A program made the translations under genes and the position numbers. Below the pieces are notes generated by a model. The model did no database searches and was not told where the DNA came from. It saw nothing but the letters and a program-made list of their open reading frames with translations. Below, piece by piece: positions 1 to 64,000 of a stretch of 64,000 nt of DNA. This DNA comes from a virus: positions 1 to 64,000 of IMG/VR virus record IMGVR_UViG_3300025168_000071, one strand, 5' to 3'. Positions within the stretch are counted from its first letter, which is position 1. Each line of letters starts with the position of its first letter.

Positions 1-931
1 GAATTTGGTCTTGTAGCTGCTGCAGGAGTTCTATAGATTTTTGATCTCCCATAATTAAACCATTTAATGCGTTCATAGCTTGAAGGGGAGGATTGCTTAG
101 GGTTGTCTGGGTTACGGTGGTAGTCGCAATATCGGGGACGTTATCGGCAGCTTGGCCGGCCACATCGGCTAATTTTCTGGCCTCTTCTTTCTGCAGAAGC
201 TCAACACCGTATTTGATAGTTTCTCTTGTTGACCTTTCTATATAGCTGCCAACGCCCACCTCTACATCCTGTGGGTTATTTGCCATCTCTAATATTTCTT
301 GTGAAACTCTTTCTAATCCTTCAACACCTTCAGATAGTTTTGCTATTTGGCGTAACTCCTCTTCATTCGCGACAATCTTAGAAACAATTTCTCCATCTGC
401 ATCGAAAGTAGTACCATCCACGGCACACCCTTCTTGTAGATTTTTTGTCTTTTTAGACTCGTTAAGACAACTCGAAAATATGTGGCTGAGTGCATACAGG
501 ACTATTAAAGCCACTATAACCTTTATGGCAATCGTACCAATTCTGTATATAGTGGGGTGCTTCTCCTCAAAGCGCGCCAAGAAGCCTTTAATTTTGTTAA
601 TAATTCCTGCTAGCTTCGAAGCATATTTAATAACCTTATCTTTGATTCTGTCTATGAACATAAACGCCTGAGTAGACAGATATAAAACAGGGTTACTAGC
701 CATATCGGCTAATGCCGCTTCATCTAATTGCTCGATATGGTAATCGACTGAACGTTCCCAGTTTTCAAGGAATGTTTCTATTGCATTCTCATTCTCGTTT
801 AAAAGATGGAGCGCATCATAGAAAGAGGTTTGGCGGACTGTGTCATCCTCAAAAAGATATAAGTATCCGTAGTCCTTAGCTTTTTCGCTTTCAGTCAAGT
901 ACTGGCGCCAATTTTCCATTAAGAGCTTCAT
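1..931 (-). CDS. Tagged membrane-anchored protein, 3' end outside window
   Basis: The reading frame runs off the left edge, so only the first ~310 residues are seen. It begins MKLLMENWRQYLTES, the N-terminal tag shared with several enzymes to its right. One hydrophobic segment (about residues 130-150, IAIKVIVALIVLYALSHIF) is followed by a Glu-rich, probably helical region. No enzymatic motif is visible. Its ATG lies 2 nt after the stop of the upstream acidic gene. The tag suggests an internal head protein, but a membrane segment in such a protein is unusual and might act after DNA entry. Function unknown. Confidence 0.75.
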   Translation of the reverse strand, partial: MKLLMENWRQYLTESEKAKDYGYLYLFEDDTVRQTSFYDALHLLNENENAIETFLENWERSVDYHIEQLDEAALADMASNPVLYLSTQAFMFIDRIKDKVIKYASKLAGIINKIKGFLARFEEKHPTIYRIGTIAIKVIVALIVLYALSHIFSSCLNESKKTKNLQEGCAVDGTTFDADGEIVSKIVANEEELRQIAKLSEGVEGLERVSQEILEMANNPQDVEVGVGSYIERSTRETIKYGVELLQKEEARKLADVAGQAADNVPDIATTTVTQTTLSNPPLQAMNALNGLIMGDQKSIELLQQLQDQI

Positions 932-933
932 GA

Positions 934-1749
934 TTAAAGCCCCAGTGCAATCTCGTCTGCGGTCGGTCGCGAGAGGTCTTCCATCATTGCCTCTTCCCCA
1001 CCACCGGCGTCGTTTTTCGCCATATCATATGCTTGATTGGTGGGCTCTTCTACAGAGCCAGAAAGCTCAGTTTCAAACTTATCAAAATACAGCTTTGTGT
1101 TGGCAATTAGGTAATCATAGAATAGCTCTTGATCTTCGGGGTTTGAGAGCAGTTCGAATGAATCGATAATATTGCTCTCGATCTTTTTGAATGTGGAATA
1201 AGCAATATTCCGGCCAGTCTCATCGGCACCCTCAATTCCGAAGTTATCGCGAGGATCTTCGGGTTCTGTATCAGCAGAAATTTCTGAATCAGTGCGGATA
1301 TCAATAAATTTGTCGTCATCGGAGGGCCCGGTTACATCATCGGTGATCTCAATGTCAATTTCTTCTTCTAATGCCTCATCAGCTGCAGCCTCGTTATCAC
1401 CCGCCTTGGTATTGGCTTCGACAGGTGTGAGGGTATCAATAATAGCCTGCACAATGTGAGCGCGGAATGACTTTCGTTGTTCTGGGTCAGTCGTCATCGA
1501 CTTAAAATCATCTTCCAAAACTGGCACAATCTTCTTAAGAAGCTCCTCAAGCACGTTAATACCCGTAGATTTGTTAGGCGTAGGATCCACATCTGCAGTC
1601 TGGCGCTCTTCAAGCGTCTTCATTTCTTCGTCCATAAATGCACAAATAATTCCACGTAACTCCTGCTCTTCATTCAGTTTTTTTGTCTTGACATAGCGGA
1701 TCAAAGATCGTATACTAGATCTAAGGTTCTGCTCTTCTTTATGATTCAT
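934..1749 (-). CDS. Acidic protein, prohead-core-like
   Basis: A 271-aa protein with a basic N-terminus followed by a long Asp/Glu-rich middle (about residues 120-175) and a helical C-terminal part. KKLNE occurs at about residues 28-32 and fits the (L/I)xE cleavage consensus of T4-type prohead proteases. The start overlaps the end of the ligase-like/nucleotidyltransferase gene by 4 nt. Composition and neighbours suggest a core or scaffold protein, but no family is recognised. Confidence 0.7.
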   Translation of the reverse strand: MNHKEEQNLRSSIRSLIRYVKTKKLNEEQELRGIICAFMDEEMKTLEERQTADVDPTPNKSTGINVLEELLKKIVPVLEDDFKSMTTDPEQRKSFRAHIVQAIIDTLTPVEANTKAGDNEAAADEALEEEIDIEITDDVTGPSDDDKFIDIRTDSEISADTEPEDPRDNFGIEGADETGRNIAYSTFKKIESNIIDSFELLSNPEDQELFYDYLIANTKLYFDKFETELSGSVEEPTNQAYDMAKNDAGGGEEAMMEDLSRPTADEIALGL

Positions 1750-3818
1750 GTTTTAATTCCTCTTTCAATAAGTAGTTTATATACATCCATAACTAAACTC
1801 ATATCAATATTTTCGTTTTTCTTTTTAGTGTCTCGCTTACCCGGAGTAAATCCCAAGGTACGCATAACTAAAGGGTCATCTTTCTTTTTGCCCCCTTTAC
1901 CTTGCTCGTCTTCACCAGAGTGGCCGGCTACTGCGCCGGTCGAGGCCATAGATACCTCTTCAAGGGGCTCATTAAGGCCCGTGTCGATGCCTAGGATGGA
2001 CAGAAAATCATATACGTCCCCTTCACCACCTATGAAATCTTCAAGCAGCTCTACGGCTTCCACGTCCTCTGTAGCCTTTCCTAAAAGATATCGCATATCA
2101 GAAGCATGGAAGTCGCGTGGCTCCTTCTTGGGATCTTTTACGCTAGGCATCTCTGCTGCCAAAGGGGATTGCTCTAAAAGTGCCATATATTCTGGCCCGT
2201 GTTGGGCTGCTGCACAAGCGATACTGCGAGGGTCTAACAGCTCTACCCCATCTTTAACATACTTTTCGGCTTCATTCCACCGTTTCCAATCGTCACATTT
2301 TTCGCTTGAGCCCAATGTAAGCACATCACCCGGCTGCAATGGCCCTCCGTCACCCATAAAATCATATGCAGCTGTCAATGGTGAAGCTGCAGCAGATATT
2401 TCAATAGTAACGGGACCACCCGGCGCGAGTAGATGGCCTGCTAACGATTCCCACATTTCCTTTGCATGTGCAGCTGTGACGACAGTTCCATCCTCTAAAG
2501 TTCTGCTGGTGTTGAGTGGATTAGAAATGAGAACCTTAACTACTTCGTTATTTGCTGCATATTCTTCAACCATAGCAAGATGTCCCCTGTGAGGTGGCTT
2601 AAAAGCCCCCGGAACAAGGGCAACCTTTTTTCCAGCAGCGGCGGCTGGGTTGACATCCGCGACGGAACTGTCAACAATGTTTAATTCAATAGCACTATCT
2701 TCGTCATCTTCTTGCTCATTAACTTGCCCAAATCCTCCTCCCATATTACCAACAATGAATTCCCCGGTAATTTTAACAGGATTAGGCCCGAACATCTTAT
2801 CGTGACGTAGAACAACACCCTCATGCCCCATTACGTCACCCATAGGGCTTGTTAGGCCCTTTAAAATTTCATTTCCGAGTACTCGGGTGGCATGCATGAA
2901 GATAGCGCCGTAAATAGCAGCCTCGGCATCTGTATCTTCTATCAAATCTATAATTGGAACAGTTTGATTGAGAATATTCATATAAAGCTGTTTGTGAAGA
3001 GGATGTGTTCGTTTTCCGTCTTTTAGCTTAATAGTTTTGTAACGAGGGTTAGAAGCCTCTTGAAGCCACTCACCCAAGCTCTTAGTAATCTCTCGATCAT
3101 CCGAAATACGAACGGTAAACGGCTGTGCTAACGCATTATCAAAATCAATGTCTATATCTACCAATCTTTCTGTTGGAACCGAAGAATAAACTTTAAATCC
3201 GTATTGTTCGGCAAAAGGTTGCATTTTTTTGACCAAAGAGTCCATAATTGAGGCTTCATAAGGTATTTCAACACTAGCAGCTTTAACGCCCTCCGGCCTT
3301 TGCATACCGGGCCTTTCCTTGCCCTTAGCAGCACCCGATTTACCAATTTTATGATAAAACTGATTTAAACCGTGAATTGCAAGGAAGTTTTCGTCATATT
3401 GAGTAACATTTGTGGTTCCTGCGACATATTCGGTATTTAGAAAGCGAGAAGGGTCTTCCCACATTCCTAATTGCTCTAATTCCGGTCTAATCTCTTCAAT
3501 GGCGCTGTTTAAAATACCCAAAAGCGCTTTAATCGCCGGCCGCATGCCGTGGCCTTCGGGAAAGCGGTCATCCACTCTCCTCATCGTGATTCCTTCGATA
3601 TCAATTGGTTTTAAAGAGCCTCTATCGACTGCAAACTGCTTTACATCGTCATCGCCAACAACTTTAAACGAAACATTAACGCCGTCAATCTTGACAGCAC
3701 CAGCACCTTTCTTTTCTACGTAAGTTTTGGCTCGATCAAAGAAATCTAAAAGATCGGAACCCCCGTTGACCCACGGAAGGTCAAAGGGGTGAGCCATATG
3801 TCCTGCGGCGCCGCCCAT
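1746..3818 (-). CDS. Ligase-like domain fused to HxGH nucleotidyltransferase
   Basis: A 690-aa two-domain protein. The N-terminal part carries a KIDG motif (K43-D45-G46) resembling the adenylated lysine motif I of RNA/DNA ligases and capping enzymes. A TEYV element near residue 130 and EGVVLR near residue 335 resemble motifs III and IV, and VKITGEF follows as a possible motif V. From about residue 400 there is a cytidylyltransferase/NMNAT-like domain: PGAFKPPHRGHL with the HxGH-type signature, and ASDMRYL near residue 573 in the place of the second signature (ISxxxxR). The C-terminus ends in a short helix. I infer two nucleotidyl-transfer activities in one chain, perhaps nucleic acid or NAD related; the substrates are unknown. 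The gene abuts a small coiled-coil gene upstream. Confidence 0.7.
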   Translation of the reverse strand: MGGAAGHMAHPFDLPWVNGGSDLLDFFDRAKTYVEKKGAGAVKIDGVNVSFKVVGDDDVKQFAVDRGSLKPIDIEGITMRRVDDRFPEGHGMRPAIKALLGILNSAIEEIRPELEQLGMWEDPSRFLNTEYVAGTTNVTQYDENFLAIHGLNQFYHKIGKSGAAKGKERPGMQRPEGVKAASVEIPYEASIMDSLVKKMQPFAEQYGFKVYSSVPTERLVDIDIDFDNALAQPFTVRISDDREITKSLGEWLQEASNPRYKTIKLKDGKRTHPLHKQLYMNILNQTVPIIDLIEDTDAEAAIYGAIFMHATRVLGNEILKGLTSPMGDVMGHEGVVLRHDKMFGPNPVKITGEFIVGNMGGGFGQVNEQEDDEDSAIELNIVDSSVADVNPAAAAGKKVALVPGAFKPPHRGHLAMVEEYAANNEVVKVLISNPLNTSRTLEDGTVVTAAHAKEMWESLAGHLLAPGGPVTIEISAAASPLTAAYDFMGDGGPLQPGDVLTLGSSEKCDDWKRWNEAEKYVKDGVELLDPRSIACAAAQHGPEYMALLEQSPLAAEMPSVKDPKKEPRDFHASDMRYLLGKATEDVEAVELLEDFIGGEGDVYDFLSILGIDTGLNEPLEEVSMASTGAVAGHSGEDEQGKGGKKKDDPLVMRTLGFTPGKRDTKKKNENIDMSLVMDVYKLLIERGIKT

Positions 3819-4079
3819 TTACTTTTCCTCGCTTTCATTTAAAGCTTCTTCAAGAATATTAAGCTTCTCTTCTAGCAAATCGACTCTGTTTTGCATCCGC
3901 CGAGCATACTTGCGTACTTCTTTAAGATTTTGCTCAGCCATGCTCAGCCGGCGCTTTTCAGCCAAAGTTTTTGGTTTAAAGTGTTTTACAATCTCTTGAA
4001 GAGACTGAATATACATAAAAATGTCTCTTTCAATATTTTCATTGATCAAATATTGCTGCCAATCCTGTTCTAAGGACAT
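3819..4079 (-). CDS. Small coiled-coil protein with tag-like N-terminus
   Basis: 86 aa, mostly charged heptad-like helix (about residues 20-80). The N-terminus reads SLEQDWQQYLINEN, a divergent form of the ENWRxYLNE tag, with a predicted (L/I)NE cleavage site. Its stop is adjacent to the start of the ligase-like gene. It is probably a head-core or assembly protein. The assignment rests on the tag and composition only. Confidence 0.65.
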   Translation of the reverse strand: MSLEQDWQQYLINENIERDIFMYIQSLQEIVKHFKPKTLAEKRRLSMAEQNLKEVRKYARRMQNRVDLLEEKLNILEEALNESEEK

Positions 4080-4090
4080 GAGTCATCTCC

Positions 4091-5326
4091 TTACTTCGTT
4101 TTCTTGACAATCGATGCAGTAATAGCCTTTCGGATAGCTTCTTGCATCGCGCGGGCTCTAGGATCAGGTGTACCGCGCTGAACACGGGGGTCTTTGCGAC
4201 CTCGGGCGCGCCTCTCATCCAAATCTTCTTCTTCATCATCGTCGTAGTCGCGATCTTTAATAAGAGAGTCTAAATGATGTCTAATAGCCTTGAGATGCTC
4301 GTCGTCAGACATAGCGTTATCCTCATAGTGCTCTTTCTCAGAATCATCATGAACCTTGTGGTGCGGATGCCGCTTCTCAAAGTCCTTTCCAGTGCCCTCT
4401 TCATCCTCATCGCCTTTACGATCACCGTCGCGAGAATAATCCTCCTCATCTTCGTGATCACCAGCACCCTCATCGCCCGACTTGGAGCCGCCCTCTACAA
4501 GGGCCTTCTTGAGGGCTTTCTTGAAACGCTCTTGGATATCAATAACCATCTCGTCGTCGGCCTGAGCATCTCCGCCCATGCCGCCTAGAGCAGCCTGTAA
4601 GCGGGCCACAAGGTCGCCAAGCTCATCAACAATAGCGTTGGGGTCCTGCGGGCCTTCCTCATCGTCTGCGCCCTGCATTACAACAACCTCGTCTTCCGCT
4701 GTTTCTGGCTCATGACTACCACAACCCATTTCTTCGAGTGTCCCGTCAAGGTTTTCACCTTCGGCTTCCATCTTATCATCGTCGTCCTTATCGGCGTCGT
4801 CTGAACCTGTATAATCTTCATTTAACTTGGTTAGATCCATTTTGAATCCCCAAGCCTCACTTAGGAGACTTTTAATCTCTCCATTCTTCCAATCTTTTAT
4901 TGACATAGCTTTTTCTACTCCTTTTTGTAGATGTTCAAAATAAATAGTCTGCTTTATGCTGTCTTCCCAATCTCGGAAGCATAAATTTCCAATTTCATAC
5001 GCCTGCCTTTCCATTTCACGGAGATGCGAGTCGTTTTGGGCATAACCTTCACCCATTTCACCGACATTTTCGAACTGGCCATTACAATTTTGTGTATGGT
5101 GTACTAACTCGTGTGATAATGAGCGCATAACGTCTTTTGGATGCCGACCATTGATATAAAGTGTTACGGCTTTCGCACTTGGATCATAATATGCTGTTTT
5201 CCCAAGCGGATTTTGTGCATTTTGTTCATCTCGCCGTACAAAGAGCCTTGGAGGGTTTTGAAAGCCCATTCTTTCTTGCGCAAACGGCATAAACTGCTTA
5301 ATTAACGGCTTTATGATGTCAATCAT
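4091..5326 (-). CDS. HExxH metallopeptidase domain with long acidic tail
   Basis: 411 aa. SHELVHHTQN (H72-E73-H76) is a zinc metallopeptidase motif, and Glu residues at about 104-111 (EMERQAYE) could supply the third ligand as in gluzincins. From about residue 165 the chain becomes extremely Asp/Glu- and later His/Arg-rich, typical of head-core or scaffold proteins. SLLSEAWGF and KLNEDYTG at the junction look like prohead-protease-type cleavage sites, so the peptidase and acidic part may be separated during maturation. It overlaps the VOC gene by 8 nt. Confidence 0.7.
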   Translation of the reverse strand: MIDIIKPLIKQFMPFAQERMGFQNPPRLFVRRDEQNAQNPLGKTAYYDPSAKAVTLYINGRHPKDVMRSLSHELVHHTQNCNGQFENVGEMGEGYAQNDSHLREMERQAYEIGNLCFRDWEDSIKQTIYFEHLQKGVEKAMSIKDWKNGEIKSLLSEAWGFKMDLTKLNEDYTGSDDADKDDDDKMEAEGENLDGTLEEMGCGSHEPETAEDEVVVMQGADDEEGPQDPNAIVDELGDLVARLQAALGGMGGDAQADDEMVIDIQERFKKALKKALVEGGSKSGDEGAGDHEDEEDYSRDGDRKGDEDEEGTGKDFEKRHPHHKVHDDSEKEHYEDNAMSDDEHLKAIRHHLDSLIKDRDYDDDEEEDLDERRARGRKDPRVQRGTPDPRARAMQEAIRKAITASIVKKTK

Positions 5327-5660
5327 TCAAAAATACCTCTTTTTGCTTCGGAGAATACCAAATATATTCTAAATAGTTCCCAAATGGGTCTTCGACATAA
5401 ACTCCTATAGTTCCATCGCGATGATGGATTACCATACCTTCATTGGTCGGCAAATCTTCTTTATTTTCGACTAAAATCGCAAAATGGGCGTTAGCATAGT
5501 GGTTTCTATCGATTAAAGCGATATTGGTGTTTGCAACTTGAATTCTAGTGTATTTTTCATCTCGGAAAGTTACCAGTCCATTTAATTTTTGGCTATACCA
5601 CTTTTCTGCGACATCTAAGTCATCCACCAAGATAGCTATGTGGTCAATTTTTGAGTTCAT
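5319..5660 (-). CDS. VOC/glyoxalase-fold protein
   Basis: 113 aa, one vicinal-oxygen-chelate unit pair. It starts DHIAILVDDLDVAEKWY, typical of the first beta-alpha unit with a metal-binding His. It ends VYVEDPFGNYLEYIW, with the family's DPxGNxxE motif supplying the Glu ligand. A second His lies in NAHFAILVE. The fold is used for glyoxalase, dioxygenase and drug-resistance functions; the substrate here cannot be told. It overlaps both neighbours, indicating co-transcription. Confidence 0.8.
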   Translation of the reverse strand: MNSKIDHIAILVDDLDVAEKWYSQKLNGLVTFRDEKYTRIQVANTNIALIDRNHYANAHFAILVENKEDLPTNEGMVIHHRDGTIGVYVEDPFGNYLEYIWYSPKQKEVFLND

Positions 5661-5943
5661 GGTTTAGCTCCTCTTTTTTAGAGGGTGAAACGAGTCTTAA
5701 GCTTAAAGTAAAAAACTCTAGTTCGCGGGTTGCGTCATTTATCGGAATTACCCGCGAAATTGATACAAGTCTATTGGATTTAATTTCATTCTTTACTTTA
5801 ATAATTATCCCGTAATGCATATCCCAGCCATTTTTTTCTGAATTCCATCGCGACCACTCCACTATATCCCCTACATCGAGCCGATCCGCAAAGTTCTCAC
5901 CAAAGATTGGCTTTTCATTCATTATACGATACCATCCAAGCAC
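5644..5943 (-). CDS. Small GDIV-type beta protein
   Basis: 99 aa. LDVGDIVEW followed by a GIIIKV strand and alternating hydrophobic strands matches the layout of the GDLV family common in the 18-42 kb region, which is probably an SH3-like small barrel. It overlaps genes on both sides. Function unknown. Confidence 0.6.
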   Translation of the reverse strand: MLGWYRIMNEKPIFGENFADRLDVGDIVEWSRWNSEKNGWDMHYGIIIKVKNEIKSNRLVSISRVIPINDATRELEFFTLSLRLVSPSKKEELNHELKN

Positions 5944-6142
5944 AATAGCCTTTAAGTAACAAATCCTTCATCTTTTCATATGCTGACACCTCTTCGGTAA
6001 AAGGTCCATCTGTCATTAAGATGATATTTTCTGTGCTATAATAATACACAAGATAGGCTCGCGCACCTTTCTTCAAGGTATCATTAAAGATATACCGGCG
6101 CCGCCGGCCCATTGCTCCACGTGTAGCTCTTTTGTTGCTCAT
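5915..6142 (-). CDS. Small basic protein, unknown
   Basis: About 75 aa from the ATG I prefer; an in-frame TTG lies two codons upstream. The N-terminus is very basic (KRATRGAMGRRRRY), followed by a mixed domain. It overlaps the downstream gene by 29 nt. No family recognised. Confidence 0.5.
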   Translation of the reverse strand: MSNKRATRGAMGRRRRYIFNDTLKKGARAYLVYYYSTENIILMTDGPFTEEVSAYEKMKDLLLKGYCAWMVSYNE

Positions 6143-6178
6143 TGTCAAAATTAAATAGCAACAAAACGCATAACATAT

Positions 6179-6328
6179 TTAAAGATACATAGATTTTTTA
6201 ACTTGACACATCAATAGGGCCGCTAAAAGACTGACTGTGGTGAATTCAAAACCCCACACTCCGTACGACACCCACGATAATACCATCAGTAATGCAAATT
6301 TCCAAAAGAAGCCAAATTCAAATAACAT
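6179..6328 (-). CDS. 49-aa membrane protein, holin-like
   Basis: A short reading frame, MLFEFGFFWKFALLMVLSW onward, with two hydrophobic stretches and a short basic C-terminus (QVKKSMYL). Its ATG overlaps the TGA of the upstream gene (TGATG), a translational-coupling arrangement. It lies near a coiled-coil/TM protein, so a lysis role is possible but unproven. Confidence 0.55.
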   Translation of the reverse strand: MLFEFGFFWKFALLMVLSWVSYGVWGFEFTTVSLLAALLMCQVKKSMYL

Positions 6329-6648
6329 CAATCAAACCCTGTATAAATTAATTCTTCCGCCACTACTAGTATAACATCATTAGACGCAGTGTATACCAAA
6401 ATTCTTCCTAAATCATCTTGTTCACCACTTAGGATATAGCATTTAATACCTCGCGCCACTCGTACAACTGATTTTTGAGAAGGGTCATAAAACCAATCAT
6501 ACCCTTGTCCCTGTATGGCATATTCGGGAATTAACTCATCATCTTCATCAATAGTACCACTCATCTGGCTAAAGATTCTCTTTAATAATTCTTTGTTAAC
6601 ATAAGTTGCAGCCATATAATAATTAGACGCTGTACATGTAGGATGCAT
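6328..6648 (-). CDS. Hypothetical protein
   Basis: About 106 aa from the ATG; an in-frame TTG lies two codons earlier. Mixed alpha/beta composition with a hydrophobic C-terminal strand pair (VILVVAEELIYTGFD). No motif recognised. It is coupled to the small membrane protein downstream. Confidence 0.5.
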   Translation of the reverse strand: MHPTCTASNYYMAATYVNKELLKRIFSQMSGTIDEDDELIPEYAIQGQGYDWFYDPSQKSVVRVARGIKCYILSGEQDDLGRILVYTASNDVILVVAEELIYTGFD

Positions 6649-6685
6649 AGTCAAAATATGCCCCTATTGTGTCAAAAACTTAAAT

Positions 6686-7006
6686 TTAAAAGAATTTTGA
6701 AAATGCCAATGCTGTGGCCATCAAAAATTGGACGACTGTAAATGTCGTAATCGCCTTTGTTTTGAACTGTTTTAAATCTTCGATTTCTTGTAATGCTGAT
6801 TTTAATTGAGGCGGCGATGCCACATCATCCATTTTTTCTTTCCAGACTTTAATATCTTGGACTCTGTCCTCTTTAGCTTTGAGTTCTGTTAGTTGACTCT
6901 TCATGTCCTGCAGCTCAGTCCGAAGGCCTTCGATGCCATGTGACAAAGTTTCTAACTGTTGCAAAACTAATTTTGAATACGTTTCCCAGCTATTCGAATC
7001 GGCCAT
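6686..7006 (-). CDS. Coiled coil with C-terminal TM, XhlA/holin-like
   Basis: 106 aa. A long amphipathic coiled coil (about residues 5-80, LRTELQDMKSQLTELKAKE) is followed by a single C-terminal hydrophobic segment (TTFTVVQFLMATALAFSKFF). This layout resembles haemolysin XhlA-type phage membrane proteins and some holin accessory proteins. A strong CTCCGGAGG ribosome binding site precedes the ATG. A lysis role is inferred. Confidence 0.6.
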   Translation of the reverse strand: MADSNSWETYSKLVLQQLETLSHGIEGLRTELQDMKSQLTELKAKEDRVQDIKVWKEKMDDVASPPQLKSALQEIEDLKQFKTKAITTFTVVQFLMATALAFSKFF

Positions 7007-7017
7007 ATAATAAATCC

Positions 7018-7062
7018 TCCGGAGATATTTTAATTAGTCTCCCCCGGGGGAAGAAAATAAGT
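7018..7062 (-). other. GC palindrome between genes
   Basis: The intergenic space between the tagged HAD gene and the coiled-coil/TM gene holds a CCCCCGGGGG palindrome at about 7037-7050. On the minus strand it is not followed by a T tract, so I do not call it an intrinsic terminator. Confidence 0.35.
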
Positions 7063-7650
7063 TTAATTTGCGTGATCTATATTTTCGTCGATATCTTCAG
7101 CATACTTAACTCTTCTTGCACGTATTTTGATGTCAGGGAAGACGTCTCTTAGTTCTTCCACTGCCTCTACGTTCTTACCGGAGTCATCAAAGAATAACAC
7201 GTCTGTTGCGCCGGCCCTAATTCTGTCATGAATCCAAGACGATTTGGCATGAGGATCTGAATCACCTAAAAGCTCAAATGTGATCATAGATGTATCGAGC
7301 CCAATGCTCTCAAGATAATCTCGAATTGAGGCCTCTGCTTCCGGAGCCCGAGCCGTTAAGATAGCTATTTCTCGACCTTCTGTTCCTGCGTTAAGGGCGT
7401 TACGGATAATATTAGTTATCTGCTTAATCTCTCTTGGGTTGATAACTTCATCGAACTCAGAGAAGTCATATTCATAATCTGGATTGATTTTGTGAGTTGC
7501 ATATTCGCCGGGAGTCATTTCGATTCTTTGTCCGGTATCAGTTGTAATATATATATTAGAATCGGACTTTGCGATTGTATCATCAAAATCAAAAACACGA
7601 AGCTTTGATTCATTCAAATACTGACGCCAATTTTCAAGTAGGAGTTTCAT
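7063..7650 (-). CDS. Tagged HAD-superfamily phosphatase
   Basis: 195 aa. Residues 1-14 are the tag MKLLLENWRQYLNE. Immediately after comes HAD motif I (VFDFDDTI), then motif II in LTAR, a Lys in AKSSW as motif III, and motif IV in FFDDSGKN. The set is complete for a phosphohydrolase or polynucleotide 3'-phosphatase-like enzyme acting on a small phosphorylated substrate. Placing the catalytic Asp a few residues after LNE suggests the tag is removed or tolerated. It is one of four consecutive tagged genes. Confidence 0.85.
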   Translation of the reverse strand: MKLLLENWRQYLNESKLRVFDFDDTIAKSDSNIYITTDTGQRIEMTPGEYATHKINPDYEYDFSEFDEVINPREIKQITNIIRNALNAGTEGREIAILTARAPEAEASIRDYLESIGLDTSMITFELLGDSDPHAKSSWIHDRIRAGATDVLFFDDSGKNVEAVEELRDVFPDIKIRARRVKYAEDIDENIDHAN

Positions 7651-7651
7651 A

Positions 7652-8713
7652 TTAGCTAAATAGTCCGAGATCAGTGATTACGAAATCCTTTGTCCCGGGC
7701 CGAACCATCACATTTCCAGAGTGAACATCTTTTGGTTGCCACTTTTGATCATCATGGAAATATCTCATCGCATTCATGAGTTGCCGCGCTTCCGGAAACA
7801 GTTTTTCTATGCTCTTTGGTGAGCGGCCAGCTAATGAAACTTCACCATGGCCTTGATGTATAGGAACTATTTGTTTTTCGAGAACTCTTTCAATAGAACT
7901 TATAAGTGACTCTTTAAATACTGCCGGGAGTGAGTCATACCACCCCGGGTCTTGTTTTAAATAGGGTAGCGATTCCTCAACGATTAAATCAACTATCACA
8001 CTCGGAGCAACCCAGTTGATCGCCGGCCCAGCGCCCTCATCGCTATAGCTAATGATTTCTTCATCATTATCAATAATCCTCTTTATAACTTTATTCGGGA
8101 CCTCCATAAGGATTTTCTTCATAACATCACGGGATCCTTGACTCAATATGAGGTTCCCATATAGAACGGTTGTAATAACATCATATGCGGCCTCGGGGTC
8201 TTTAAATATTGTGGCATACTTTTCGTGCCTTGACAAGTCGTTGTCTTTATCATTTAATCTGAATAGATCAGTTTTCACTCTTTCTGGGATGTCTTGGAGG
8301 ACTTCCATAAAGATATAGTAGTCTTTGTCACCTACAACCACATCATAAACATCAGGTAGATACTTGGCATATTTTTCAGGCATCGAAGCTTTATTTTCCA
8401 TCGCAAAACGATAGTTTCTAGCTTCCTGATCAGCACTGGCCGGCCCACCCCATAGGCGCCCGGTCACAACCTTTAGCGCATTACGCTCACCAGTTTCTCT
8501 GTTCTCGACCAAAAACACTTCGCCCATTTGGCCCTTGCCAAGTTTCTTAATATAGTGGAAACCGAGTTTATCAGCGGTCTTCTTGACTCTCGTTAAGAAC
8601 TCCTCTTCTTCTTGGCGAGGTCCGCCAGCCATGGTGGCAGTGTCGGTGTTGTTAATACCAAGCGAAATTTCTTCGTTTACAAACTTTCGCCAATTTTCAA
8701 GTAGGAGTTTCAT
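7652..8713 (-). CDS. Tagged protein-kinase-like protein ending at the DFG position
   Basis: 353 aa beginning MKLLLENWRKFVNEE. The Gly-rich loop is GKGQMGEVF (G59-G64), the VAIK-type lysine is K81 (NALKVV), the catalytic loop is KDVHSGN (D329, N334) and the metal-binding Asp is D348 in DLG. The chain ends five residues after DLG, so the activation segment and C-lobe helices after it are absent. Instead there is a long helical insert (about 150-300) before the catalytic loop. It may be an atypical or small-molecule kinase rather than a Ser/Thr kinase. Its start overlaps the exonuclease end by 4 nt. Confidence 0.75.
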   Translation of the reverse strand: MKLLLENWRKFVNEEISLGINNTDTATMAGGPRQEEEEFLTRVKKTADKLGFHYIKKLGKGQMGEVFLVENRETGERNALKVVTGRLWGGPASADQEARNYRFAMENKASMPEKYAKYLPDVYDVVVGDKDYYIFMEVLQDIPERVKTDLFRLNDKDNDLSRHEKYATIFKDPEAAYDVITTVLYGNLILSQGSRDVMKKILMEVPNKVIKRIIDNDEEIISYSDEGAGPAINWVAPSVIVDLIVEESLPYLKQDPGWYDSLPAVFKESLISSIERVLEKQIVPIHQGHGEVSLAGRSPKSIEKLFPEARQLMNAMRYFHDDQKWQPKDVHSGNVMVRPGTKDFVITDLGLFS

Positions 8714-9600
8714 TTATCACTCCTATGATATCCGCGCTTCTTCTTGCGAAGACCCCACGCGGTTCTACCTTGATATTTAGAGATGTCTACATCTGAGGAT
8801 GCCTGCAGAGCCATGAAGATCACCTTTGTCATCTCCATCATCATCTTAACATCAGCTAAAGCATTGTGCCACTCGTCTGTACTAATCTCATAAGCTTTAG
8901 AAACTGGGCCCATCGAAGCAGTCACATAATCACCGAACTTCCCGGTCATTGTAAGCGCTTGTAGAATGGTTTGCGCTCTCTCATCTCCGCTATCGGCTAA
9001 TGTTTTGATTAATGAGTTATGCCATAATTTGATTAACATCATTGTATCAAAAATTGGGTATTCTCGCATATTAACCGGTATATTATATAAATCAGCCCTT
9101 TTTTGTATGAAGTTAACATCAAACTCGGCATTTTGTGCGACTAACACTGGATTTGGTTGGCTTTCAAGATATGAAACAAACTGTCTGAGAACGTCTTCTT
9201 CACCGGGCATCCCCTTTGGATACTTCTCTTTATACTCATCGCTTGGCATGCCATAGCGGGTCAACTCTAAAGGGAACTTTGCTTTTGGGTCTTCTGATGC
9301 TTCGAACCCGGCCAAAGTCTCAGAATTCAACTTGATCTTATCATAAAATATTCCTCGTTTGGCTTCAACGTTATTAAACCGCCAATTGTCGGGCAGCGCT
9401 GATATCGCGCCGATTTCTGTTAGCTGATCAGTCGCCGGCTTAAATCCTGTGGTCTCCGTGTCAAAGAAAATCCAAGTATGATCCCCGAAAACCTTTAGCT
9501 TATCGAACAATTGTTCAATTGAAGAATCAAAAAAATCTTCGTCTAAGATATAAGATTCAGTAAGAAGGTATCCTCGCCAATTTTCAAGTAGGAGCTTCAT
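8710..9600 (-). CDS. Tagged DnaQ-like 3'-5' exonuclease
   Basis: 296 aa starting MKLLLENWRGYLLTES. ExoI is FFDTETTGF (D47, E49), ExoII is AQNAEFDVNFI and ExoIII is WHNALADVKMM with the His-x4-Asp spacing of DEDDh enzymes. The C-terminus is basic (GLRKKKRGYHRSDK), suitable for DNA contact. A proofreading-type exonuclease with a head-targeting-like tag suggests either a packaged nuclease that acts on host DNA or a replication helper. It is coupled to the kinase-like gene. Confidence 0.85.
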   Translation of the reverse strand: MKLLLENWRGYLLTESYILDEDFFDSSIEQLFDKLKVFGDHTWIFFDTETTGFKPATDQLTEIGAISALPDNWRFNNVEAKRGIFYDKIKLNSETLAGFEASEDPKAKFPLELTRYGMPSDEYKEKYPKGMPGEEDVLRQFVSYLESQPNPVLVAQNAEFDVNFIQKRADLYNIPVNMREYPIFDTMMLIKLWHNSLIKTLADSGDERAQTILQALTMTGKFGDYVTASMGPVSKAYEISTDEWHNALADVKMMMEMTKVIFMALQASSDVDISKYQGRTAWGLRKKKRGYHRSDK

Positions 9601-9602
9601 CG

Positions 9603-10220
9603 TTATGAACCTTGTTTAAGTGCTTGCTCAATATCAGCCAGAAGTTGTTTGAATGGTGGATTTATTTTATCATCTTTCGCGCCCATCAAACCTTCTACAG
9701 CCCACTGTGGCTTAAGTGCTTTTAAGCTGTTTAGCCAAGCATTTGTTAAATATGCAAAATAAGTTAACTGATTAGGTAGCTGAGCAGTTCGACCGGCTAC
9801 TTGGTAGTCTTGAAGACTCGGAAAACCTTTCGAGGATACCCAAGACCAAATATCTGTTTCTGGAAACGGCTTCTTGTCGTATGCTTTTCCCAATCTAACA
9901 CCAATGTCGTGCATAATATGTCCCTCTGGTGGTACTTTTCCTGATTTTTCAAATTTAGCAAGATGCAAGTTGTCTTTATAATACCCATAACCGCCCGCGG
10001 GCAGCCACATGTTTTCGGTACCTAACTGTGGGGTTCCTGTACCAGTGCTCCGATAAAAGGCAGTTGGTCCATGACCCGGCACATCTATTACAACCATAAG
10101 ACGGCCCTGATTGCTGTCGATTTGCGGTGTGCGAACAGCTTGAGGTAACGATTTGAAACTTTGAAGATCAAAATTACCTTCATTCAAGTATCCTCGCCAA
10201 TTTTCAATTAGGAGTTTCAT
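9603..10220 (-). CDS. Tagged protein of unknown function
   Basis: 205 aa beginning MKLLIENWRGYLNEG. The body has a GHGPTAFYRSTGTGTPQ region and a helical C-terminus. HIMHDIGVRLGKAYD may be a functional motif, but I do not recognise the family. It follows the fibre-like gene and precedes the exonuclease by 2 nt. Confidence 0.75.
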   Translation of the reverse strand: MKLLIENWRGYLNEGNFDLQSFKSLPQAVRTPQIDSNQGRLMVVIDVPGHGPTAFYRSTGTGTPQLGTENMWLPAGGYGYYKDNLHLAKFEKSGKVPPEGHIMHDIGVRLGKAYDKKPFPETDIWSWVSSKGFPSLQDYQVAGRTAQLPNQLTYFAYLTNAWLNSLKALKPQWAVEGLMGAKDDKINPPFKQLLADIEQALKQGS

Positions 10221-10232
10221 TTACTTTTTCCT

Positions 10233-11588
10233 TTATGCCGAAGAACTGTGTGACGAGAGAACGAGCCATACATCATTATCAGCAGAAACAGTCCATGATT
10301 GTCCGAGAGTTCCAGTGAGTGAGCGCACCCCATCAATAGTTTGACTCCCCGAAGCATCAATGACCATAAGATTGCTATTGGCATTTTTAATGGTATACAC
10401 AATGCCATTGACCGTAGTCGCGTCGGGTAAAGAAGCAGTAAGAACTTGTGTTGTATTCATATAAATAATGCTATCAGAAGTTCCTAAAGTATAGTTTGCC
10501 CCTTTCGTACTAAAATTCCTATACCATGAACCGCTGGCAATAAGAGAAGTGTTGGCTTTAATTGTTCCAGCAGCCACAATATCTGCAGAAGAAGATAAAC
10601 TTACAGAAGCTGTTAAGGTACCTCTCCCGCCATCTAACGTCAAATAAGTAGTGTTGGCGCCACCGGGCTTAGCCTGCAGCAACAAATCACCACCTGTCGC
10701 ATCTTGAGTTACTATTAAGTTTCCACCAGACCCAAGCTTAAGATATGATTTAGCAGTGCCGTTGGTCGCAAATCTTAAATAAGCATCAGCACCTGCCCCA
10801 GCATCGATTGTTGCTTCCGTCACTCCCGCGCCGTTAACATGTAAGTCATAGAGCGGCGCCACAGTACCAATGCCAAAATTTCCATTTCCCTTTACAACAA
10901 ACGCCGGGTTCGCCATATTGCTTTTAGCTGCGAGAAGAATCCCATCGTCTGAACCACTTACATTAAGGGTGCCAGTAAGGTACTCACCCCCAGCTGTGAT
11001 CTTGCCAGAGCCAGATATATTTCCCGCCACAATTAAGGTAGTTCCAACAAAAGTAAGGTTACTTTCGGCGGAAGCCTGAGAACCTCCATCAGAAGTTATA
11101 ATTCGATTGCTGCCTGCATTTGAAAGAGTCGTAATAGACGGTGCAGCACCATTCCCTGCTGTTGTGAGTCTCCCCTGCGCATCTACAGTTAAACTAGAAT
11201 ATGTATATGAACCTGCGCTGACACTGGTAGCGTCCAGCGAGACCGTAACTGTGCGACCGGATTCGGCGGTTGAAATTGGCGCAGTGCCGGCAATTGTAGC
11301 TGTTTGGCCATTGGTGATTGCAGTTGTGCCGGTGTCACCTGCAATGGTCCAGTTAGACATAGTGCCACCAGAACCAGTGATTCCTTGGAGCGCTGCCCCA
11401 TCCCCTGAAAATGCAGATGCGGTTAAAGCGACTGCGCTTGTTATTGATGTATTAGTAACTGTGAGCCTAGCCGATCCACTAGTTGCCAAAGTAATTGAGT
11501 CGGAACCAAAGTCAATCTGGGTATCCGGATCATCTTCGTTCTTAATATCTCCTAAGCCCCGCGGACCTTTTGAAGTGTTATATGCCAT
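10233..11588 (-). CDS. Fibre- or spike-like repetitive structural protein
   Basis: 451 aa rich in Gly, Ser, Thr and Ala, with repeated beta-strand segments (LTVDAQGRLTTAGNGA, GNFGIGTVAPLYDLHV, LYLTLDGG-like). The N-terminus MAYNTSKGPRGLGDIKNED and the GIGT...LHV element are typical of trimeric fibre or tail-appendage proteins of marine phages. It lacks the tag found on its neighbours, as expected for an exposed structural protein. Exact location on the virion unknown. Confidence 0.7.
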   Translation of the reverse strand: MAYNTSKGPRGLGDIKNEDDPDTQIDFGSDSITLATSGSARLTVTNTSITSAVALTASAFSGDGAALQGITGSGGTMSNWTIAGDTGTTAITNGQTATIAGTAPISTAESGRTVTVSLDATSVSAGSYTYSSLTVDAQGRLTTAGNGAAPSITTLSNAGSNRIITSDGGSQASAESNLTFVGTTLIVAGNISGSGKITAGGEYLTGTLNVSGSDDGILLAAKSNMANPAFVVKGNGNFGIGTVAPLYDLHVNGAGVTEATIDAGAGADAYLRFATNGTAKSYLKLGSGGNLIVTQDATGGDLLLQAKPGGANTTYLTLDGGRGTLTASVSLSSSADIVAAGTIKANTSLIASGSWYRNFSTKGANYTLGTSDSIIYMNTTQVLTASLPDATTVNGIVYTIKNANSNLMVIDASGSQTIDGVRSLTGTLGQSWTVSADNDVWLVLSSHSSSA

Positions 11589-11614
11589 TTGTTAAGTTCT
11601 CCTTAGAATAATTA

Positions 11615-12208
11615 TTACGCCACTGATTTACTGCCGCGGCATTTCCACTTTTTACGTGATAATGCGTTAGCGCAAGGTGGGTTCTTACATTTTTTAATCT
11701 TTGCTGACCGCGCGCAATACGCGTCACCTTTTTTTGTACCGGGCCGGATGCGATCACCGCCATCTTTAGCTTTCCCTGCTTGCCCAAATGAACGACATTT
11801 GCCATCTACACGCTTTGCAGAACGCTTCCCTTTAGAGGGTTTACATGGTTTCTTTTTTTCGTCCAAAACTGCTTCAATTTCTTCATCGATAATAGTATCA
11901 AGATCTTGCTCTTCTTCTATGGGGACACATTTGTCCTTGCCGTCCTCTGTTCCGGCGTACTTGTATCCATCCCAACAGGCTTTTCCGTCGGCGCCTTGTT
12001 CTTTTCCAGCTTTATTCTTCTTTTCTTCAAGCTCTTCTTTTAATTTATCGTCATCGGTCTCGTCAAGCATCTGCTGAATACGTTTAGCCTGACCGGCATG
12101 CATTTCAGAGGCTTTCTCAAGCTCTCCAACAATGGTTTTAAGTTCTTCTTCGTGTTCTTTCGTGTGTGATTCGGCAAATAAGCGCCAATTTTCAAGTATC
12201 AGTTTCAT
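11615..12208 (-). CDS. Tagged Cys/Lys-rich protein
   Basis: 197 aa. The tag is MKLILENWRLFAES. A helical Glu/Lys-rich region (to about 80) is followed by a Cys-containing basic C-terminal half with repeated CKPSKGKRSAKR and DAYCARSAKIKKCKNPPC-type elements. The C-terminal pattern (Gly-Lys-Arg-Ser, PGTKKGD, ALSRKKWKCRG) recurs in marine phage proteins, and I infer nucleic-acid binding, possibly DNA condensation in the head. Confidence 0.7.
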   Translation of the reverse strand: MKLILENWRLFAESHTKEHEEELKTIVGELEKASEMHAGQAKRIQQMLDETDDDKLKEELEEKKNKAGKEQGADGKACWDGYKYAGTEDGKDKCVPIEEEQDLDTIIDEEIEAVLDEKKKPCKPSKGKRSAKRVDGKCRSFGQAGKAKDGGDRIRPGTKKGDAYCARSAKIKKCKNPPCANALSRKKWKCRGSKSVA

Positions 12209-12309
12209 TTGTATTCCTCGGCGTAACCTTCCAGCAACAATTGCTGATTAATATTGTATTCGCCTATAAATAGTGTGCCTATACATCTTCTGTATTCGTT
12301 GGCCGGCAT
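12205..12309 (-). CDS. 34-aa ORF resembling the end of a staphylococcal-nuclease-like protein
   Basis: The short frame reads RRCIGTLFIGEYNINQQLLL then EGYAEEYK, matching the final strand-helix of SNase-fold proteins (G-x-x-y-v-x-g-x-x-vNq-x-L-v-x-eGyA). Upstream catalytic parts are missing. Its TGA overlaps the ATG of the tagged Cys-rich gene (ATGA), so it may now serve mainly for translational coupling. It is either a remnant or a functional micro-protein. Confidence 0.45.
   Translation of the reverse strand: MPANEYRRCIGTLFIGEYNINQQLLLEGYAEEYK
12264..12274 (-). promoter_or_regulatory. ACTATTTATAG motif, candidate late promoter element
   Basis: On the minus strand this reads ACTATTTATAG and lies 56 nt before the tagged Cys-rich gene. 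Similar elements precede the 1293-aa gene, the acidic core-like gene and a gene at 20.3 kb. The complement resembles the T4 late -10 (TATAAATA). It lies inside the 34-aa ORF, so coding constraint is an alternative explanation. Confidence 0.3.
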
Positions 12310-12311
12310 GA

Positions 12312-15239
12312 TTACTCGTTTTTCCTTGAAATATATATAATTGGAAGCGCTATATTTGTCAGGCACTTCTGTGCTGCCACGAAGCGATTGGCGCCACCTA
12401 CAACTAATTCTTTCACACCTGTCTGATCAATTATCACAGGTTTGTTAATTCCTTCATCACAAAGCTTTTTCCATATATCTTCTTGAACATCACCCTTATT
12501 TGGTCCTGACTCTACTTGTGATACATAACTGTCAATCTCTTCCTTGTGACTTTCCATACTAATGGTATCATTTTTAGTCACTACATCTTTTAGATTAATA
12601 TTATTATCCGCCAGCCACTTGTCTAAATCTGCATCTGCTGTTTCTTCTATCTCATTAAGGCGCCGCAACAGTCTGTCAATTTTTAATGTGCTTAGTTCTT
12701 CTCGGAGGTCTCCCACCGGAGTACCCGTCATATTAACTTTCTTTTGAAATATATCACGAAAAACCTCGCTAGCCACTCGGTCAATCTCGTCTTGGTCGTC
12801 CCAGATATTTACTAATTCTTTGAGAACATTAACCTGTTCGTCAGGGTCCTCCCCATATATTGAGAAATACAAATTAAGTTCTTGGCTTTCGCCTTCTGTC
12901 CCATCCTCACCAAACAAATCCATATCTAGCGGCATTTGTGGGTACATAGCACCACCAGTGGCCTCAAATGCCGGCGCTGCCATCCGCCGGCGAATTTCAA
13001 GCCAGAAAATGCGATCATTCATAATCTGCATAGCTTGTTCTTCAGATGCTCCTAAATCCTTGTACCAGACCTCTGGGTGGGCAGTAAATTGTACAAACTC
13101 GAACTCGTCAGGCTCATTACTTTCTTCAGCTTCAGATTCCCAGTGATAAAGGCCCATTTCATCATACATCACCTCACGACCTAATACCATCGCGGCCCCA
13201 CCAGCCATGTAGCCTTCTCGTTGAAAAAATTTAGTCAACGCTTGTTCAACGGCGCCATCCATGTCGTCAACTTCCTCATCAACTGCAATACAAAACTCTT
13301 CATAGTTATCCGGCGCATACGCATATTCTTGCCCGTCAAATCCTACTAGTTTTTCTGGGTTGACTGTGATCGGGAGCTTCCACCGATTGGACATTTTCTC
13401 GAATATATATGGGTAGTCGCTATCGGGCCAGTTTATTCCCCATGACCCTTCTAATTCTTGCAAACCATGGCTAATCATCTCTACACCGGGCATTTTTGTA
13501 AAATCATCGGCGTTCCAGTATATATAAAGTTTAGCTTCACAAGTAATATAAACGCCGCCCCCTCCATCGTCAACTGCAGTGCCTGTGACGTCGGTAGATC
13601 TAAATTTGTTATTGTATCTATCCGAAATATTGTCACACTCAGTTTGATATTGTTGGATAAGGCCTCCAAGTAAAAGTTCATTATCTAAATCATCCTCTGT
13701 TTCACTGTTCTGCTGTACGTGCCCTTCCGTTCCCTCGATCTGATTGCCAAATAAATCTACCAGTTGGAAGCTCAAGGGAGTATCATATTGTGTACCTCCG
13801 AATTGAACAAAATGGCTTAAGTTGAGTATAGAACCATCGCCTACCATGGGCGCCTTTTCCATCTGCTCTTTTTGGTTTTTTCTCAGCCAATCAATCATGC
13901 GGTCTTGAAAACCGGGAATCTGAGCGCCATATACACGCCTTTCTACGGAGGCTACTTGAGTACCCTCATCCCAGCGCACCGGCGTACGAGTGTCATAATA
14001 ACGAAATTTGCGAACTCTTAACCGGGAAACTGGTGTGAGGTATCCCGAATCTGCGTTTCTTTCATCATCATGAAATATCTCGCCTTTTTGAATTTCTTGC
14101 TCTGCACTGTCTATATTACTTGTATTGGTGTCATGAAGTAAATCTTCTGTCTTCACCACGTATGCGAGGGCTCCATGTCCATGAGCCTCCGCAACGGCAC
14201 ACTTATAATATTCTCCTCCTCCTCCTCTAGAAGGGGGAGAATGACAAGAACTAATATGTTCAAAGTCTGACATGCGCCAAACATCAATAGGGTCTCGTGT
14301 AATAATAATTGAATATTGATCAGATTCCACTGAATCAATGTTCTCTTTAATATATTTCGCGTTCTTGAGCCAGTATTTTCCCCAATCTACAAAACGCGTT
14401 TCTGGGACTATAATCGGTTGTCGGGTTCTTGGTTTTTTATTGTGTTCTATGTCGGCTTTATCTTGTTGTTCTCGGCGCGCGCGCTCTTGCTCTTTCCACG
14501 CATATTTCTCTTTATCACTCAAAAAGTAATTACGAAATTCGCCTAGAAGAGAACGGCCGGTGAGAAGAGACAGCTGGTTTTGAAGTTGCTCATATCTTTG
14601 GTTCTCCTTTTCGGTAAGATGTTCTTCCATCTCACCAATAGTCACCCGTGCAGTTCGCATGTCAATATTCGCTAAGCGAGCTGCGCTGAGTGGATTCGCA
14701 TGTCCTGCGTGGACCTTTTTGGCCACTTCGACTTTTAAATCTGAAAGTTGGTTTATTAAGTCATCAACTTTGGTCAAATATTTGCCGATTTTCATTTGAA
14801 GTTTCTTTTTTATTTTTTTTGAGGTCCCGAACCCAACGCGCCCGGGAGGTCCCATAAACTGTGCTATCCGCTCGGTTGCCCCTATGTGGTCCTCCCACTC
14901 TCTTTCGACCGATATCATACCTTTATTCCAATCAGCCTCTAAACCAAAATCATTTTGTAATAAATTGACAAATTTACCAAGTTCAGAATTCTGATCGAGA
15001 GAAGGAAAATCAATAACAATGCGCGACCTATCGCCAAAAATCTCTTGAAAAGCTAAATCATCGTACGATAGCTCATCTATAGCTTTCTCGATGTGGTCGA
15101 ATTCATCATAGGTCACTTCTCGAAGAAGGTTTTGTTTGTTTTCGAGTTTTATTCGAATTCTTGTGTCTTTGAAAGGGACATTTTCTGCCCGTGAGTTTTC
15201 ATTTAAGAAATTTCGCCAAGAATTATTCATTTTTTTCAT
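12312..15239 (-). CDS. Giant tagged SCHS-motif protein, paralogue of the 1293-aa protein
   Basis: 975 aa beginning MKKMNNSWRNFLNEN, a variant tag. About residues 310-370 hold IIITRDPIDVWRMSDF then ISSCHS, YYKCAVAEAHGHGALAYVVK and, further on, SRLRVRKFRYYD and ERRVYGAQIPGFQ. The same series occurs in the protein at 45.6-49.5 kb. Acidic low-complexity stretches follow. The last 60 residues (INKPVIIDQTGVKELVVGGA then NRFVAAQKC) look like a degenerate ParB-type domain. The conserved Cys-His and CA/E/G residues suggest an enzyme, but I know no function. A Nudix gene and a secreted protease gene lie just upstream. Confidence 0.75.
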   Translation of the reverse strand: MKKMNNSWRNFLNENSRAENVPFKDTRIRIKLENKQNLLREVTYDEFDHIEKAIDELSYDDLAFQEIFGDRSRIVIDFPSLDQNSELGKFVNLLQNDFGLEADWNKGMISVEREWEDHIGATERIAQFMGPPGRVGFGTSKKIKKKLQMKIGKYLTKVDDLINQLSDLKVEVAKKVHAGHANPLSAARLANIDMRTARVTIGEMEEHLTEKENQRYEQLQNQLSLLTGRSLLGEFRNYFLSDKEKYAWKEQERARREQQDKADIEHNKKPRTRQPIIVPETRFVDWGKYWLKNAKYIKENIDSVESDQYSIIITRDPIDVWRMSDFEHISSCHSPPSRGGGGEYYKCAVAEAHGHGALAYVVKTEDLLHDTNTSNIDSAEQEIQKGEIFHDDERNADSGYLTPVSRLRVRKFRYYDTRTPVRWDEGTQVASVERRVYGAQIPGFQDRMIDWLRKNQKEQMEKAPMVGDGSILNLSHFVQFGGTQYDTPLSFQLVDLFGNQIEGTEGHVQQNSETEDDLDNELLLGGLIQQYQTECDNISDRYNNKFRSTDVTGTAVDDGGGGVYITCEAKLYIYWNADDFTKMPGVEMISHGLQELEGSWGINWPDSDYPYIFEKMSNRWKLPITVNPEKLVGFDGQEYAYAPDNYEEFCIAVDEEVDDMDGAVEQALTKFFQREGYMAGGAAMVLGREVMYDEMGLYHWESEAEESNEPDEFEFVQFTAHPEVWYKDLGASEEQAMQIMNDRIFWLEIRRRMAAPAFEATGGAMYPQMPLDMDLFGEDGTEGESQELNLYFSIYGEDPDEQVNVLKELVNIWDDQDEIDRVASEVFRDIFQKKVNMTGTPVGDLREELSTLKIDRLLRRLNEIEETADADLDKWLADNNINLKDVVTKNDTISMESHKEEIDSYVSQVESGPNKGDVQEDIWKKLCDEGINKPVIIDQTGVKELVVGGANRFVAAQKCLTNIALPIIYISRKNE

Positions 15240-15280
15240 AGTTTATCCATCCACAAGTGTGATCCAATCACAAAAAGCAC

Positions 15281-15745
15281 CTAACTAAGTTTTTCCAATG
15301 CTCTGTCCAATAAATAGGCTGGAAATGTTCTTAGTTCGAGAGATTTATCGTCTTTTACGTCTTCAATGGAGACCCACTTTGAATCACTGTGCTCAATAGC
15401 CCCTGTTTTAGGGTTTTCTCGGAACCTTATTGTACCAGACCACTCTGTGGTTGTATAAAAATACTTATCTGCATCACCAGTGGTAACTTTAGCAACATAA
15501 ATGAGATCTTTTTTAGATGATGTCAGTCCGGTTTCCTCTTCTAATTCTCTAAGAGCCCCGTCTTCAATCGATTTGTCCTCATCATCAACGTGCCCACCCG
15601 GCAGATCCCAGTGTCCCTGCTTAGTATCTTCATCTTTGGAGCGCTTAATAACTAAAACTTTGTCTTTTTTATCAACACAAATAACACAAGCGATAATTTT
15701 GCGCTTTTTTTTGACTTCATTTAGAAAATTGTGCCATTTTTTCAT
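15281..15745 (-). CDS. Tagged Nudix hydrolase
   Basis: 154 aa from the ATG 4 nt after the protease stop; this start gives the tag-like MKKWHNFLNEV, while an upstream in-frame ATG would overlap the protease gene. The Nudix box is present as GGHVDDEDKSIEDGALREL then EEETGLT (G-x-REL-EE-x-G), slightly lengthened after the first Gly. Family members hydrolyse nucleoside diphosphate derivatives (mutagenic dNTPs, ADP-ribose, NAD-type or capped RNA). The tag suggests it acts as an internal or injected protein. Confidence 0.85.
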   Translation of the reverse strand: MKKWHNFLNEVKKKRKIIACVICVDKKDKVLVIKRSKDEDTKQGHWDLPGGHVDDEDKSIEDGALRELEEETGLTSSKKDLIYVAKVTTGDADKYFYTTTEWSGTIRFRENPKTGAIEHSDSKWVSIEDVKDDKSLELRTFPAYLLDRALEKLS

Positions 15746-15749
15746 TATT

Positions 15750-16499
15750 TTACTGGCATGCTTTGGCTTTAATAACACCGGTGCGGCAAAGAGCTTCCAA
15801 AGAGTGATCTAAATTTAAGACTTGAATTGGTTGCACCCAAATTAAGTTACCAATAACTTGTAAATCTGGCCTGTGTTCTACATCGACGCCCCATAGAATA
15901 CCAACTATTTTGCCATCACTGTCGTAAACAACAGACCCGCTGCAGCCAAACCACCCATGAGTGTGAAGAAGTATCTGTACCCCCGCCCCATTAAGCACTT
16001 CATAACCCGCCACGCGCCCTCTGAAGGTCATCAATTGATGAGAAGAGGGAAAGCCAGAGTAAGTGATTTCCTGTCCAACAGAAGCTAGCTCAGTGCTCGG
16101 CGCGTATTTAAGAGGCTCAACATTTTCGAATTGCTCTACCATATATAGAATTGCTATATCATGTAGTGGATCACCGTGTACCAGAATCGATCTCCTTACT
16201 TCGGCGCCTCTCATTATCAAGTAGTCGGTTCCTAAAACACCATCAGCAACATGCTGTGCTGTCAATACTAAAGTGAGGCCTTTATATTTTATAAGCGATC
16301 CTGATCCATGGCCACCTCTGGAAGTGACAACTCTTACGGCAGCATCTCTCACCTTCTTTTCAGCACTCGTCATGCCAGCACTAATCGGAACTGGCTCAGT
16401 ATTGATTTTAGAATCAAATGTGTTAGCTACTTTGGCTTCAGCTGCCATCGCCGGCTGAATGCACATTAGTGCTGCAGCTAATAATAATAAATGTTTCAT
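15750..16499 (-). CDS. Secreted trypsin-like serine protease
   Basis: 249 aa with a signal peptide (residues 1-20, LLLLAAALMCIQPAMAAE). The catalytic triad is visible: H83 in LTAQHVAD, D114 in DPLHDIAIL and S187 in GWFGCSGSV. The GCSGS serine motif differs from the common GDSGG. The enzyme should act outside the cytoplasm. It sits upstream of the Nudix and giant SCHS-motif genes. A second, distant protease of this type lies beside the other giant protein. Confidence 0.85.
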   Translation of the reverse strand: MKHLLLLAAALMCIQPAMAAEAKVANTFDSKINTEPVPISAGMTSAEKKVRDAAVRVVTSRGGHGSGSLIKYKGLTLVLTAQHVADGVLGTDYLIMRGAEVRRSILVHGDPLHDIAILYMVEQFENVEPLKYAPSTELASVGQEITYSGFPSSHQLMTFRGRVAGYEVLNGAGVQILLHTHGWFGCSGSVVYDSDGKIVGILWGVDVEHRPDLQVIGNLIWVQPIQVLNLDHSLEALCRTGVIKAKACQ

Positions 16500-16523
16500 A
16501 CGGTTCCCCTTGTAGTATAAATA

Positions 16524-18122
16524 TTACATACACTCCGAAACAGGATTATAACTGATATAAATATCGGATCCGGCTCGCGGTATGTGGCCCTCATTAAAAC
16601 TAACGGCGTTGGCAGAACTATCGTAAGTCCACTCGGTGTTGACAACGCCGTCCACCTCTATGTATATAGTGTCTTCCACTGCTTGTTTCGTGAGTGTAAA
16701 AGATGTTTTGAGGATAGATTCGTTTGCTAAGGTTTCTAATGGTGTGCCCCAGTCATCAGCACAGATTGAAAGAAAAGTGCCGTGTAAGTAACCAACCACG
16801 GTATGATATAAATGAGCCTCAACAGCACCTCCATTAGCGCTGCATCCGCCGGGATAGTCTCCTGCGACCGCATGAGCAGTAACATAATCAGCGCCCCCCT
16901 TAACAGCGGTAATATAAGTGTAGAAAGTATGGGGCGATGTTGTTGAGGTGTCGTCTTCGTCAGATACAAAAACTATGATTAGCTTTGCATCATTTCTCCA
17001 GAAAGTACTCCCGGGCCCGAAGTCGGCGCCAGTTTGGAGTGCCTCATACGCGTAGTGTATCCCTTTCTCATGAGCGCTGCCGCGCGTACCTATACCGTCA
17101 ATAATGCCTTGCACATCGCCGACTGGATCAATAGCAGTGTCATCAACGATCCCGCCCACACTAATGGCTGAGTCTGTAGTAATAAACCCTATGTGGTAGT
17201 CGATTCCGGAAAGTATGAAAACGTTCATGAAACTTTCAATGTTGTCTTTTAGGTTGGTCTGGTTTCCACCCATCGAGCCAGAGTTGTCAACTACAAACAA
17301 TATGTCGACTTCGTTTATCTCACTTTGTTCAAATACTTCTTCATACATTGAGTCGTAACTTCCGACCGCGCTCTGCTCAGACGTTGCTATCGGAGTATGT
17401 GGGTCATTAGAATAGACATCGATGTCGCCGTAATCTATTTCCAAATCCATTGGATTATGAAAAACTTCCACCATGGCGTAGGTACCGGGCGAGATAATCC
17501 ATGGCAGCGGCCCGTTGATCGTTTCGTAATCGTTGATGCCAAGGTCTGCAGGGTAAGTAATAAAATAGTCAATACGGTCTACTACAAGTTCCACGTTACC
17601 CAAATTCCATATGGAGATTTCTTGAGTTTCCTCACAACCAACAAGCGTGGTGCCAAAATCATAATAGTCTGGATCAATCCAGATAACGGGAGCATCACCA
17701 GTTCCCGCAATAGGGACCTCAACACGCCAGTCATCTGGGTCATTAGAATCGATATGGATCGTGCCGGCATCCGTAGAATAAGTATCGGGGTCGTATGTGA
17801 TACTGAATGTTGCTTCTTCTCCGGGTTCTAACTCACCGTCCTCATCATTCAAAGCTGTTAAAGTATATACAGCGCCATCGGCATTGAGACTGATTTCATC
17901 GACTACAAGGGTATCTACCCCTATATTGCCAATTGTAATAGTTTGTGAGTCCGACTCTGCCTCTGCATTAAGGGCGCCGAAATTGATTTCTGCCGGCTCA
18001 ACCGTGATGTTCGGAACACTTTCACCCGGGATCGGCTTGTCTTTTATTTTTGTGACACCATAGTCACTATGACACGCCGCGAGAATGCCCAAGAAGGTTA
18101 GTATTTTCCATGTGCGCCCCAT
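16524..18122 (-). CDS. Lipoprotein with ASH-like and von Willebrand A domains
   Basis: 532 aa. The N-terminus has a lipoprotein signal with lipobox LAAC (Cys at about 17). Two immunoglobulin-like repeats (about 40-240) have the choice-of-anchor/ASH pattern (INFGALNAEAESDSQTITIG; YDFGTTLVGCEETQEISI). A VWA domain follows with MIDAS DNSGSMGGNQT near residue 280 and FVSDEDD later. The C-terminus is a short Cys-ending extension. Such proteins are typical of deltaproteobacterial outer surfaces, so a host origin and a role in adhesion or superinfection exclusion are plausible inferences. Confidence 0.75.
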   Translation of the reverse strand: MGRTWKILTFLGILAACHSDYGVTKIKDKPIPGESVPNITVEPAEINFGALNAEAESDSQTITIGNIGVDTLVVDEISLNADGAVYTLTALNDEDGELEPGEEATFSITYDPDTYSTDAGTIHIDSNDPDDWRVEVPIAGTGDAPVIWIDPDYYDFGTTLVGCEETQEISIWNLGNVELVVDRIDYFITYPADLGINDYETINGPLPWIISPGTYAMVEVFHNPMDLEIDYGDIDVYSNDPHTPIATSEQSAVGSYDSMYEEVFEQSEINEVDILFVVDNSGSMGGNQTNLKDNIESFMNVFILSGIDYHIGFITTDSAISVGGIVDDTAIDPVGDVQGIIDGIGTRGSAHEKGIHYAYEALQTGADFGPGSTFWRNDAKLIIVFVSDEDDTSTTSPHTFYTYITAVKGGADYVTAHAVAGDYPGGCSANGGAVEAHLYHTVVGYLHGTFLSICADDWGTPLETLANESILKTSFTLTKQAVEDTIYIEVDGVVNTEWTYDSSANAVSFNEGHIPRAGSDIYISYNPVSECM

Positions 18123-18146
18123 ACTTTTAACTATAGGGTGTTGAAG

Positions 18147-18299
18147 CTATTCTCGCAAGAAAACAAAATTAAGTAAAAAAATATTAAGAATACTTAGTAG
18201 TTGGAGTGAAAAATCACCCATATAAGTGGCGAACCCAAACAAAAGGGTGTTTATTATAATCCCGGTGAGTGAAGCGTAATAAAAGACCTTACTAAGCAC
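18147..18299 (-). CDS. 50-aa two-TM protein
   Basis: I choose the GTG with a GGGGGAAG ribosome binding site 4 nt before it; a longer ATG frame overlaps the upstream gene. Hydrophobic segments are YYASLTGIIINTLLFGFATY and LQLLSILNIFLLNFVF. Function unknown. Confidence 0.5.
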   Translation of the reverse strand: MLSKVFYYASLTGIIINTLLFGFATYMGDFSLQLLSILNIFLLNFVFLRE

Positions 18300-18334
18300 C
18301 TTACTTCCCCCTTCACATATAGATAGGCACCACC

Positions 18335-18577
18335 TTACGAAATAGAAATGATCTCCACGCTCCCGGGAATACACTCACGCACAGTTCCAGTCTGGAAGAC
18401 ATAAACATCAACACTTGGCCAAATTGGTAGTTGTTGTTCGTTGTTATGCTTGATCTCGCTAATCACGATCCCCTTAACATATATGTAATCGTCTTCACGA
18501 CCGGTGGGGTAATCTTTTAGTTTGACTAAGTCGCCCTTCTTTATTTCCCACAGGAAGCAATTATTAACAGCCATCAT
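18335..18577 (-). CDS. GDLV-family small protein
   Basis: About 80 aa from the ATG overlapping the upstream stop. WEIKKGDLVKLKDYP is followed by a VKGIVISEI strand, a VDVYVF strand and the ending VEIISIS, which matches the GDLV...GIV...V-W...LEVIS layout of the accessory-region family. Probably an SH3-like barrel. Role unknown. Confidence 0.6.
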   Translation of the reverse strand: MMAVNNCFLWEIKKGDLVKLKDYPTGREDDYIYVKGIVISEIKHNNEQQLPIWPSVDVYVFQTGTVRECIPGSVEIISIS

Positions 18578-19044
18578 AGTTTGGATATTTCTTCGCTCAT
18601 CCACTCGTCCGCGCGCGACGAAGTAGAGAAGGGAGGGGACAGTCCGGCAAGATAACGAGATGTGCCAGATTCAAGCGCCGCCCATTGCCACTTCCAGTTT
18701 GTTTCTTTGGATAGAACAAGGCCCCCCGCGACTTGGCAATTTTTGAATGCCGACGCGTCCACATTTTTGAGATATTTGGCGAAGACGCGATTTTTTCTTT
18801 TTTGTATTTTTTTCCTAAAATCAAGTTCATCTTCAACTTGTCGACCTTGTGGTAAGTCGCTCCTCAAAATCATAATCTTAGATCCGCGAAGTTTTTCCGT
18901 AAAATTTTCCTTAAATTCTTCCTCATAATATTCCCCTACACTCGCAGGGTCATCGTACTCAAACACGTGAAACGGTGCTTTCGCCCGTTTTCCGTTTTTA
19001 AACAGTTTATATACATTCCAATTATAGCTCAAAGGTAACTCCAT
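18574..19044 (-). CDS. Hypothetical protein
   Basis: 156 aa, mixed and fairly basic in the middle (RKKIQKRKNRVFAKYLKN), with several Trp residues near NWKWQWAALESG. No known motif. It overlaps its neighbours by 4 and 23 nt. Confidence 0.6.
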   Translation of the reverse strand: MELPLSYNWNVYKLFKNGKRAKAPFHVFEYDDPASVGEYYEEEFKENFTEKLRGSKIMILRSDLPQGRQVEDELDFRKKIQKRKNRVFAKYLKNVDASAFKNCQVAGGLVLSKETNWKWQWAALESGTSRYLAGLSPPFSTSSRADEWMSEEISKL

Positions 19045-19306
19045 TTGTTGATTGCCATTTTATTATACCAAGAAAGATAGACATTTTCAAGTAATCTTCT
19101 TCTAAAAAGTTATTTAAATATCGTTCGTCTTCTCCATCCGCTAGCGAAGTCCATCGTATCTTCCAAAAATACATGTCATCGAGCGCCATATCGATTCGGT
19201 GGACACGCTCTATGAGTACGCCAACGTCGCCGCTAGCGTTGTCAATAATCATATCGCCAACCGAGAGGGTTATGGCGCCAACTTCTTCTTCTATCGCATC
19301 AATCAT
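19022..19306 (-). CDS. GDLV-family small protein (GDMI type)
   Basis: 94 aa. LSVGDMIIDNASGDVGVLIER followed by a W-containing strand resembles the adjacent gene's VGDVVYDTINHDVGVLLRR, so the two are tandem paralogues. Both contain the D-x-G-V-L turn common in this family. Confidence 0.65.
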   Translation of the reverse strand: MIDAIEEEVGAITLSVGDMIIDNASGDVGVLIERVHRIDMALDDMYFWKIRWTSLADGEDERYLNNFLEEDYLKMSIFLGIIKWQSTNGVTFEL

Positions 19307-19309
19307 ACA

Positions 19310-19549
19310 TTAAATACTTTTGTAAAGTAATAATGCACCCGAATCGAATAATATTTCAAGGCCTTCTTCCGTATAAGTTTGCATTCGCTCGTGCACCGGC
19401 AACACATTGGGCCCCGTCCAATACAAATCCCACACCATCACAACGCCGCAGTCATCGTATTCCTCGCGCCAATCTTCTTCAAAGATGTTATAACGTCGAA
19501 GCAGAACACCAACATCGTGATTAATCGTATCATACACAACATCCCCCAC
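19310..19549 (-). CDS. GDLV-family small protein, start uncertain
   Basis: The core is VGDVVYDTINHDVGVLLRR followed by MVWDLYW, a paralogue of the previous gene. The frame stays open upstream but would overlap the secreted-protein gene by more than 100 nt. An AGGAG lies 13 nt before the GTG chosen here and 4 nt before an in-frame ATA (19558), so the true start could be the unusual ATA. Confidence 0.55.
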   Translation of the reverse strand: MGDVVYDTINHDVGVLLRRYNIFEEDWREEYDDCGVVMVWDLYWTGPNVLPVHERMQTYTEEGLEILFDSGALLLYKSI

Positions 19550-19565
19550 ATTAAATATGGGTCTC

Positions 19566-19844
19566 CTATAAGGCTTCTTCCTTGTCGGCAAAATCGATAT
19601 TGAGCCAATTGCGACGATTGGTGCATTGAAGCGCATACCGCTCCAAAATTTGGCCCTGCTCCCCACCACTAACTATACAGTTATTCGCAGGAACCTTAAG
19701 CATGTTAACTTTTTTCTCTAACACGATAGGGCCGATTCTTTTGTGTGGCGCAGAAGGCGCATGTATGCTTTCGCCGGCGCCCACATCAGTGCTAGCCCAC
19801 AAAAAAGCCACAGTTATGATGAAGGCAGTTAAAAATTTAGCCAT
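19566..19844 (-). CDS. Small exported protein
   Basis: 92 aa with a clear signal peptide (residues 1-23, FLTAFIITVAFLWASTDVGA) followed by about 68 polar residues with two Cys (NNCIVSGG, LQCTNRRN) that could form a disulfide. Function unknown; a periplasmic location is inferred. Confidence 0.65.
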   Translation of the reverse strand: MAKFLTAFIITVAFLWASTDVGAGESIHAPSAPHKRIGPIVLEKKVNMLKVPANNCIVSGGEQGQILERYALQCTNRRNWLNIDFADKEEAL

Positions 19845-19879
19845 TATTTATATCTCCAGAATGATACCACATATGTAGT

Positions 19880-20077
19880 CTATACAACTATGTAATGTCC
19901 GTGATTATCCCAAATAACCCAACTTAATTTTCCTACCTTGGGGAACTTGACCTGCATCATGCCGGTATCTTCATCGATGCGAGTTACCATGCCAAGAGAA
20001 CGCTTAAGCGGCGACATGTCTTTAATAAAATCGCCTTCATACGCAATGCGTCTTTGGGCAGCAAATGGGTCTCTCAT
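19880..20077 (-). CDS. Small SH3-like protein
   Basis: 65 aa: YEGDFIKDMSPLKRSLGMV followed by TRIDEDTGMMQVKFPKV and a WVIWDNHGHYIVV end. Strand pattern G-D-F-I...G-M-V...V-x-F...W resembles the GDLV group. Its stop is 2 nt from the next start. Confidence 0.6.
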   Translation of the reverse strand: MRDPFAAQRRIAYEGDFIKDMSPLKRSLGMVTRIDEDTGMMQVKFPKVGKLSWVIWDNHGHYIVV

Positions 20078-20078
20078 G

Positions 20079-20336
20079 TTATACCTTGATTCGGTCGATG
20101 ATGTAAGGGTGATGGTAGGACAAATCTTTGTAGAGCTTCTTAATCACCTTCTTGGTGATTTCCGCAATCTCTTCTTTGGTAGACTTGGAATTGAGGGCTT
20201 TAGTAAGCTCTTCTTCGAGAGCAGACTTAAGTTCTTTCTTGAGTGACTTGTCCAGTTCCTTGGAGATCATGGATTTGATTTCCACTTTGTCAGACTTGGT
20301 CAATTCCTCAAGAATTAGCGCTTTGACGATATTCAT
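20079..20336 (-). CDS. Small helical protein
   Basis: 85 aa from the ATG chosen, MNIVKALILEELTKSDKVEIK, then long Lys/Glu-rich helices. No ribosome binding site is seen. The -10 box of a good promoter ends 8 nt before the ATG, so the message may be leaderless. An earlier in-frame ATG lies inside that -10 box. Confidence 0.55.
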   Translation of the reverse strand: MNIVKALILEELTKSDKVEIKSMISKELDKSLKKELKSALEEELTKALNSKSTKEEIAEITKKVIKKLYKDLSYHHPYIIDRIKV

Positions 20337-20343
20337 TGTTGGT

Positions 20344-20372
20344 ATCATACCATAAATAGTATCAAAAGTCAA
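20344..20372 (-). promoter_or_regulatory. Sigma-70-like promoter
   Basis: On the minus strand: TTGACT, 17-bp spacer, TATGAT. It overlaps the ACTATTTATGG motif at 20350-20360. It would start transcription at or within a few bases of the downstream ATG. Confidence 0.6.
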
Positions 20373-20428
20373 TGAGGCTACTTAAATTGCTCAGAAATCT
20401 TAGCAGATATCTCTGAAGAATGTAAACT

Positions 20429-20728
20429 TTACTTAGCCGGCTTTCTGTAGCGCACTACTTTATGCGGTACGCTACATCCGTCTATGCTAAATATATCAAC
20501 AGCACCGTTCCTGTTTCGTAGAACATAGCCTTCCCAATGACATGTCACCATCTTCTCCGGTTCAATTATGATGCGGCTAGCAGATGCGTTATTAGAGCAA
20601 TAGGCCTCAGCGCGGTCGCCCTCGCGCCCACCGTACATTGACCAATATATGCTCCCGCGGCATTGCGGGCACATTGGTACTAACTCGATCTGTGCACCAA
20701 TTAGTTTGCGCGCGTAACGTTTAGCCAT
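20429..20728 (-). CDS. Small zinc-ribbon protein
   Basis: 99 aa. C20-PQ-C23, C44 and C63 form a likely zinc site (CPQCRG, YCSNN, TCHWEGY). Basic ends suggest nucleic-acid or ribosome binding. Specific function unknown. Confidence 0.6.
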   Translation of the reverse strand: MAKRYARKLIGAQIELVPMCPQCRGSIYWSMYGGREGDRAEAYCSNNASASRIIIEPEKMVTCHWEGYVLRNRNGAVDIFSIDGCSVPHKVVRYRKPAK

Positions 20729-20736
20729 ATTAATAA

Positions 20737-20988
20737 CTATAAGCTGTACGTACTATTCACTACTTTTAAAAACCGCGCGTTATTCACTCTCTTCTTCTCC
20801 GCATTCACGCTAGCTTCCTTAAACCAGTACACAACCACGCTATCATTGTTATCTTTAAACTGATTCGCTTTAACCTCTAATACAATACCGTACGGTTGCT
20901 GATTAGCTGCGTCTGGTATAGAGTCGGTTACGTAATCATATGTCCGCGTCACTAGGTCTCCCACGTGAATCTCTGATCGCCGGCTCAC
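20737..20988 (-). CDS. GDLV-family small protein
   Basis: 83 aa: IHVGDLVTRTYDYV, then YGIVLEVKANQF, a VVVYWFKE strand and a final FLKVVNSTYS. This is the full GDLV...GIVLEV...VxW...LKVVN layout. It overlaps the neighbouring gene by 4 nt. Confidence 0.7.
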   Translation of the reverse strand: MSRRSEIHVGDLVTRTYDYVTDSIPDAANQQPYGIVLEVKANQFKDNNDSVVVYWFKEASVNAEKKRVNNARFLKVVNSTYSL

Positions 20989-21188
20989 CCTCCGCGCCTC
21001 TTTCTGAAGTCCTCTATTCTCCGCGCCATTGCCATGGCCCTCTCACGTGCCTCTGCTTCCCTCAACAGGTCCAACGCCATGGCACACACGCGTGGCAGCC
21101 ATTCGGCGCACTGTACCGGGTCTAGCAGCCCATTAGCGCTGTGCTTGTACAAGTCTCGTAGTTTTTCTTTGGGTATTTTTTGAGCCAT
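20985..21188 (-). CDS. Small helical basic protein
   Basis: 67 aa from MAQKIPKEKLRDLYKHSANG; the longer open frame has a non-protein-like Arg/Pro-rich start. Arg-rich C-terminus (MARRIEDFRKRRGG). Function unknown. Confidence 0.5.
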   Translation of the reverse strand: MAQKIPKEKLRDLYKHSANGLLDPVQCAEWLPRVCAMALDLLREAEARERAMAMARRIEDFRKRRGG

Positions 21189-21415
21189 GCATGGTACCGC
21201 CTTCTTTTCACTTAAATATAATGTTAAAACTTTGTTAACCCTAAAGTTTGGGAATTTTTTAGGCGCATCGCGAGAAGGGGTAAGGCACGGCCTACGCCCC
21301 CTGTCAAGCACCGATACATACATTCGGGTACGGGGGGAGGGGGAGGGTACCCCCATATGCTAGGTGTAACCTTGGTTATTTAGAAGTGATACATGTTGAT
21401 ACACATAGTGTGACA

Positions 21416-21454
21416 TGTCATATGTTTGTCAAGTGAGCGTCAGTTACTTGTCAG
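21416..21454. repeat. Four TGTCA boxes at exact 11-bp spacing
   Basis: TGTCA-like boxes start at 21416, 21427, 21438 (CGTCA) and 21449, one helical turn apart. The same box and spacing recur as pairs in 17 promoters to the right. Read on the plus strand the TGTCA-N6-TGTCA pattern resembles a Pho box. No clear -10 is visible on the minus strand at the expected distance. Confidence 0.6.
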
Positions 21455-21590
21455 TTCTACTGTATACTATGTGATACGCCATGGCACCATACACTATACC
21501 TAACACTGGTACCCAATACATTGCACCGAACGCAATGCTCGATGTCAACTTACTGTAATGTTTTATTCTTTCTTTAGTAGTCTCACGCAT
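21444..21590 (-). CDS. 48-aa membrane protein
   Basis: MRETTKERIKHYSKLTSSIA leads into a hydrophobic stretch (FGAMYWVPVLGIVYGAMAY) and a short polar tail (SRTDK). A GGAGG lies 12 nt before the ATG. The stop overlaps the 11-bp-spaced boxes, as do the ends of other genes in the region. Function unknown. Confidence 0.55.
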   Translation of the reverse strand: MRETTKERIKHYSKLTSSIAFGAMYWVPVLGIVYGAMAYHIVYSRTDK

Positions 21591-22151
21591 TAATCTGTTA
21601 AGCCTCCATGATTAAATAGTATTACTCTCGGCACAATCGCATAGCCAACGTCATGACGCACTCCCCCATTAACGCATTGTCGCATTTTGTAACATTTTAA
21701 AAGCTCTGAGATTACAGCCGCTTAGTTAAGGTTCCCCCTATAGGGAGAGGATTATATTATGTTGTACGCGGCACTCCTTGCACCGCCGGTTAGTTATATT
21801 GTTTTGTAGCATAATGTAACATCGTGTGTTACGCTGGACGCAGTCGCATTAATGGTCATGTACGTTCGAGAAAGGTTTGTTTGAAAGCGCGGCGGTGTAG
21901 GCTGCATTGCTGTCACATATGTCACACCGTATATGTTACCACTCTATCAAAATGTATACGGACAATAAACGACTTGACACAAAATAGTGCTTGACACGTG
22001 TTGGGTGTGTATATACTAAACCCCTAAAGAAATAAGCACATTCATTCGCAACCACTTAAAAAACAAATACATTTGCATTTCCTTTAATCTTTATCGGATA
22101 AACCACCACCACCCACTACGATCCACTACACTACACAATGTGTATTACACA
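21591..22151. other. Largest gene-poor interval
   Basis: About 560 bp with no convincing gene on either strand. It contains repeated TGTNAC-type words (GTTAC, TGTCAC), a plus-strand pair of TTGACA boxes at 21974 and 21991 with TATACT at 22012, a CTATAGGGAGAGG word, and one copy of AAGGTTTGTTTG at 21872. It may be a control region or origin. The nature is not determined. Confidence 0.4.
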
Positions 22152-22361
22152 CTAAGGTCTTCGCTCTATTAAGCTATGTGACCTAACAGTACTGTGAATC
22201 TCATGAGAGTATTGGCTATAGTTAATATTAAGACTCTGGATATTAAATGCTATTCTCACATCTAAACCCATCTCCTTCCAGTTACTAAAGGCATGGAAGA
22301 CATCAGATATTTTAGTATAAGTCTCAAACAACACTTCATTGATGTATAGATGATGTACCAT
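22152..22361 (-). CDS. Hypothetical 69-aa protein
   Basis: MVHHLYINEVLFETYTKISD onward, mixed alpha/beta, without a recognised motif. Its ATG overlaps the stop of the gene upstream by one base. It is the last gene before the gene-poor interval. Confidence 0.5.
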   Translation of the reverse strand: MVHHLYINEVLFETYTKISDVFHAFSNWKEMGLDVRIAFNIQSLNINYSQYSHEIHSTVRSHSLIERRP

Positions 22362-22690
22362 TATTTATTTTTTACCCTCGCGAACTTGCCTTTGTTTAGA
22401 TAATGGGGAAGTGTCACTTGCCGGCCATCAGGCGCGAGCAGGAGATACGCAAGTTTGATCCCCTTACTATTATAGATGTCGTCATCCGTTACTTTAATGC
22501 ATACAAACAAATCCCCATCTGTATACAACTTGCTGCCATAGTTATAACGATTGTTTGGGTTAGCAGTTAATAGGCGCAAGTCTTGGGTTCCCCAAGCGTA
22601 GGCTTGCATGTGTGTATAGTCTTTATTTTTCTTTAACCCCTTGAGTCTGTATAGCTCTCCGGGTTTAAGGAATGGCGCCGGCTGTTTCAT
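22361..22690 (-). CDS. Small beta-rich protein related to the GDLV family
   Basis: 109 aa. KPGELYRLKGLKKN replaces VGDLV, then come strands DLFVCIKV and AYLLLAPDG and a C-terminal KGKFARVKN. It is coupled to a micro-peptide upstream through an overlapping stop and start. Confidence 0.55.
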   Translation of the reverse strand: MKQPAPFLKPGELYRLKGLKKNKDYTHMQAYAWGTQDLRLLTANPNNRYNYGSKLYTDGDLFVCIKVTDDDIYNSKGIKLAYLLLAPDGRQVTLPHYLNKGKFARVKNK

Positions 22691-22788
22691 GTCATACCCA
22701 GCAGTGAAGTTAGCAGACCTGCAATATCAAATCTAAACTCCCATATCACTATAGTGATTCCCGCCGTTACTATTCTATCCCTCGTCAT
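22687..22788 (-). CDS. 33-aa membrane micro-protein
   Basis: MTRDRIVTAGITIVIWEFRF then DIAGLLTSLLGMT. It has one hydrophobic stretch. A strong GAGGAGG lies 9 nt before the ATG, and its TGA overlaps the next ATG (ATGA-type coupling). The start lies inside the upstream gene's last codons. Confidence 0.55.
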   Translation of the reverse strand: MTRDRIVTAGITIVIWEFRFDIAGLLTSLLGMT

Positions 22789-23113
22789 TAGTTTTATCCT
22801 CCTCGATATGTAAGATGTTAGCGTTAAGTATCAAAACACCCGCCGGAGCCTCGCCCGATGTGGCGCCGCCGTGCTTCACAACCAAATCCCTCACTACGTT
22901 AGCCGGTACATGCGGATAAACGGTCATTGTGAGCTTCTGAGGGCTTTCTGCGTAGGGATCCAGCAGTGGATCCGGCCAACTCGGATACCCAAGCTCTACC
23001 TCAGTGTAGGGGCCAATATCATCGCGCGGTACGCAGTACTTACTAACGCCCGCTTGGACTGACACACTGTATCCGTCGAAGCATTTTATATGTTCATAGA
23101 GTTTAGACTTCAT
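22775..23113 (-). CDS. Hypothetical protein
   Basis: 112 aa, Pro/Tyr-rich middle (YPSWPDPLLDPYAESP) and a C-terminal strand GVLILNANILHIEED. No known family. ATGA overlap with a GDLV-family gene upstream. Confidence 0.55.
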   Translation of the reverse strand: MKSKLYEHIKCFDGYSVSVQAGVSKYCVPRDDIGPYTEVELGYPSWPDPLLDPYAESPQKLTMTVYPHVPANVVRDLVVKHGGATSGEAPAGVLILNANILHIEEDKTNDEG

Positions 23114-23253
23114 TTATTTATAACCTCCAAATAAGTTTGTGAGAACCATTCAGTTTCATCGCTAAACATGACTTTTACAAGATCCGCAGCGACTTTTATA
23201 ATAAGCCCAAGATCTCCCCGCTCTGTATCTCTAACTAAATCACCCACTTGCAT
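23110..23253 (-). CDS. GDLV-family module 1, cluster A
   Basis: 47 aa: MQVGDLVRDTERGDLGLIIK followed by a KVMFSDETEWF strand and the ending YLEVINK. First (downstream-most) member of a five-gene tandem. Its start is embedded in the last codons of the next module with a 14-nt overlap. Confidence 0.7.
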   Translation of the reverse strand: MQVGDLVRDTERGDLGLIIKVAADLVKVMFSDETEWFSQTYLEVINK

Positions 23254-23419
23254 TGATCACCTTTAGATTTCGTTCACTAACGATCTCAGTTTTACCGTCT
23301 GTCCACAGGATCGACCACCAAGCAGTTTTCCACTTGCCCTTCTCGGCATTTTTAACAACAATACCTACAACGGGGGGAAACATCGTGCGCTTATACATTA
23401 CTAAGTCACCCGCTTGCAC
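23240..23419 (-). CDS. GDLV-family module 2, cluster A
   Basis: 59 aa from a GTG: VQAGDLVMYKRT, VVGIVVKNA, WWSILWTDGK and the end LKVINASG. The GTG lies within the seam GAGGTGATCAGTGCAAG that also encodes EVISAS of the upstream gene and acts as its ribosome binding site. Confidence 0.7.
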   Translation of the reverse strand: MQAGDLVMYKRTMFPPVVGIVVKNAEKGKWKTAWWSILWTDGKTEIVSERNLKVINASG

Positions 23420-23582
23420 TGATCACCTCTACGTCCCATGGGTTAGCCGCTATACGCCGCTGAGAGGCCATAACCAGCACAGTCACATCACACCCAAATA
23501 CATCCTCATCGATCTTCTCAATCAAGCCCATCTTTGTGCCGTAGTGCTTTGTATCCACTTTAACCAAATCACCGACTTGCAT
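23406..23582 (-). CDS. GDLV-family module 3, cluster A
   Basis: 58 aa: MQVGDLVKVDTKHYGTKMGL, DVTVLVMAS, NPWDVEVISASG. The core strand differs from its neighbours while the first ten and last eight residues are nearly the same, as expected if only the interior diverges. Confidence 0.7.
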   Translation of the reverse strand: MQVGDLVKVDTKHYGTKMGLIEKIDEDVFGCDVTVLVMASQRRIAANPWDVEVISASG

Positions 23583-23778
23583 TGATCACCTCTAAGTCTT
23601 CCTCCAGCACGAAACCCAGTTGCCCGCTTCCACTCCAAAGGACGCGCCACCAATGCTCAACCGCACCGTTGCGGTCTGTGAGCGCGTGACTCTCGGTACC
23701 GACAATGACGCCCAGCACACCGGTGACACCCGGCAAGCGCCTAAAGTTATTCCGTCTAACCAAATCACCGACTTGCAT
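23569..23778 (-). CDS. GDLV-family module 4, cluster A
   Basis: 69 aa: MQVGDLVRRNNFRRLPG, GVLGVIVGTES, HWWRVLWSGSGQ, EEDLEVINASR. A typical full member with the GV-IVG turn, a W-R-V-LW strand and the INASR ending whose DNA also holds the next ATG. Confidence 0.75.
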   Translation of the reverse strand: MQVGDLVRRNNFRRLPGVTGVLGVIVGTESHALTDRNGAVEHWWRVLWSGSGQLGFVLEEDLEVINASR

Positions 23779-23941
23779 TGAGCAACCTCAAGTCAACAGG
23801 ATTAGCCCAAATCTTCCGGCTACCGTCATTCGGCTGAATGACGCAGACGCAGTTATAATCGTCACGGGCAACTTCAATAACGATCCCATTCTTGGGATTT
23901 CTATGTGGCATACGCACCCTTACCAAATCACCTACTTTCAT
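23765..23941 (-). CDS. GDLV-family module 5, cluster A
   Basis: 58 aa: MKVGDLVRVRMPHRNPKNGI, a VIEVARDD strand, KIWANPVDLRLLNASR. It is the promoter-proximal module of cluster A, preceded by a small membrane protein whose own C-terminus (NESR) carries the seam. Confidence 0.7.
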   Translation of the reverse strand: MKVGDLVRVRMPHRNPKNGIVIEVARDDYNCVCVIQPNDGSRKIWANPVDLRLLNASR

Positions 23942-24065
23942 TTACAGCCTCGTCATCAATCAAGCTGTTCCAATGCTTCCACGGGAACGCAGCCAACACA
24001 AGGACACCAACCGGCAAGAGCCACATGCCATTGTCTAAAATCATAACTTGCCAATCATTTAGCAT
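23928..24065 (-). CDS. 45-aa membrane protein ending in the module seam
   Basis: MLNDWQVMILDNGMWLLPVG VL then VLAAFPWKHWN, one hydrophobic segment, ending VNESR. It is unrelated to the GDLV fold yet shares the 14-nt seam overlap with the next gene. Start overlaps the SWIM gene by 11 nt. Confidence 0.6.
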   Translation of the reverse strand: MLNDWQVMILDNGMWLLPVGVLVLAAFPWKHWNSLIDDEAVNESR

Positions 24066-24375
24066 ATTGTTTTACCTCTTCGATGTGGCGGCATGCGCGC
24101 CGGAACTGATAGCCCTTGCAAGAGCAGCTTAGGGAGCCGCTGACGGCCTCCACGGTGTAAGCCTGACCCTTGGACCCTTGGACGGTCCAAACGCTGCCTG
24201 ACGGGGCTTGTGGGCCGTCTGATGGCGGGGTCCAAGTCATGTACTTGGGAAGGTCCGCGCGGGTCGTATTCTCAGGCACAGGGATCCACGTGCCGCCACT
24301 GATGGCGTAGGTGCTACTTTGCAGTCTCGCTATAAGGGGGTTCATGCTTACGCGCACAGGTAGTTCTAAGCTCAT
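24055..24375 (-). CDS. SWIM zinc-finger protein
   Basis: 106 aa. The C-terminus contains C84-x-C86-x8-C95-x-H97 (CSCKGYQFRRACRH), the CxCxnCxH SWIM signature. The N-terminal 80 residues are Pro/Trp-rich and unrecognised. SWIM domains bind DNA or proteins. It overlaps the small GTG-start gene upstream by 4 nt. Confidence 0.7.
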   Translation of the reverse strand: MSLELPVRVSMNPLIARLQSSTYAISGGTWIPVPENTTRADLPKYMTWTPPSDGPQAPSGSVWTVQGSKGQAYTVEAVSGSLSCSCKGYQFRRACRHIEEVKQYAK

Positions 24376-24551
24376 ACTTGTGAAGTCCCCGCAGCATTAC
24401 CCAGCTTGTTCGTTAACCCTTCAAGGTTTTCGATCTCGCTTACAATCTCGGTAGCATCGCCAAACATCGCACAATCTTGCAGATCGTCGATTCGGTTACC
24501 AACGCAATCCATCAACTCGATTATTTCGTCCCGTGTTAAATCAATGATCAC
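24372..24551 (-). CDS. Small acidic helical protein, GTG start
   Basis: 59 aa reading VIIDLTRDEIIELMDCVGNR onward, ending GNAAGTSQV. The GTG overlaps the TGA of the upstream gene, and its own TGA overlaps the SWIM gene ATG. Function unknown. Confidence 0.5.
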   Translation of the reverse strand: MIIDLTRDEIIELMDCVGNRIDDLQDCAMFGDATEIVSEIENLEGLTNKLGNAAGTSQV

Positions 24552-24760
24552 GCTTGGGCCGCATCCATGGTGGCCGCAAAGATGGTGGCAAACTTCTCTT
24601 CAAGTTCATCAGTCATTTGCCCCTCGGTGCGTGTCAGTTGCATCTCGGCATAAAGTCCAAGCTGTAGCACGATGGCGTTCGCTGTATTCTCGGCGCGCTC
24701 AAGCGGACCCATGGTTACAGAGTCTTCGGAAGTGGAGGTTGAAAGTTGAATATCGGTCAT
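24548..24760 (-). CDS. Small helical protein
   Basis: 70 aa: a Thr/Ser-rich start (MTDIQLSTSTSEDSV) followed by acidic helices. A copy of AAGGTTTGTTTG lies 33 nt before its ATG. A GC hairpin (24804-24818) lies in the leader but lacks a T tract. Confidence 0.5.
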   Translation of the reverse strand: MTDIQLSTSTSEDSVTMGPLERAENTANAIVLQLGLYAEMQLTRTEGQMTDELEEKFATIFAATMDAAQA

Positions 24761-24826
24761 TTGAATAATCCTTGTTGTGGAACGTAAAGTAAAAGGTTTG
24801 TTTGGGGCCGCGCGCCCCGTTGGAGT

Positions 24827-25240
24827 TTAGGAGGTACGAGCAGCGTGATACTCGCCATCCGCTCCCCGCCAAAAATAGGCCGGGGCGCCATCAGTGGCGG
24901 GGATATTAGTGGAACCCACCGCGCACAAGGCAAACATCGCCGTTCTCTCTTCCACAGACCCGGAAACCCGGATCAAGAAGTTGTCCCAATACTCTCCGAA
25001 AGCGCCGGCGTGCCAGTTGCCGCCGCGCACAGGGGTGCCATCGTCGTTGGTGTAGCCGATGAACTCGACATCCACATAGTGACATGTCTGATGTGCGAAA
25101 GGCTTCTCAACGCGAAGCACACGGGCCTTGGTGCCAACGGGCAAGGCGGTGGGCGTTCCACCATGTCCGTACTTGTTTGCGATGCGCTCGCGGCAAAGGG
25201 TGATGGTGTCGCCGATCTTGATGGTGTGTCCGTAAGTCAT
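24827..25240 (-). CDS. Beta-rich hypothetical protein
   Basis: 137 aa from MTYGHTIKIGDTITLCRERI; an upstream ATG frame would begin upstream of the mapped -10 region. IKIGDTITL, KARVLRVEKP and YVDVEFIGY give a GDLV-like strand order, followed by an extra C-terminal part ending YFWRGADGEYHAARTS. It follows a three-box promoter. Confidence 0.6.
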   Translation of the reverse strand: MTYGHTIKIGDTITLCRERIANKYGHGGTPTALPVGTKARVLRVEKPFAHQTCHYVDVEFIGYTNDDGTPVRGGNWHAGAFGEYWDNFLIRVSGSVEERTAMFALCAVGSTNIPATDGAPAYFWRGADGEYHAARTS

Positions 25241-25283
25241 GAAAAAAGTCCTTGTTTGGGGGTGAAGCTCGATCTTATACCTT

Positions 25284-25337
25284 ATTATACACGTGTCGAA
25301 AGCAAAGGTCAAGCGGATCCTGTCAAGAGAATGTCAA
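25284..25337 (-). promoter_or_regulatory. Three-box TTGAC promoter
   Basis: Minus strand: TTGACA, 11 bp to TTGACA, 14 bp to the -35 TTGACC, 17-bp spacer, TATAAT. The distal box contains the TGA stop of the upstream gene. It should drive the gene ending at 24827 and those beyond. Confidence 0.8.
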
Positions 25338-25564
25338 GGGTTTACAGCCTCCAGCCACATCGGGTGAAACTTGAGGATCGAAGCCCCAAACTGGACATTA
25401 TAGATATTGTTGCCTACAGAGTGGGATGTGGTTTCCAGAACCTCAACCACCAACCCAGTACGGTGAGAGGGGAGCGCAGGGTCATGAGTGCCATCGAGGA
25501 CACGCACAAGATCGCCCACCCTGAACTGGCCGATTACCAGCGGGCTATGTTGTATCGTCTTCAT
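25334..25564 (-). CDS. GDLV-family small protein
   Basis: 76 aa: QFRVGDLVRVLDGTHDP, RTGLVVEVLETTS, YNVQFGASI, WLEAVNP. Full layout of the family with a longer N-terminus. Its stop lies inside a promoter box. Confidence 0.7.
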   Translation of the reverse strand: MKTIQHSPLVIGQFRVGDLVRVLDGTHDPALPSHRTGLVVEVLETTSHSVGNNIYNVQFGASILKFHPMWLEAVNP

Positions 25565-25760
25565 AGCCTGAAAGGTTTGTTTGCGGGGTCAGGAAAGGCT
25601 CCAGAGCGTCCCCAAGTGGTAGAACCATAGGAGACATGTCTAAAGCCGGGAGGGACGCCAGAACGGCGTCCAGAAGCTCGCGCAAGTGTGTGACCTCTTC
25701 ATCAAGTTCAGCTTCTTCTTTGGCGCGCCTAAACTCGGCAAGGTTTATAACATTATCCAT
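25545..25760 (-). CDS. Small acidic helical protein
   Basis: 71 aa from MDNVINLAEFRRAKEEAELD, placed 1 nt after the upstream stop, then a Leu/Pro-rich half. It overlaps the next gene by 20 nt. NLAEFRRAKEE-type N-termini are common in small phage and plasmid proteins. Function unknown. Confidence 0.5.
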   Translation of the reverse strand: MDNVINLAEFRRAKEEAELDEEVTHLRELLDAVLASLPALDMSPMVLPLGDALEPFLTPQTNLSGYEDDTT

Positions 25761-25761
25761 C

Positions 25762-26079
25762 TTAAAAAGGAACCCTTTCACTGAGTGGCGAGTGCGCCCA
25801 AACTTTGGGATTCATGGTCACAACCGAACCGCCCACTGTGGCGCGCTTGGCGAGGTTCACGTGACAAGATGTAGTCTGTGAGTGGTAGCCTTTGGCCCGG
25901 GCAGTGTAGTCCGCAAGGACACACACGCCGGCGGCCGTGCGCTGGCCAATGTGTAGGTCATAGGAGTACAACGCAGACCCATCGGTGTGGAGGGAGCCGC
26001 GACCATTTTTAGCATGCTCTCCGGCCTTCCATGCCTTGATGACTCCAGAGTTATCTGTACGTTTGATTTTGATTTTCAT
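25762..26079 (-). CDS. Hypothetical protein
   Basis: 105 aa from MKIKIKRTDNSGVIKAWKAG; an upstream in-frame start would overlap the metallopeptidase gene. Contains YSYDLHIGQRTAAGVCVLAD and a basic middle. No recognised family. Confidence 0.55.
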   Translation of the reverse strand: MKIKIKRTDNSGVIKAWKAGEHAKNGRGSLHTDGSALYSYDLHIGQRTAAGVCVLADYTARAKGYHSQTTSCHVNLAKRATVGGSVVTMNPKVWAHSPLSERVPF

Positions 26080-26093
26080 AGGTTTATCCTCGT

Positions 26094-27335
26094 TTATACG
26101 TCGATAGCGATTACACGCTCTTGGGTTTGAAAGTATGGGCGATCTGCGTAGGCTTTGGTGGTCATCCACATACGTTGGCATGCGCTGGCGATAGGTTTGG
26201 GGGCCATCATATCGGTCAGGATGATGTGGCCATCAAAGCCGTTGTCATTGACGTAGCGGGTTGGTGCATTAAAACACGTTCCACCACACAGAACCCGCTC
26301 CCATGGGCGCGTCTGGCCGCGCTTCCAGACATAGACCTTATCTTCTCCAACCTCAGAGTCAAAGGGGATCACGGTGAACTCGGCGATGTCGGCCAGTTCG
26401 TTAAGCTCGGCGAAGAACGCGGCAAGCATCGCATCATCCACCGATCCAGACTGATCGATACTAATCGCGATCTTGGCATGACGGCGTACGCGCTTGCCCG
26501 GGTGGATACGTGGGAAACGCCGGTTAATGCGTCGAGGCGTTGACCGACGATCAGCGCGCTGGCTGGTCTTAATGAAGTAACGCATCACCTTGCGCCAGTC
26601 TACGCGCGTCTGGATGCGATCCATGATCTCCTTACGCATCTGCGATGACACAGATCCCCAGTTGCGCGCGCGGCTGGCGTCTTCGGCCGCCTTCTTAATG
26701 GCATCTTTCAATCGTTCCTTGGCAATCTCGCCGGCGGTACCATCGGTGTCACCGAAAGCATCATGGTCATCGAAGGAGTCGGCACCATCGAAGGCATCGC
26801 CACCTTCGCCGCCGGATCCACCTTCACCGTCTTGTTCTTGCTCTTTCTGCATCTTCTTCAGCGCGTTCAAGTACCATTCGTAGGTCATGCCGGTAGGCAG
26901 ATCAGCAAACGGACCTTCTCCGGGGATGCAACCCTTCATAGGCTCACCGGATGGCATCATGGGGCCGGGGTTGGAGTCGCTTGGCAGCTTGCCGGCCATT
27001 TCGGGCAGTCCGTTGATAGCGAGATCCATGGCGATGTTATCAATACGCTTAAGGCCATCAATAGGCTTGCGCCCGGTCACATGCTCAAAAATGATGTGAT
27101 AGAACTCATGCATAAGAACACCCAGCTTATGCTCATCATCCAACGCAGCAAAAAACTCTGGATTGTATAGCAGTTCAAACTGCTCACGTTCAGGGTTGAC
27201 GCGAACGCCAGCGGTAGGGATCGCGGTGGTCGGAGTCTTATCGATCCGGCGTGAGAGCGATGCGAAAAATGGCTCACTCATAAGCAAACGCGCGGTGTGC
27301 ATGTTGAGGTTGAACTTGGGGGCTGTGTCGGTCAT
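26094..27335 (-). CDS. VWA metallopeptidase-like protein, partner of MoxR-type ATPase
   Basis: 413 aa. The N-terminal part has a zinc-peptidase motif HEFYH (H76-E77-H80) in LGVLMHEFYHIIFEH. A Gly/Asp-rich linker (about 165-205) and a basic region follow. The C-terminal half is a VWA-like domain with MIDAS D294-x-S296-G-S298 (IDQSGSVDD). The combination is the DUF2201-type family that in bacteria is encoded beside MoxR AAA ATPases; one lies 1 kb upstream here. I infer a chaperone-like or protein-remodelling pair. The phage role is unknown. Confidence 0.8.
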   Translation of the reverse strand: MTDTAPKFNLNMHTARLLMSEPFFASLSRRIDKTPTTAIPTAGVRVNPEREQFELLYNPEFFAALDDEHKLGVLMHEFYHIIFEHVTGRKPIDGLKRIDNIAMDLAINGLPEMAGKLPSDSNPGPMMPSGEPMKGCIPGEGPFADLPTGMTYEWYLNALKKMQKEQEQDGEGGSGGEGGDAFDGADSFDDHDAFGDTDGTAGEIAKERLKDAIKKAAEDASRARNWGSVSSQMRKEIMDRIQTRVDWRKVMRYFIKTSQRADRRSTPRRINRRFPRIHPGKRVRRHAKIAISIDQSGSVDDAMLAAFFAELNELADIAEFTVIPFDSEVGEDKVYVWKRGQTRPWERVLCGGTCFNAPTRYVNDNGFDGHIILTDMMAPKPIASACQRMWMTTKAYADRPYFQTQERVIAIDV

Positions 27336-27361
27336 GTTGGAAACTCCGTGCTTACTCTGTA

Positions 27362-27415
27362 AGTATACACGCGGGGGAAGAAAAGGTCAAGTTGATTGTG
27401 TCAAAGAAGTGTCAA
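27362..27415 (-). promoter_or_regulatory. Three-box TTGAC promoter
   Basis: TTGACA, 11 bp, TTGACA, 14 bp, -35 TTGACC, 17 bp, TATACT on the minus strand, upstream of the VWA gene. The distal box holds the TGA of the upstream gene. Confidence 0.8.
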
Positions 27416-27714
27416 GCGTTGCTTGCTTCTTTCTCGGCCGCTTCTTTCTCAAGCTCGGCAAGGTCAGCCGCAACATCAGCCATGGTCATTGCGCGCGTCT
27501 TGGTGCGCTTGGTCTGCTCACGGTCCAGCTTGCCCCAGCGGCGTGAACCTGCCGGATGCTCGCACATGTGCAGATCGGGGATGCCAAGGGCGCGCATGCG
27601 TCGAAGCATCTCGCGGGTAGGCTTGGCAGCGTCGGGCTTAGTAAGCACAGTTTCATAGCCGACCGGCTTGCCAGAGTCGAGGGAAACGTGAGTGCGAGAA
27701 ACGTAAAACTTCAT
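27412..27714 (-). CDS. Hypothetical basic/helical protein
   Basis: 100 aa: KFYVSRTHVSLDSGKPVGYE then KPTREMLRRMRALGIPDLHM, ending in a long Ala/Glu helix (ADLAELEKEAAEKEASNA). No motif recognised. It is a single-gene unit flanked by three-box promoters on both sides. Confidence 0.55.
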   Translation of the reverse strand: MKFYVSRTHVSLDSGKPVGYETVLTKPDAAKPTREMLRRMRALGIPDLHMCEHPAGSRRWGKLDREQTKRTKTRAMTMADVAADLAELEKEAAEKEASNA

Positions 27715-27743
27715 AGATATATCTCCTTACTTGATATGCTACC

Positions 27744-27798
27744 ATTATACCAGAAGAGTGGGGTGAAGTCAACAACAAAGTTGTCAAGTGAATGTCAG
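27744..27798 (-). promoter_or_regulatory. Three-box TTGAC promoter
   Basis: CTGACA, 11 bp, TTGACA, 15 bp, -35 TTGACT, 17 bp, TATAAT on the minus strand. Nearly identical over 50 bp to the promoters at 32.46 and 33.19 kb. Confidence 0.85.
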
Positions 27799-27890
27799 AG
27801 GTCACAGGTTTTCTTGCAAGCCCTGTGTGGCTCTGTGCTGGCGCGCGTAACCGGGGAAGGGTAAGGACACTCTGAGCGCGCTGGGGGCGC

Positions 27891-28112
27891 TTAGAAGGCG
27901 TCTGAGGCGTCTGGGCGCTGGTATTCGGCGGCAATCTGAAGGTCATGCTTCCAGACCTGTTGGCCGGCCTCCAGCAAGCGGAATAGCATGCGCGGGATAC
28001 CGGGATCTCCATATGGCGTTCGGCGCGATGGGCGCTCTCCGGTGACAAGCGCGGTGGTGCCTGTGGAGACGCGGACCAGAAGATCACCGACTACTATGGC
28101 TTGCTTGTTCAT
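27891..28112 (-). CDS. GDLL-type small protein
   Basis: 73 aa from MNKQAIVVGDLLVRVSTGTT, followed by a LFRLLEAGQQVW strand. The start overlaps the upstream gene's last codon. A GDLV-family relative. Confidence 0.55.
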   Translation of the reverse strand: MNKQAIVVGDLLVRVSTGTTALVTGERPSRRTPYGDPGIPRMLFRLLEAGQQVWKHDLQIAAEYQRPDASDAF

Positions 28113-28327
28113 TTTATTACCCTCATCAGACAATCGGCATGGAACTCCATTTCTACCCCGCTCTTTAGCCACCTAACCACGTATCGAGGCTTAAAGCCAC
28201 CAATACGCCCCGTCACTTCCACCACCATACCCGGGCCATTTTTCTTGGTGAAGGGGGCATCGGCCGCACCACGCGCGAGGCGGTTAGTCAGATAGACTAA
28301 CTCGCCAAGGTGGTATAGGTTCGACAT
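28109..28327 (-). CDS. GDLV-family relative
   Basis: 72 aa: YHLGELVYLTNRLARG, GMVVEVTGR, RYVVRWLKSGVEME, DCLMRVIK. GELV replaces GDLV but the other landmarks are kept. It starts 1 nt after the MoxR-like gene stop. Confidence 0.6.
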   Translation of the reverse strand: MSNLYHLGELVYLTNRLARGAADAPFTKKNGPGMVVEVTGRIGGFKPRYVVRWLKSGVEMEFHADCLMRVIK

Positions 28328-28328
28328 G

Positions 28329-29405
28329 TTAGCCTCCGAGAATCACCACAAGATGCTCGGACACCTGTGTACCGCCGGCCGTCTTTGACTTGTGAAGCTC
28401 GACAACGTTGTGAACATTATCACAGTCACCCAGCACTGTCCACAACTTCATCGCCACCTCGGAGGGCAGTGTGACGAAGTACTCGGCGAGGTTCTGGATT
28501 TGAGCCTCGGTAAGATTTTCGCGGAATGTTTCGGCAGCTTCAAACTTTTCAATCATGGCAGCGTGATCATTGATCCCCCACTCGGAAGTCTTGGCGATCT
28601 CGCCACGGTCCAGAATATCCTCGACTGTCACTTGCCATGCGTAGTTGACCACAAAATCCTTGAGTGAGACGGCAGCTTCAAAGCCAAGGAAGGCGTTGGC
28701 AAGGTTGAACATGAGATCAAGATCGCCCTTCTCATCGAAGACGCCGGAAGGAGTAGCGGTATCGCTAAACCGCTTCCAGCTACGGCGGGAAGGGTAAACC
28801 TTGTTAGGCTCAAAATCTGACTTATGCTCCAAGTGGTTGCGGTTCTGGTTGATAAAGTCCCAAACCAGCGCGCTGACCTTGCCATTCGCCCACTTAAGCC
28901 AATCTTCATCGGTCGGCTCGACATCGAACACGGTCCAGCGGTCAAGCTCTGCCGGGTCCATTTCACCCACTTGGTACTGGGCGCCATGCTCGCCGCCATT
29001 GACAGCAGCCACGATCAGAGTCTTCGGGTGCAGGTGCCAGCCGTTGATCTTGCGGCTATCAGTAAGCTCAAATAGGCCCTGACGTACCTCCATGGTCGCG
29101 CGGTCCACTTCATCGAGGAACAACATGACTGGCTGTTCGCAAGCGGTCACAAGCCAGTCAGGGGCGTTCCATGTGGTACACTTACGGCCATTGATCGCGG
29201 TGTCGGCCGTATCAGGTAGACCGAGCAGGTCGCCCTCGGTCATCTGAGAAGCTCGGCGCTCGACCACGGGCAAGCCACGACCCTCGGCGATCATGTAGAC
29301 CACCTCTGACTTGCCAACACCGTGGCGACCACGGATAAGCACCGGAAGGCCGGCGGCGAGGATGTGAGGGGCGACGTTGAGGAAGGTTGCAAAATCTACT
29401 GACAT
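28329..29405 (-). CDS. MoxR-type AAA+ ATPase
   Basis: 358 aa. Walker A is GRHGVGKS (G26-S33), Walker B is VMLFLDEVDRA (D98-E99), and sensor-type AAVNGGEHGAQ and an Arg in DPAELDRW follow. The C-terminal third is helical. MoxR/RavA-type ATPases act with VWA proteins as chaperones or activators; the VWA metallopeptidase-like gene is two genes downstream. It has its own three-box promoter. Confidence 0.8.
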   Translation of the reverse strand: MSVDFATFLNVAPHILAAGLPVLIRGRHGVGKSEVVYMIAEGRGLPVVERRASQMTEGDLLGLPDTADTAINGRKCTTWNAPDWLVTACEQPVMLFLDEVDRATMEVRQGLFELTDSRKINGWHLHPKTLIVAAVNGGEHGAQYQVGEMDPAELDRWTVFDVEPTDEDWLKWANGKVSALVWDFINQNRNHLEHKSDFEPNKVYPSRRSWKRFSDTATPSGVFDEKGDLDLMFNLANAFLGFEAAVSLKDFVVNYAWQVTVEDILDRGEIAKTSEWGINDHAAMIEKFEAAETFRENLTEAQIQNLAEYFVTLPSEVAMKLWTVLGDCDNVHNVVELHKSKTAGGTQVSEHLVVILGG

Positions 29406-29451
29406 GTGATAATCTCCGAAAGGGGAAAAGGTTTTTTGTTCTTACTGTATA

Positions 29452-29506
29452 AATATAGCACCGAAAGTGCTTTAGGTCAAGGTTTTTCTTGTCAAGTGAA
29501 TGTCAA
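29452..29506 (-). promoter_or_regulatory. Three-box TTGAC promoter
   Basis: TTGACA, 11 bp, TTGACA, 15 bp, -35 TTGACC, 17 bp, TATATT (minus strand), upstream of the MoxR-like gene. Confidence 0.8.
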
Positions 29507-29515
29507 GAGGTGAAA

Positions 29516-29740
29516 TCAGTCGTTGCAGCAATCGGGGTGTTCCCAGTTACACACTTGCCAATCGCTGATTTCCTCATTGGTGTGGAGCGCGTCGGCGAAG
29601 TTGCTCCATGCCTCGGAGCGTGCAACGGTGTCGGCGTGACCCATGCGCTGCTCGCTCTCTTGGAACAGTGGAAGGATACATTCCTCAAACTGTGCTTCTG
29701 CTTGGTCAAAGGTCATAACGGTGTCGAGTTGTGAAGCCAT
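29516..29740 (-). CDS. Hypothetical 74-aa protein
   Basis: MASQLDTVMTFDQAEAQFEE onward, acidic and helical, with a C-terminal cluster CNWEHPDCCND. A GGAGAAA ribosome binding site precedes it. Function unknown. Confidence 0.55.
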   Translation of the reverse strand: MASQLDTVMTFDQAEAQFEECILPLFQESEQRMGHADTVARSEAWSNFADALHTNEEISDWQVCNWEHPDCCND

Positions 29741-29767
29741 GGTGGTTTCTCCTTATTTGGTATAACC

Positions 29768-29822
29768 ATTATCTCATAGGCGAGAAGAAAAAGCAAGGGT
29801 TTTGTTGTCAGGGAAATGTCAA
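29768..29822 (-). promoter_or_regulatory. Three-box promoter, degenerate -35
   Basis: TTGACA, 11 bp, CTGACA, 15 bp, TTGCTT, 17 bp, GATAAT on the minus strand. The geometry is kept although the -35 is weak, which suggests that the two upstream boxes are functional. Confidence 0.7.
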
Positions 29823-30036
29823 GAGTTGAAAACGCAGGTTGAAAGGGGACAATAGAGAGTGCCGCTGTCCTCGTCGCGCCACATTACCAGCCGCGTGTTG
29901 ACTGCCTCGGAGGGGCGCGCCCATCTGAATCGTCCCCGATCCTGATTGCCTCACAATGGGCTGGGGTTCACTCGCGGCCTTGAACCCCGTTACGTTGATT
30001 TACACTTCTCTCTATCGTCCCACAATCATAATGCCC
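29823..30036 (-). pseudogene. Possible gene remnant without a start
   Basis: A minus-strand frame reads GRFRWARPSEAVNTRLVMWR then DEDSGTLYCPLSTCVFNS and ends with a TGA inside the promoter box at 29819. It looks protein-like, but an in-frame stop (TGA) comes just before it and no start codon with a ribosome binding site is found. It may be a decayed gene. Confidence 0.35.
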
Positions 30037-30846
30037 TTACTTCTTTTTGGGGGCGCGCCCTCGTTTTAGGTAGCGTTCCTCAATCAAAAATGTCTGCGCG
30101 CCACCTACCGGAAGCACTTTATAAACCTTGCACCCGCGTGCTGCGCTGGTGGGGATTGCGGCGTTAGTCGCCACCACCACGCAAAGATTATGCTTGTTGG
30201 GGCATTTCTCATTTCTATCGCGCCAAGTTGCACCGGCGGCCAATGCCACCATTGCGCCGGGTACAAACTTTGGTTCAGCATGCCAGCCGGCCAGCACCTT
30301 ACGCGCAAACTTGTTATCAGTCACTTTCCGGTACTCGTCTATTGTTGGCGTATGCGAGGGATCGGCTGTCAATGCATTGACTTGGCGCGTGAAGTAACCC
30401 GTTGTCTTATAATAACCAAGGGCGATCCGGTAGTTTTCTGCCATGATGTCATCCCACTGGCCGCTAAATGTTGTGCGCGCTGCCATGGCGTCATCACTAT
30501 ACTTAGCAGCGATCTTGTCAAGGATGTCGGTCTGACGTTCGGAAAGCTCACGGCCGCCAATAAGTTGCGTGCGTACACTATTGATAAATCGGTCATCCCA
30601 CGACCCCGGATCAAGCTCTGCGATGCGCTCAATAATCGGCGCAAGCTCCTCGATGCCGGCGACCGGTTCAGGGCGCGAGGAATAACGTTCCTCCATTTGC
30701 AAAAAGCAGCGCCGGCGACCAACAGAAAGCGCGCCCTTACGCTTATAGCTGGAGTAGAGGCTTTCCGCGAAGCTCCGATCTCGGGCGCTAACGTAGTCCT
30801 TCGCGAGAAGGGCAGCAAATCGGTCGTGGTAGGTGATGCGGGGCAT
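30037..30846 (-). CDS. Hypothetical protein
   Basis: 269 aa, largely helical N-terminal two thirds (YHDRFAALLAKDYVSARDR; ERQTDILDKIAAKYSDD) and a basic beta-rich end (CVVVATNAAIP, GRAPKKK). No family recognised. It has its own three-box promoter. Confidence 0.6.
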   Translation of the reverse strand: MPRITYHDRFAALLAKDYVSARDRSFAESLYSSYKRKGALSVGRRRCFLQMEERYSSRPEPVAGIEELAPIIERIAELDPGSWDDRFINSVRTQLIGGRELSERQTDILDKIAAKYSDDAMAARTTFSGQWDDIMAENYRIALGYYKTTGYFTRQVNALTADPSHTPTIDEYRKVTDNKFARKVLAGWHAEPKFVPGAMVALAAGATWRDRNEKCPNKHNLCVVVATNAAIPTSAARGCKVYKVLPVGGAQTFLIEERYLKRGRAPKKK

Positions 30847-30871
30847 TGGACTCCTTGATGATTACTTAGTA

Positions 30872-30925
30872 AGTATACAGGAAGCGAAAGAAAAGGTCAA
30901 GCGGTTTCTGTCAAGAGAATGTCAT
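30872..30925 (-). promoter_or_regulatory. Three-box TTGAC promoter
   Basis: ATGACA, 11 bp, TTGACA, 14 bp, -35 TTGACC, 17 bp, TATACT on the minus strand. The upstream gene's TGA is inside the distal box. Confidence 0.8.
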
Positions 30926-31227
30926 GAGTCTAAGCAATCTTTGAAAAGCCTTTTAGCAAGCTCAATATCAGCATTAACTTCCGGCTCTTCAACCCATCCG
31001 ATTGCCGCGTCAGTGACCACCCACGCATCGAGCCATTCGCCGGCAGGTGTACGGAAGCGTTCGATGATCCCCTCCAGCACCAACATGTCGAGTGCGGCCC
31101 GGTCGATCTCATCCGGCTCTTTTTCTGGTGCGTGAGTATGATCTGGGCGCGCCAGCATACCGGTTAACATGAAAACCTCGGAGGGCTTAAGGTCAAGGCC
31201 TCCGATGGTCATAAGGTTTGTTTGCAT
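30922..31227 (-). CDS. Hypothetical protein
   Basis: 101 aa: MQTNLMTIGGLDLKPSEVFM, then acidic. The arrangement RAALDMLVLEGIIERFRTP then WVVTDAAIGW resembles a small winged-helix layout, but the match is weak. AAGGAG lies 8 nt before the ATG. Confidence 0.5.
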   Translation of the reverse strand: MQTNLMTIGGLDLKPSEVFMLTGMLARPDHTHAPEKEPDEIDRAALDMLVLEGIIERFRTPAGEWLDAWVVTDAAIGWVEEPEVNADIELAKRLFKDCLDS

Positions 31228-31256
31228 TTTAGTGACTCCTTAGTCAGTTTTGTTGT

Positions 31257-32135
31257 TTATTTTTTCAGGTCAGCAAAGTGCGCTTTGAGCGCGGTACAGT
31301 CGCCGGTTTCCCAGCCTTCGGGGGGTTGGATAGTCTCGCTCGGAACCATCGCCAGCATCTGAGTACCGGGGCCACCACGCAGTGCTTCTGACTGCGGAGA
31401 CTCTGGTACGGGGGGTTCACCCCACTGGCCGACGAGGGCGCCCTCATCGCAGCCCCAGACACCACCATTCTTAGACGAGAATCTCAGGCTGTGGCCTTCT
31501 TCGTCAAAGGCCCGGGCGTGTGGAAGGGCGCTCGCGCCGCCCCTTTGATTAAACCTATCCATGCGCTGGGTCCATACACAATGATCGTGTGGGGTTGTAT
31601 AACAAATCTTTTCCCAGTATATGCCCTTCACCATGGTCACAACAGGGCGCCGATCCCACGACTCGGTGCCATCGGCCTCCTTGAAGTGGCCCGATATAAC
31701 TTGGCTAATCAGCGCGCCAGTCCCCAATCCGATCCGTCGCATGTTCTTCAAAATGCCAGCACGAAAAACCGCGTTTGCGGCAACCGCATCACTATAGTCG
31801 GCTTTAAGATCCGGGCAGGTGCGCCGAGTGTGACCCAAGCCAAGGTCAGAATGTGACCCGTGCTTGTACTTACAATATGAACACTTTCGCGTTGGTCCGC
31901 GCTTGGTGATCACGGCGCCGGATAGCGGATTGGTCCCTGTGCGCTTCCCGATTTGTACGGCGAGCTTATTCACCGTCTTCATATAATGATCAGCAACCTC
32001 TGGGTTCGCATCAGCCGACTCTTTATAGGTGTTCATTCGACGGGTAAGCGCACCCGTATAACCATTGCAGGTTCTTTTGTTGTGACCTGCGGCATAGCAG
32101 TATGAGCAGCGAACTTTTCCATTATAGTTTCCCAC
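31257..32135 (-). CDS. Protein with two zinc-knuckle-like motifs
   Basis: 292 aa. Residues 10-23 are a CCHC knuckle, C10-x2-C13-x4-H18-x4-C23 (CSYCYAAGHNKRTC). A second, lengthened form occupies 85-107 (CSYC...GHTRRTC). Knuckles of this type bind single-stranded nucleic acid. The rest is mixed, with a Gly/Pro-rich C-terminal part. Function unknown. Confidence 0.65.
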   Translation of the reverse strand: MGNYNGKVRCSYCYAAGHNKRTCNGYTGALTRRMNTYKESADANPEVADHYMKTVNKLAVQIGKRTGTNPLSGAVITKRGPTRKCSYCKYKHGSHSDLGLGHTRRTCPDLKADYSDAVAANAVFRAGILKNMRRIGLGTGALISQVISGHFKEADGTESWDRRPVVTMVKGIYWEKICYTTPHDHCVWTQRMDRFNQRGGASALPHARAFDEEGHSLRFSSKNGGVWGCDEGALVGQWGEPPVPESPQSEALRGGPGTQMLAMVPSETIQPPEGWETGDCTALKAHFADLKK

Positions 32136-32175
32136 GTTTTGATCTCCAAGGATGGGGGTTTTTTCTTACCTCTAT

Positions 32176-32230
32176 AATATAGCACCGTGGGGCATAGAAG
32201 TCAACCCCAATCCTGTCAAGAGAATGTCAG
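32176..32230 (-). promoter_or_regulatory. Three-box TTGAC promoter
   Basis: CTGACA, 11 bp, TTGACA, 15 bp, -35 TTGACT, 17 bp, TATATT (minus strand), with the upstream TGA in the distal box. Shares the GGTGCTATATTAT -10 region with several others. Confidence 0.8.
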
Positions 32231-32430
32231 TACTTGTATGCCGGCGCGCCAAGCTCGGCGCCGGCGTCAAGGTGAGCGTTTTCAAGATCGATCATGTGAT
32301 CAACTATCTTCTGATAAGCCGCGCGGTCCCCATTGCTCAAAGCTGTGTCAGCCTGAGTGTTGAGCGTTGCGAGTCGGTCGTTCAGTCGGGCGAAGTCGGC
32401 GTTCAGCCGGGTGAAGTCTTCATAGGTCAT
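32227..32430 (-). CDS. Small coiled-coil protein
   Basis: 67 aa: TYEDFTRLNADFARLNDRLA and following heptads, ending ELGAPAYKY. Likely a helical dimer. Function unknown. Monocistronic between two three-box promoters. Confidence 0.55.
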   Translation of the reverse strand: MTYEDFTRLNADFARLNDRLATLNTQADTALSNGDRAAYQKIVDHMIDLENAHLDAGAELGAPAYKY

Positions 32431-32456
32431 GGTGGATCTCCTTACTTGGTATAACC

Positions 32457-32511
32457 ATTATACCAGAAGAGTGGGGCGAAGTCAATAACAATGTTGTCAA
32501 GAGAATGTCAG
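32457..32511 (-). promoter_or_regulatory. Three-box TTGAC promoter
   Basis: CTGACA, 11 bp, TTGACA, 15 bp, -35 TTGACT, 17 bp, TATAAT on the minus strand. The distal box contains the stop of the gene ending at 32508. Confidence 0.85.
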
Positions 32512-33005
32512 GACACCAAGGCAAGATCGCGTACTGGGTAGTGGTTGGCGCGCTGGTATCGTGCGTTCTTACCTACCCACTTGACTGATACATAATCACT
32601 GCCGGCGACACCGGAAGTGGTACCCGTCACCATGCCAACCAAACCCGCATAGCCTTGACGGTTAGCACGCTTGTTATCCTTGCCTCTCACCAGTTGGCCG
32701 GCCTTAAACTTTGATGGCTTCGGAAGGATCGATTCGACCATCTGAGTCGCGTTGTCACGGAATGAGCCAGCGAAATAGTCAGACTGAGAATCAGAGTGAT
32801 CATCGCAACGGCGAACGTGGAAGTTGCACGCATCAGCTTCAAGTTGATGCTCCCAACCGGCTGACATCGCTCCGTTAGCCAAGAACGAGCCAACATAATC
32901 GTTATGCTCAAAGTGCCAGCGCGTTCCGTTATATTCTACATCAATATCAATGCCCTGCTTCTTAAAGTGAGTTTTGATTTTCTTGATTACTGCTTTTACT
33001 TTCAT
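32508..33005 (-). CDS. Two-domain protein with a GDLV-type C-terminal half
   Basis: 165 aa from MKVKAVIKKIKTHFKKQGID; the first ~95 residues are an alpha/beta domain with conserved His/Asp (CDDHSDSQSDYFAG). The second half, FKAGQLVRGKDNKRANRQGY then GLVGMVTGTTS, YVSVKWVG and VRDLALVS, has the strand order of the GDLV family. This fusion shows the small domain can be an appendage. Confidence 0.6.
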   Translation of the reverse strand: MKVKAVIKKIKTHFKKQGIDIDVEYNGTRWHFEHNDYVGSFLANGAMSAGWEHQLEADACNFHVRRCDDHSDSQSDYFAGSFRDNATQMVESILPKPSKFKAGQLVRGKDNKRANRQGYAGLVGMVTGTTSGVAGSDYVSVKWVGKNARYQRANHYPVRDLALVS

Positions 33006-33166
33006 GCTACCACCTCCATATCTTCGCACTTGACCCAGCCTGTTGACCGGTTGTGTGGCCAAAAGATTTGTGCAAGCTCTCCAACCATCTTCATCACAAG
33101 ACCCATGCGGGCCGTGTGGTTTTCCATTCTGAACTTACTCTTAACAACGCTTCCGACTTCAATCAT
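33002..33166 (-). CDS. GDLV-family relative
   Basis: 54 aa: MIEVGSVVKSKFRMENHTAR, MGLVMKMVGEL, CEDMEVVA. VGSVV in place of VGDLV. ATGA overlap with the two-domain gene; preceded by the near-consensus three-box promoter. Confidence 0.6.
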   Translation of the reverse strand: MIEVGSVVKSKFRMENHTARMGLVMKMVGELAQIFWPHNRSTGWVKCEDMEVVA

Positions 33167-33193
33167 AGATTTCTCTCCTTACTTGGTATGACC

Positions 33194-33248
33194 ATTATAC
33201 CAAAAAAACGAGGGCAAGTCAACAACAAAGTTGTCAAGTAGATGTCAA
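33194..33248 (-). promoter_or_regulatory. Three-box TTGAC promoter
   Basis: TTGACA, 11 bp, TTGACA, 15 bp, -35 TTGACT, 17 bp, TATAAT. Upstream TGA lies in the distal box. Confidence 0.85.
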
Positions 33249-33526
33249 GCCTCTTTAAGGCTATTCCAGTAGGAATCTACAAACTGCTTGCACTCCTTTA
33301 GTCCTGAGAACGTAGGGCTAACCCCTTTGCGTTCGCAGTTGGTCATGTGGTCCTCGCACACACGGCCGTATTCACGCACGAACTTGATGAGTGGAATCTT
33401 TGCAAATACCGCTTTCTTAGAGGGGTATTGAGATTTGCTGTGTTTAGCAACTAATATGCGGGCAATCGTCAGAGCGTCATCCAATCCTTGCGGATCGTCT
33501 GTGTCCAGCACCAGAGTCATCTTCAT
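33245..33526 (-). CDS. Hypothetical protein, DTDDP start
   Basis: 93 aa: KMTLVLDTDDPQGLDDALTI then ARILVAKHSK and a Cys-containing C-terminal half. The LxLDTDDPxxLxDALxIA start occurs in several phage proteins I have seen described only as hypothetical. Function unknown. Confidence 0.6.
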   Translation of the reverse strand: MKMTLVLDTDDPQGLDDALTIARILVAKHSKSQYPSKKAVFAKIPLIKFVREYGRVCEDHMTNCERKGVSPTFSGLKECKQFVDSYWNSLKEA

Positions 33527-33702
33527 TTTATTACCTTCAGAGCCGTGTGGATGTGTAAGGTTTGGCTACCGGGTTGGTTGTCACTTTCAGGGCCTTTGTG
33601 AAGCCTGACCCACGTATCGCTTTCGACCTCTACCACCAGAAAAATCCCCTTCTCGCTCTCGCGATAAGGTCGTGCGAACTGAACCAGATCACCGACTTTC
33701 AC
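33523..33702 (-). CDS. GDLV-family module, cluster B
   Basis: 59 aa from GTG: VKVGDLVQFARPYRESEKGI, FLVVEVES, VRLHKGPE, LKVIK. ATGA overlap with the DTDDP gene and a 14-nt seam overlap with the next module. Confidence 0.7.
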   Translation of the reverse strand: MKVGDLVQFARPYRESEKGIFLVVEVESDTWVRLHKGPESDNQPGSQTLHIHTALKVIK

Positions 33703-33859
33703 TCAGCACCTCACAATGGTGCGCCGGGAATCCTGTTCTAACATACTGGGTTTTCAGAAATAACAAATCTACAAACGCTTCACTCGCGATTGTAATAGAT
33801 GTGGTTAACACAATCGCAACATTACCCTTTCGGGTTCTCACAATGTCACCTACCTGCAT
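33689..33859 (-). CDS. GDIV-family module, cluster B
   Basis: 56 aa: MQVGDIVRTRKGNVAIVLTT, a hydrophobic strand FVDLLFLKT, HHCEVLSESR. Ends in the SESR seam that encodes the next GTG start. Confidence 0.7.
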   Translation of the reverse strand: MQVGDIVRTRKGNVAIVLTTSITIASEAFVDLLFLKTQYVRTGFPAHHCEVLSESR

Positions 33860-34004
33860 TGACCACCTCCAAGTCCGTCATAAGAAGCCACATCCCGCAG
33901 CCGAGTATTTTAACCCAGTTTATTCGTGACTCCACAACAAGATGCGCGCCATGAACATTGATCAGATCAGGAAAGTTTGCTTTTACCAGATCACCGACTT
34001 GCAC
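33846..34004 (-). CDS. GDLV-family module, cluster B
   Basis: 52 aa from GTG: VQVGDLVKANFPDLINVHGA, HLVVESRINWVKIL, LEVVNAGR. Seam overlap of 14 nt at both ends. Confidence 0.7.
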   Translation of the reverse strand: MQVGDLVKANFPDLINVHGAHLVVESRINWVKILGCGMWLLMTDLEVVNAGR

Positions 34005-34188
34005 TGATCACCTCCAGATCGTAGTCAGCATGGGATACCGGCGCTTCTCCGTTCGCCCATAGGACAAGCCAATGTGAACCCCACTGCCAAGTCGAGCCTT
34101 GTCTGACAACAATACCCACTGGACCCAGCGATGGTGGCGGGAAAAGTCCAGAGCCTATCGACTGTTTTACTAAATCACCGACTTGCAT
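33991..34188 (-). CDS. GDLV-family module, cluster B
   Basis: 65 aa: MQVGDLVKQSIGSG, GPVGIVVRQGS, HWLVLWANGEAP, DYDLEVISASR. A full-length typical member. Its HWLVLW strand matches HWWRVLW of cluster A module 4. Confidence 0.75.
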   Translation of the reverse strand: MQVGDLVKQSIGSGLFPPPSLGPVGIVVRQGSTWQWGSHWLVLWANGEAPVSHADYDLEVISASR

Positions 34189-34381
34189 TTACTAACTCCA
34201 TTTGTCTGGTTCTGATCGGAAAGCTATCTTCATAGCCGGGGATCATCACATAGAATATATCCGGTCGCGACCCAAAGGCCACCGCGTCCAAGGGGTTGTG
34301 TGCTGGGTTGAACCTCCCCACAACCAGACCCACGGGCTTATTGTCTATCGTCATACATCTAACCAAATCACCTACTTGCAT
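34175..34381 (-). CDS. GDLV-family module, cluster B, promoter-proximal
   Basis: 68 aa from MQVGDLVRCMTIDN; an upstream ATG exists but lies between the -10 and this start. PVGLVVGRFNP, FYVMIPGYE and MELVNASR complete the pattern. It directly follows a three-box promoter. Confidence 0.7.
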   Translation of the reverse strand: MQVGDLVRCMTIDNKPVGLVVGRFNPAHNPLDAVAFGSRPDIFYVMIPGYEDSFPIRTRQMELVNASR

Positions 34382-34397
34382 TTTCTTCTCCTTACCC

Positions 34398-34538
34398 CTA
34401 TAATATAGCACCGGAGAGGCGAGTTGTCAAGGGGGGATTTGTCAAAGGCATGTCAACAATGAGGCGGGGCGTCGTGGGATCAAACACAGAGCCGGTACCG
34501 GGCTGGCTAAGGGCCACTAAGAGTGCGAGAAGCTTCAT
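34398..34538 (-). CDS. 46-aa exported peptide candidate overlapping a promoter
   Basis: Starts directly after the TAA of the upstream gene; GAGGA lies 10 nt before. MKLLALLVALSQPGTGSVFD resembles a signal peptide. The rest is encoded by the three-box promoter itself and stops inside its -10. Real translation is uncertain. Confidence 0.35.
   Translation of the reverse strand: MKLLALLVALSQPGTGSVFDPTTPRLIVDMPLTNPPLTTRLSGAIL
34402..34456 (-). promoter_or_regulatory. Three-box TTGAC promoter
   Basis: TTGACA, 11 bp, TTGACA, 15 bp, -35 TTGACA, 17 bp, TATATT on the minus strand; drives cluster B. Confidence 0.8.
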
Positions 34539-34901
34539 TTAGTCATCATCCTCAACTGCCGATGTAGCAGTGCCGGACATCATTCGCTTGTTCATTTCCT
34601 GACGCCGGATAGCTGCCAGCGATCCAGTACGGATCTGAAACTCTCCAAATGCTTCAGCGCCGGTATTAAACAACTCCTTCTCTTCGACCACGAAGGTGTG
34701 GCCGGTCAAGTCTCGGCTCCAATCGTCGTGGTGGCCACTGGCTTCGGCCAGCAGGTCATCATGTAGCTCGTTAAACTCGCTGATTTGATCGAGCTGCAAT
34801 GCGCCGGCGGCTGGAGAGCGCATTAAGGTAGCGGCGTGGGTGTCGAGCGCGAGCATGATCATTTCAAGCTCGCGCGGTGTCAGGGTGATAGTGCGGTCCA
34901 T
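34539..34901 (-). CDS. Helical acidic protein
   Basis: 120 aa: MDRTITLTPRELEMIMLALD onward, helical N-terminal half, then FVVEEKELFNTGAEAFGEF and a C-terminal VEDDD. No known motif. Confidence 0.55.
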   Translation of the reverse strand: MDRTITLTPRELEMIMLALDTHAATLMRSPAAGALQLDQISEFNELHDDLLAEASGHHDDWSRDLTGHTFVVEEKELFNTGAEAFGEFQIRTGSLAAIRRQEMNKRMMSGTATSAVEDDD

Positions 34902-34928
34902 TGGGTTCCTTTTTCAAAGTGTGTACCC

Positions 34929-34982
34929 ATTATCGCATAGGTAGCGCCTAAAGTCAAGTGACAAATGTCAAGGGAACGTCAA
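34929..34982 (-). promoter_or_regulatory. Three-box TTGAC promoter
   Basis: TTGACG, 11 bp, TTGACA, 14 bp, -35 TTGACT, 17 bp, GATAAT on the minus strand. Confidence 0.75.
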
Positions 34983-34987
34983 AGCCT

Positions 34988-35233
34988 CTAAGGCGGGGTA
35001 CGTGGTGGATCGGGGGCGGCTGATAACACCTCAAATCGATCCAGCGAGAAATGCGAACCTCGGACTTTGCTGCCATCGTATGACACCGGCTTAAGCCATG
35101 TGATTGCCACATGCTCAGACTGATCTATAGCACGCTTGGTGTAGTTTGTCACATAACCGACTGCACCAATAAACATCGGATAGCGATCATTGGCAATACC
35201 CACATATTTTAGGATTGCTCCCAGCATTTTCAT
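34988..35233 (-). CDS. Small beta-rich protein
   Basis: 81 aa: MKMLGAILKYVGIANDRYPM, GAVGYVTNY, VAITWLKPVS, LDRFEVLSAAP. No GDLV, but the G-x-V...V-x-W...FEVLS landmarks fit the family. ATGA overlap with the next gene. Confidence 0.55.
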   Translation of the reverse strand: MKMLGAILKYVGIANDRYPMFIGAVGYVTNYTKRAIDQSEHVAITWLKPVSYDGSKVRGSHFSLDRFEVLSAAPDPPRTPP

Positions 35234-35568
35234 CCTTGCACCTGTGTTACATTATAATCAAGGAAGAAGTTGCGGTCACTCATTCGGTGGTAACCCAGTT
35301 CTTGCCATTCGTTAAAGATTATCCATAGCTGTTCGCTTTCAAGGGCGCCCATTTTATCCAAATCCCATTCGGGAGCTTCTGTCTGTTCACCGTCTGTTTC
35401 CCGGTAGGGGTTACAATCGTTCGCGAACTTCACTGCATCTTTTGTACTGTTAACCTGTAGAAAATCCAGCACTTCAGCTATAGCCATTAAGGCGCAACCT
35501 TTTTGCGTGAAGTGAACGGTACTAAACAGTTCATTTTCATAGCTACCATGTAAAACCCAAACTTTCAT
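35230..35568 (-). CDS. Hypothetical protein
   Basis: 112 aa: VWVLHGSYENELFSTVHFTQ then acidic helical body with LWIIFNEWQELGYHRMSDR. Function unknown. Confidence 0.55.
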   Translation of the reverse strand: MKVWVLHGSYENELFSTVHFTQKGCALMAIAEVLDFLQVNSTKDAVKFANDCNPYRETDGEQTEAPEWDLDKMGALESEQLWIIFNEWQELGYHRMSDRNFFLDYNVTQVQG

Positions 35569-35912
35569 TCCGCGCCCGCTCTTTTTGCTTTACTTTCCTC
35601 AAGCATATTGTTCACCCATGCGCCATTAAACTCGGCAGCGTATTGATCGCGCAACACAAGCAGGGTTTCACCGTCCTTAGTTTCATTCCGCAGCTTGTAG
35701 CCGGGAATCAAGAACTCGGTACCGGTCGGGGCGCCTATGAAGACCTCACAAATCGCGTAGGGTACGGACTTTGAGCCATGGCGTGTCTCACCAGTCTTCT
35801 TATCCTTCCAGCTACGCCGGAACCGGCGAAACTGCATGTCAACCACGCGGGCCTGAATCATGCCCGTGGTGGCGGGGATTACTACGATGTCGTTTTTCTT
35901 GAGATATGCCAT
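35565..35912 (-). CDS. Small beta-barrel-like protein
   Basis: 115 aa: LKKNDIVVIPATTGMIQARV then basic loop (RRFRRSWKDKKTG) and strand YAICEVFIG. A NDIV start and VxxMxF strand relate it to the GDLV fold; the C-terminal helix is extra. Confidence 0.55.
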   Translation of the reverse strand: MAYLKKNDIVVIPATTGMIQARVVDMQFRRFRRSWKDKKTGETRHGSKSVPYAICEVFIGAPTGTEFLIPGYKLRNETKDGETLLVLRDQYAAEFNGAWVNNMLEESKAKRAGAE

Positions 35913-35939
35913 TTGTGGCTCCTTTTACTTTACCCTTAT

Positions 35940-35994
35940 AGTATAGCACCGATGAGCGGTGAAGTCAAGAGTTTGCCTGTCAAGAGAATGTCAA
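35940..35994 (-). promoter_or_regulatory. Three-box TTGAC promoter
   Basis: TTGACA, 11 bp, TTGACA, 15 bp, -35 TTGACT, 17 bp, TATACT. The TGA of the gene ending at 35991 is in the distal box. Confidence 0.85.
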
Positions 35995-36218
35995 GAGGCG
36001 CTAATCACTTTTATTTCGGATAGGCCCGCTGCCCAACCAATCACGATTTCTTGACCGCAATAAAGCGCGACGAATAGCGCATCATTGGGCGGATCGTATT
36101 GTTCCAATACTAACATTGGACCGATCCAGCCTTCATCGTTGGGCGGTGGCACAATCACCCGACCATCGCCATCGCGTGTCCATCCATCACGGTGCATGAC
36201 AATATCGCCGATTTTCAT
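35991..36218 (-). CDS. GDIV-family small protein
   Basis: 75 aa from the ATG 6 nt after AGGAGAG: MKIGDIVMHRDGWTRDG, IGPMLVLEQYD, LFVALYCG, EIKVISAS. Typical end of the family. Confidence 0.65.
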   Translation of the reverse strand: MKIGDIVMHRDGWTRDGDGRVIVPPPNDEGWIGPMLVLEQYDPPNDALFVALYCGQEIVIGWAAGLSEIKVISAS

Positions 36219-36229
36219 TATCAACTCTC

Positions 36230-36622
36230 CTAATACGCCGCACTACGCTCAATGTGGATGTCAAAGCCCCAGCCGGCCACCTCATTGTCATCCATTTCTT
36301 CACCAATGCGAACGAAGCGGAAAAACTCTGAGGCAGCTTCAACTTCGTCCTCTCCATTTTCCTTCTTTTTTCCTGTGGGGATGGTTTCCTCATCACACCA
36401 CATGATAAAGTCTTGAATGGCGGATACTCCCTCGCAAGAGTCGTACCACTTGATCTGATCCCAACGGAACAGAAACGCGCCTTTAATGTCGTAGTAGTCC
36501 TTGACCATTTCGCTGTCTCTCCAGCACATTTCTCGCGCTTCGGGCGACTTTGCCATTGTGACCATAAACTGAGGCATAACCTCTGGACCGACTGCCAATA
36601 TAACTTCTGAACGATAACCCAT
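36230..36622 (-). CDS. Hypothetical GYRSEV protein
   Basis: 130 aa starting MGYRSEVILAVGPEVMPQFM, a start seen in other phage hypothetical proteins. The C-terminal part (FFRFVRIGEE, VAGWGFDIHIERSAAY) is beta-rich. Function unknown. Confidence 0.65.
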   Translation of the reverse strand: MGYRSEVILAVGPEVMPQFMVTMAKSPEAREMCWRDSEMVKDYYDIKGAFLFRWDQIKWYDSCEGVSAIQDFIMWCDEETIPTGKKKENGEDEVEAASEFFRFVRIGEEMDDNEVAGWGFDIHIERSAAY

Positions 36623-36652
36623 TGTTGCTCTCCTTTCTTGAACTTCCCCTAT

Positions 36653-36707
36653 ATTATAGCCCCTGCGTACGCAAAAGTCAAGAGAACTCTTGTCAAGTAA
36701 ATGTCAG
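36653..36707 (-). promoter_or_regulatory. Three-box TTGAC promoter
   Basis: CTGACA, 11 bp, TTGACA, 15 bp, -35 TTGACT, 17 bp, TATAAT. Here the upstream TGA lies in the middle box. Confidence 0.85.
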
Positions 36708-36890
36708 GCCGGCTTCGCTGAGAACTTCGATCTCATCCTTCTGGGGGGAGAGAACATGTACGGCGGCGCGCTCAATGCACCACATCTGCCAAACCGCAAG
36801 GGGGCCGCTATCGGGTGTCTCCATAATAAATCCGTGATACCACTGATCATCAGGCTCATAGCGCACACGAATAAGATCACCAAGGTTCAT
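36693..36890 (-). CDS. GDLI-family module, cluster C
   Basis: 65 aa: MNLGDLIRVRYEPDDQWYHG, FIMETPDS, MWCIERAAV, EIEVLSEAG. 4-nt overlap with the next module rather than 14. Confidence 0.65.
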   Translation of the reverse strand: MNLGDLIRVRYEPDDQWYHGFIMETPDSGPLAVWQMWCIERAAVHVLSPQKDEIEVLSEAGLTFT

Positions 36891-37117
36891 TTGATCGAGG
36901 GCGGGCCAATAACCTTGACATACCCTTGTGCTATATCGAACTCATCAAGGCGCGTTTGGCCACAATCAAACGACACGTGCCACCCATTGCGGGAAGCTGG
37001 GCCGGCAACCAGCCCAATGCGATTGGATTGGCCGTGACAAAAGAAACATTCACAATCAAAGTCTGACCAGCCTGAAGTTCCGCATGCGCGCACTTGGATT
37101 AGATCACCTACTTTCAC
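36887..37117 (-). CDS. GDLI-family module with Cys cluster, cluster C
   Basis: 76 aa from GTG: VKVGDLIQVRACGTSGWSDF, DCECFFCHGQ, IGLVAGPAS, VKVIGPP. Three Cys within DCECFFC may bind metal, unusual in the family. Confidence 0.65.
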   Translation of the reverse strand: MKVGDLIQVRACGTSGWSDFDCECFFCHGQSNRIGLVAGPASRNGWHVSFDCGQTRLDEFDIAQGYVKVIGPPSIK

Positions 37118-37361
37118 TGATCACTTCCAAAGAGTTGGCAGCAAAGTTCTGGCTCACTTTTCCACATGACCACACAACATCAACCAAGATGCCGCCGAGC
37201 CACTTTGTCCACTGACTATAGCCTCCACCGTCGCCGTCGCCGGCACGAACTGGCGTGTGTACTGCTATAATGGTGCCGACCGAACGCATGCGTTTGGGAT
37301 CCTCTGTATGGCGGATCTTAAGAACGCGGTTACTTTGTATCACCAGATCACCGACTTTCAC
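37104..37361 (-). CDS. GDLV-family module, cluster C
   Basis: 85 aa from GTG: VKVGDLVIQSNRVLKIRH, SVGTIIAVHT, ILVDVVWSCG, NSLEVISESR. The seam starting codon of the next downstream gene lies in ISESR. Confidence 0.7.
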   Translation of the reverse strand: MKVGDLVIQSNRVLKIRHTEDPKRMRSVGTIIAVHTPVRAGDGDGGGYSQWTKWLGGILVDVVWSCGKVSQNFAANSLEVISESR

Positions 37362-37453
37362 AGCATGCCCCGTAGTGCATAGACAAGGCATGCAGTGGCG
37401 GCGATTATACCCCCAACGCTAATCAATATCGTCATTTGTTCATCTGCTTTCAC
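37358..37453 (-). CDS. 31-aa membrane micro-peptide using the seam
   Basis: VKADEQMTILISVGGIIAAT then ACLVYALRGML, one hydrophobic segment. The GTG sits in the EVISESR seam of the upstream module (14-nt overlap); an internal ATG (37435) would give 25 aa. Coupled to the next gene by ATGA-type overlap. Confidence 0.5.
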   Translation of the reverse strand: MKADEQMTILISVGGIIAATACLVYALRGML

Positions 37454-37628
37454 TTATTACCTCCAGCCATGGTTCAGGTTCCCAGTCCACTTTGCCTGAA
37501 CCACCTATCCATATTATGCCTATTTGCGGCTTTCTTGCGGAAATAGCTTTAGGATGCCGACCCACAACAATACCGACATGGGTGCCGGTACCCATCCTCA
37601 CCAGATCACCTTTTTTAATGCGCGCCAT
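37440..37628 (-). CDS. GDLV-family module, cluster C
   Basis: 62 aa: MARIKKGDLVRMGTGTHVG, IVVGRHPKA, IGIIWIGGSGK, WLEVISESR. 14-nt overlaps on both sides. Confidence 0.7.
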   Translation of the reverse strand: MARIKKGDLVRMGTGTHVGIVVGRHPKAISARKPQIGIIWIGGSGKVDWEPEPWLEVISESR

Positions 37629-37809
37629 TTATCACCTTGATATACCCAATCGGATACCACTGTTCTTGTCCGTGTTTCAAGATTTTAACTAACCCCAAGC
37701 CGTTTGGGTGGTTCTCACTCCTATTGACCTCCAGCACAATGCTGATAAATCCTTCGCCGGTACGGGGGCGGGCGTTGCATGCCACCGTGACCAAATCACC
37801 GACTTCCAC
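37615..37809 (-). CDS. GDLV-family module, cluster C
   Basis: 64 aa from GTG: VEVGDLVTVACNARPRTG, FISIVLEVNRS, LVKILKHGQEQW, IKVINGAH. Start lies in the EVIGGSR seam of the upstream membrane protein. Confidence 0.7.
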   Translation of the reverse strand: MEVGDLVTVACNARPRTGEGFISIVLEVNRSENHPNGLGLVKILKHGQEQWYPIGYIKVINGAH

Positions 37810-37948
37810 CGATCACCTCCATCACTTCGCTGCGCCATTGGCGATCCATCTGGCTGCGCGTACGCGCGACACCAATACCAAGACCGGTCACAAGACCGGC
37901 CGCCCAGCATGCTGCCATCCACATCAGGGGTTCAAAAAGTTCAATCAT
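37796..37948 (-). CDS. 50-aa membrane protein ending in the module seam
   Basis: MIELFEPLMWMAACWAAGLV then TGLGIGVARTRS, ending EVMEVIGGSR. One hydrophobic segment and a family-like C-terminus although the rest is unrelated, showing that non-family genes can be inserted in the array. Confidence 0.6.
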   Translation of the reverse strand: MIELFEPLMWMAACWAAGLVTGLGIGVARTRSQMDRQWRSEVMEVIGGSR

Positions 37949-37968
37949 TTTTTCTCCTTTATACCTAT

Positions 37969-38023
37969 AATATAACACCAAAACGGGTAGAAGTCAAGGT
38001 TTAAGTTGTCAAGAGGTTGTCAA
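37969..38023 (-). promoter_or_regulatory. Three-box TTGAC promoter
   Basis: TTGACA, 11 bp, TTGACA, 15 bp, -35 TTGACT, 17 bp, TATATT (minus strand); drives most of cluster C. Confidence 0.8.
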
Positions 38024-38201
38024 TGAGTTTAAGGTGTTCGCTTTTCTGCGTAACCGCTTCGGGGCTGCCAGTCCACAAAACTTTAACGTCAGTGTTACCG
38101 GTCCATTTGCCTGTTTCGACAACCAGACCCACATCCATCGCAACATCGTGAACGCGCTGAAAGTAATACGTCACCAGATCACCGGCTTTAATGCGATTCA
38201 C
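38001..38201 (-). CDS. GDLV-family module, cluster C
   Basis: 66 aa from GTG: VNRIKAGDLVTYYFQRVHDV, VGLVVETGKW, VKVLWTGSPE, LKLIDNLLTT. The gene runs into the distal boxes of the promoter at 37969. Confidence 0.65.
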   Translation of the reverse strand: MNRIKAGDLVTYYFQRVHDVAMDVGLVVETGKWTGNTDVKVLWTGSPEAVTQKSEHLKLIDNLLTT

Positions 38202-38346
38202 TGATCACCTCTACCGTGTGGAACAGCTTGTGATCCAGATGGCACACCCGCGCGCCCTCAAAGGCAATCTGGGCGCCCTGATTCGTGACGCCAATAACTA
38301 TTCCCGTTCCATAGGTTTCATCATAAACCAAATCACCGACTCGCAT
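38188..38346 (-). CDS. GDLV-family module, cluster C
   Basis: 52 aa: MRVGDLVYDETYGTGIVIGV, AQIAFEGARV, VEVISESH. 14-nt seam overlap with the downstream module. Confidence 0.7.
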   Translation of the reverse strand: MRVGDLVYDETYGTGIVIGVTNQGAQIAFEGARVCHLDHKLFHTVEVISESH

Positions 38347-38370
38347 TGACTAACTCCAATCTATACATAG

Positions 38371-38425
38371 ACTATATCATAAAGGGGGGGTGATTGCAAC
38401 ATGTTTCTTGTCAAGAAGATGTCAA
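38371..38425 (-). promoter_or_regulatory. Three-box promoter, variant -35
   Basis: TTGACA, 11 bp, TTGACA, 15 bp, TTGCAA, 17 bp, TATAGT (minus strand). The upstream gene's TGA lies in the middle box. Confidence 0.7.
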
Positions 38426-38623
38426 GGGTTCCAGCATCCTTGTGAAAGAGCGATCCGTGATTCGCCTTTCGCCGTTAACCATAAATGCATGGTTTATAAT
38501 GACCACCCCATCAGATCGGTTAATAACGCTCTCCCCCAAGTATAGCGCAATCTCACCCTTCCAAGTGCCGAATGTGTGATACTGCCCTCGTTTACTCAAT
38601 GTGTATAGCTCGCCAACCTTCAT
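38411..38623 (-). CDS. GELY-type family relative
   Basis: 70 aa: MKVGELYTLSKRGQYHTFGT, EIALYLGESV, VVIINHAFMVNG, MLEPLTSS. Same layout as the 109-aa GELY protein at 22.4 kb. Confidence 0.6.
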   Translation of the reverse strand: MKVGELYTLSKRGQYHTFGTWKGEIALYLGESVINRSDGVVIINHAFMVNGERRITDRSFTRMLEPLTSS

Positions 38624-38643
38624 ATCTCTCCTTTTATGCTTAT

Positions 38644-38698
38644 ACTATAGCACCTCCGAGATCGAAAGTCAACCCCGGAGTTGTCAAGTAAATGTCAG
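38644..38698 (-). promoter_or_regulatory. Three-box TTGAC promoter
   Basis: CTGACA, 11 bp, TTGACA, 15 bp, -35 TTGACT, 17 bp, TATAGT on the minus strand. Confidence 0.8.
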
Positions 38699-38706
38699 GT
38701 GAGCTT

Positions 38707-38922
38707 TTAGTTGTCGCCCCTCTTATCAAACATATCTTCGACGGAACCCGTAAAGCTATTCGGGGCCATTTCGCGAAGATTTTCCCGCGTGCGGTGGGCA
38801 ATGATGCGGTTGGCACTACGGCCGCCGCAATCCAAGCAAGTTGGATAGCCCAACTCCCTACGTTTATAGTTGTAGTCCTCGCCACATTCAGTGCATGTGG
38901 CATATCTAATCTTTGCTTTCAT
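38707..38922 (-). CDS. Small zinc-ribbon protein
   Basis: 71 aa with C10-x2-C13 and C29-x2-C32 (CTECGEDY, CLDCGG) and a helical Arg-rich C-terminus. Probably nucleic-acid or protein binding. Confidence 0.65.
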   Translation of the reverse strand: MKAKIRYATCTECGEDYNYKRRELGYPTCLDCGGRSANRIIAHRTRENLREMAPNSFTGSVEDMFDKRGDN

Positions 38923-39154
38923 AATACTCTCCTTCTTTGTTGTAGTAATAATAGCGGCGTCTTAAGTTGAAAAGGTTTATTTCCATTTCGGTGTCTTTGT
39001 CGCCAAAACAGACGGGGGCGCCGTTTAGCCAATGAATCTTCCAGACCATGTTGCCATGGCGCTCAAAGCGTTCCATTAAAATGCCTCGGTGTCCCGGGTA
39101 TTCGTGGTGGACGCCGGTGATGACTAAATCACCCACTCTAAACTTATACCGCAT
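38906..39154 (-). CDS. GDLV-family small protein
   Basis: 82 aa: MRYKFRVGDLVITGVHHEYP, RGILMERFERHG, WKIHWLNGAPV, then a Tyr-rich tail RRRYYYYNKEGEYY. Overlaps the zinc-ribbon gene by 17 nt. Confidence 0.7.
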   Translation of the reverse strand: MRYKFRVGDLVITGVHHEYPGHRGILMERFERHGNMVWKIHWLNGAPVCFGDKDTEMEINLFNLRRRYYYYNKEGEYYESKD

Positions 39155-39157
39155 TGA

Positions 39158-39223
39158 TTAGCTCCAGCATATCAGAGCGTATCCACCTGCGTGGTATGCC
39201 CATACTAAATCTCCCCGTTTCAT
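39158..39223 (-). pseudogene. Truncated or frameshifted GDLV module
   Basis: The frame gives MKRGDLVWAYHAGGYALICW S and stops. In the alternative frame the same DNA continues as WIRSDMLELINAV, a good family C-terminus leading into the next ATG. It looks like a module that lost its interior and its frame. Confidence 0.5.
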
Positions 39224-39295
39224 GCCTGTGTGCCTTATTGCGCTTGTGGAAAGGAAAAAAATAGCGCGAAGTTTTTCGACAACATCCCCTCTAAA

Positions 39296-39372
39296 TGGTG
39301 GACCCTGTGGGACTTGAACCCACGACCGACCGGTTATGAGCCGGATGCTCTGACCAACTGAGCTAAGGGTCC
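39296..39372 (-). tRNA. tRNA with CAU anticodon (Met, or Ile2)
   Basis: Cloverleaf with acceptor GGACCCT/AGGGTCC, loop CTCATAA and encoded CCA. The overall sequence resembles both elongator tRNA-Met and the tRNA-Ile2 whose C34 is modified to lysidine; I cannot decide between them. The top anticodon-stem pair is T-T. Confidence 0.9.
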
Positions 39373-39376
39373 GTTT

Positions 39377-39808
39377 TTAATCTCTCTTTCTCACGTGTCG
39401 CTGTGGAACCCGGTTTACTGGAAACGTATCTGGTTCGTACTTCTTCACACTGAAACTCTTTGTGGGAATGTGTTTGTATGAGTCGAGCCGATAAAAGAAG
39501 CACTCCCCTTCTTTGTTTACCCCAACAAGCCAATCGATCCCGTGCGCTGCATAGTCTGTGGAGTTGCGGACTTTGCCTGTTTTGCTGACAACTTCGCCGG
39601 AGCGATCTATCACTTTAGATATGCTATTGCCGCTCATTGTCTTAACTTGAACCGTGGCGAATATTCCCTCACCGTGGTCCACAACCAAATCATAGATGCT
39701 ATCCCGGCTGACGGGCTGAAGTACAATCCAGCCTCGTTCCGTAATCTCCAGCATGGCCAAGATTTGGCTGCGGTTGCCACTCTGATCTGATGTGTCGCGA
39801 TAGCTCAC
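39377..39808 (-). CDS. PD-(D/E)XK endonuclease, intron/Holliday-type
   Basis: 143 aa. GNRSQILAMLEITERGWIVL then SRDSIYDLVVD and FATVQVKT give the order Glu/Gln helix, YDLV Asp, and V-Q-V-K of the PD-(D/E)XK group that includes group I intron-associated and archaeal Holliday-type nucleases. It lies between two tRNA genes, its stop 4 nt from one. It may be a free-standing homing nuclease. No intron is seen. Confidence 0.7.
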   Translation of the reverse strand: MSYRDTSDQSGNRSQILAMLEITERGWIVLQPVSRDSIYDLVVDHGEGIFATVQVKTMSGNSISKVIDRSGEVVSKTGKVRNSTDYAAHGIDWLVGVNKEGECFFYRLDSYKHIPTKSFSVKKYEPDTFPVNRVPQRHVRKRD

Positions 39809-39966
39809 TGCTTTTCTAACTCTTTTGACACAGTCTCGTATTGAGCAAGCGCCGCCTTTTCAAGTTGATTGCGCGCTTGTCTAATCTTGGCAGGATTCTC
39901 TGCAATCCAGTCCAGCGCAAAAAATGCCAACACGGCAATAACAGTATAACGTAAAATAGTTTCCAT
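39805..39966 (-). CDS. 53-aa membrane/coiled-coil protein
   Basis: METILRYTVIAVLAFFALDW followed by a charged helix (KIRQARNQLEKAALAQYETV). The longer frame would run through tRNA-Ile and is rejected. Function unknown. Confidence 0.55.
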   Translation of the reverse strand: METILRYTVIAVLAFFALDWIAENPAKIRQARNQLEKAALAQYETVSKELEKQ

Positions 39967-39992
39967 GTCTCTCTTCTCCCTCTTATTAAAAA

Positions 39993-40068
39993 TGGTAGGC
40001 CGAGCGGGATTTGAACCCGCGACAAATGGCATATAAGGCCACTGCTCTTACCCCTGAGCTACCAGCCA
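39993..40068 (-). tRNA. tRNA-Ile(UAU)
   Basis: 76 nt with encoded CCA. Anticodon loop CTTATAT gives anticodon TAT, reading AUA directly. Position 1/72 is a T-T mismatch; the other acceptor pairs hold. Bacteria normally read AUA with a lysidine tRNA, so this is unusual. Confidence 0.85.
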
Positions 40069-40076
40069 TCATTGGT

Positions 40077-40148
40077 TTATGATGTAGCCAAGGCGAACAA
40101 CATAATGCCGGCTATGATTGCTAAAAAGCCAAATCCTATAAATGTCAC
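40077..40148 (-). CDS. 23-aa membrane micro-peptide
   Basis: GTG start 6 nt after AGGAG: VTFIGFGFLAIIAGIMLFAL ATS, almost entirely hydrophobic. Located between tRNA-Ile and tRNA-Arg. Confidence 0.5.
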   Translation of the reverse strand: MTFIGFGFLAIIAGIMLFALATS

Positions 40149-40169
40149 TTCTTTCTCCTGTTTGTGATG

Positions 40170-40235
<66 letters not shown>

Positions 40236-40245
<10 letters not shown>

Positions 40246-40466
40246 GTACTACTCTTAGTATCTAATATAGCACATTCCGAAGCGTCTGTCAACCCCTCGG
40301 CGTTAAAAAATACGCCGTGGTGTCCCGGCACTATTGCAAGAACACGGCATGTCTTTGAACGTGCCTTAATCTGATTCAAAGCCTCGGACTTGTCTGGGTT
40401 CGCGATCTCTTGCGAATAGTATGGTTGATTTGTCGTGTAATCCAACCAAATAACTGTATAACACAT
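40236..40466 (-). CDS. Hypothetical 76-aa protein
   Basis: CYTVIWLDYTTNQPYYSQEI then NPDKSEALNQIKARSKTCRV and LAIVPGHHGVFFN. Alpha/beta, unrecognised. Its 3' part contains the promoter for tRNA-Arg and its end overlaps the tRNA by 10 nt. Confidence 0.5.
40264..40292 (-). promoter_or_regulatory. Sigma-70-like promoter for tRNA genes
   Basis: TTGACA, 17 bp, TATATT on the minus strand, 19 nt before tRNA-Arg. It has the GTGCTATATTAG -10 context of the three-box promoters but no upstream box pair. Confidence 0.65.
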
Positions 40467-40486
40467 ATCTCTTTCTCCTCTTTTTA

Positions 40487-40672
40487 TCATGTTGGTTCAA
40501 TAAGCCACCACGGGCATGTCACTTTCTTGCCTTCGTGGTCATCCTTCTTTCTGGGGGTGCTGACCCACCCTTCGGGAGTCTCTATCACGCACTCATCCCC
40601 CTCGCATCTATCAATAACACATTCTGGCTCCTCTGGCATGTCAAAGGCCAGAATCGTAAGCAACCATATCAT
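40487..40672 (-). CDS. Small Cys-containing protein, possibly exported
   Basis: 61 aa: MIWLLTILAFDMPEEPECVI then DRCEGDECVIETPEGW. A short hydrophobic start and four Cys suggest export, but the signal is weak. Confidence 0.45.
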   Translation of the reverse strand: MIWLLTILAFDMPEEPECVIDRCEGDECVIETPEGWVSTPRKKDDHEGKKVTCPWWLIEPT

Positions 40673-40675
40673 CTC

Positions 40676-40894
40676 CTATCTCCTTCGTTTTGTAAATCTT
40701 GCTTTGCTGCGCTTTCCACGCTTTCGCTTGTTCTTTCTTTTACCACTCTTAAAAGTCGCGTTGGTACCTTTACTCTTTCCCTTCTTGAATACGCGGCGGG
40801 CTTTCCGTCGCAGCTTTTTAGGCTTACAAGAAGAGCAATCTCCTAACATAACGAGTGCGCCAAGTATGAGCGCGCCCTTTAGTAGATCCTCCAT
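40676..40894 (-). CDS. Lipoprotein-like protein with very basic tail
   Basis: 72 aa from MEDLLKGALILGALVMLGDC, a hydrophobic segment ending at a Cys (lipobox-like GDC). The remaining ~50 residues are dominated by Lys and Arg (KLRRKARRVFKKGKSKG, RKNKRKRGKRSK). Such a tail could contact DNA or acidic envelope polymers. Function unknown. Confidence 0.55.
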   Translation of the reverse strand: MEDLLKGALILGALVMLGDCSSCKPKKLRRKARRVFKKGKSKGTNATFKSGKRKNKRKRGKRSKARFTKRRR

Positions 40895-40929
40895 TTTACC
40901 TCCTATCATTTTGTTATCTCCCCCTAAAG

Positions 40930-41005
40930 TGGTGGGTCATCTGGGACTCGAACCCAGAACCTACGGATTAAAAGTCCGGTGCTCTACCAGTTGAGCTAAT
41001 GACCC
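40930..41005 (-). tRNA. tRNA-Lys(UUU)
   Basis: 76 nt, acceptor GGGTCAT/ATGACCC, loop CTTTTAA, CCA encoded. Confidence 0.95.
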
Positions 41006-41113
41006 ATTGTTCCTCCAGCGCCGATTCGCTCCGATTGCTATCGCAACCAGTCGGTGACGGCATGCACCACGAGGCGGGCATGCTAACGCCGCCGCTGAAC
41101 AAGGAACTGCAAA

Positions 41114-41200
41114 TGGTAGCTCCGATGGGATTCGAACCCATAAGCCCGATACGGGCGTCAGATTTTAAGTCTAATGTGTATACCATTCCACCACGGAGCC
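41114..41200 (-). tRNA. tRNA-Leu(UAA)
   Basis: 87 nt with a long variable arm, acceptor GGCTCCG/CGGAGCT with a G-T closing pair, loop CTTAAAA (anticodon TAA), CCA encoded. Directly follows a three-box promoter. Confidence 0.95.
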
Positions 41201-41215
41201 TCAATTGACTATACT

Positions 41216-41269
41216 AATATAGCACCAATGGGGGAAGAAGTCAAGCACTAAATGTCAGAGAAACGTCAA
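41216..41269 (-). promoter_or_regulatory. Three-box TTGAC promoter before tRNA-Leu
   Basis: TTGACG, 11 bp, CTGACA, 14 bp, -35 TTGACT, 17 bp, TATATT (minus strand). The distal box contains the TGA of the gene ending at 41266. It places the tRNA island under the same control as the accessory genes. Confidence 0.8.
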
Positions 41270-41508
41270 GGAGTGCGGGCGCGTCGAACTACTTCAACTT
41301 CCCACTGAGTAAACACTCTTATGTGACCATCAGTACATAGTATTTCATATACAAATTCTCGATCAAATAATATATAGTGTTCGTCTATCAATCGAAGTAC
41401 GATGCCCATATAGAAAACTCCACGGGGAGCAGCGGCCGATGCCGGCCCGGGATAATAGAAGTATTCAAGATCGTATCGACAAACAACCAAATCTCCTACG
41501 CAAGCCAT
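41266..41508 (-). CDS. GDLV-family small protein
   Basis: 80 aa from MACVGDLVVCRYDLEYFYYP, GIVLRLIDEHYI, FVYEILCTDG, WEVEVVRRART. Family landmarks complete. Confidence 0.7.
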   Translation of the reverse strand: MACVGDLVVCRYDLEYFYYPGPASAAAPRGVFYMGIVLRLIDEHYILFDREFVYEILCTDGHIRVFTQWEVEVVRRARTP

Positions 41509-41542
41509 TGTATTTTTTTGTACCACACATTAAGTATGTGTC

Positions 41543-41947
41543 TCAACTAAGTTTCTTAAACCAGTCGGTGGGAAGCCACGATATATCTTCCCTCATTTTG
41601 TCTGCCCCGTAGTCGGAGGGATGCTTGAACCACCTAATCATTACAAAATCTCGCTTAAGATTTTCTGGCATGGGGGCAGCACGATTACCATAGAAGGCGT
41701 TGTTTATAAGAAACGAATATACCAAGTCCTCATCAAGTTCGCTCTCGCTGATGAGATAGTCGCATGCTTTCTTCTTCGCTCTCCAACTTGGTGCATCGGA
41801 ATACATATCCATGAAGAGGTTGTAGGACTGACCCGACTCAAGTTTGTGAAAGGCGTCCTCTTCCCGCACCAATACGATACCGAGGCCCGGGATTTTTCTT
41901 CTGTAGAGGCTGACCAAGTCCCCCTTCCCTATCTCTACTCTTCCCAT
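41543..41947 (-). CDS. Large GDLV-family protein
   Basis: 134 aa: VEIGKGDLVSLYRRKIPGLG, IVLVREEDAF, a long helical insert (YSDAPSWRAKKKACDYLI), then DFVMIRWFKHP and WLPTDWFKKLS. The insertion form of the family. Confidence 0.7.
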   Translation of the reverse strand: MGRVEIGKGDLVSLYRRKIPGLGIVLVREEDAFHKLESGQSYNLFMDMYSDAPSWRAKKKACDYLISESELDEDLVYSFLINNAFYGNRAAPMPENLKRDFVMIRWFKHPSDYGADKMREDISWLPTDWFKKLS

Positions 41948-42228
41948 CGCTTACCTTCCAGCACAGCATCTATATAACCTATGGGTACCTTTACAATAAC
42001 GTAACGCCAGCCCAGCCACCACGGCTCAACAAGTGCGTCACGAATACCAGTATCCAAAGCTTTAGAAGGTTCTTCCACTTCTATATACAGACATATAACT
42101 GAGCCACCATCGTCGTTCTCAAAGCGGACTGTAAATCGAAAATCGCATGCGGCTGCTGCATGAACGCGCAGCGTCTTTTCTGCTTCCTGTTTGGGGGCTT
42201 TATCCCCTAATCTAAACTTTTTGCTCAT
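41935..42228 (-). CDS. Hypothetical protein
   Basis: 97 aa from MSKKFRLGDKAPKQEAEKTL. Beta-rich body (FRFTVRFENDDGGSVICLYI). Overlaps its neighbours by 13 and 17 nt. Function unknown. Confidence 0.55.
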   Translation of the reverse strand: MSKKFRLGDKAPKQEAEKTLRVHAAAACDFRFTVRFENDDGGSVICLYIEVEEPSKALDTGIRDALVEPWWLGWRYVIVKVPIGYIDAVLEGKRWEE

Positions 42229-42469
42229 GTTGAATCCCCTCACTCAAAATTTCAAACTGATCATGAATCATATTAAGCAGTGTCCAAGTGCCATCTTTAT
42301 AGCACATAACGACCACCGCGTTGGGGTGTACATGCGATACCTCCAAGATAACCCCGTAATTGTATATAGGCTCTTGAGGGGTGACGCCATCGCTAAGATC
42401 GGAGGCCGCGTAAAATTTGTAGTCGATTATCCACCGTACCAAACAACCTTTATGTATTTTAGATGCCAC
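42212..42469 (-). CDS. GDLV-family relative
   Basis: 85 aa: IHKGCLVRWIIDYKFYA, YNYGVILEVSHVHP, VVVMCYKDGTW, DQFEILSEGIQ. GCLV replaces GDLV. Confidence 0.65.
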   Translation of the reverse strand: MASKIHKGCLVRWIIDYKFYAASDLSDGVTPQEPIYNYGVILEVSHVHPNAVVVMCYKDGTWTLLNMIHDQFEILSEGIQHEQKV

Positions 42470-42494
42470 ATAATAACTATCCCCACCTCAACAA

Positions 42495-42758
42495 TTACTC
42501 TTTTAGTTTAGTTTTAAGGATCTTCGCGCGGGATGGGCCGGCGCCATATGACACCCACACATCGTTACGCCCCTTGAATGTGTTTCGGAGTAGCGTAAGC
42601 GATGGCTTGTGTGGGCCATTCTCAGTTTCCATGAATACCGGATGAGTGCCGGTGTTAGCTATCTTAAGGGCGTCACGATGCACTGCTTTCAGTGACGAAT
42701 AAACCCCGCAAAAAACATCCCACCTATCAAAGAGGCAGTAAATATATATTTTAGTCAT
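42495..42758 (-). CDS. Hypothetical protein
   Basis: 87 aa: TKIYIYCLFDRWDVFCGVYS then SLKAVHRDALKIAN and a C-terminal WVSYGAGPSRAKILKTKLKE. Alpha/beta. Unknown. Confidence 0.55.
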   Translation of the reverse strand: MTKIYIYCLFDRWDVFCGVYSSLKAVHRDALKIANTGTHPVFMETENGPHKPSLTLLRNTFKGRNDVWVSYGAGPSRAKILKTKLKE

Positions 42759-43023
42759 GAGAAGCTTCCTCTTGGGAAGCCACCATGGAGTGAGCGGTCA
42801 GATCAATGACACTTTCATAATATTGTAATTCTATTCTTTTCGCTTTTAATTCAGCTTCGTCCATTGATGATGAAACAGCAATCGAGTATTCCACTTTTAA
42901 TTTTGCAAATTCTTCCATTGTCTGGGTCAGTGCATAAGACGCAAAGATGGAATTGCAGAAGTCATCAAGTCTTTCTTGCACTTCAAAAAACGGACCCTCC
43001 TTAAAGAATATTTTATTACTCAT
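42751..43023 (-). CDS. Helical hypothetical protein
   Basis: 90 aa: FFKEGPFFEVQERLDDFCNS, then long helices (MEEFAKLKVEYSIAVSSSMD; AKRIELQYYESVIDL). Unknown. Confidence 0.55.
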   Translation of the reverse strand: MSNKIFFKEGPFFEVQERLDDFCNSIFASYALTQTMEEFAKLKVEYSIAVSSSMDEAELKAKRIELQYYESVIDLTAHSMVASQEEASHD

Positions 43024-43262
43024 TTGCCCTTACAGCCTCCGCACCCTTTGCGGGCTGTTCGATCCTTTCGTTCGGTTCTATTAAGTTTTATTTTCTTGAA
43101 GTTGGAAATCTTGTCTTCCACAAGCTCACCATCAACAAGGGCGCGTATGCGATCCTCGTTCGGCTTAAAGGCGCCGCAGACAACTACCTTTTGGCGTGGT
43201 ACATACAGCAGGTATTCACCGGGAAACACTGATTTGCCTTCGTTAATTTCTATAAATTCCAT
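43020..43262 (-). CDS. Small beta protein (VFPGEYLLYVPRQ type)
   Basis: 80 aa: VFPGEYLLYVPRQKVVVCGA with basic Cys-containing tail (RTARKGCGGCKGK). The first part recurs in phage hypothetical proteins. Coupled at both ends. Confidence 0.6.
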   Translation of the reverse strand: MEFIEINEGKSVFPGEYLLYVPRQKVVVCGAFKPNEDRIRALVDGELVEDKISNFKKIKLNRTERKDRTARKGCGGCKGK

Positions 43263-44212
43263 TATTCCTCTTTCACGGTCATCAACTGATCATATGCGGC
43301 GCGCTTTGCGTCACCTAAGCGTCCAAGCACACCATCGCGGCGAAGCATCTTAAAGGCTATGTTCTCGGCTGAAAACTCAGCCTCTTCAGATTCAAGGCCG
43401 GCTTGGCGCATATCTCTTATCTTTTGTTTAACTCTATCAACAGTGCGAATCGCTTGCTCATAATCCTTGCGCTTACCAATCATATCTTTTTCGATGGACT
43501 CAGTGCGCTCTGTATAATCCCTTGCTTTCTTCTCGGCAGTGTCAAAATCAATCTGTGCATCGCTGGGCGCCGGCTTTACAAGCCAGTCAGTCCAACGCTC
43601 TCCGGCTTCGGGGCCGGCACTCCATGAATCGTCGCCCAAAGAATAAATACCGGACGACTTATGCTCTTCGTTCACGTTCTCTACATAGATTTCCACTTCA
43701 AAGCCGTGAATCTTTATGTCGTGCTTGTCGTTCCAGCGCATCCTCACCTCGTCAAAAAACGCTTTGACCAGCCCAGTATCCTCATTAATTTTAGAGAAGT
43801 CTACGACGATGTGTAGGTCCACGTCGGAGTACTTTGACCAGTTATAGTTGGCTAATGAACCAGTGAGTCGAATATCTTCAATAGTAATGGGGGCGCCAAT
43901 ATCTTTAGACTCTTCGATTGTGTCAATAAAGTCGCGTGCGATCTCTATCAGACGCGACTCTACTTCAGGATGCAGCCTTTCATCTTCCCAAATATCCGGC
44001 TGTAACTCGTCATGGAGGGCGAAGCTATCCCGTTCAGCCTCTTCAAGCTGCTTGTCAAACGTGACATGGTTGCCCATGCTCTTTGTATAGGGGGGAGTGT
44101 TCTTCTGGCCGCCCTTGCCAAGCATCTTGTTGCGGTCTTTGATGTAGCTTCTAATCCGTTTCTTGTATGAGCCGGCTTCTTCGATGCCCTGCATATAATC
44201 GTCCCAACTCAT
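43262..44212 (-). CDS. Pol-beta-superfamily nucleotidyltransferase
   Basis: 316 aa. The motif LTGSLANYNWSKYSDVDLHI has G118-S119 and D130-x-D132, the active site of MNT/PAP/cGAS-like enzymes; VEIYVE may give the third acid. The C-terminal half is a charged coiled coil ending in a small helical domain. Reactions range from nucleic acid tailing to cyclic oligonucleotide synthesis. The substrate here is unknown. Confidence 0.75.
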   Translation of the reverse strand: MSWDDYMQGIEEAGSYKKRIRSYIKDRNKMLGKGGQKNTPPYTKSMGNHVTFDKQLEEAERDSFALHDELQPDIWEDERLHPEVESRLIEIARDFIDTIEESKDIGAPITIEDIRLTGSLANYNWSKYSDVDLHIVVDFSKINEDTGLVKAFFDEVRMRWNDKHDIKIHGFEVEIYVENVNEEHKSSGIYSLGDDSWSAGPEAGERWTDWLVKPAPSDAQIDFDTAEKKARDYTERTESIEKDMIGKRKDYEQAIRTVDRVKQKIRDMRQAGLESEEAEFSAENIAFKMLRRDGVLGRLGDAKRAAYDQLMTVKEE

Positions 44213-44559
44213 AGTGGTGGTTCTCCATCGTAAATAGCCTGTTCTCCGTCTTCAAACGTAATAATGGTTCCATTTCCCGGGTGTGATGTTACGTGTATCT
44301 TAATGAAATCGTCGAAAGCATCAAAAAACGCAATAGATCCTCGGGGTGCGGGCGTTAGCCAATGAATGACTGTGTGTCCGGTGGCGAACATTGCACCTTC
44401 GATCACAACACCCTCTCCTGAAATGCCGGTTTCATCGTTTTGTCGGCATACCGTAAAGGTTCTAATTCCCTCGGGCGCTCGGTTGCTTGGCTTCTTAGGC
44501 TTCAGGTCTTCCGGCTCTGTGGACGGAACCAATTGTTCGGTGTCTTCGTTAGGCATCAT
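44209..44559 (-). CDS. Hypothetical protein
   Basis: 116 aa, acidic/Pro start (EQLVPSTEPEDLKPKKPS), then a beta-rich part (GEGVVIEGAMFATGHTVIHW). ATGA overlaps at both ends. Unknown. Confidence 0.6.
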   Translation of the reverse strand: MMPNEDTEQLVPSTEPEDLKPKKPSNRAPEGIRTFTVCRQNDETGISGEGVVIEGAMFATGHTVIHWLTPAPRGSIAFFDAFDDFIKIHVTSHPGNGTIITFEDGEQAIYDGEPPL

Positions 44560-44786
44560 GCATCCCCCTTGGGTTCCACATCAAATAATGCATCTAAGCA
44601 AATACCTTCAATAGCCTTTGCGGCGGCCTGATCAGCAGCCACTTCGTCAGGACACACTTCCTCGGGTCCATCATAATCATTCCTTAGTTTGTTAACGCAG
44701 TCCATTAACATATCAATACTGCTCTCCATACTCTGAAGTCTTTCCATTAGATCTCCTAAACAATCTTTGGTTTTGTTGTTACTCAT
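44556..44786 (-). CDS. Small helical acidic protein
   Basis: 76 aa: LGDLMERLQSMESSIDMLMD and an acidic second half. Probably a coiled coil. Confidence 0.55.
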   Translation of the reverse strand: MSNNKTKDCLGDLMERLQSMESSIDMLMDCVNKLRNDYDGPEEVCPDEVAADQAAAKAIEGICLDALFDVEPKGDA

Positions 44787-44815
44787 TGTTGATTTCCTTT
44801 ACATTCTATCATAGT

Positions 44816-45583
44816 TTAATTCATAATTGAAGTCCAATCCACTTTGAAAGTTGGTACAACGATAACCACACTTTCTAATGCTTGAATTCCAAATTCTGTT
44901 ACCCCTACGTCGATTGCTAATAAATATCCTATCAATTTGCCATCAGTGGTAAAGACTCCTGAACCAGAGGCTCCACTAAACGCATATGAATATAAATAGA
45001 TGTAGTCGGAGCTATCATACCCTACTATTGTTCCCGGCACTGTGAGTGGGCCGGCGCTGTTGGGATAGCCGGTATAATAAACCTTTGTTTGGGACGAAAG
45101 AGCTTGCTTCCACTCTGAAGCTTTTGGCAGGCTGCGTCGGATATTTATAGGGGTGCGCGAGGGGATTTCGGTAATCTCCATGATGGCATAATCCAAAGCA
45201 GGATCATAGGCCAACATATCTATACAGTCCACAATTCCATCCTCGGGTGTCCACACTTTAGTATCATCACATGGGCCGGCCAAGCCATGGGCGACGGTGA
45301 AAATAAAATATCGATCACCATTCTTAATATACGTGCCAGTAGATGAGGCTATCACTCCGTCATACGATAATGACAAAACTTGTACCGTGCTCTTACGAGA
45401 TTTCTTTACTGCGTTCCTTTCGTTTAAGGGAAGCGCCGGCGCTACATTGTCAAAGTCTGTTATTTCTTCTACAGTTGATATGCGTGCTAGAGAGGTATGA
45501 GTAGCATAAAAAACACAACATGCTATAGCGGTCCCCAGACATAAGGCCAAAAGGGTTCTAGCGATTTTCTTAAGCAAACTCAT
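44816..45583 (-). CDS. Membrane-anchored or secreted trypsin-like serine protease
   Basis: 255 aa. An N-terminal hydrophobic segment (LLALCLGTAIACCVFYA) is a signal anchor or lipoprotein-like signal. Triad: H99 in FTVAHGLAG, D131 in DPALDYAIM, S206 in SGASGSGV. As in the protease at 15.8-16.5 kb, the Ser motif is GxSGS. It lies 8 nt after the stop of the giant SCHS-motif protein. Confidence 0.85.
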   Translation of the reverse strand: MSLLKKIARTLLALCLGTAIACCVFYATHTSLARISTVEEITDFDNVAPALPLNERNAVKKSRKSTVQVLSLSYDGVIASSTGTYIKNGDRYFIFTVAHGLAGPCDDTKVWTPEDGIVDCIDMLAYDPALDYAIMEITEIPSRTPINIRRSLPKASEWKQALSSQTKVYYTGYPNSAGPLTVPGTIVGYDSSDYIYLYSYAFSGASGSGVFTTDGKLIGYLLAIDVGVTEFGIQALESVVIVVPTFKVDWTSIMN

Positions 45584-45591
45584 GCATGCTC

Positions 45592-48500
45592 CTATACTTG
45601 CTTCTGATAGCTAAAAAATACTGGTAGCTCCTCCAATCCCGACTTCTTGGCGAACCACACTAAATCCTCTCCACCTGTAACTCTTGCTCTTCCGTTCTGT
45701 CCCAATGCCACATACACTGGCATTTGGGCGCCGTCTTTGATAAAATGTTTGTACCTTCCGTCGAAATCAGTCTTGTTCCCTCTATAGTATCTAGAGCAAA
45801 GTTTCCATAATTCACTTACCGGCATCATAACATGATACTGCATTTGATTAGTGTTCTGAGGAGTGTCATAGATTTGCACACCTCCTTCCGCCCAATCTTC
45901 TATTACAGACTCAAGCGACACTCTGGGTGTGACCATCTCCGGGCGGTAAGGTTCGGGGGTGGCGGCTGCATAGCCAAGGCCACCCCACTCGCGCAGTGGT
46001 GCATCGGCAAGCTCGGGCAAGCCGCGATCTCGCACGGTGACACCAATAACGTTCTTTTGAATAGCGGGTACCAACACGCTATCGCGGTATGTGTCACGGG
46101 CTTGCTGGCCATATAATTCAAACTTAATCTCATACACTCGGTAGATTGAGTCAATACCAACTTTGCGCTCCAGTTCCACAACGTTTTTAACGGTGGTCAC
46201 TTCGGGAATACCGCGAATCTGATTCTCAATCTGTTCGTCTCGGCCAGAAAGAACCGTGTCCACTATGCAACCCATCTTAACTTTATAGATGCGAAGATCA
46301 ATTGGCTCGCGTTCGATGAGCATCCGATCTATTCTGCTAATCTGATCTTCAAGGCTCTCATTCATGGTTCCCTTGAGTGTGTGGACGAAGGCACTAACGT
46401 CCCCTGCAACCAAGGCGTCCATGGCCTTCGAACGTTGTTCGGGGGATAACCGCCCCAGTTCAGATTCGGCTTGCGCGGATTCCTCCGGACTGTAGCCAAA
46501 CCGGTTTTGCAGGCGCGCCATCAGGTTGGGTTCGTTTTTCCATTCAGCCCCAAAAGAGTAAGAGCCGGCGTTGGCAACCGATGCGTGGCGCATTTGGGAG
46601 CGCACCATCCCATCCCACTGGTTTGGCGTGTTGTTATCATTGTGCCAGCTTCCATACGGGGCTGCGGAGCCAATAGCCAATGGGCGCAAGTAATTTTCAA
46701 TGGCCGCAAGTTTCTCAAATTTGCTAAACTGTGGCCAGTTTTGCTTAACGAACATCACTACCAGCATAACTTGTTCTGCGGCGGGATTGCCATGGTCGGC
46801 TAAGGAGTCATATATATCTTCTAACGAGTCAGCGTATTGAGACATCAAAGTGCCGTCCAGAACGCTGCGCTCCTCTACTTGCTTCTTCTCTACTGCATGC
46901 TGTACAAACTCTTGATACGTGCTTGTTAATGCATTCTGAATCTGATTGGGGTAAGAGTCCGTAAACTTCATAAACTCAAAGGCGCCGGTAATATCCGCTT
47001 CATCCGAGCTGGCTTCAATGATGACCTTCATTTTAATCTCAACCGGTAATGACTTCTCGGTCGACCTGAAATTGGGCACCAATCTAACTTGTGCATGTCC
47101 GAAATCCACGCCATCATACGAAGGGCGGGCGTATTCATCGCCAAAATCAAATTCCATTTGCGCCTCTACATACCCATTTGCCGCATCTTGCAATGGCTTA
47201 AGTTTTTCGGCCATGATATTCATGAAATTAACGCCGGGATAGACTTCTTTAGCTCCGGCGCCGGGCAGCACATCCGCCGATGAGCCGAACACAAGTCGCA
47301 GAGCCTCAAGAGTGTTGCCAAGAATCGGCGGCAAACTGTCTAACGGGATAAGCATGCTCCCACCGGGCTTGAAGCGATACCATATTTCTCCGTCGTCATC
47401 TAAGTCGCCGTTCTCATCAAAACCCAGAACTTCCCATGTCCGAAGCGCTTCGCCGTCAGCCTGAAGGCCGGGTAAAAGGCGATCCAAATCGTTTTCGGCG
47501 ATAAAGTTCTCATTAGCGAGGGCGCGTCGGATCTTTTCATAGATTCCATCGTAGTTATCGCCGATGTCATCAATTATATAGTCAGCAAAGCTATCATATT
47601 CATCAGGCGAGGATTCTTCGAAGCTCATTCTAAATCGTATTGTTAATTCGCCGGCGACAACTTCCCACTCTATATGTTCTGTGTGTTCTGGAAATGTTTT
47701 GTCTAATATTTTCGTAAAGTAACTAAAGTTGGAACTCTGAGAATTCACGGTGTTGGGTATCGTGGCGTAGTCGCGTTCTTCATCCACCCAGTGGTATCCA
47801 TCGCGATCACTCGGATCCTGACGGCCCTTCCACCCTACATCAAACCCAAATACTACGTCTGCTCCGCCCATTACATACGGGTACTCGGTATCACCGTATT
47901 CTGATACCTCGGCATCAAAATGAATATTTGCCGGCGCGCGGTTTATGGCTGTGTTGAGCACCTCTTCAAGCTCGTCTGCGGCCACTTCGAACTGGTCGTT
48001 CTCTTCATTGAATTCATGTTCGACCGAACCACTATACTGATCAATCTTTTGGCCCGACATAGAAAAGAACAGGTTCAGTATATCGCCATCAGGGTTGTCA
48101 CTCCATGAGCCACCATAGCGTACGAGATACTCCTCCCTTGGAAGCTCCAAGTGATCTGGCTCAGACGGGTCAATGAATATTTCCTTCTGTTGTTCCCATG
48201 CCCACTCGCGTACAGCTTGTCGAAAACGCTCAGTTTGTGAGCCGTACAGACGTTGTTCTGGGACCGCTATGAAGTCACCACTGGCTGTGTCAAGGAACTT
48301 TCTAAGGCGTACACGGGCAGTCGCGCTGATGCCGGGGATACTGCGGTCGGGATCTCTGAATATCTCTTGCTTATCATAATCCTCAAGGGGCCTTGGCGCT
48401 GGCAAGTCTCCTTCTTGTGGCCAAGTCCGCTGATTGTTCAGCTTGGCGTGCACCGCATCGCGGACCATGTCTGGGGTGATAAATGCTGTCATCTCTGAGG

Positions 48501-49473
48501 AATAATTAGGGCCGTCGCGGTCTGGTCGGCCTCCTGACCACCTTGCGATCTCAGCGCGGATGAGGCCGACTATCATCTCAAATTGGTCGGCATCGTTCAA
48601 ATATTTGTGTGTCGCATCGAAGCGGCGCTGGTCAGCTAAATATCGCCACAACGCTCGCTGTGCGTCGTGCTTCATGGGTTCTGTAAGCGACTGGCTTTGC
48701 TTTCGAAGAAAATCATTTAAATCGACCGTCTTGACCATATAAGCAATGAGGCCGTTGCCCTTAGATTCTTCCACTGCACATTTAAAATATTCGGATCCTT
48801 CCGAATGGCACGAAGATATGGTGCCGACATCACTCATTCGTAATACGTCCACAGGATGGCGAGAAAGGATAATCCGCCACTCATCACCATCTATGTTGCC
48901 GGAGAAAGCATTTTGGGCCATATTCCAGCCGTCTTCATCTCTAGTATAAAAGGTTTGTTTCTTTCGCCACCATTGTAGAAGCTCGGGGCGCATGCGACCT
49001 TGTTTTACTCCGTGAGCAATTGCGCGCGTCATCGTTGTTCGATTTGTCTTTTGAATGGTCTCGCCCTTGCGGGGGCCGGCCGGGATCTTAAAGTCAAACG
49101 TCTTTGTTAAATCCAAGGAAGCAACCTGCACATCCTCTTCGTATTCCTCCCCGGTACCAAGGCGGCGCTTCTTTTGTTTGACCCATTTCTTCTCAAACGT
49201 GGCGCCACCCACTGCCGGGGCCCAGCCTTCGGTTTTCAAGGCATCAACAATCTCAATTAAATTCTTGGTATCTCCCTCAACAAGCGGAATCGCCACTCTT
49301 AAGTGGCCACCAAACAGGTCGTCAAACTCTGTTTGAATCTGTGTGCCGTGATCCGACATGTAATCAAACGCCACTTCTATATTTTGGCGGTTCATCTCAT
49401 CTAAACGTCTTGGGCCTTTCTTCCGCTTTGTTTGCCGAAGGCTGTCAAACCAAAGTTCAGTTGCAATATTCAT
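45592..49473 (-). CDS. Giant SCHS-motif protein
   Basis: 1293 aa, the longest gene here. Residues ~205-260 carry WRIILSRHPVDVLRMSDV then ISSCHSEG, YFKCAVEESKGNGLIAYMVK; later RVRLRKFLD and EQRLYGSQTERF match the 975-aa paralogue at 12.3-15.2 kb. The long middle is acidic and beta-rich. The last 70 residues (MPVYVALGQNGRARVTGGED then LVWFAKKSGLEELPVF) have the layout of a ParB-type domain. N-terminus ATELWFDSLRQTKRKKG lacks the exact tag. Function unknown; possibly a virion or injected enzyme. Confidence 0.75.
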   Translation of the reverse strand: MNIATELWFDSLRQTKRKKGPRRLDEMNRQNIEVAFDYMSDHGTQIQTEFDDLFGGHLRVAIPLVEGDTKNLIEIVDALKTEGWAPAVGGATFEKKWVKQKKRRLGTGEEYEEDVQVASLDLTKTFDFKIPAGPRKGETIQKTNRTTMTRAIAHGVKQGRMRPELLQWWRKKQTFYTRDEDGWNMAQNAFSGNIDGDEWRIILSRHPVDVLRMSDVGTISSCHSEGSEYFKCAVEESKGNGLIAYMVKTVDLNDFLRKQSQSLTEPMKHDAQRALWRYLADQRRFDATHKYLNDADQFEMIVGLIRAEIARWSGGRPDRDGPNYSSEMTAFITPDMVRDAVHAKLNNQRTWPQEGDLPAPRPLEDYDKQEIFRDPDRSIPGISATARVRLRKFLDTASGDFIAVPEQRLYGSQTERFRQAVREWAWEQQKEIFIDPSEPDHLELPREEYLVRYGGSWSDNPDGDILNLFFSMSGQKIDQYSGSVEHEFNEENDQFEVAADELEEVLNTAINRAPANIHFDAEVSEYGDTEYPYVMGGADVVFGFDVGWKGRQDPSDRDGYHWVDEERDYATIPNTVNSQSSNFSYFTKILDKTFPEHTEHIEWEVVAGELTIRFRMSFEESSPDEYDSFADYIIDDIGDNYDGIYEKIRRALANENFIAENDLDRLLPGLQADGEALRTWEVLGFDENGDLDDDGEIWYRFKPGGSMLIPLDSLPPILGNTLEALRLVFGSSADVLPGAGAKEVYPGVNFMNIMAEKLKPLQDAANGYVEAQMEFDFGDEYARPSYDGVDFGHAQVRLVPNFRSTEKSLPVEIKMKVIIEASSDEADITGAFEFMKFTDSYPNQIQNALTSTYQEFVQHAVEKKQVEERSVLDGTLMSQYADSLEDIYDSLADHGNPAAEQVMLVVMFVKQNWPQFSKFEKLAAIENYLRPLAIGSAAPYGSWHNDNNTPNQWDGMVRSQMRHASVANAGSYSFGAEWKNEPNLMARLQNRFGYSPEESAQAESELGRLSPEQRSKAMDALVAGDVSAFVHTLKGTMNESLEDQISRIDRMLIEREPIDLRIYKVKMGCIVDTVLSGRDEQIENQIRGIPEVTTVKNVVELERKVGIDSIYRVYEIKFELYGQQARDTYRDSVLVPAIQKNVIGVTVRDRGLPELADAPLREWGGLGYAAATPEPYRPEMVTPRVSLESVIEDWAEGGVQIYDTPQNTNQMQYHVMMPVSELWKLCSRYYRGNKTDFDGRYKHFIKDGAQMPVYVALGQNGRARVTGGEDLVWFAKKSGLEELPVFFSYQKQV

Positions 49474-49489
49474 TTAATTGTGCTCCATC

Positions 49490-49500
49490 CTATAAATAGT
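49490..49500 (-). promoter_or_regulatory. ACTATTTATAG motif
   Basis: Minus-strand ACTATTTATAG ends 17 nt before the start of the giant gene. Shared with 12.26, 20.35 and (one change) 56.93 kb. Candidate late control element. Confidence 0.35.
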
Positions 49501-49516
49501 TAGCTTTTAATGATTC

Positions 49517-49873
49517 TCACCGGTTGTAATCATCTTCTATCCTAACCACATCGTCAAGCTCTGGGGTGCTCACTTCGATCAATTCAACGTTGACCTCATT
49601 AGCTCCGAATCGGTGGACTTGCCCCGGTGTGACATGAAATGTATCACCAGAATAAAACTTTGTAATTTTATCGTTCTCATCATAATTGTATAGAATACCC
49701 TTGAGGACAAACACTGTTTCCTCTTTAACTTCATGGTATTGCTTAGAAAGTCGGTGGCCGGCTTTAATAAACAATAGCTTGCCTACATACTTGTCCGTTT
49801 GCGCCCAGTGAAGCTCATAGCCCCACGGCTTCTCCACCTTGGCAGATTTAATATCATCCCAGTTTTTACTCAT
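49517..49873 (-). CDS. Cupin, mannose-6-phosphate isomerase type II-like
   Basis: 118 aa single cupin. KPWGYELHW, the metal-binding HRLSKQYHEVKEE, PGQVHRFGA and ELIEVSTPELDDVVRIEDD are hallmarks of the isomerase/GDP-mannose family's C-terminal domain. It may alter sugar metabolism for host or phage glycans. Only the cupin half is present, as in small stand-alone isomerases. Confidence 0.75.
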   Translation of the reverse strand: MSKNWDDIKSAKVEKPWGYELHWAQTDKYVGKLLFIKAGHRLSKQYHEVKEETVFVLKGILYNYDENDKITKFYSGDTFHVTPGQVHRFGANEVNVELIEVSTPELDDVVRIEDDYNR

Positions 49874-49874
49874 C

Positions 49875-50225
49875 TCATCTCCATAATAATTGTATTAATG
49901 CTATAATAAATGCTAACGTTACGCACACCATAGTCTTGGCTGTAAACATACTTTCATTTAAAAAATACCATGTCAAGAAGGGAAAGGTAAGATATGAGAG
50001 TGCAAATATCAAAAATCGTGGACCCCATACCTCGCCCATCTCGTTGTACGCCATCTGTATACCTAGCCAAAAACAAAGGCCGGCGGGTAAAGAGAACACC
50101 AACAGTGCAGCGAAGGGCTTATCCTTCCACCAATCCCATACAAACTGAGAGTTTAAGTGAAACCAACCCAAGCCTTGCCCCAACGTAAAGAGGAGGCAGG
50201 CGTAAAATAGCTTAGAAGTTAGCAA
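49875..50225 (-). CDS. Four-TM inner membrane protein
   Basis: 116 aa with four hydrophobic segments (ACLLFTLGQGLGWF; FAALLVFSLPAGLCFWLGI; FLIFALSYLTFPFLTWYFL; VCVTLAFIIALIQLLW). The second half resembles the EamA/small multidrug-type fold. Function unknown. Overlaps the next gene by 14 nt. Confidence 0.65.
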   Translation of the reverse strand: MLTSKLFYACLLFTLGQGLGWFHLNSQFVWDWWKDKPFAALLVFSLPAGLCFWLGIQMAYNEMGEVWGPRFLIFALSYLTFPFLTWYFLNESMFTAKTMVCVTLAFIIALIQLLWR

Positions 50226-50970
50226 TCGTCATCTCCTCGCACCTTCCCCGGTCATCCGTTGGGCGCCCGTATGCATCCACCATCTGAATATTGTGTTCCT
50301 TGTACAAGTCAAACAAGGCCGGATGGTTTTTATACATTAGCACAACCTTCTGATCGCTTTGACCTACGAACTCGGCTAAGTCTCGGTGGTGGACCGGCGT
50401 GACGTCTGCTGCACGACTTTTGCCGTACTCAAAAAGATTAAAGCTATAATTTCCGACAGGTAGCAGCGTATACTCTGTGTCAGACGCATCTTTAATGTTT
50501 TGGATCAGGTCGTCATCTTTGTCGTAAACTGGATACAGGTTCTCCACGTCGAACCTCTTCAATAGGGCGAACGCTGCGGGGTTGAAGTTATCGCGAGATA
50601 GCTCACCGCAGGATACTAGCCCAGTGGATGAAGAACGATTCATTATAAAAAACAATGCGGCTCTCAGCTTCGCATCCTTATAGTTAGTCCAGTCTTCCTG
50701 CAAAAAGTAAAATTGTGCATCGTCAATCGTCGGGTGTACATGTGCGGCGGCGCGCGCGAGTGCATGCCGGTCAGCGAGCAAGTGCATCCAAAATTCATAA
50801 ATAGCATAACGATTGGTGTGAGCCATCATTTGTCGGCCGGTAGCCGCTAGCGATGCCTCAACTTCGCCACTATAAAACAAAAAGGAATTAACCTTGCTGT
50901 TAGTCGGGATGAGCTTTTTAACTGTTGTTACACTTCTAAACGATACGTTACTCTTGAGGGGGGTTTTCAC
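50212..50970 (-). CDS. D12-class DNA methylase-like protein, catalytic motif not seen
   Basis: 252 aa. RAALFFIMNRSSSTG resembles the target-recognition helix of D12 (Dam-type) adenine methylases, and VTPVHHRDLAEFVG then KVVLMYKNHPALFDLYKEHN follows. I do not find a DPPY motif, so it may be inactive or divergent. Confidence 0.5.
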   Translation of the reverse strand: MKTPLKSNVSFRSVTTVKKLIPTNSKVNSFLFYSGEVEASLAATGRQMMAHTNRYAIYEFWMHLLADRHALARAAAHVHPTIDDAQFYFLQEDWTNYKDAKLRAALFFIMNRSSSTGLVSCGELSRDNFNPAAFALLKRFDVENLYPVYDKDDDLIQNIKDASDTEYTLLPVGNYSFNLFEYGKSRAADVTPVHHRDLAEFVGQSDQKVVLMYKNHPALFDLYKEHNIQMVDAYGRPTDDRGRCEEMTIANF

Positions 50971-51271
50971 TGACCATCACCCCTTCATCGGTGTCGGTCG
51001 GCTCTGCTTCTTGGGACAGAGCGGTCCGATAGTTAATATACGCCCCGATGATATTGTTGATATCACGCAAACAATAATCAAGTTTAGCCAATCTCTGTCG
51101 AATATCATCGACGTTCTCCAGCGTGCGCAAAGAAAGCACTTCAGGCTCATTATTCGGCTGTGGTATGCTCACCACGTCTAGCTGAGTGTGGGCCTCTGTG
51201 AGGAGTCGTGACACTTCCATGCTTAGATCCTCCAGCTCGATTGTGTATTGTAAGTTTACTCTTTCTCCCAT
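50948..51271 (-). CDS. Helical hypothetical protein
   Basis: 107 aa: LEDLSMEVSRLLTEAHTQLD and LENVDDIRQRLAKLDYCLRD helices with an acidic tail. Probably a coiled coil. Unknown. Confidence 0.55.
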   Translation of the reverse strand: MGERVNLQYTIELEDLSMEVSRLLTEAHTQLDVVSIPQPNNEPEVLSLRTLENVDDIRQRLAKLDYCLRDINNIIGAYINYRTALSQEAEPTDTDEGVMVSENPPQE

Positions 51272-51276
51272 TATCT

Positions 51277-51570
51277 TTATCCTTTTAATAGTTGTTTAGA
51301 ATTTTGTTGAAGTTTTGTTTCAACGGTGTCGGGGGCACCTATGACCACTATCTCGGTGCCAGTGTGTCCCCGGTTGATTATCAGTTTTGAAAACCGGTGT
51401 GTCGTATCGAGGTCTTCATTTAATAGGCCTCGTTCATTAAGCTCTTGAATTCGCTTCTCTTCTCGTATCATGATCACATGCTCTGGGTTAACGAAAACTT
51501 CTCGTAAGATGTAGTTGTTCGGCCTCGTAACGGCGCCGGTGGCGCATACTTCTGTAAGTCTAACTAACAC
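51277..51570 (-). CDS. Small protein, RPNNYILREVFVNP type
   Basis: 97 aa: beta-rich RPNNYILREVFVNPEHVIMI, then LIINRGHTGTEIVVIGAP. The first motif is common in phage hypothetical proteins. Function unknown. Confidence 0.6.
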   Translation of the reverse strand: MLVRLTEVCATGAVTRPNNYILREVFVNPEHVIMIREEKRIQELNERGLLNEDLDTTHRFSKLIINRGHTGTEIVVIGAPDTVETKLQQNSKQLLKG

Positions 51571-51817
51571 TGGCCACCTCCGTCACTCCCATTGGGTATA
51601 CGTCTTTCTCGTGTACTGCCCATGCTTGCCCTCTCGTATAGATTTGTATAAGGCGGTCATTCGTTTTCGGGTTTAACTCAGCGGTGCCTCCCATACACAC
51701 TCCTGTGATTGGCTTGTCCGTCTTCATATAGGGCGCGGTACTCTGGCTTGTGTCCGACCACAGCATAACTGCTTGTGGAATGTATACCAGATCTCCCTCA
51801 TTAAATTTGCGTACCAT
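51560..51817 (-). CDS. GDLV-family small protein (GDLVYIPQ type)
   Basis: 85 aa: VRKFNEGDLVYIPQAVMLWS, ITGVCMGGTAEL, RLIQIYTRGQAWAV, VTEVASVS. Encoded 4 nt after groEL. Outlying member of the family. Confidence 0.65.
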   Translation of the reverse strand: MVRKFNEGDLVYIPQAVMLWSDTSQSTAPYMKTDKPITGVCMGGTAELNPKTNDRLIQIYTRGQAWAVHEKDVYPMGVTEVASVS

Positions 51818-51821
51818 TTGG

Positions 51822-53393
51822 TTACTCCGTTTGTATAATACCGTAATTAGTGGTAATCAGCGTACCAGCACAACTTACCGCATTTTGGAGTGCTGTACGA
51901 GTTACCTTAACTGGATCTAGGATTCCTGCATCGTGCAAGTTTACCATCTTGCCACCGCGGAAATCCCAGCCACTGTTATCATCTGCGGCTAAAACATCTC
52001 TCACAACAAGGTCGGGAGAGATGCCGGCGTTCAAAGCCATCTGTCGTATAGGCTCCTTGCATGCCTCTTGGATAATCCCTCCGGCCATGGCTTGATCACT
52101 ACTATTAACTGACATCACCATGGAAGATGAGGCACGAAGCAACGCTGTGCCACCGCCGCCGACAATACCTTCTTCTTGGGCTGAGCGGACTGCTTCTAAT
52201 GCGTCTTCAACCCTGTGTTTCTTTTCAATCATCTCGATCTCAGTAGCACCGCCGACACGGATAATTGCTACACCAGATGAAAGGCGCACAATGCGATCTT
52301 GAATCTGCTCGCATATCTGTAGTGAGTCTGTTTGTCCAATGAGTGCCTTTAGCTGGATGATTTGTTCTTCGATCTTTTCGAAGTCACCGTTACCTCCAAC
52401 TATCGTGGTTACATACTTGTTACTTTCAACGAACTTAGCTGAGCCCAAGTGGCCCATTTTTACTTCTGGCAGCTTTATGCCACCCTCGCGAGATACAAAC
52501 GTGGCACCAACAGAGAGTGCGAGATCCTGCATGGTGTTGCGGCGATCTTCTCCGTACCTCGGCGCCTTGATAGCGGCGATCTTCATGGTGCCGCGCACTG
52601 CATTCATAATCAAAGCAGCTAATGCCTGACCTTCAATGTCTTCAGACACGATAACCAGTGGGCGGCCTTCTCTTGCCACCATCTCAAGAATGGGTAGGAT
52701 CTGATCAACAGCGTTAATCTTATAGTCGGTGACCAAAAACAGCGGCTCATCATGATACATCGTGGCGCGGCGCTCATCGGTAACAAATGCGCCGGCACAG
52801 TACCCCGCGTCTAAGCGAAAGCCTTCGGTGATGTCCAGCGAAGTTTCTAATGATCGTGACTCCTCAATCGTGATAGAGCCATCCTGCCCCACCTTGTCCA
52901 CCGCAGAAGCAATAAGCTGCCCTATCTTCTCGTCATTGTTGGCAGAAATAGTTGCGATATGGCGAATGTCTTCAATACTTTTAACCGGCCGGCTGGCGGC
53001 CTTAAGGCACGTTACTACCTCGTTTGCTGCCACAGCCATGCCGCGCTGTAACTCGATAGGTGAGATGCCAGCCAGTATATAGCGTTGAGCTTCTCGTAGA
53101 ATGGCGCGCGCTAAGACTGTGGCTGTGGTCGTGCCATCTCCAGCGTCACTATTCGTTTGTACTGCCGCTTGCTTGATTACTTGCGCGCCGGCGTTTTCAA
53201 AGGGGTCATCAAGCGCCACAAAATGTGCTACTGTCACACCGTCCTTCGTAATAAATGGGGGCTTCCCCTTCTCTTGTAGTAAAACGTTTCTTCCCTTGGG
53301 TCCCAGCGTTGATGCAACGTTATCCGCTAGGATGTTGGCTCCTTCGATAATCTTTCGTTGAAGGGCCTCTTTACTCTCATAGTTTCTACTCAT
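51822..53393 (-). CDS. groEL: Phage GroEL chaperonin
   Basis: 523 aa covering the whole chaperonin: equatorial ASTLGPKGRNVLLQ and GDGTTTATV, apical region around EDIEGQALAALIMNA, and the closing GILDPVKVTRTALQNAVS. The Gly-Gly-Met tail is absent. Ends TNYGIIQTE. It folds proteins in the cytoplasm, presumably phage proteins such as the capsid, as described for other phage chaperonins. No GroES is in the window. A near-consensus promoter lies directly upstream. Confidence 0.95.
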   Translation of the reverse strand: MSRNYESKEALQRKIIEGANILADNVASTLGPKGRNVLLQEKGKPPFITKDGVTVAHFVALDDPFENAGAQVIKQAAVQTNSDAGDGTTTATVLARAILREAQRYILAGISPIELQRGMAVAANEVVTCLKAASRPVKSIEDIRHIATISANNDEKIGQLIASAVDKVGQDGSITIEESRSLETSLDITEGFRLDAGYCAGAFVTDERRATMYHDEPLFLVTDYKINAVDQILPILEMVAREGRPLVIVSEDIEGQALAALIMNAVRGTMKIAAIKAPRYGEDRRNTMQDLALSVGATFVSREGGIKLPEVKMGHLGSAKFVESNKYVTTIVGGNGDFEKIEEQIIQLKALIGQTDSLQICEQIQDRIVRLSSGVAIIRVGGATEIEMIEKKHRVEDALEAVRSAQEEGIVGGGGTALLRASSSMVMSVNSSDQAMAGGIIQEACKEPIRQMALNAGISPDLVVRDVLAADDNSGWDFRGGKMVNLHDAGILDPVKVTRTALQNAVSCAGTLITTNYGIIQTE

Positions 53394-53422
53394 TAATACC
53401 TCTTAGTTTGAGTTATGTATCT

Positions 53423-53451
53423 ATTATACCCGCTCGTCATAATAATGTCAA
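53423..53451 (-). promoter_or_regulatory. Strong sigma-70 promoter for groEL
   Basis: TTGACA, 17 bp, TATAAT on the minus strand, both hexamers perfect. No upstream box pair. Confidence 0.85.
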
Positions 53452-53456
53452 GGGAT

Positions 53457-55151
53457 TTATTCATCAACATCTGCAATTTTTCTTGTATCAGTTCCAACCT
53501 TATCCGCTGCAGTCGCGGCGACCTTTGCTTCGTCTGGCTCGCTGAGGCCATTAGCGAAAAATGCATTAAGGCTGTCAGACATCGCTGATACCTGATCAAA
53601 GATTCCAAATACTTCGTCCATAAGTTCGCCGCGCGCTGATTCTAGCACCCTCATAACTGCTGCGGCGCCAATCTCTAATCTAGCGAATGGTGCACCTCCG
53701 CCGAGCTTAATTGTCACACCTCTTGACAATACCCAGTGAGAGTGAGTTAGATATCCTTTAGTATTCTTGATTGCCATGGCTTTAAGTTCGGGTGTTAAAG
53801 AGTTGTACCACTCTACCACCGGTGCACCCGTGACCCATTCGCCTGACTTGTCGAGGAATTGAGCGCGGGCGTCACGGGTTCTTATAACTTCTTTCTTAAA
53901 TTGCATGAAAAGAGGTTTAACAATCTGATCTCTAATGCCTCTAGCCATAACTTTGTCCTCTTTCGAAGGGTTGCTATTGAGAGCTAATGCAATCTGCTCT
54001 CCTAAAGCACCATCTGCAAGAAGCGTGTTAGCGTTTTGGGTCGCCTCTATGCTGTCTGTATACACTTTAACCAGTGTGTTGAGAATTGCTTTCTCTTGTT
54101 CTTGGTCGACCCCTGCTTTTCTGAGAGACGGCAGGTCTGTTTTAGAGAGGTAGTCGGCCCACAGGCTGGATATCTCTGCGGAGTCGCTGGTGTCGCTGCG
54201 GGCTGGAATGCTCGCTGCCCAATTAAGCGCGTCGGTTTGTTCGCCGGTATTCATATATTCAGTTAAAGCTGCCATGAAAGTCGTGTTCGACAATATGGCT
54301 TTTCGGCCGGCGTCTGTTGCCGACAACAATTCAAATAGATTTTTGCGTGTAATATCGAACTGATAGAAGTCAATTCTACCTTCTTGCTCCACACCGGCGC
54401 CCTCTAAAATTTTAGTGCATGCAATATATCTCATTGCACCGCCTTCAAATTCGCGGTTCGCGTTTACCCATGCTGCCCATTCGGTATTAGGCTCAAGCAT
54501 GTCGTTGCACAGATCAAAGAAGCTGCCTCCGACTTCCAGTCCCTTGTCGCTATACAATTTGAGGCTGATAGGCACCCTCTCTCCCTCTATGTTGGCAGTG
54601 ATATCAGCGATAGTCTTGGCTCCACCGGCTGGGATCTGTCTTCCTTGCATCAGTGCGGCAAGGAATGCTTCAAAGTTGAAGCCCGCAGCAGATGCGTTAA
54701 AATTGGTAATCGCCATTGTCAGAGTTTTATAAAAGACCAAATAGGCCATGGCCTGTTGGATGAACTCTTTGGGATTGTCTTTCGGAATTGAATTAATGCC
54801 ATCGGCCATAATACGAGAGACTGCATTAAGCTTGTCCTCAAAACCTGAGCCGGGGATCTTGCTTAGATATTGTTCAAGGCCGCGACGTTGTGATGGCGGT
54901 GCGTTTGGATCATCCGATAGGGCATCGTCATCCGCATTCGCCCATCCGAGTTCTGAGATTGGGATCATTGGGATCTCGGAGATGTGATAAGTTCGAATCT
55001 TGGGCCTTTGGCCGGCCTCTTGTATGGGTTCGGATAATACTCGCGAGAACTCTTCCATCGCTTCTTCGATCATCCCAATCAGTGAGTGGGGGGACATGAT
55101 ACTCTTCTTCTTCTTGTATTCCTCGCGAAGAATCTTGTTTAAATCAGACAT
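53457..55151 (-). CDS. Large hypothetical protein, possibly structural
   Basis: 564 aa, mostly helical. Starts SDLNKILREEYKKKKSIMSP; FSRVLSEPIQEAG near residue 40 could be a prohead-type cleavage site. FMQGRQIPAGG-like segment, DLCNDMLEPNTEWAAWVNAN and a C-terminal basic/acidic tail follow. Located between GroEL and a ClpP-like protease. Unknown function. Confidence 0.65.
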   Translation of the reverse strand: MSDLNKILREEYKKKKSIMSPHSLIGMIEEAMEEFSRVLSEPIQEAGQRPKIRTYHISEIPMIPISELGWANADDDALSDDPNAPPSQRRGLEQYLSKIPGSGFEDKLNAVSRIMADGINSIPKDNPKEFIQQAMAYLVFYKTLTMAITNFNASAAGFNFEAFLAALMQGRQIPAGGAKTIADITANIEGERVPISLKLYSDKGLEVGGSFFDLCNDMLEPNTEWAAWVNANREFEGGAMRYIACTKILEGAGVEQEGRIDFYQFDITRKNLFELLSATDAGRKAILSNTTFMAALTEYMNTGEQTDALNWAASIPARSDTSDSAEISSLWADYLSKTDLPSLRKAGVDQEQEKAILNTLVKVYTDSIEATQNANTLLADGALGEQIALALNSNPSKEDKVMARGIRDQIVKPLFMQFKKEVIRTRDARAQFLDKSGEWVTGAPVVEWYNSLTPELKAMAIKNTKGYLTHSHWVLSRGVTIKLGGGAPFARLEIGAAAVMRVLESARGELMDEVFGIFDQVSAMSDSLNAFFANGLSEPDEAKVAATAADKVGTDTRKIADVDE

Positions 55152-55160
55152 TTGCTTTCC

Positions 55161-55796
55161 TCATATAATTTCGTCAGCGATTCCATACTCAACCGCTTGT
55201 TCTGCTGATAAATAGATGTTAACTTTTTGTTCTAGCATTTTTTTGAGTTGCTTTTTGGTCATTTTTGTTTCTTCCACCAAACGATCTATATACATTTCTT
55301 GCAGGTCTTGGATTGCCTCCATTTCGTTGATGAGGTTATGAAGCGAACCTTGATTGCCGGCCACTACAGAGTGTAGCATTACTCGGCAGTTGCGACCAAT
55401 CTTTCGCTTGCCTTGTGTACCCCCTGCTAAAATAAGCACGCCGGCAGACATGACCTTACCCATTCCAATAGTGCTGATGTCAGTTGTCTGTTGGATGGCC
55501 TTCATCATGTCATACAGCGCAAACATATCATCGGCATTGCCGCCGTACGTCGAGAGATAGAATTCAATATCTCTTTTATTCTTGGGATCTTTAATGGCCT
55601 TGTTAAGCTCGTTCATATACAACATCGCGTGAACAATCTCTGCCACCTTCTCATCTATCACCTCGCTAAACAGTCCCACAATTCGCATGTCAGGCTCGCT
55701 ATCGGCTGCAGCGGACGCCAAATCAGCTAAGCTGATACCCTCAGCGCCACCACCTTCTGCTATTTCTTCCAATAGTTTTTTTATTTTTCTAATCAT
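55161..55796 (-). CDS. ClpP-like protease with Asp-to-Asn change
   Basis: 211 aa. STYGGNADDMFALYDMM and GKVMSAGVLILAGG (S117) then RVMLHSV (H142) are ClpP signatures. The position of the third catalytic residue reads N193 (VNIYLSAEQA) where active ClpP has Asp. It also has an N-terminal extension (~40 aa). It might be a prohead-maturation protease or an inactive subunit. Starts 2 nt after an upstream gene. Confidence 0.8.
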   Translation of the reverse strand: MIRKIKKLLEEIAEGGGAEGISLADLASAAADSEPDMRIVGLFSEVIDEKVAEIVHAMLYMNELNKAIKDPKNKRDIEFYLSTYGGNADDMFALYDMMKAIQQTTDISTIGMGKVMSAGVLILAGGTQGKRKIGRNCRVMLHSVVAGNQGSLHNLINEMEAIQDLQEMYIDRLVEETKMTKKQLKKMLEQKVNIYLSAEQAVEYGIADEII

Positions 55797-55797
55797 T

Positions 55798-56202
55798 TTA
55801 GTCCCTCCGTAAAAATTTAAATAACTCTTCTTTATTAGAATCGATATGTGTCATTGCACTTCTCCAATCGGAGAACTGCGTCACAGGTGAAAAGAAATCC
55901 CCTGTTAATTCAATTATGCCTTGCACCGAATTGTATTTATAAAGGCGAACTTCCTCATCGTGATGAAGCTTAAAGGCTTTTACATTGTGTTCAGATGCGT
56001 CGTTTTCTTTCATCAGATTAATCCGGTACTGGCGGGACCATTCTAAGTTCTCAAGGCCCCGGGCTATAATAAATAGTCCGATAGTTTGTGCAAATTGTAC
56101 TATTTTAGCACTGGTCCTGACAGAACCCAAAAAATAGAAGGTGCGGCAGGTAACATAGCCGAAAATAAATACTAAAATATGTAGGAGCCATTGCTCGTTC
56201 AT
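55798..56202 (-). CDS. Membrane protein with cytoplasmic domain
   Basis: 134 aa: hydrophobic N-terminus LLHILVFIFGYVTCRTFYFL, then a charged domain ending WRSAMTHIDSNKEELFKFLR. Family seen in phages but not characterised, as far as I know. Confidence 0.6.
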   Translation of the reverse strand: MNEQWLLHILVFIFGYVTCRTFYFLGSVRTSAKIVQFAQTIGLFIIARGLENLEWSRQYRINLMKENDASEHNVKAFKLHHDEEVRLYKYNSVQGIIELTGDFFSPVTQFSDWRSAMTHIDSNKEELFKFLRRD

Positions 56203-56220
56203 TATTTTACCTTTAAATAA

Positions 56221-56248
56221 ATAACCACCGGGGGATCCCAGTGGTTAT
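56221..56248 (-). terminator. Hairpin with T-rich tail, overlapping a promoter
   Basis: Stem ATAACCAC/GTGGTTAT with a 12-nt loop containing GGGATCCC. On the minus strand it is followed by TTATTTATTT. It ends transcription from the core-protein gene or forms the 5' end of the next message, since a -10 box adjoins it. Confidence 0.5.
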
Positions 56249-56277
56249 ATTATAACTGATCGCAAGACTTATGTCAA
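56249..56277 (-). promoter_or_regulatory. Sigma-70 promoter
   Basis: TTGACA, 17 bp, TATAAT on the minus strand. The start site would fall inside the hairpin. It serves the membrane protein and ClpP-like genes. Confidence 0.75.
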
Positions 56278-56280
56278 CAA

Positions 56281-56898
56281 TTATTTGCTTCGTTGTGTTA
56301 GTCTTTTAAAGATTCGCTCAGTAAGCTCATCAGTCATAGCAGTCTTACGGTTCTCTTTTACAAGACGCTTTGCCACACGGGCAGCTACCTTGTTCACGAG
56401 TTGCTCCTGCATGGCCAGCTCATCTTCCATTGCGCCGGGATCGACGTCTGGTACAGGCTCTGCCTCTGGGCCATCTAGTGAAATATCACCTCCCTCTAGG
56501 CCCTCGGGATCGGCGTCATCTAATGCGCCTTCATCATTGAGATCAACTGTACTGTCGACCTCTTCGCCTGTAACCTCTTCCATAGCCGTTTCAAAAGCAG
56601 CCATGAAATCATCAACGGAAATCATCATACCTTCTCCGGTACCCATGTCATCCATGGCGTCGTCAGTGGATAGCTCGTCATCTGCGGCCCCAAGGTCTCC
56701 CTCAAGGTCATCGATCTCAGCGCCTTCCTCATCAGCCATGGCGTCCATACCACCAAGCTCATCTTCTGTAGCCTCAAGCTCGTCGTCGCGTGCTCCGGGG
56801 TACATGCCCTCCATTTTTTCATTGCCAAGGGGTCCCATATTGGCCAGTTTCATAAAGCGGCGAATCTCCGCTTCGTTTAAAAGTGTCTTACGAGCCAT
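56281..56898 (-). CDS. Acidic prohead-core-like protein
   Basis: 205 aa. Begins ARKTLLNEAEIRRFMKLANM, with LLNE as a possible protease cleavage site, then ~120 extremely Asp/Glu/Gly/Met-rich residues and a C-terminal basic helix (VAARVAKRLVKENRKT). The composition resembles phage head-core/scaffold proteins. Preceded by a CTGTAAATAGT motif at 56926. Confidence 0.7.
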   Translation of the reverse strand: MARKTLLNEAEIRRFMKLANMGPLGNEKMEGMYPGARDDELEATEDELGGMDAMADEEGAEIDDLEGDLGAADDELSTDDAMDDMGTGEGMMISVDDFMAAFETAMEEVTGEEVDSTVDLNDEGALDDADPEGLEGGDISLDGPEAEPVPDVDPGAMEDELAMQEQLVNKVAARVAKRLVKENRKTAMTDELTERIFKRLTQRSK

Positions 56899-56925
56899 TA
56901 TATTTCTCCTTTAATAAAAACTCAT

Positions 56926-56936
56926 CTGTAAATAGT
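56926..56936 (-). promoter_or_regulatory. ACTATTTACAG motif
   Basis: Variant of ACTATTTATAG, 28 nt before the acidic core-like gene. Supports association of the motif with late genes. Confidence 0.3.
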
Positions 56937-56956
56937 GTTGCATTTAGGTAAATACC

Positions 56957-57220
56957 TTAAAAAGTTATGCCTTTATTGAGGCAGCGCTTCTTAATCTTAA
57001 TTAGTGCTTGGGATTCTATCTGTTTTACTCTTGCAAAAGAAATCCCTAAACGTTCCGCAACTTCCCTTAATGTCATCCGTCCGTGTTCATAAATCGCCAC
57101 TAAAGTACAGTTACGGTCATCTGGGAAATCTATCCAGTATTTGCAATCCGACTCGCCGCAGCTAGTTTTATTTCGCATACATATGCGTGAGCACTCTCGT
57201 AATCCGTCGTAGTTTCTCAT
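56957..57220 (-). CDS. Sigma-70 region 4 protein
   Basis: 87 aa. Residues ~38-78 (CTLVAIYEHGRMTLREVAER then LGISFARVKQIESQALIKIK) are a sigma region 4 helix-turn-helix. The N-terminal 38 residues carry five Cys (C10, C14, C21, C26, C38), a possible zinc site. Region 2 is absent, so it may redirect host RNA polymerase at -35 boxes rather than act as a full sigma factor. Confidence 0.75.
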   Translation of the reverse strand: MRNYDGLRECSRICMRNKTSCGESDCKYWIDFPDDRNCTLVAIYEHGRMTLREVAERLGISFARVKQIESQALIKIKKRCLNKGITF

Positions 57221-57516
57221 AGCTCGGGACCTTCCTGCTCAATTAAATCAAAGATGTTATCTACATCATCTTCCGAAAGTCCAAAATCTCTAATTTTTTG
57301 AGACCCGATTTTTTCGAGTTTTTCGGATTTAGCTCTCTTCTCCTTTGATTTGTAAGAGACGTCATTCGCGTATTCGACTATTCTAGGGTCGTCATTGATA
57401 AGACCGCTGACGACATGCCTAAAGAACGCTGCTTGTGTTATTCGAAGATATTTCAGCTTCAATACAAGCTGTGCGTGGCGATGATCGTTCTCAGTGAAAA
57501 CTATGCGTTTGGTCAT
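57217..57516 (-). CDS. Hypothetical protein
   Basis: 99 aa from MTKRIVFTENDHRHAQLVLK, helical, with KSKEKRAKSEKLEKIG and an acidic C-terminus. An upstream ATG frame is less likely. ATGA overlap with the sigma-like gene. Confidence 0.6.
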   Translation of the reverse strand: MTKRIVFTENDHRHAQLVLKLKYLRITQAAFFRHVVSGLINDDPRIVEYANDVSYKSKEKRAKSEKLEKIGSQKIRDFGLSEDDVDNIFDLIEQEGPEL

Positions 57517-57541
57517 CTTTCCATATTCTTCGGCCGGCATA

Positions 57542-58582
57542 TTACCACTTCCTTCCTACTATATGGGTATGACTTTCTGATAACCCTGATGTAGTCTGTT
57601 TTATAAACTTAGCGCGGCTATGGAGACTATCAAGATCCTTGGCGCCCGAATAACTAAAGCCGGAGCGGATTCCAGTCTCTAAGTCGCGCAGGATGTCACC
57701 TACGGGACCTCGATAGGGAATCCGAGTAGCCACGCCCTCTTGGGAGTTATAGCGGCCGCGCCAACTGATTTGAGCTTCTTTGCTTGCCATGCCTCGATAG
57801 GACCTCCAGCGTACGCCATCGATGTCTTGGTAGGTATCTCCGGGGGCCTCGTCTGTGCCGGCGAGAAGTGAACCACACATAACTGCATCTGCTCCGGCGG
57901 CCAAAGCTTTCACAATATCACCACTCGTTCGGATGCCGCCATCAGCAACAATCTTAATATCCCTATCGGTCTGCGCACAATCTAATATTGTCTGTAAGCC
58001 CGGAAGGCCATGGCCTGTTTGAATGCGCGTTGAGCAGATTGAACCTCCACCGATATTGCATCGGGCTGAGTCGGCACCCCAATCGGCAAGGTCATTAATG
58101 CCTTCTAGGGTGGCAACGTTGCCTGCCATGATATGGAAGTGCTCGCCCAGCACCTTTCGAAGGGCGTATAGGGCTTTCTTCATTAAGACGTGGTGGCCAT
58201 GGGCTACGTCCACACAAATAAACTTAACGTGCTGTGCTCTCAGGGCCTGTGCTCTCTCTAAATAATCTCCCGAGACACCGAGGGCAGCACCTATATTAAT
58301 TTGATAGTACTTGTCACTACACATTGTTTTAGTAATGCCGACCAATCTCATTTGTTCTTCAATAGAGTTATACCGATGTATAATGGCGGCCCCGCCGGCG
58401 CGTTGCATAGCTATAGCCATACTAGACTCCGATACTGTGTCCATCGGCGATGCGAAAATGGGTAAAGTCAGGTTAAGACCGCTGCCCATGCGTGTACCTA
58501 TGTTTATGTCTGCCCGAGACTCAATCTCTGAATACTGGGGCACCAACAACACATCGTCGTACGATAATCCTTTCTTAATCAT
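57542..58582 (-). CDS. IMP dehydrogenase / GMP reductase family enzyme
   Basis: 346 aa TIM barrel. GLSYDDVLLVPQ start, ASPMDTVSESSMAIAM, the phosphate-binding/catalytic NIGGGSICSTRIQTG with the active Cys, DGGIRTSGDIVKAL and YRGMASKEAQ. CBS domains are absent, and the TGHG after the Cys loop recalls GMP reductase, so the direction of the purine reaction is open. It would adjust guanine nucleotide supply during infection. Confidence 0.9.
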   Translation of the reverse strand: MIKKGLSYDDVLLVPQYSEIESRADINIGTRMGSGLNLTLPIFASPMDTVSESSMAIAMQRAGGAAIIHRYNSIEEQMRLVGITKTMCSDKYYQINIGAALGVSGDYLERAQALRAQHVKFICVDVAHGHHVLMKKALYALRKVLGEHFHIMAGNVATLEGINDLADWGADSARCNIGGGSICSTRIQTGHGLPGLQTILDCAQTDRDIKIVADGGIRTSGDIVKALAAGADAVMCGSLLAGTDEAPGDTYQDIDGVRWRSYRGMASKEAQISWRGRYNSQEGVATRIPYRGPVGDILRDLETGIRSGFSYSGAKDLDSLHSRAKFIKQTTSGLSESHTHIVGRKW

Positions 58583-58946
58583 CTTTCTTTGTGCTCCGCT
58601 TCTTGGTGGGGGCGCGTCTCTTTTTGCCGGGGGGTGAATTCCTGTACGATTCCGAACGCTCCATCAGTTGCTCTTCAGTAACGGGGGAAGCCTCTTCGGA
58701 AGGTGGTGGGGGTGGTGGGGGAGCTGGCTGTGGGGGAGCTGGTTTCTTTCCAAAGTATTGCTCCAAGGTGAGCATAGCGCCCTCGTATTCAGCCAGCAGT
58801 CTAGCGTGCTTTGTTATTTCATCAACCAAACTTGTGTGGTCAGGAACCATCGTGGGGTTGGTGAGCAGCACATCTATGAGTGCCAAAGATTCAACAGCTT
58901 TTGCCTGTAAGGTGGCACGTGCTGCCGTATAAAGTTTAATATTCAT
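58575..58946 (-). CDS. Helical protein with proline-rich tail
   Basis: 123 aa. Helical ~70 residues, then PAPPQPAPPPPPPPSEE and a Lys/Arg-rich end (GKKRRAPTKKRSTKKDD). The tail suggests a disordered DNA- or protein-binding region. Confidence 0.6.
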   Translation of the reverse strand: MNIKLYTAARATLQAKAVESLALIDVLLTNPTMVPDHTSLVDEITKHARLLAEYEGAMLTLEQYFGKKPAPPQPAPPPPPPPSEEASPVTEEQLMERSESYRNSPPGKKRRAPTKKRSTKKDD

Positions 58947-59311
58947 TTTGATTTTCTCCTTTGATCTTCGATGAATTTTCTAATATCTGAGACTTCATAC
59001 CATGTGTCATCATTCGGTTCCTCTGGCTCAGACATCAGACGAATGCGTGGGTTGCTACCCACCTTCATAAAACAAATTGCCGGGACTCCTCTGAAATTTA
59101 AGATGTTCTCAATCTCGGGATAATCTTCGACATTGAAGGCGTAAAAGTACACTTCGTCATCAAATTCTTCAGACAGTTCCTCGTATCGTTCCTTCAATGA
59201 ATGACAATAGTGGCAGCCGTTGCTGTAGAATTTGACTGCAAGGGCGGCTTCCTCTTTTATTTTGCCTGACAAAAGTATTTGCAGGGCCTTCTTGCTCAAC
59301 CTTTCAGCCAT
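58943..59311 (-). CDS. Thioredoxin-fold protein
   Basis: 122 aa from MAERLSKKALQILLSG; a longer frame overlaps upstream coding. FYSNGCHYCHSLKERYEEL has the C33-HY-C36 active site and RGVPAICFM the cis-proline. Likely a disulfide oxidoreductase, for instance for phage ribonucleotide reductase, which is not in the window. Confidence 0.85.
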   Translation of the reverse strand: MAERLSKKALQILLSGKIKEEAALAVKFYSNGCHYCHSLKERYEELSEEFDDEVYFYAFNVEDYPEIENILNFRGVPAICFMKVGSNPRIRLMSEPEEPNDDTWYEVSDIRKFIEDQRRKSK

Positions 59312-59498
59312 TCTTGTCTCCCTGTTTTTCAGAACCGGTATAGGCTCGCTCGACTTCTTCTGTATCAAGGCCCAATGTCTTTAGGACGCTGGTTACCTCC
59401 TCGGTAATATCCTCGGAGTCCGGCACTTCCCAGACATCATGTGTCTGGATAGGTGTTAGTAGCCTACTGATCAGTGACTTTTTCAATTTCTTGCTCAT
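59304..59498 (-). CDS. Small hypothetical protein
   Basis: 64 aa: MSKKLKKSLISRLLTPIQTH then acidic helix. Overlaps both neighbours. Unknown. Confidence 0.55.
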   Translation of the reverse strand: MSKKLKKSLISRLLTPIQTHDVWEVPDSEDITEEVTSVLKTLGLDTEEVERAYTGSEKQGDKNG

Positions 59499-59739
59499 GG
59501 TTTTTTAATACCTCCTTTGTTGTTTCAATGCATTCAGGGCAGAAGAGACGAACCGCCTCTTGTTTTACCACCACATTCCAAGAGAATACCATATCTCGGT
59601 CCTTCTTGTCAAATGATTTCTGACAAGCGCTACACTGCTCGGGAAGCTTCCCAAACAACTGGACCTGATCGGCCATTGCTTGTTCGGCATCGCCGGAGCG
59701 GCGCTTGCGCTCTACGTCTCTTCGGTGCTTCCTACTCAT
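59464..59739 (-). CDS. Small zinc-ribbon protein
   Basis: 91 aa. Basic start RKHRRDVERKRRSGD, then C36-SA-C39 (EQCSACQKSFDKKD) and C67-PE-C70 (LFCPEC). Resembles phage zinc proteins described as hypothetical. Possibly transcription related, not proven. Confidence 0.65.
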   Translation of the reverse strand: MSRKHRRDVERKRRSGDAEQAMADQVQLFGKLPEQCSACQKSFDKKDRDMVFSWNVVVKQEAVRLFCPECIETTKEVLKNHEQEIEKVTDQ

Positions 59740-60221
59740 TTAACAAGCATCACTCCCAATTGTGGCATGTCTCGCTGTGCCTTTTCCTTCTTAAATACTA
59801 TCACGGCGGACGGAAATGGGGCACTGTTTTCCCCGTTGCCAAACTTAAGCCTCCCTTTCACAAAGTAGATCGCGTGAGCCTTCATGACATAATCATGCCA
59901 GTACCGTGTGTCAGTGCGGGCTGGGATAAGTGCAACCACCATGGTTTCTTCCTTCTGGCCTTCTTCGTACGCCTTTTTAATCCAGTGCTTGATCACTCGG
60001 CCATAAGGAGGGTTCATAAACACCTTATTTCCTGACCAATCTTGCTTGAGGCCATCCTCTGTTTCCGTAAACCTATTCTTAACCTTATAATTCGAATCAT
60101 TAGTGCAGGGGTCTAGTGTAAATTCTCCAAACGTTGCTTCCAACTGGTCGAAGAAGTGTTGGGGTGTTGCCCACTCTAATGATTTAGAGCTGAACATTGC
60201 ATCTTGTGTTGCCTTATCCAT
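59736..60221 (-). CDS. Phage-type N6-adenine DNA methyltransferase (Dam)
   Basis: 161 aa from MDKATQDAMFSSKSLEWATP. WATPQHFFDQL, FTLDPCTND, FMNPPYGRVIKHWI (NPPY catalytic) and ALIPARTDTRYWHDYV are all typical of the phage Dam family. It methylates phage DNA, protecting it or marking it. The ATG overlaps the end of the ParB-like gene. Confidence 0.9.
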   Translation of the reverse strand: MDKATQDAMFSSKSLEWATPQHFFDQLEATFGEFTLDPCTNDSNYKVKNRFTETEDGLKQDWSGNKVFMNPPYGRVIKHWIKKAYEEGQKEETMVVALIPARTDTRYWHDYVMKAHAIYFVKGRLKFGNGENSAPFPSAVIVFKKEKAQRDMPQLGVMLVK

Positions 60222-61363
60222 TATCCCACCTTCTTGTAGTCGCGCTTCATGAAATCCCACTCGTAGGCTTCGGTCTCATCGCGGTCCATCTGTTTCACAA
60301 ACATTACATGAGTTGGTTGGGGCATTCCTGCACCCACAACATTCACGTTGTTGTTCCACGCAGTCAATTGCTTGATTGCGCTCTGTCGATATTGTTTGAC
60401 AGTCTCGGTAGACGTCACGGTCGCATCAATAGTTTTGCCGGCGCGCAATACTAGGATGCCAAACTTGCGAACGGGCGTCCATTGCCCCTTCGCATACCAG
60501 TGTCCAATCAGCTTCTCGCGAATCTTGCCGTGTCGAGTAGAGCAGCTAATCTTGAACAGGTCATCTTCGGGTTCGGTCCAGTTTGTATCGGGCCAGTACT
60601 TCTGTAGATTCTTCTCAATTTGGTCATCATCTGGCATCGGCAGTGAGGCGCCTCGGTGGTCTGCGAATGCGGCATTGATAATGCGCCCCCTGTAGCGACT
60701 CTGACTTTCGTGGCCAAAGTCTGGTGAGACCTCATTGACGAGCCATTCGCTAGCCCATTCTTTAATTTGAGGGAGTTCCCACTTGATTGCGAGCGGATTC
60801 ACTTCACACTCTAACTCATACGCAGTCTCAAGCTGGCATGGATAATCAATAATGGCCACCTCATCGCGCACCGTGTTCTGCTGTTTGTTCCCCATGCGAG
60901 CTAGCCGGTGAGCTACAGCGCGCTTCTGGGAGTCCTTCATGCTCGGCGTGCCAATCAACACAACATCACAGCGTGAAGTGAGGCCTTCGCTGATTGCCTT
61001 TTCGTGGGCGCGAATACGCTTGTTGCCCACAAAGACAAAGACTTCTCCATTGGACATCCTCATCCCAATAAGAATGCGTTGGGGTGCCTTCTTGAGGACA
61101 TAGAACTCTTGATAATAGTCCTTGATTCCCTGCTCGTTGTTCGCTCGGGTCTGGAAGAACTTGTAGTGTGGGGATGTTCGGGCGCCCAATTTGTCACAAT
61201 CGTATCCAGCCAGAATCTCTATCTCGTAGTTCCCTTCTTCGATTTCTTGCCATACCTTGCGCTGGCGGTCGTCAGTATCAACCGAGGGATCATTATAACC
61301 CAGCTTGTTGATGTGGTTTAGCGCTTCTACATAATAGCGCTGGTCTTTTACTTCATTTAACAT
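60221..61363 (-). CDS. ParB-like protein
   Basis: 380 aa. VFVFVGNKRIRAHEKAISEG resembles ParB motif GhhRleA, and DSQKRAVAHRLARMGNKQQN the following helix. The C-terminal half is unrecognised. Coupled to the Dam gene by one-base overlap, suggesting DNA modification or segregation-type function. Weak assignment. Confidence 0.55.
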   Translation of the reverse strand: MLNEVKDQRYYVEALNHINKLGYNDPSVDTDDRQRKVWQEIEEGNYEIEILAGYDCDKLGARTSPHYKFFQTRANNEQGIKDYYQEFYVLKKAPQRILIGMRMSNGEVFVFVGNKRIRAHEKAISEGLTSRCDVVLIGTPSMKDSQKRAVAHRLARMGNKQQNTVRDEVAIIDYPCQLETAYELECEVNPLAIKWELPQIKEWASEWLVNEVSPDFGHESQSRYRGRIINAAFADHRGASLPMPDDDQIEKNLQKYWPDTNWTEPEDDLFKISCSTRHGKIREKLIGHWYAKGQWTPVRKFGILVLRAGKTIDATVTSTETVKQYRQSAIKQLTAWNNNVNVVGAGMPQPTHVMFVKQMDRDETEAYEWDFMKRDYKKVG

Positions 61364-61855
61364 TTACTTTCCTTTTGTGTTTGTGTTATTTGTATTGTTA
61401 TCGGTGCTTCCGAGGGCACCGTCACCTCGATTACTAATGGTCATTGGGTAATCATATAGGTTTCCCACAGTCTCTTGCGGCCTAAAATGTACAACCGGGA
61501 GAAGAACTACCTGTGCAATTTTATCGCCGGGCTGGACGTCCTGTGGCTCTCGACCCACGTTGTGTAGGTTGATGAAGACCTCGCCTTCGTAGCCCGAGTC
61601 GATTACACATGCACCAACAAGTAGGCTTTTCTTAGCGGCATTGCCTGAACGGTTCTTTACCTCCAGCATGTAGCCATGTGGCACACCAAACTTAAGGCCC
61701 GTCGGCAAGATAACCGAGTCGCCGGGTACGACGCTAACGGGTTCACGAATGTCTCCCCACTGCGGGGAATAGAACACGTCCAAACCAGCATCCGAGGGAT
61801 TAGCTCGGTCAGGAGTGTGTACATCTTCGTGAGTCTTTTGATATTCTAAGATCAT
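61364..61855 (-). CDS. dut: dUTPase
   Basis: 163 aa with all five trimeric dUTPase motifs: SDAGLDVF, KNRSGNA, GACVIDSGYEGEVF, GDKIAQVVL and NRGDGALGST. Hydrolyses dUTP to dUMP, limiting uracil in DNA and feeding dTMP synthesis. The Asn/Thr tail is disordered. Confidence 0.95.
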   Translation of the reverse strand: MILEYQKTHEDVHTPDRANPSDAGLDVFYSPQWGDIREPVSVVPGDSVILPTGLKFGVPHGYMLEVKNRSGNAAKKSLLVGACVIDSGYEGEVFINLHNVGREPQDVQPGDKIAQVVLLPVVHFRPQETVGNLYDYPMTISNRGDGALGSTDNNTNNTNTKGK

Positions 61856-62118
61856 TACTCTTCACCCTCCTTAGCGTCAGTGCCGGAAAAAGTATTGAAG
61901 TTATCTACAATCTCATCAATATCATATTTTCCCTGAAACAATCTAAACGCCTTTACCGCTGACCGGATCTCGTCTGCGCTGAGCCATGAGTTCTCCTTGA
62001 ACTCTTGGCGCAGATCGCGCTTCTGCTCCTTGTATGGTTCCATAGCTTCTTCAATAGCTTTAAGTGAACGGATGTATTCCTTCACGTAACGCTTCTTCTC
62101 TTCATGTGTGTTGGCCAT
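61855..62118 (-). CDS. Small helical protein
   Basis: 87 aa: YVKEYIRSLKAIEEAMEPYK then EQKRDLRQEFKENSWLSADE. A distant resemblance to GapR-like DNA-binding helices is possible but weak. One-base overlap with dUTPase start. Confidence 0.55.
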   Translation of the reverse strand: MANTHEEKKRYVKEYIRSLKAIEEAMEPYKEQKRDLRQEFKENSWLSADEIRSAVKAFRLFQGKYDIDEIVDNFNTFSGTDAKEGEE

Positions 62119-62141
62119 TAAGCCCTCCTTTATTCTTTATT

Positions 62142-62170
62142 ATAATAACAAACTTGAAGCCGAATGTCAA
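62142..62170 (-). promoter_or_regulatory. Sigma-70-like promoter
   Basis: TTGACA, 17 bp, TATTAT on the minus strand, before the gene ending at 61855 and the dUTPase operon. Confidence 0.65.
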
Positions 62171-62177
62171 TAGTTTT

Positions 62178-62903
62178 TTATAAAATTCTTTCGCCGAATA
62201 GCTGAAAAATAAACTGTTTGACGAGGTTATCCTTATCCACGATGTCATCTCGCTCGGCGAACATGTAGTTGTAGCTTTGCATTTGTGTTGTGATGAGATT
62301 TTGTAGTACATCTATCTCTCTTTTCATCCACTTCAGCTGCTGCCGGTAGTTTTTTGGTAACGGCACTTTGAGCTTCTCTGCATAATCTATCAACAGAAAG
62401 TATTGAGATTCTTCAAGTGCTGTCTTAGCTTTGGTAAACATAATCTCGTATTCTTTCTTTTCTTCATCAGTTAAATCTGCAGTTGCTACTTTATCTGGGT
62501 GGAGCTTTTGTGCCAATTTCTTAAATAGCTTAGTAAAAACCTCGTGCATTTCTTTTTCATCTGCACTGGTGGTGGAGTCTTTTGTCCCCACCTCGGGTTG
62601 TTCTGAGCCGGCTTCGCCGTCATATAATATTATCTCTGTCGAGCCGGCGTAATCTGATGTCTTTCTTTTGTTTGTTTCGCGGAGATGTTCAGCGTGTTCT
62701 GCGAAAGCTTTATCTCGATGGGCGGCGCTTCCTCTGTTGAGTTCTTCAATGTCTACTTTGTGTCTTTTACAAAAATCTTCATAGTGTGCCTGAAATTCAG
62801 GCGCCATCTCTTCACTAATTTGTTGTACGATCCCCAACTCTTCGTGCATGTAGCGCAATTGGTTGACGATCTTACGCCATTTAAGTTTCTGGGAAGCTGA
62901 CAC
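62178..62903 (-). CDS. J-domain-like protein
   Basis: 241 aa. LFKKLAQKLHPDKVATADLT then EEKKEYEIMFTKAKTALEES contains the HPD motif with the flanking helices of a J domain (about residues 120-180). A helical N-terminus and C-terminal helix surround it. Predicted to stimulate host DnaK. With GroEL it forms a phage chaperone set. Confidence 0.7.
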   Translation of the reverse strand: MSASQKLKWRKIVNQLRYMHEELGIVQQISEEMAPEFQAHYEDFCKRHKVDIEELNRGSAAHRDKAFAEHAEHLRETNKRKTSDYAGSTEIILYDGEAGSEQPEVGTKDSTTSADEKEMHEVFTKLFKKLAQKLHPDKVATADLTDEEKKEYEIMFTKAKTALEESQYFLLIDYAEKLKVPLPKNYRQQLKWMKREIDVLQNLITTQMQSYNYMFAERDDIVDKDNLVKQFIFQLFGERIL

Positions 62904-62932
62904 ATCGATTACCTCGCTGTACTAACTATGTC

Positions 62933-63538
62933 CTACTTGAAGTCAAACTTAACACTGGCAGTAATTTTTAATGCCGGGATGTGTGCATGGTTAACAAGAT
63001 TGTGCCGGCGGGCCTCATCAATGTCAAGAAACCAGTCGGCATGACCCTTCTCGTGGACAGCGTCTAAGAAGTAATTCTTATGATGGCCACAATTCTCAGC
63101 CATCATCTGATAAACCTTTTTATTGAGGCGGTCGACTTCTTCAGCATCGGCTTTGATCTCTTCAACTTTCCCCCACCCCATTGAGCTAACATCGTGAATC
63201 ATTAATGTAGCGTCGGGATCCATATAACGATGACCTTCGCTACCAAAGCTGAATAAGATGGCGCCGCATGACATAGCTTTCCCCTGTACAATAGTAGCCA
63301 CTGGTATATTGGAGTGTTTGATGTCAGAAATCATGGACATCAAACTATACACTTGGCCACCGTAACTATCGATTATAATAGGGACAATCGGCTGGCCCGT
63401 ATTCTGGGCCTTCGACATTTTAGTGCTGAACTCGTTCGCAGCACTCTCATCAAACTTTCTAACTCTAATGACCATCGGAAGGTCATCAATTAGCTCTTTC
63501 TCTTTTAAGAGCGGACTAAAGAATTTCATTACTTTCAT
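62933..63538 (-). CDS. ClpP-like protease, complete triad
   Basis: 201 aa. DSYGGQVYSLMSM, GKAMSCGAILFSFG (S90), LMIHDV (H115) and DWFLDIDEA (D168) keep all three catalytic residues. No N-terminal signal. It may join with host ClpX/ClpA or process phage proteins. More complete than the second copy at 55.2 kb. Confidence 0.85.
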   Translation of the reverse strand: MKVMKFFSPLLKEKELIDDLPMVIRVRKFDESAANEFSTKMSKAQNTGQPIVPIIIDSYGGQVYSLMSMISDIKHSNIPVATIVQGKAMSCGAILFSFGSEGHRYMDPDATLMIHDVSSMGWGKVEEIKADAEEVDRLNKKVYQMMAENCGHHKNYFLDAVHEKGHADWFLDIDEARRHNLVNHAHIPALKITASVKFDFK

Positions 63539-63543
63539 GTTGT

Positions 63544-64000
63544 TTACCCCAGTTGTTTAAACGACTTTCCTACGGCATAGGTGGAGAATCCCCACTGTTC
63601 ATCGTATTTCAGACGTGCCATATATGGTCGGTTTAAGTATATACGATCCTTCTCGGGTTTAATACCCCAACATCTAATCTTTGTTGACTGATTGTTTGAA
63701 TCGATGACCTCTACGATCCAGTAAAGCTTACCGTTCTTCGTCTTCTTTGGTATGATCTTGCGAGGAATAAACCAGCACAAGAAAAGATCCGGGTCAAACT
63801 CAGAGATAGGTGGAACACCCTTCTCCTTGAGACGTTCGACTGTGGCCTGTTTGATCACCAAGTTAAGCGGGAAAACGCCAGTTAAATCTGACTTAAACTG
63901 GATGATCTCCTCCTCACTAAAGTCTCCCTCTGGCCTGAATGTCTCGATGTTATCGCCGAAGCGCTTAAGGTTCTTGGGCCTGTCTACAATACATGCAGAC
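63544..64000 (-). CDS. C-terminal part of DnaE-like DNA polymerase, 5' end outside window
   Basis: The frame continues beyond the right edge (SACIVDRPKNLKRFGDN at the border). The last ~150 residues, GKLYWIVEVIDSNNQSTKIR then KPEKDRIYLNRPYMARLKYD and GFSTYAVGKSF, look like the OB-fold C-terminal end of a DNA polymerase III alpha-type enzyme. The catalytic domain lies outside, so the identification is tentative. Confidence 0.6.
   Translation of the reverse strand, partial: SACIVDRPKNLKRFGDNIETFRPEGDFSEEEIIQFKSDLTGVFPLNLVIKQATVERLKEKGVPPISEFDPDLFLCWFIPRKIIPKKTKNGKLYWIVEVIDSNNQSTKIRCWGIKPEKDRIYLNRPYMARLKYDEQWGFSTYAVGKSFKQLG

Follow-up and report, generated by a model that had tools for sequence, protein, structure and literature searches.

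The window analysed here is a 64,000-nucleotide stretch (positions 1 to 64,000) of a 68,795-base IMG/VR virus record, IMGVR_UViG_3300025168_000071. It encodes a protein that appears to join a ligase-like covalent nucleotidyltransferase to an HxGH adenylyltransferase in one chain (Table 1). A sequence-only reading had picked out KIDG, EGVVLR and PHRGH motifs on this chain, and all 3 are confirmed there, at residues 43-46, 333-338 and 409-413. The whole-protein AF2 model (mean pLDDT 84.5) has ordered blocks at about residues 5-358 and 397-610 with a disordered linker between them. Residues 617-670 have low pLDDT and are followed by a helix at 673-685. The protein begins Met-Gly-Gly-Ala-Ala-Gly-His-Met-Ala-His-Pro-Phe-Asp. 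Its matches in Pfam, PHROGs and NCBIfam are weak and confined to the HxGH part. Terminal tails were also seen at another locus, L012:5986-7835, where the ligase and the HxGH protein carry similar ones, NESLLRNYVKAILKS and LQESLLRAFIRTAID.

Table 1. Window features by position; residue numbers refer to the fusion protein
Positions	Strand	Feature	Basis or remark
2-1024		Frame with a ninth leader, MKLLMENWRQYLTE	At the window edge
1746-3818	-	Ligase-like covalent nucleotidyltransferase plus HxGH adenylyltransferase, one chain	690 aa, ATG, intact ORF; AF2 model with two ordered domains; homologues L001-L011, L058, L084
1749-1811		C-terminal helix of the fusion	C-termini compared; similar ends in several window-clade relatives
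1749-1988	-	Lys-rich disordered tail with short C-terminal helix IDMSLVMDVYKLLIERGIKT	AF2 pLDDT; C-termini compared
1989-2630	-	HxGH adenylyltransferase domain, residues 397-610	Pfam/NCBIfam matches below cut-off; fold matches to NMNAT, PPAT
2580-2594	-	PHRGH motif	Alignment
2745-3818	-	Ligase-like domain, residues 1-358	Alignment; N-half fold search (T4 Rnl1 first); no significant Pfam match
2766-2774	-	Motif V-like K349-I-T	Alignments of both branches
2811-2822	-	Motif IV E333-G-V-V	Alignments of both branches
3423-3437	-	Motif III-like N128-T-E-Y-V	N128, E130 invariant
3615-3626	-	Motif Ia-like D65-R-G-S	Alignments of both branches; T4 RnlA equivalent KGS, by eye
3681-3692	-	Motif I K43-I-D-G	Predicted adenylylated lysine; invariant in both branches
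3819-4079	-	Coiled-coil-like protein, 86 aa, leader MSLEQDWQQYLINE	Stop codon abuts the fusion ATG
7063-7650	-	HAD-like protein, leader MKLLLENWRQYLNE
7652-8713	-	Protein-kinase-like protein, leader MKLLLENWRKFVNE
8710-9600	-	RNase T-type exonuclease, leader MKLLLENWRGYLLTE
9603-10220	-	Protein with leader MKLLIENWRGYLNE	No assigned kind
11615-12208	-	Protein with leader MKLILENWRLFAE	No assigned kind
12312-15239	-	975-aa protein with leader MKKMNNSWRNFLNE	No assigned kind
15281-15778	-	Nudix hydrolase, leader MKKWHNFLNE	PF00293, E 4e-21
15750-16499		Trypsin-2-type protease	Apparent signal peptide; adjoins the Nudix gene
39296-41200		Five tRNA genes (Met, Ile, Arg, Lys, Leu)
51822-53393		Phage-encoded GroEL-type chaperonin	PHROG E 8e-137
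55161-55796, 62933-63538		Two head-maturation-protease-like genes	Related to ATP-dependent protease families
57542-58582		Dehydrogenase, start resembling IMP dehydrogenase	phrog_9582, E 2e-96

Two predicted nucleotidyltransferase domains

The covalent nucleotidyltransferase motifs I (KxDG), III (E130), IV (E333-G334) and V (K349) are all present in the N-terminal half, and in this order. K43, D45, G46, D65-R66-G67, N128, E130, N137 and Y141 are invariant in 44 homologues, and E333, G334, K349 and T351 are conserved in at least 90% of them. A second branch, about 25-30% identical, keeps the same catalytic columns; its alignment rows were picked by domain start and motif V, which leaves the interior motifs as the independent evidence. 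Judged from these alignments, the ligase motifs are not chance.

Modelled alone with AlphaFold, this half has a mean pLDDT of 90.5. In a Foldseek search of the PDB with the N-terminal half alone, ranks 1-17 are all RNA or DNA ligases, and the best match is weak (E 4.4e-3, probability 0.85). T4 RNA ligase 1 takes ranks 1-3 (2c5u, 5tt6, 9do4), followed by TbREL1 and other ligases. The first reading of this half as ligase-like is supported by motif conservation and, at weak significance, by the fold search, which did not give the refuting outcome of a half lacking any ligase fold.

Sequence libraries do not name this half. Pfam, PHROGs and NCBIfam give it no name and Pfam no significant match; RNA_ligase is a near-miss in 3 of the 44 members (best E 0.13). 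No match was found among PDB sequences with phmmer or profile searches. Its profile is not significant against single T4 RnlA, T4 DNA ligase or PseT sequences, and there is no significant sequence or profile match to the T4 Rnl1 family. We do not claim membership of that family, since the sequence-profile comparisons are negative, and because the comparison with T4 RnlA and T4 DNA ligase gave no significant match we use the term ligase-like. T4 RNA ligase 1 (RnlA) is still the best fold match, and by eye it shares the motif order KxDG, (K/R)GS, ExV...N, EG, K. The N-terminal half differs from it in having no significant sequence match, an invariant GHMxHPFD start of its own, a Thr in place of the second Lys of motif V, and an HxGH partner. 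We propose that it is a divergent RNA-ligase-type covalent nucleotidyltransferase with a predicted Lys43-AMP intermediate. This is part of the joint reading given below and shares its odds.

The C-terminal half matches Pfam CTP_transf_like (E 0.0028) and NCBIfam TIGR00125 (E 9.3e-5), both below cut-off. Structures of NMNAT and phosphopantetheine adenylyltransferase (PPAT) match its fold, which bears out the earlier call of an HxGH nucleotidyltransferase. The motifs are those of an NMNAT, with PHRGH followed by HASDMR, a variant of the (S/T)xxR type, in a Rossmann-like domain. The score of a curated NMNAT family is not reached, as every NCBIfam match is below cut-off. The HxGH domains of relatives likewise have weak NMNAT family matches in NCBIfam, far below the curated cut-offs. 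Taking the 2 halves together, both domain calls of the sequence-only reading are supported, and structure prediction gives two ordered domains; in profile searches the N-terminal matches are not significant and the C-terminal ones fall below cut-off.

With the full-length query the best structure is 2r5w (NMNAT/ADP-ribose pyrophosphatase). Like NadM-Nudix and NadR, the fusion has an HxGH adenylyltransferase joined to a second enzyme. Unlike them, its partner is ligase-like rather than a Nudix or kinase domain, and NadV is missing from 22 large records. It must be noted that the N-terminal HxGH type in L040, L056 and L060-L080 has GxHH (PFGRHH, PFGQHH) in place of HxGH and retains the downstream SGTxxR. 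The chemistry there may be changed or lost. Type C HxGH domains have GxHH as well, so some members of the family may lack the second activity.

Pairing across related phages

Related loci were collected from viral contigs, 80 in a first search and another 80 when a distant member served as query. Of about 170 related phage loci, nearly all pair the two domains. Among 84 near-branch loci, 77 have an HxGH domain in the same chain or close by: fused after the ligase in 28, fused before it in 22, and in a separate gene within 1.5 kb in 27. Among the 7 near-branch loci without it, the gene lies near a contig end in L033, L045, L057, L061, L062 and L071; L086 has its flanks and no HxGH match. HxGH-ligase fusions make up 70 of the 86 ORFs of the distant branch, and many of the remainder are truncated. 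Many of these loci are related, so the counts are not independent. As far as sequences can tell, a large family of phages has the pairing almost throughout.

A tree of 68 ligase domains requires at least 5 changes of arrangement, and the HxGH type, a rough label, changes about 11 times. We argue that such repeated re-joining of the two domains points to a shared function.

With the window protein as query, tblastn against annotated phages has no match. More distant members as queries find Microcystis phage Mel-JY01 and two uncultured huge phages, and BFVD has uncharacterised relatives, some titled 'Cytidyltransferase-like domain-containing protein'. The Mel-JY01 protein (L082) is WWT39297.1, 'Cytidylyltransferase like protein', in which the HxGH domain is followed by the ligase-like domain at the junction NNIIAE/GGLGGHMNHPFD. 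Unlike the window fusion it belongs to the distant branch, has the reversed domain order and is annotated for its HxGH half only. We found no description of a ligase-like plus HxGH pairing in the open-access papers searched. The pairing was unfamiliar to the sequence-only reading too, yet it is no one-off. The component parts are of known kinds; what is new is their pairing and its cargo context.

Some members are larger. Very long ORFs at L055:1428-5660, L073:2941-6978 and L064:2593-7041 unite HxGH, ligase-like and other domains, those of L055 including superoxide dismutase, plastocyanin and GNAT. They are possibly polyproteins cleaved by a prohead protease. In L061, L065, L066, L116 and L141 there is an HNH-like insertion (about 255 aa in L065) directly after LLTEGGAA, and the GGAAGHM start then repeats. 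It resembles a homing element that has settled in the best-conserved site.

Leaders before the ligase domain

In the first locus set, 87 domain starts are preceded directly by [LIVMF]xE (64), Met (20, one of them internal, in L085) or LLC (3). The distant branch has [LIVMF]xE before the domain in 79 of 84 cases. Dissimilar upstream contexts end the same way. In a set reduced to 48 contexts that share less than 40% identity in the 20 residues ahead of the domain, [LIVMF]xE stands immediately before the ligase domain in 46; elsewhere in these stretches its frequency is 3.1%. By analogy this resembles the site of the T4 prohead protease, which cleaves after L/I-x-E (PMC9026906). The N-termini of relatives, such as MKTFKQYYNTILNE and MITFKQFLLE, can be set beside those of T4 ipII and ipIII, which begin MKTYQEFIAE, and ipI, which begins MKTFKEF. 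In T4 the targeting sequence has 10 residues, and the first ten of IPIII suffice for packaging (PMC9026906).

Of 1755 gene-like ORFs, 117 show the leader pattern, where shuffled sequences predict about 5, with patterns written after examples had been seen and some genes repeated through related loci. Its carriers include ligase-like proteins, separate HxGH genes and unrelated neighbours. Among 23 records, 16 encode a gp21-type prohead protease (PF03420), the close relative L003 being one of them; G000, a 68.8-kb fragment, has no match. Terminase and portal genes lie near some members. For most relatives these sequence signals suggest that virions carry the pair in their heads and deliver it into the host at infection. 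The family leader, of the MKTYQEFIAE type and ending [L/I]xE, is like that of T4 IPI, IPII, IPIII and Alt. Unlike those proteins the cargo would be an enzyme pair conserved across many phages. Polyvalent proteins, in the available text of Iyer et al. 2017 (PMC5512222), also unite several enzymatic domains in one predicted injected polypeptide and often have a metallopeptidase (compare L009, L011 and L073). The pairing of RNA-ligase-like and HxGH domains is not described in that text.

The window fusion itself has no leader ending L/I-x-E, and its Met-Gly start is common to its whole clade (twelve rows). Here, unlike in the T4 internal proteins, the leader is on the upstream gene, which we regard as a candidate packaging adaptor judging by its sequence. 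Comparable genes lie upstream of the fusion in L002, L003, L011, L030 and L058, though not in L007 or L008. A leader gene abutting the fusion in the window, with comparable genes in relatives, suggests that the leader may be provided in trans by this 86-residue protein. One can imagine a readthrough product merging the two genes. We rejected this, as the frames agree in the window and L002 and not in L001, L003, L011 or L058.

A leader of the MKLLLENWR type is found on 8 of 39 listed window genes, against a mean of 0.014 in shuffles, and the remaining parts of these 8 proteins are mutually dissimilar. Seven form an island at 7063-15778, each with an N-terminal leader ending xE. These seven are probable virion cargo.

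Proposed role and competing explanations

We propose a head-packaged, injected two-step adenylyl-transfer enzyme that acts early in infection on nucleic-acid ends or NAD-like cofactors, and put its probability at about one half. The domains, their motif conservation, the near-obligate pairing, and the leader and [LIVMF]xE signals are observed; packaging, cleavage, ejection, the adaptor role, the chemistry and the substrates we infer from them. Across the family, leaders resembling the capsid-targeting sequence of T4 would carry the pair into the prohead. The prohead protease would cut after [L/I]xE, leaving a ligase domain that begins Gly-Gly. The enzyme would be ejected with the phage DNA and be active in the first minutes of infection. 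In the window clade the ligase already starts Met-Gly-Gly, and the translationally coupled upstream gene, which bears a leader, may serve as an adaptor in trans. The ligase half might adenylylate or seal 5'-phosphate nucleic-acid ends broken by host defence, and the HxGH half might adenylylate those ends too, or else an NMN-like small phosphate substrate.

It is worth considering whether either half fits a standard pathway instead. One candidate is NAD+ restoration, where the HxGH half would adenylylate NMN to restore NAD+ in the face of host NADase defences, and the cofactor would be recycled or used by the ligase half. The C-half fold is closest to NMNAT/PPAT, relatives have the weak NMNAT matches noted above, and the island of leader-bearing genes includes a Nudix hydrolase. 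Nudix is found in 9 of 23 records, which decides little either way. Phages are known to rebuild NAD+ (PMC9503650, PMC12774641). However, reported NadM-containing phages always carry NadV (PMC9503650), unlike the records here: NadV/NAPRTase is absent from all 22 large records and from G000, so the standard phage NAD salvage route is disfavoured. There are no Macro domains in the large records searched, all NMNAT matches are far below curated cut-offs, and the ligase half is left without a clear role. We consider this scenario unlikely.

It is just as doubtful that the protein is an ordinary tRNA/RNA repair ligase, expressed in the cell and unpackaged, whose HxGH half serves to bind RNA or to provide a modification. 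In its favour, Rnl1 tops the fold matches, T4 RnlA is annotated as tRNA repair in restrictive prr hosts, the window has its tRNA genes, and the window copy has no leader. This does not account for leaders and [LIVMF]xE sites across the family, and it leaves the near-obligate HxGH partner unexplained. Only 3 of 23 records have a polynucleotide-kinase-type partner (PF13671) above the Pfam cut-off, and just 3 of 22 contain the classical RNA_ligase family. With NadV/NAPRTase absent and kinase partners this rare, neither the NAD nor the RNA-end pathway is complete by co-occurrence. These absences are soft evidence, since the records may be fragments.

The least probable scenario is that leader and [LIVMF]xE are unrelated to the head, being either a structural element of the fold or an N-terminal feature that serves expression generally in these phages. 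The leader's shortness and its absence from the window copy speak for this. Against it, a whole clade starting directly at Met-Gly means the fold does not need [LIVMF]xE, the same leader is on unrelated proteins, dissimilar upstream contexts share the same ending, and T4 internal proteins have a similar leader.

Our preferred reading is an autonomous enzyme of early infection that carries out two adenylyl-transfer steps. A bolder claim, which we hold only tentatively and doubt somewhat, is that this is a widespread and previously undescribed class of injected phage enzyme, whose RNA-ligase-like and NMNAT-like domains would together make up a single pathway of two adenylyl-transfer steps, the enzyme being kept in the head until the prohead protease frees it. 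If true, a large group of environmental phages would have the same ligase and adenylyltransferase pair as virion cargo. Such sharing would strongly hint at one early-infection task in common, the repair of RNA or cofactors in the face of host defence, which none of the pathways found explains. The leader rule would also offer an easy way to spot further injected proteins from the sequences of uncultured T4-like phages.
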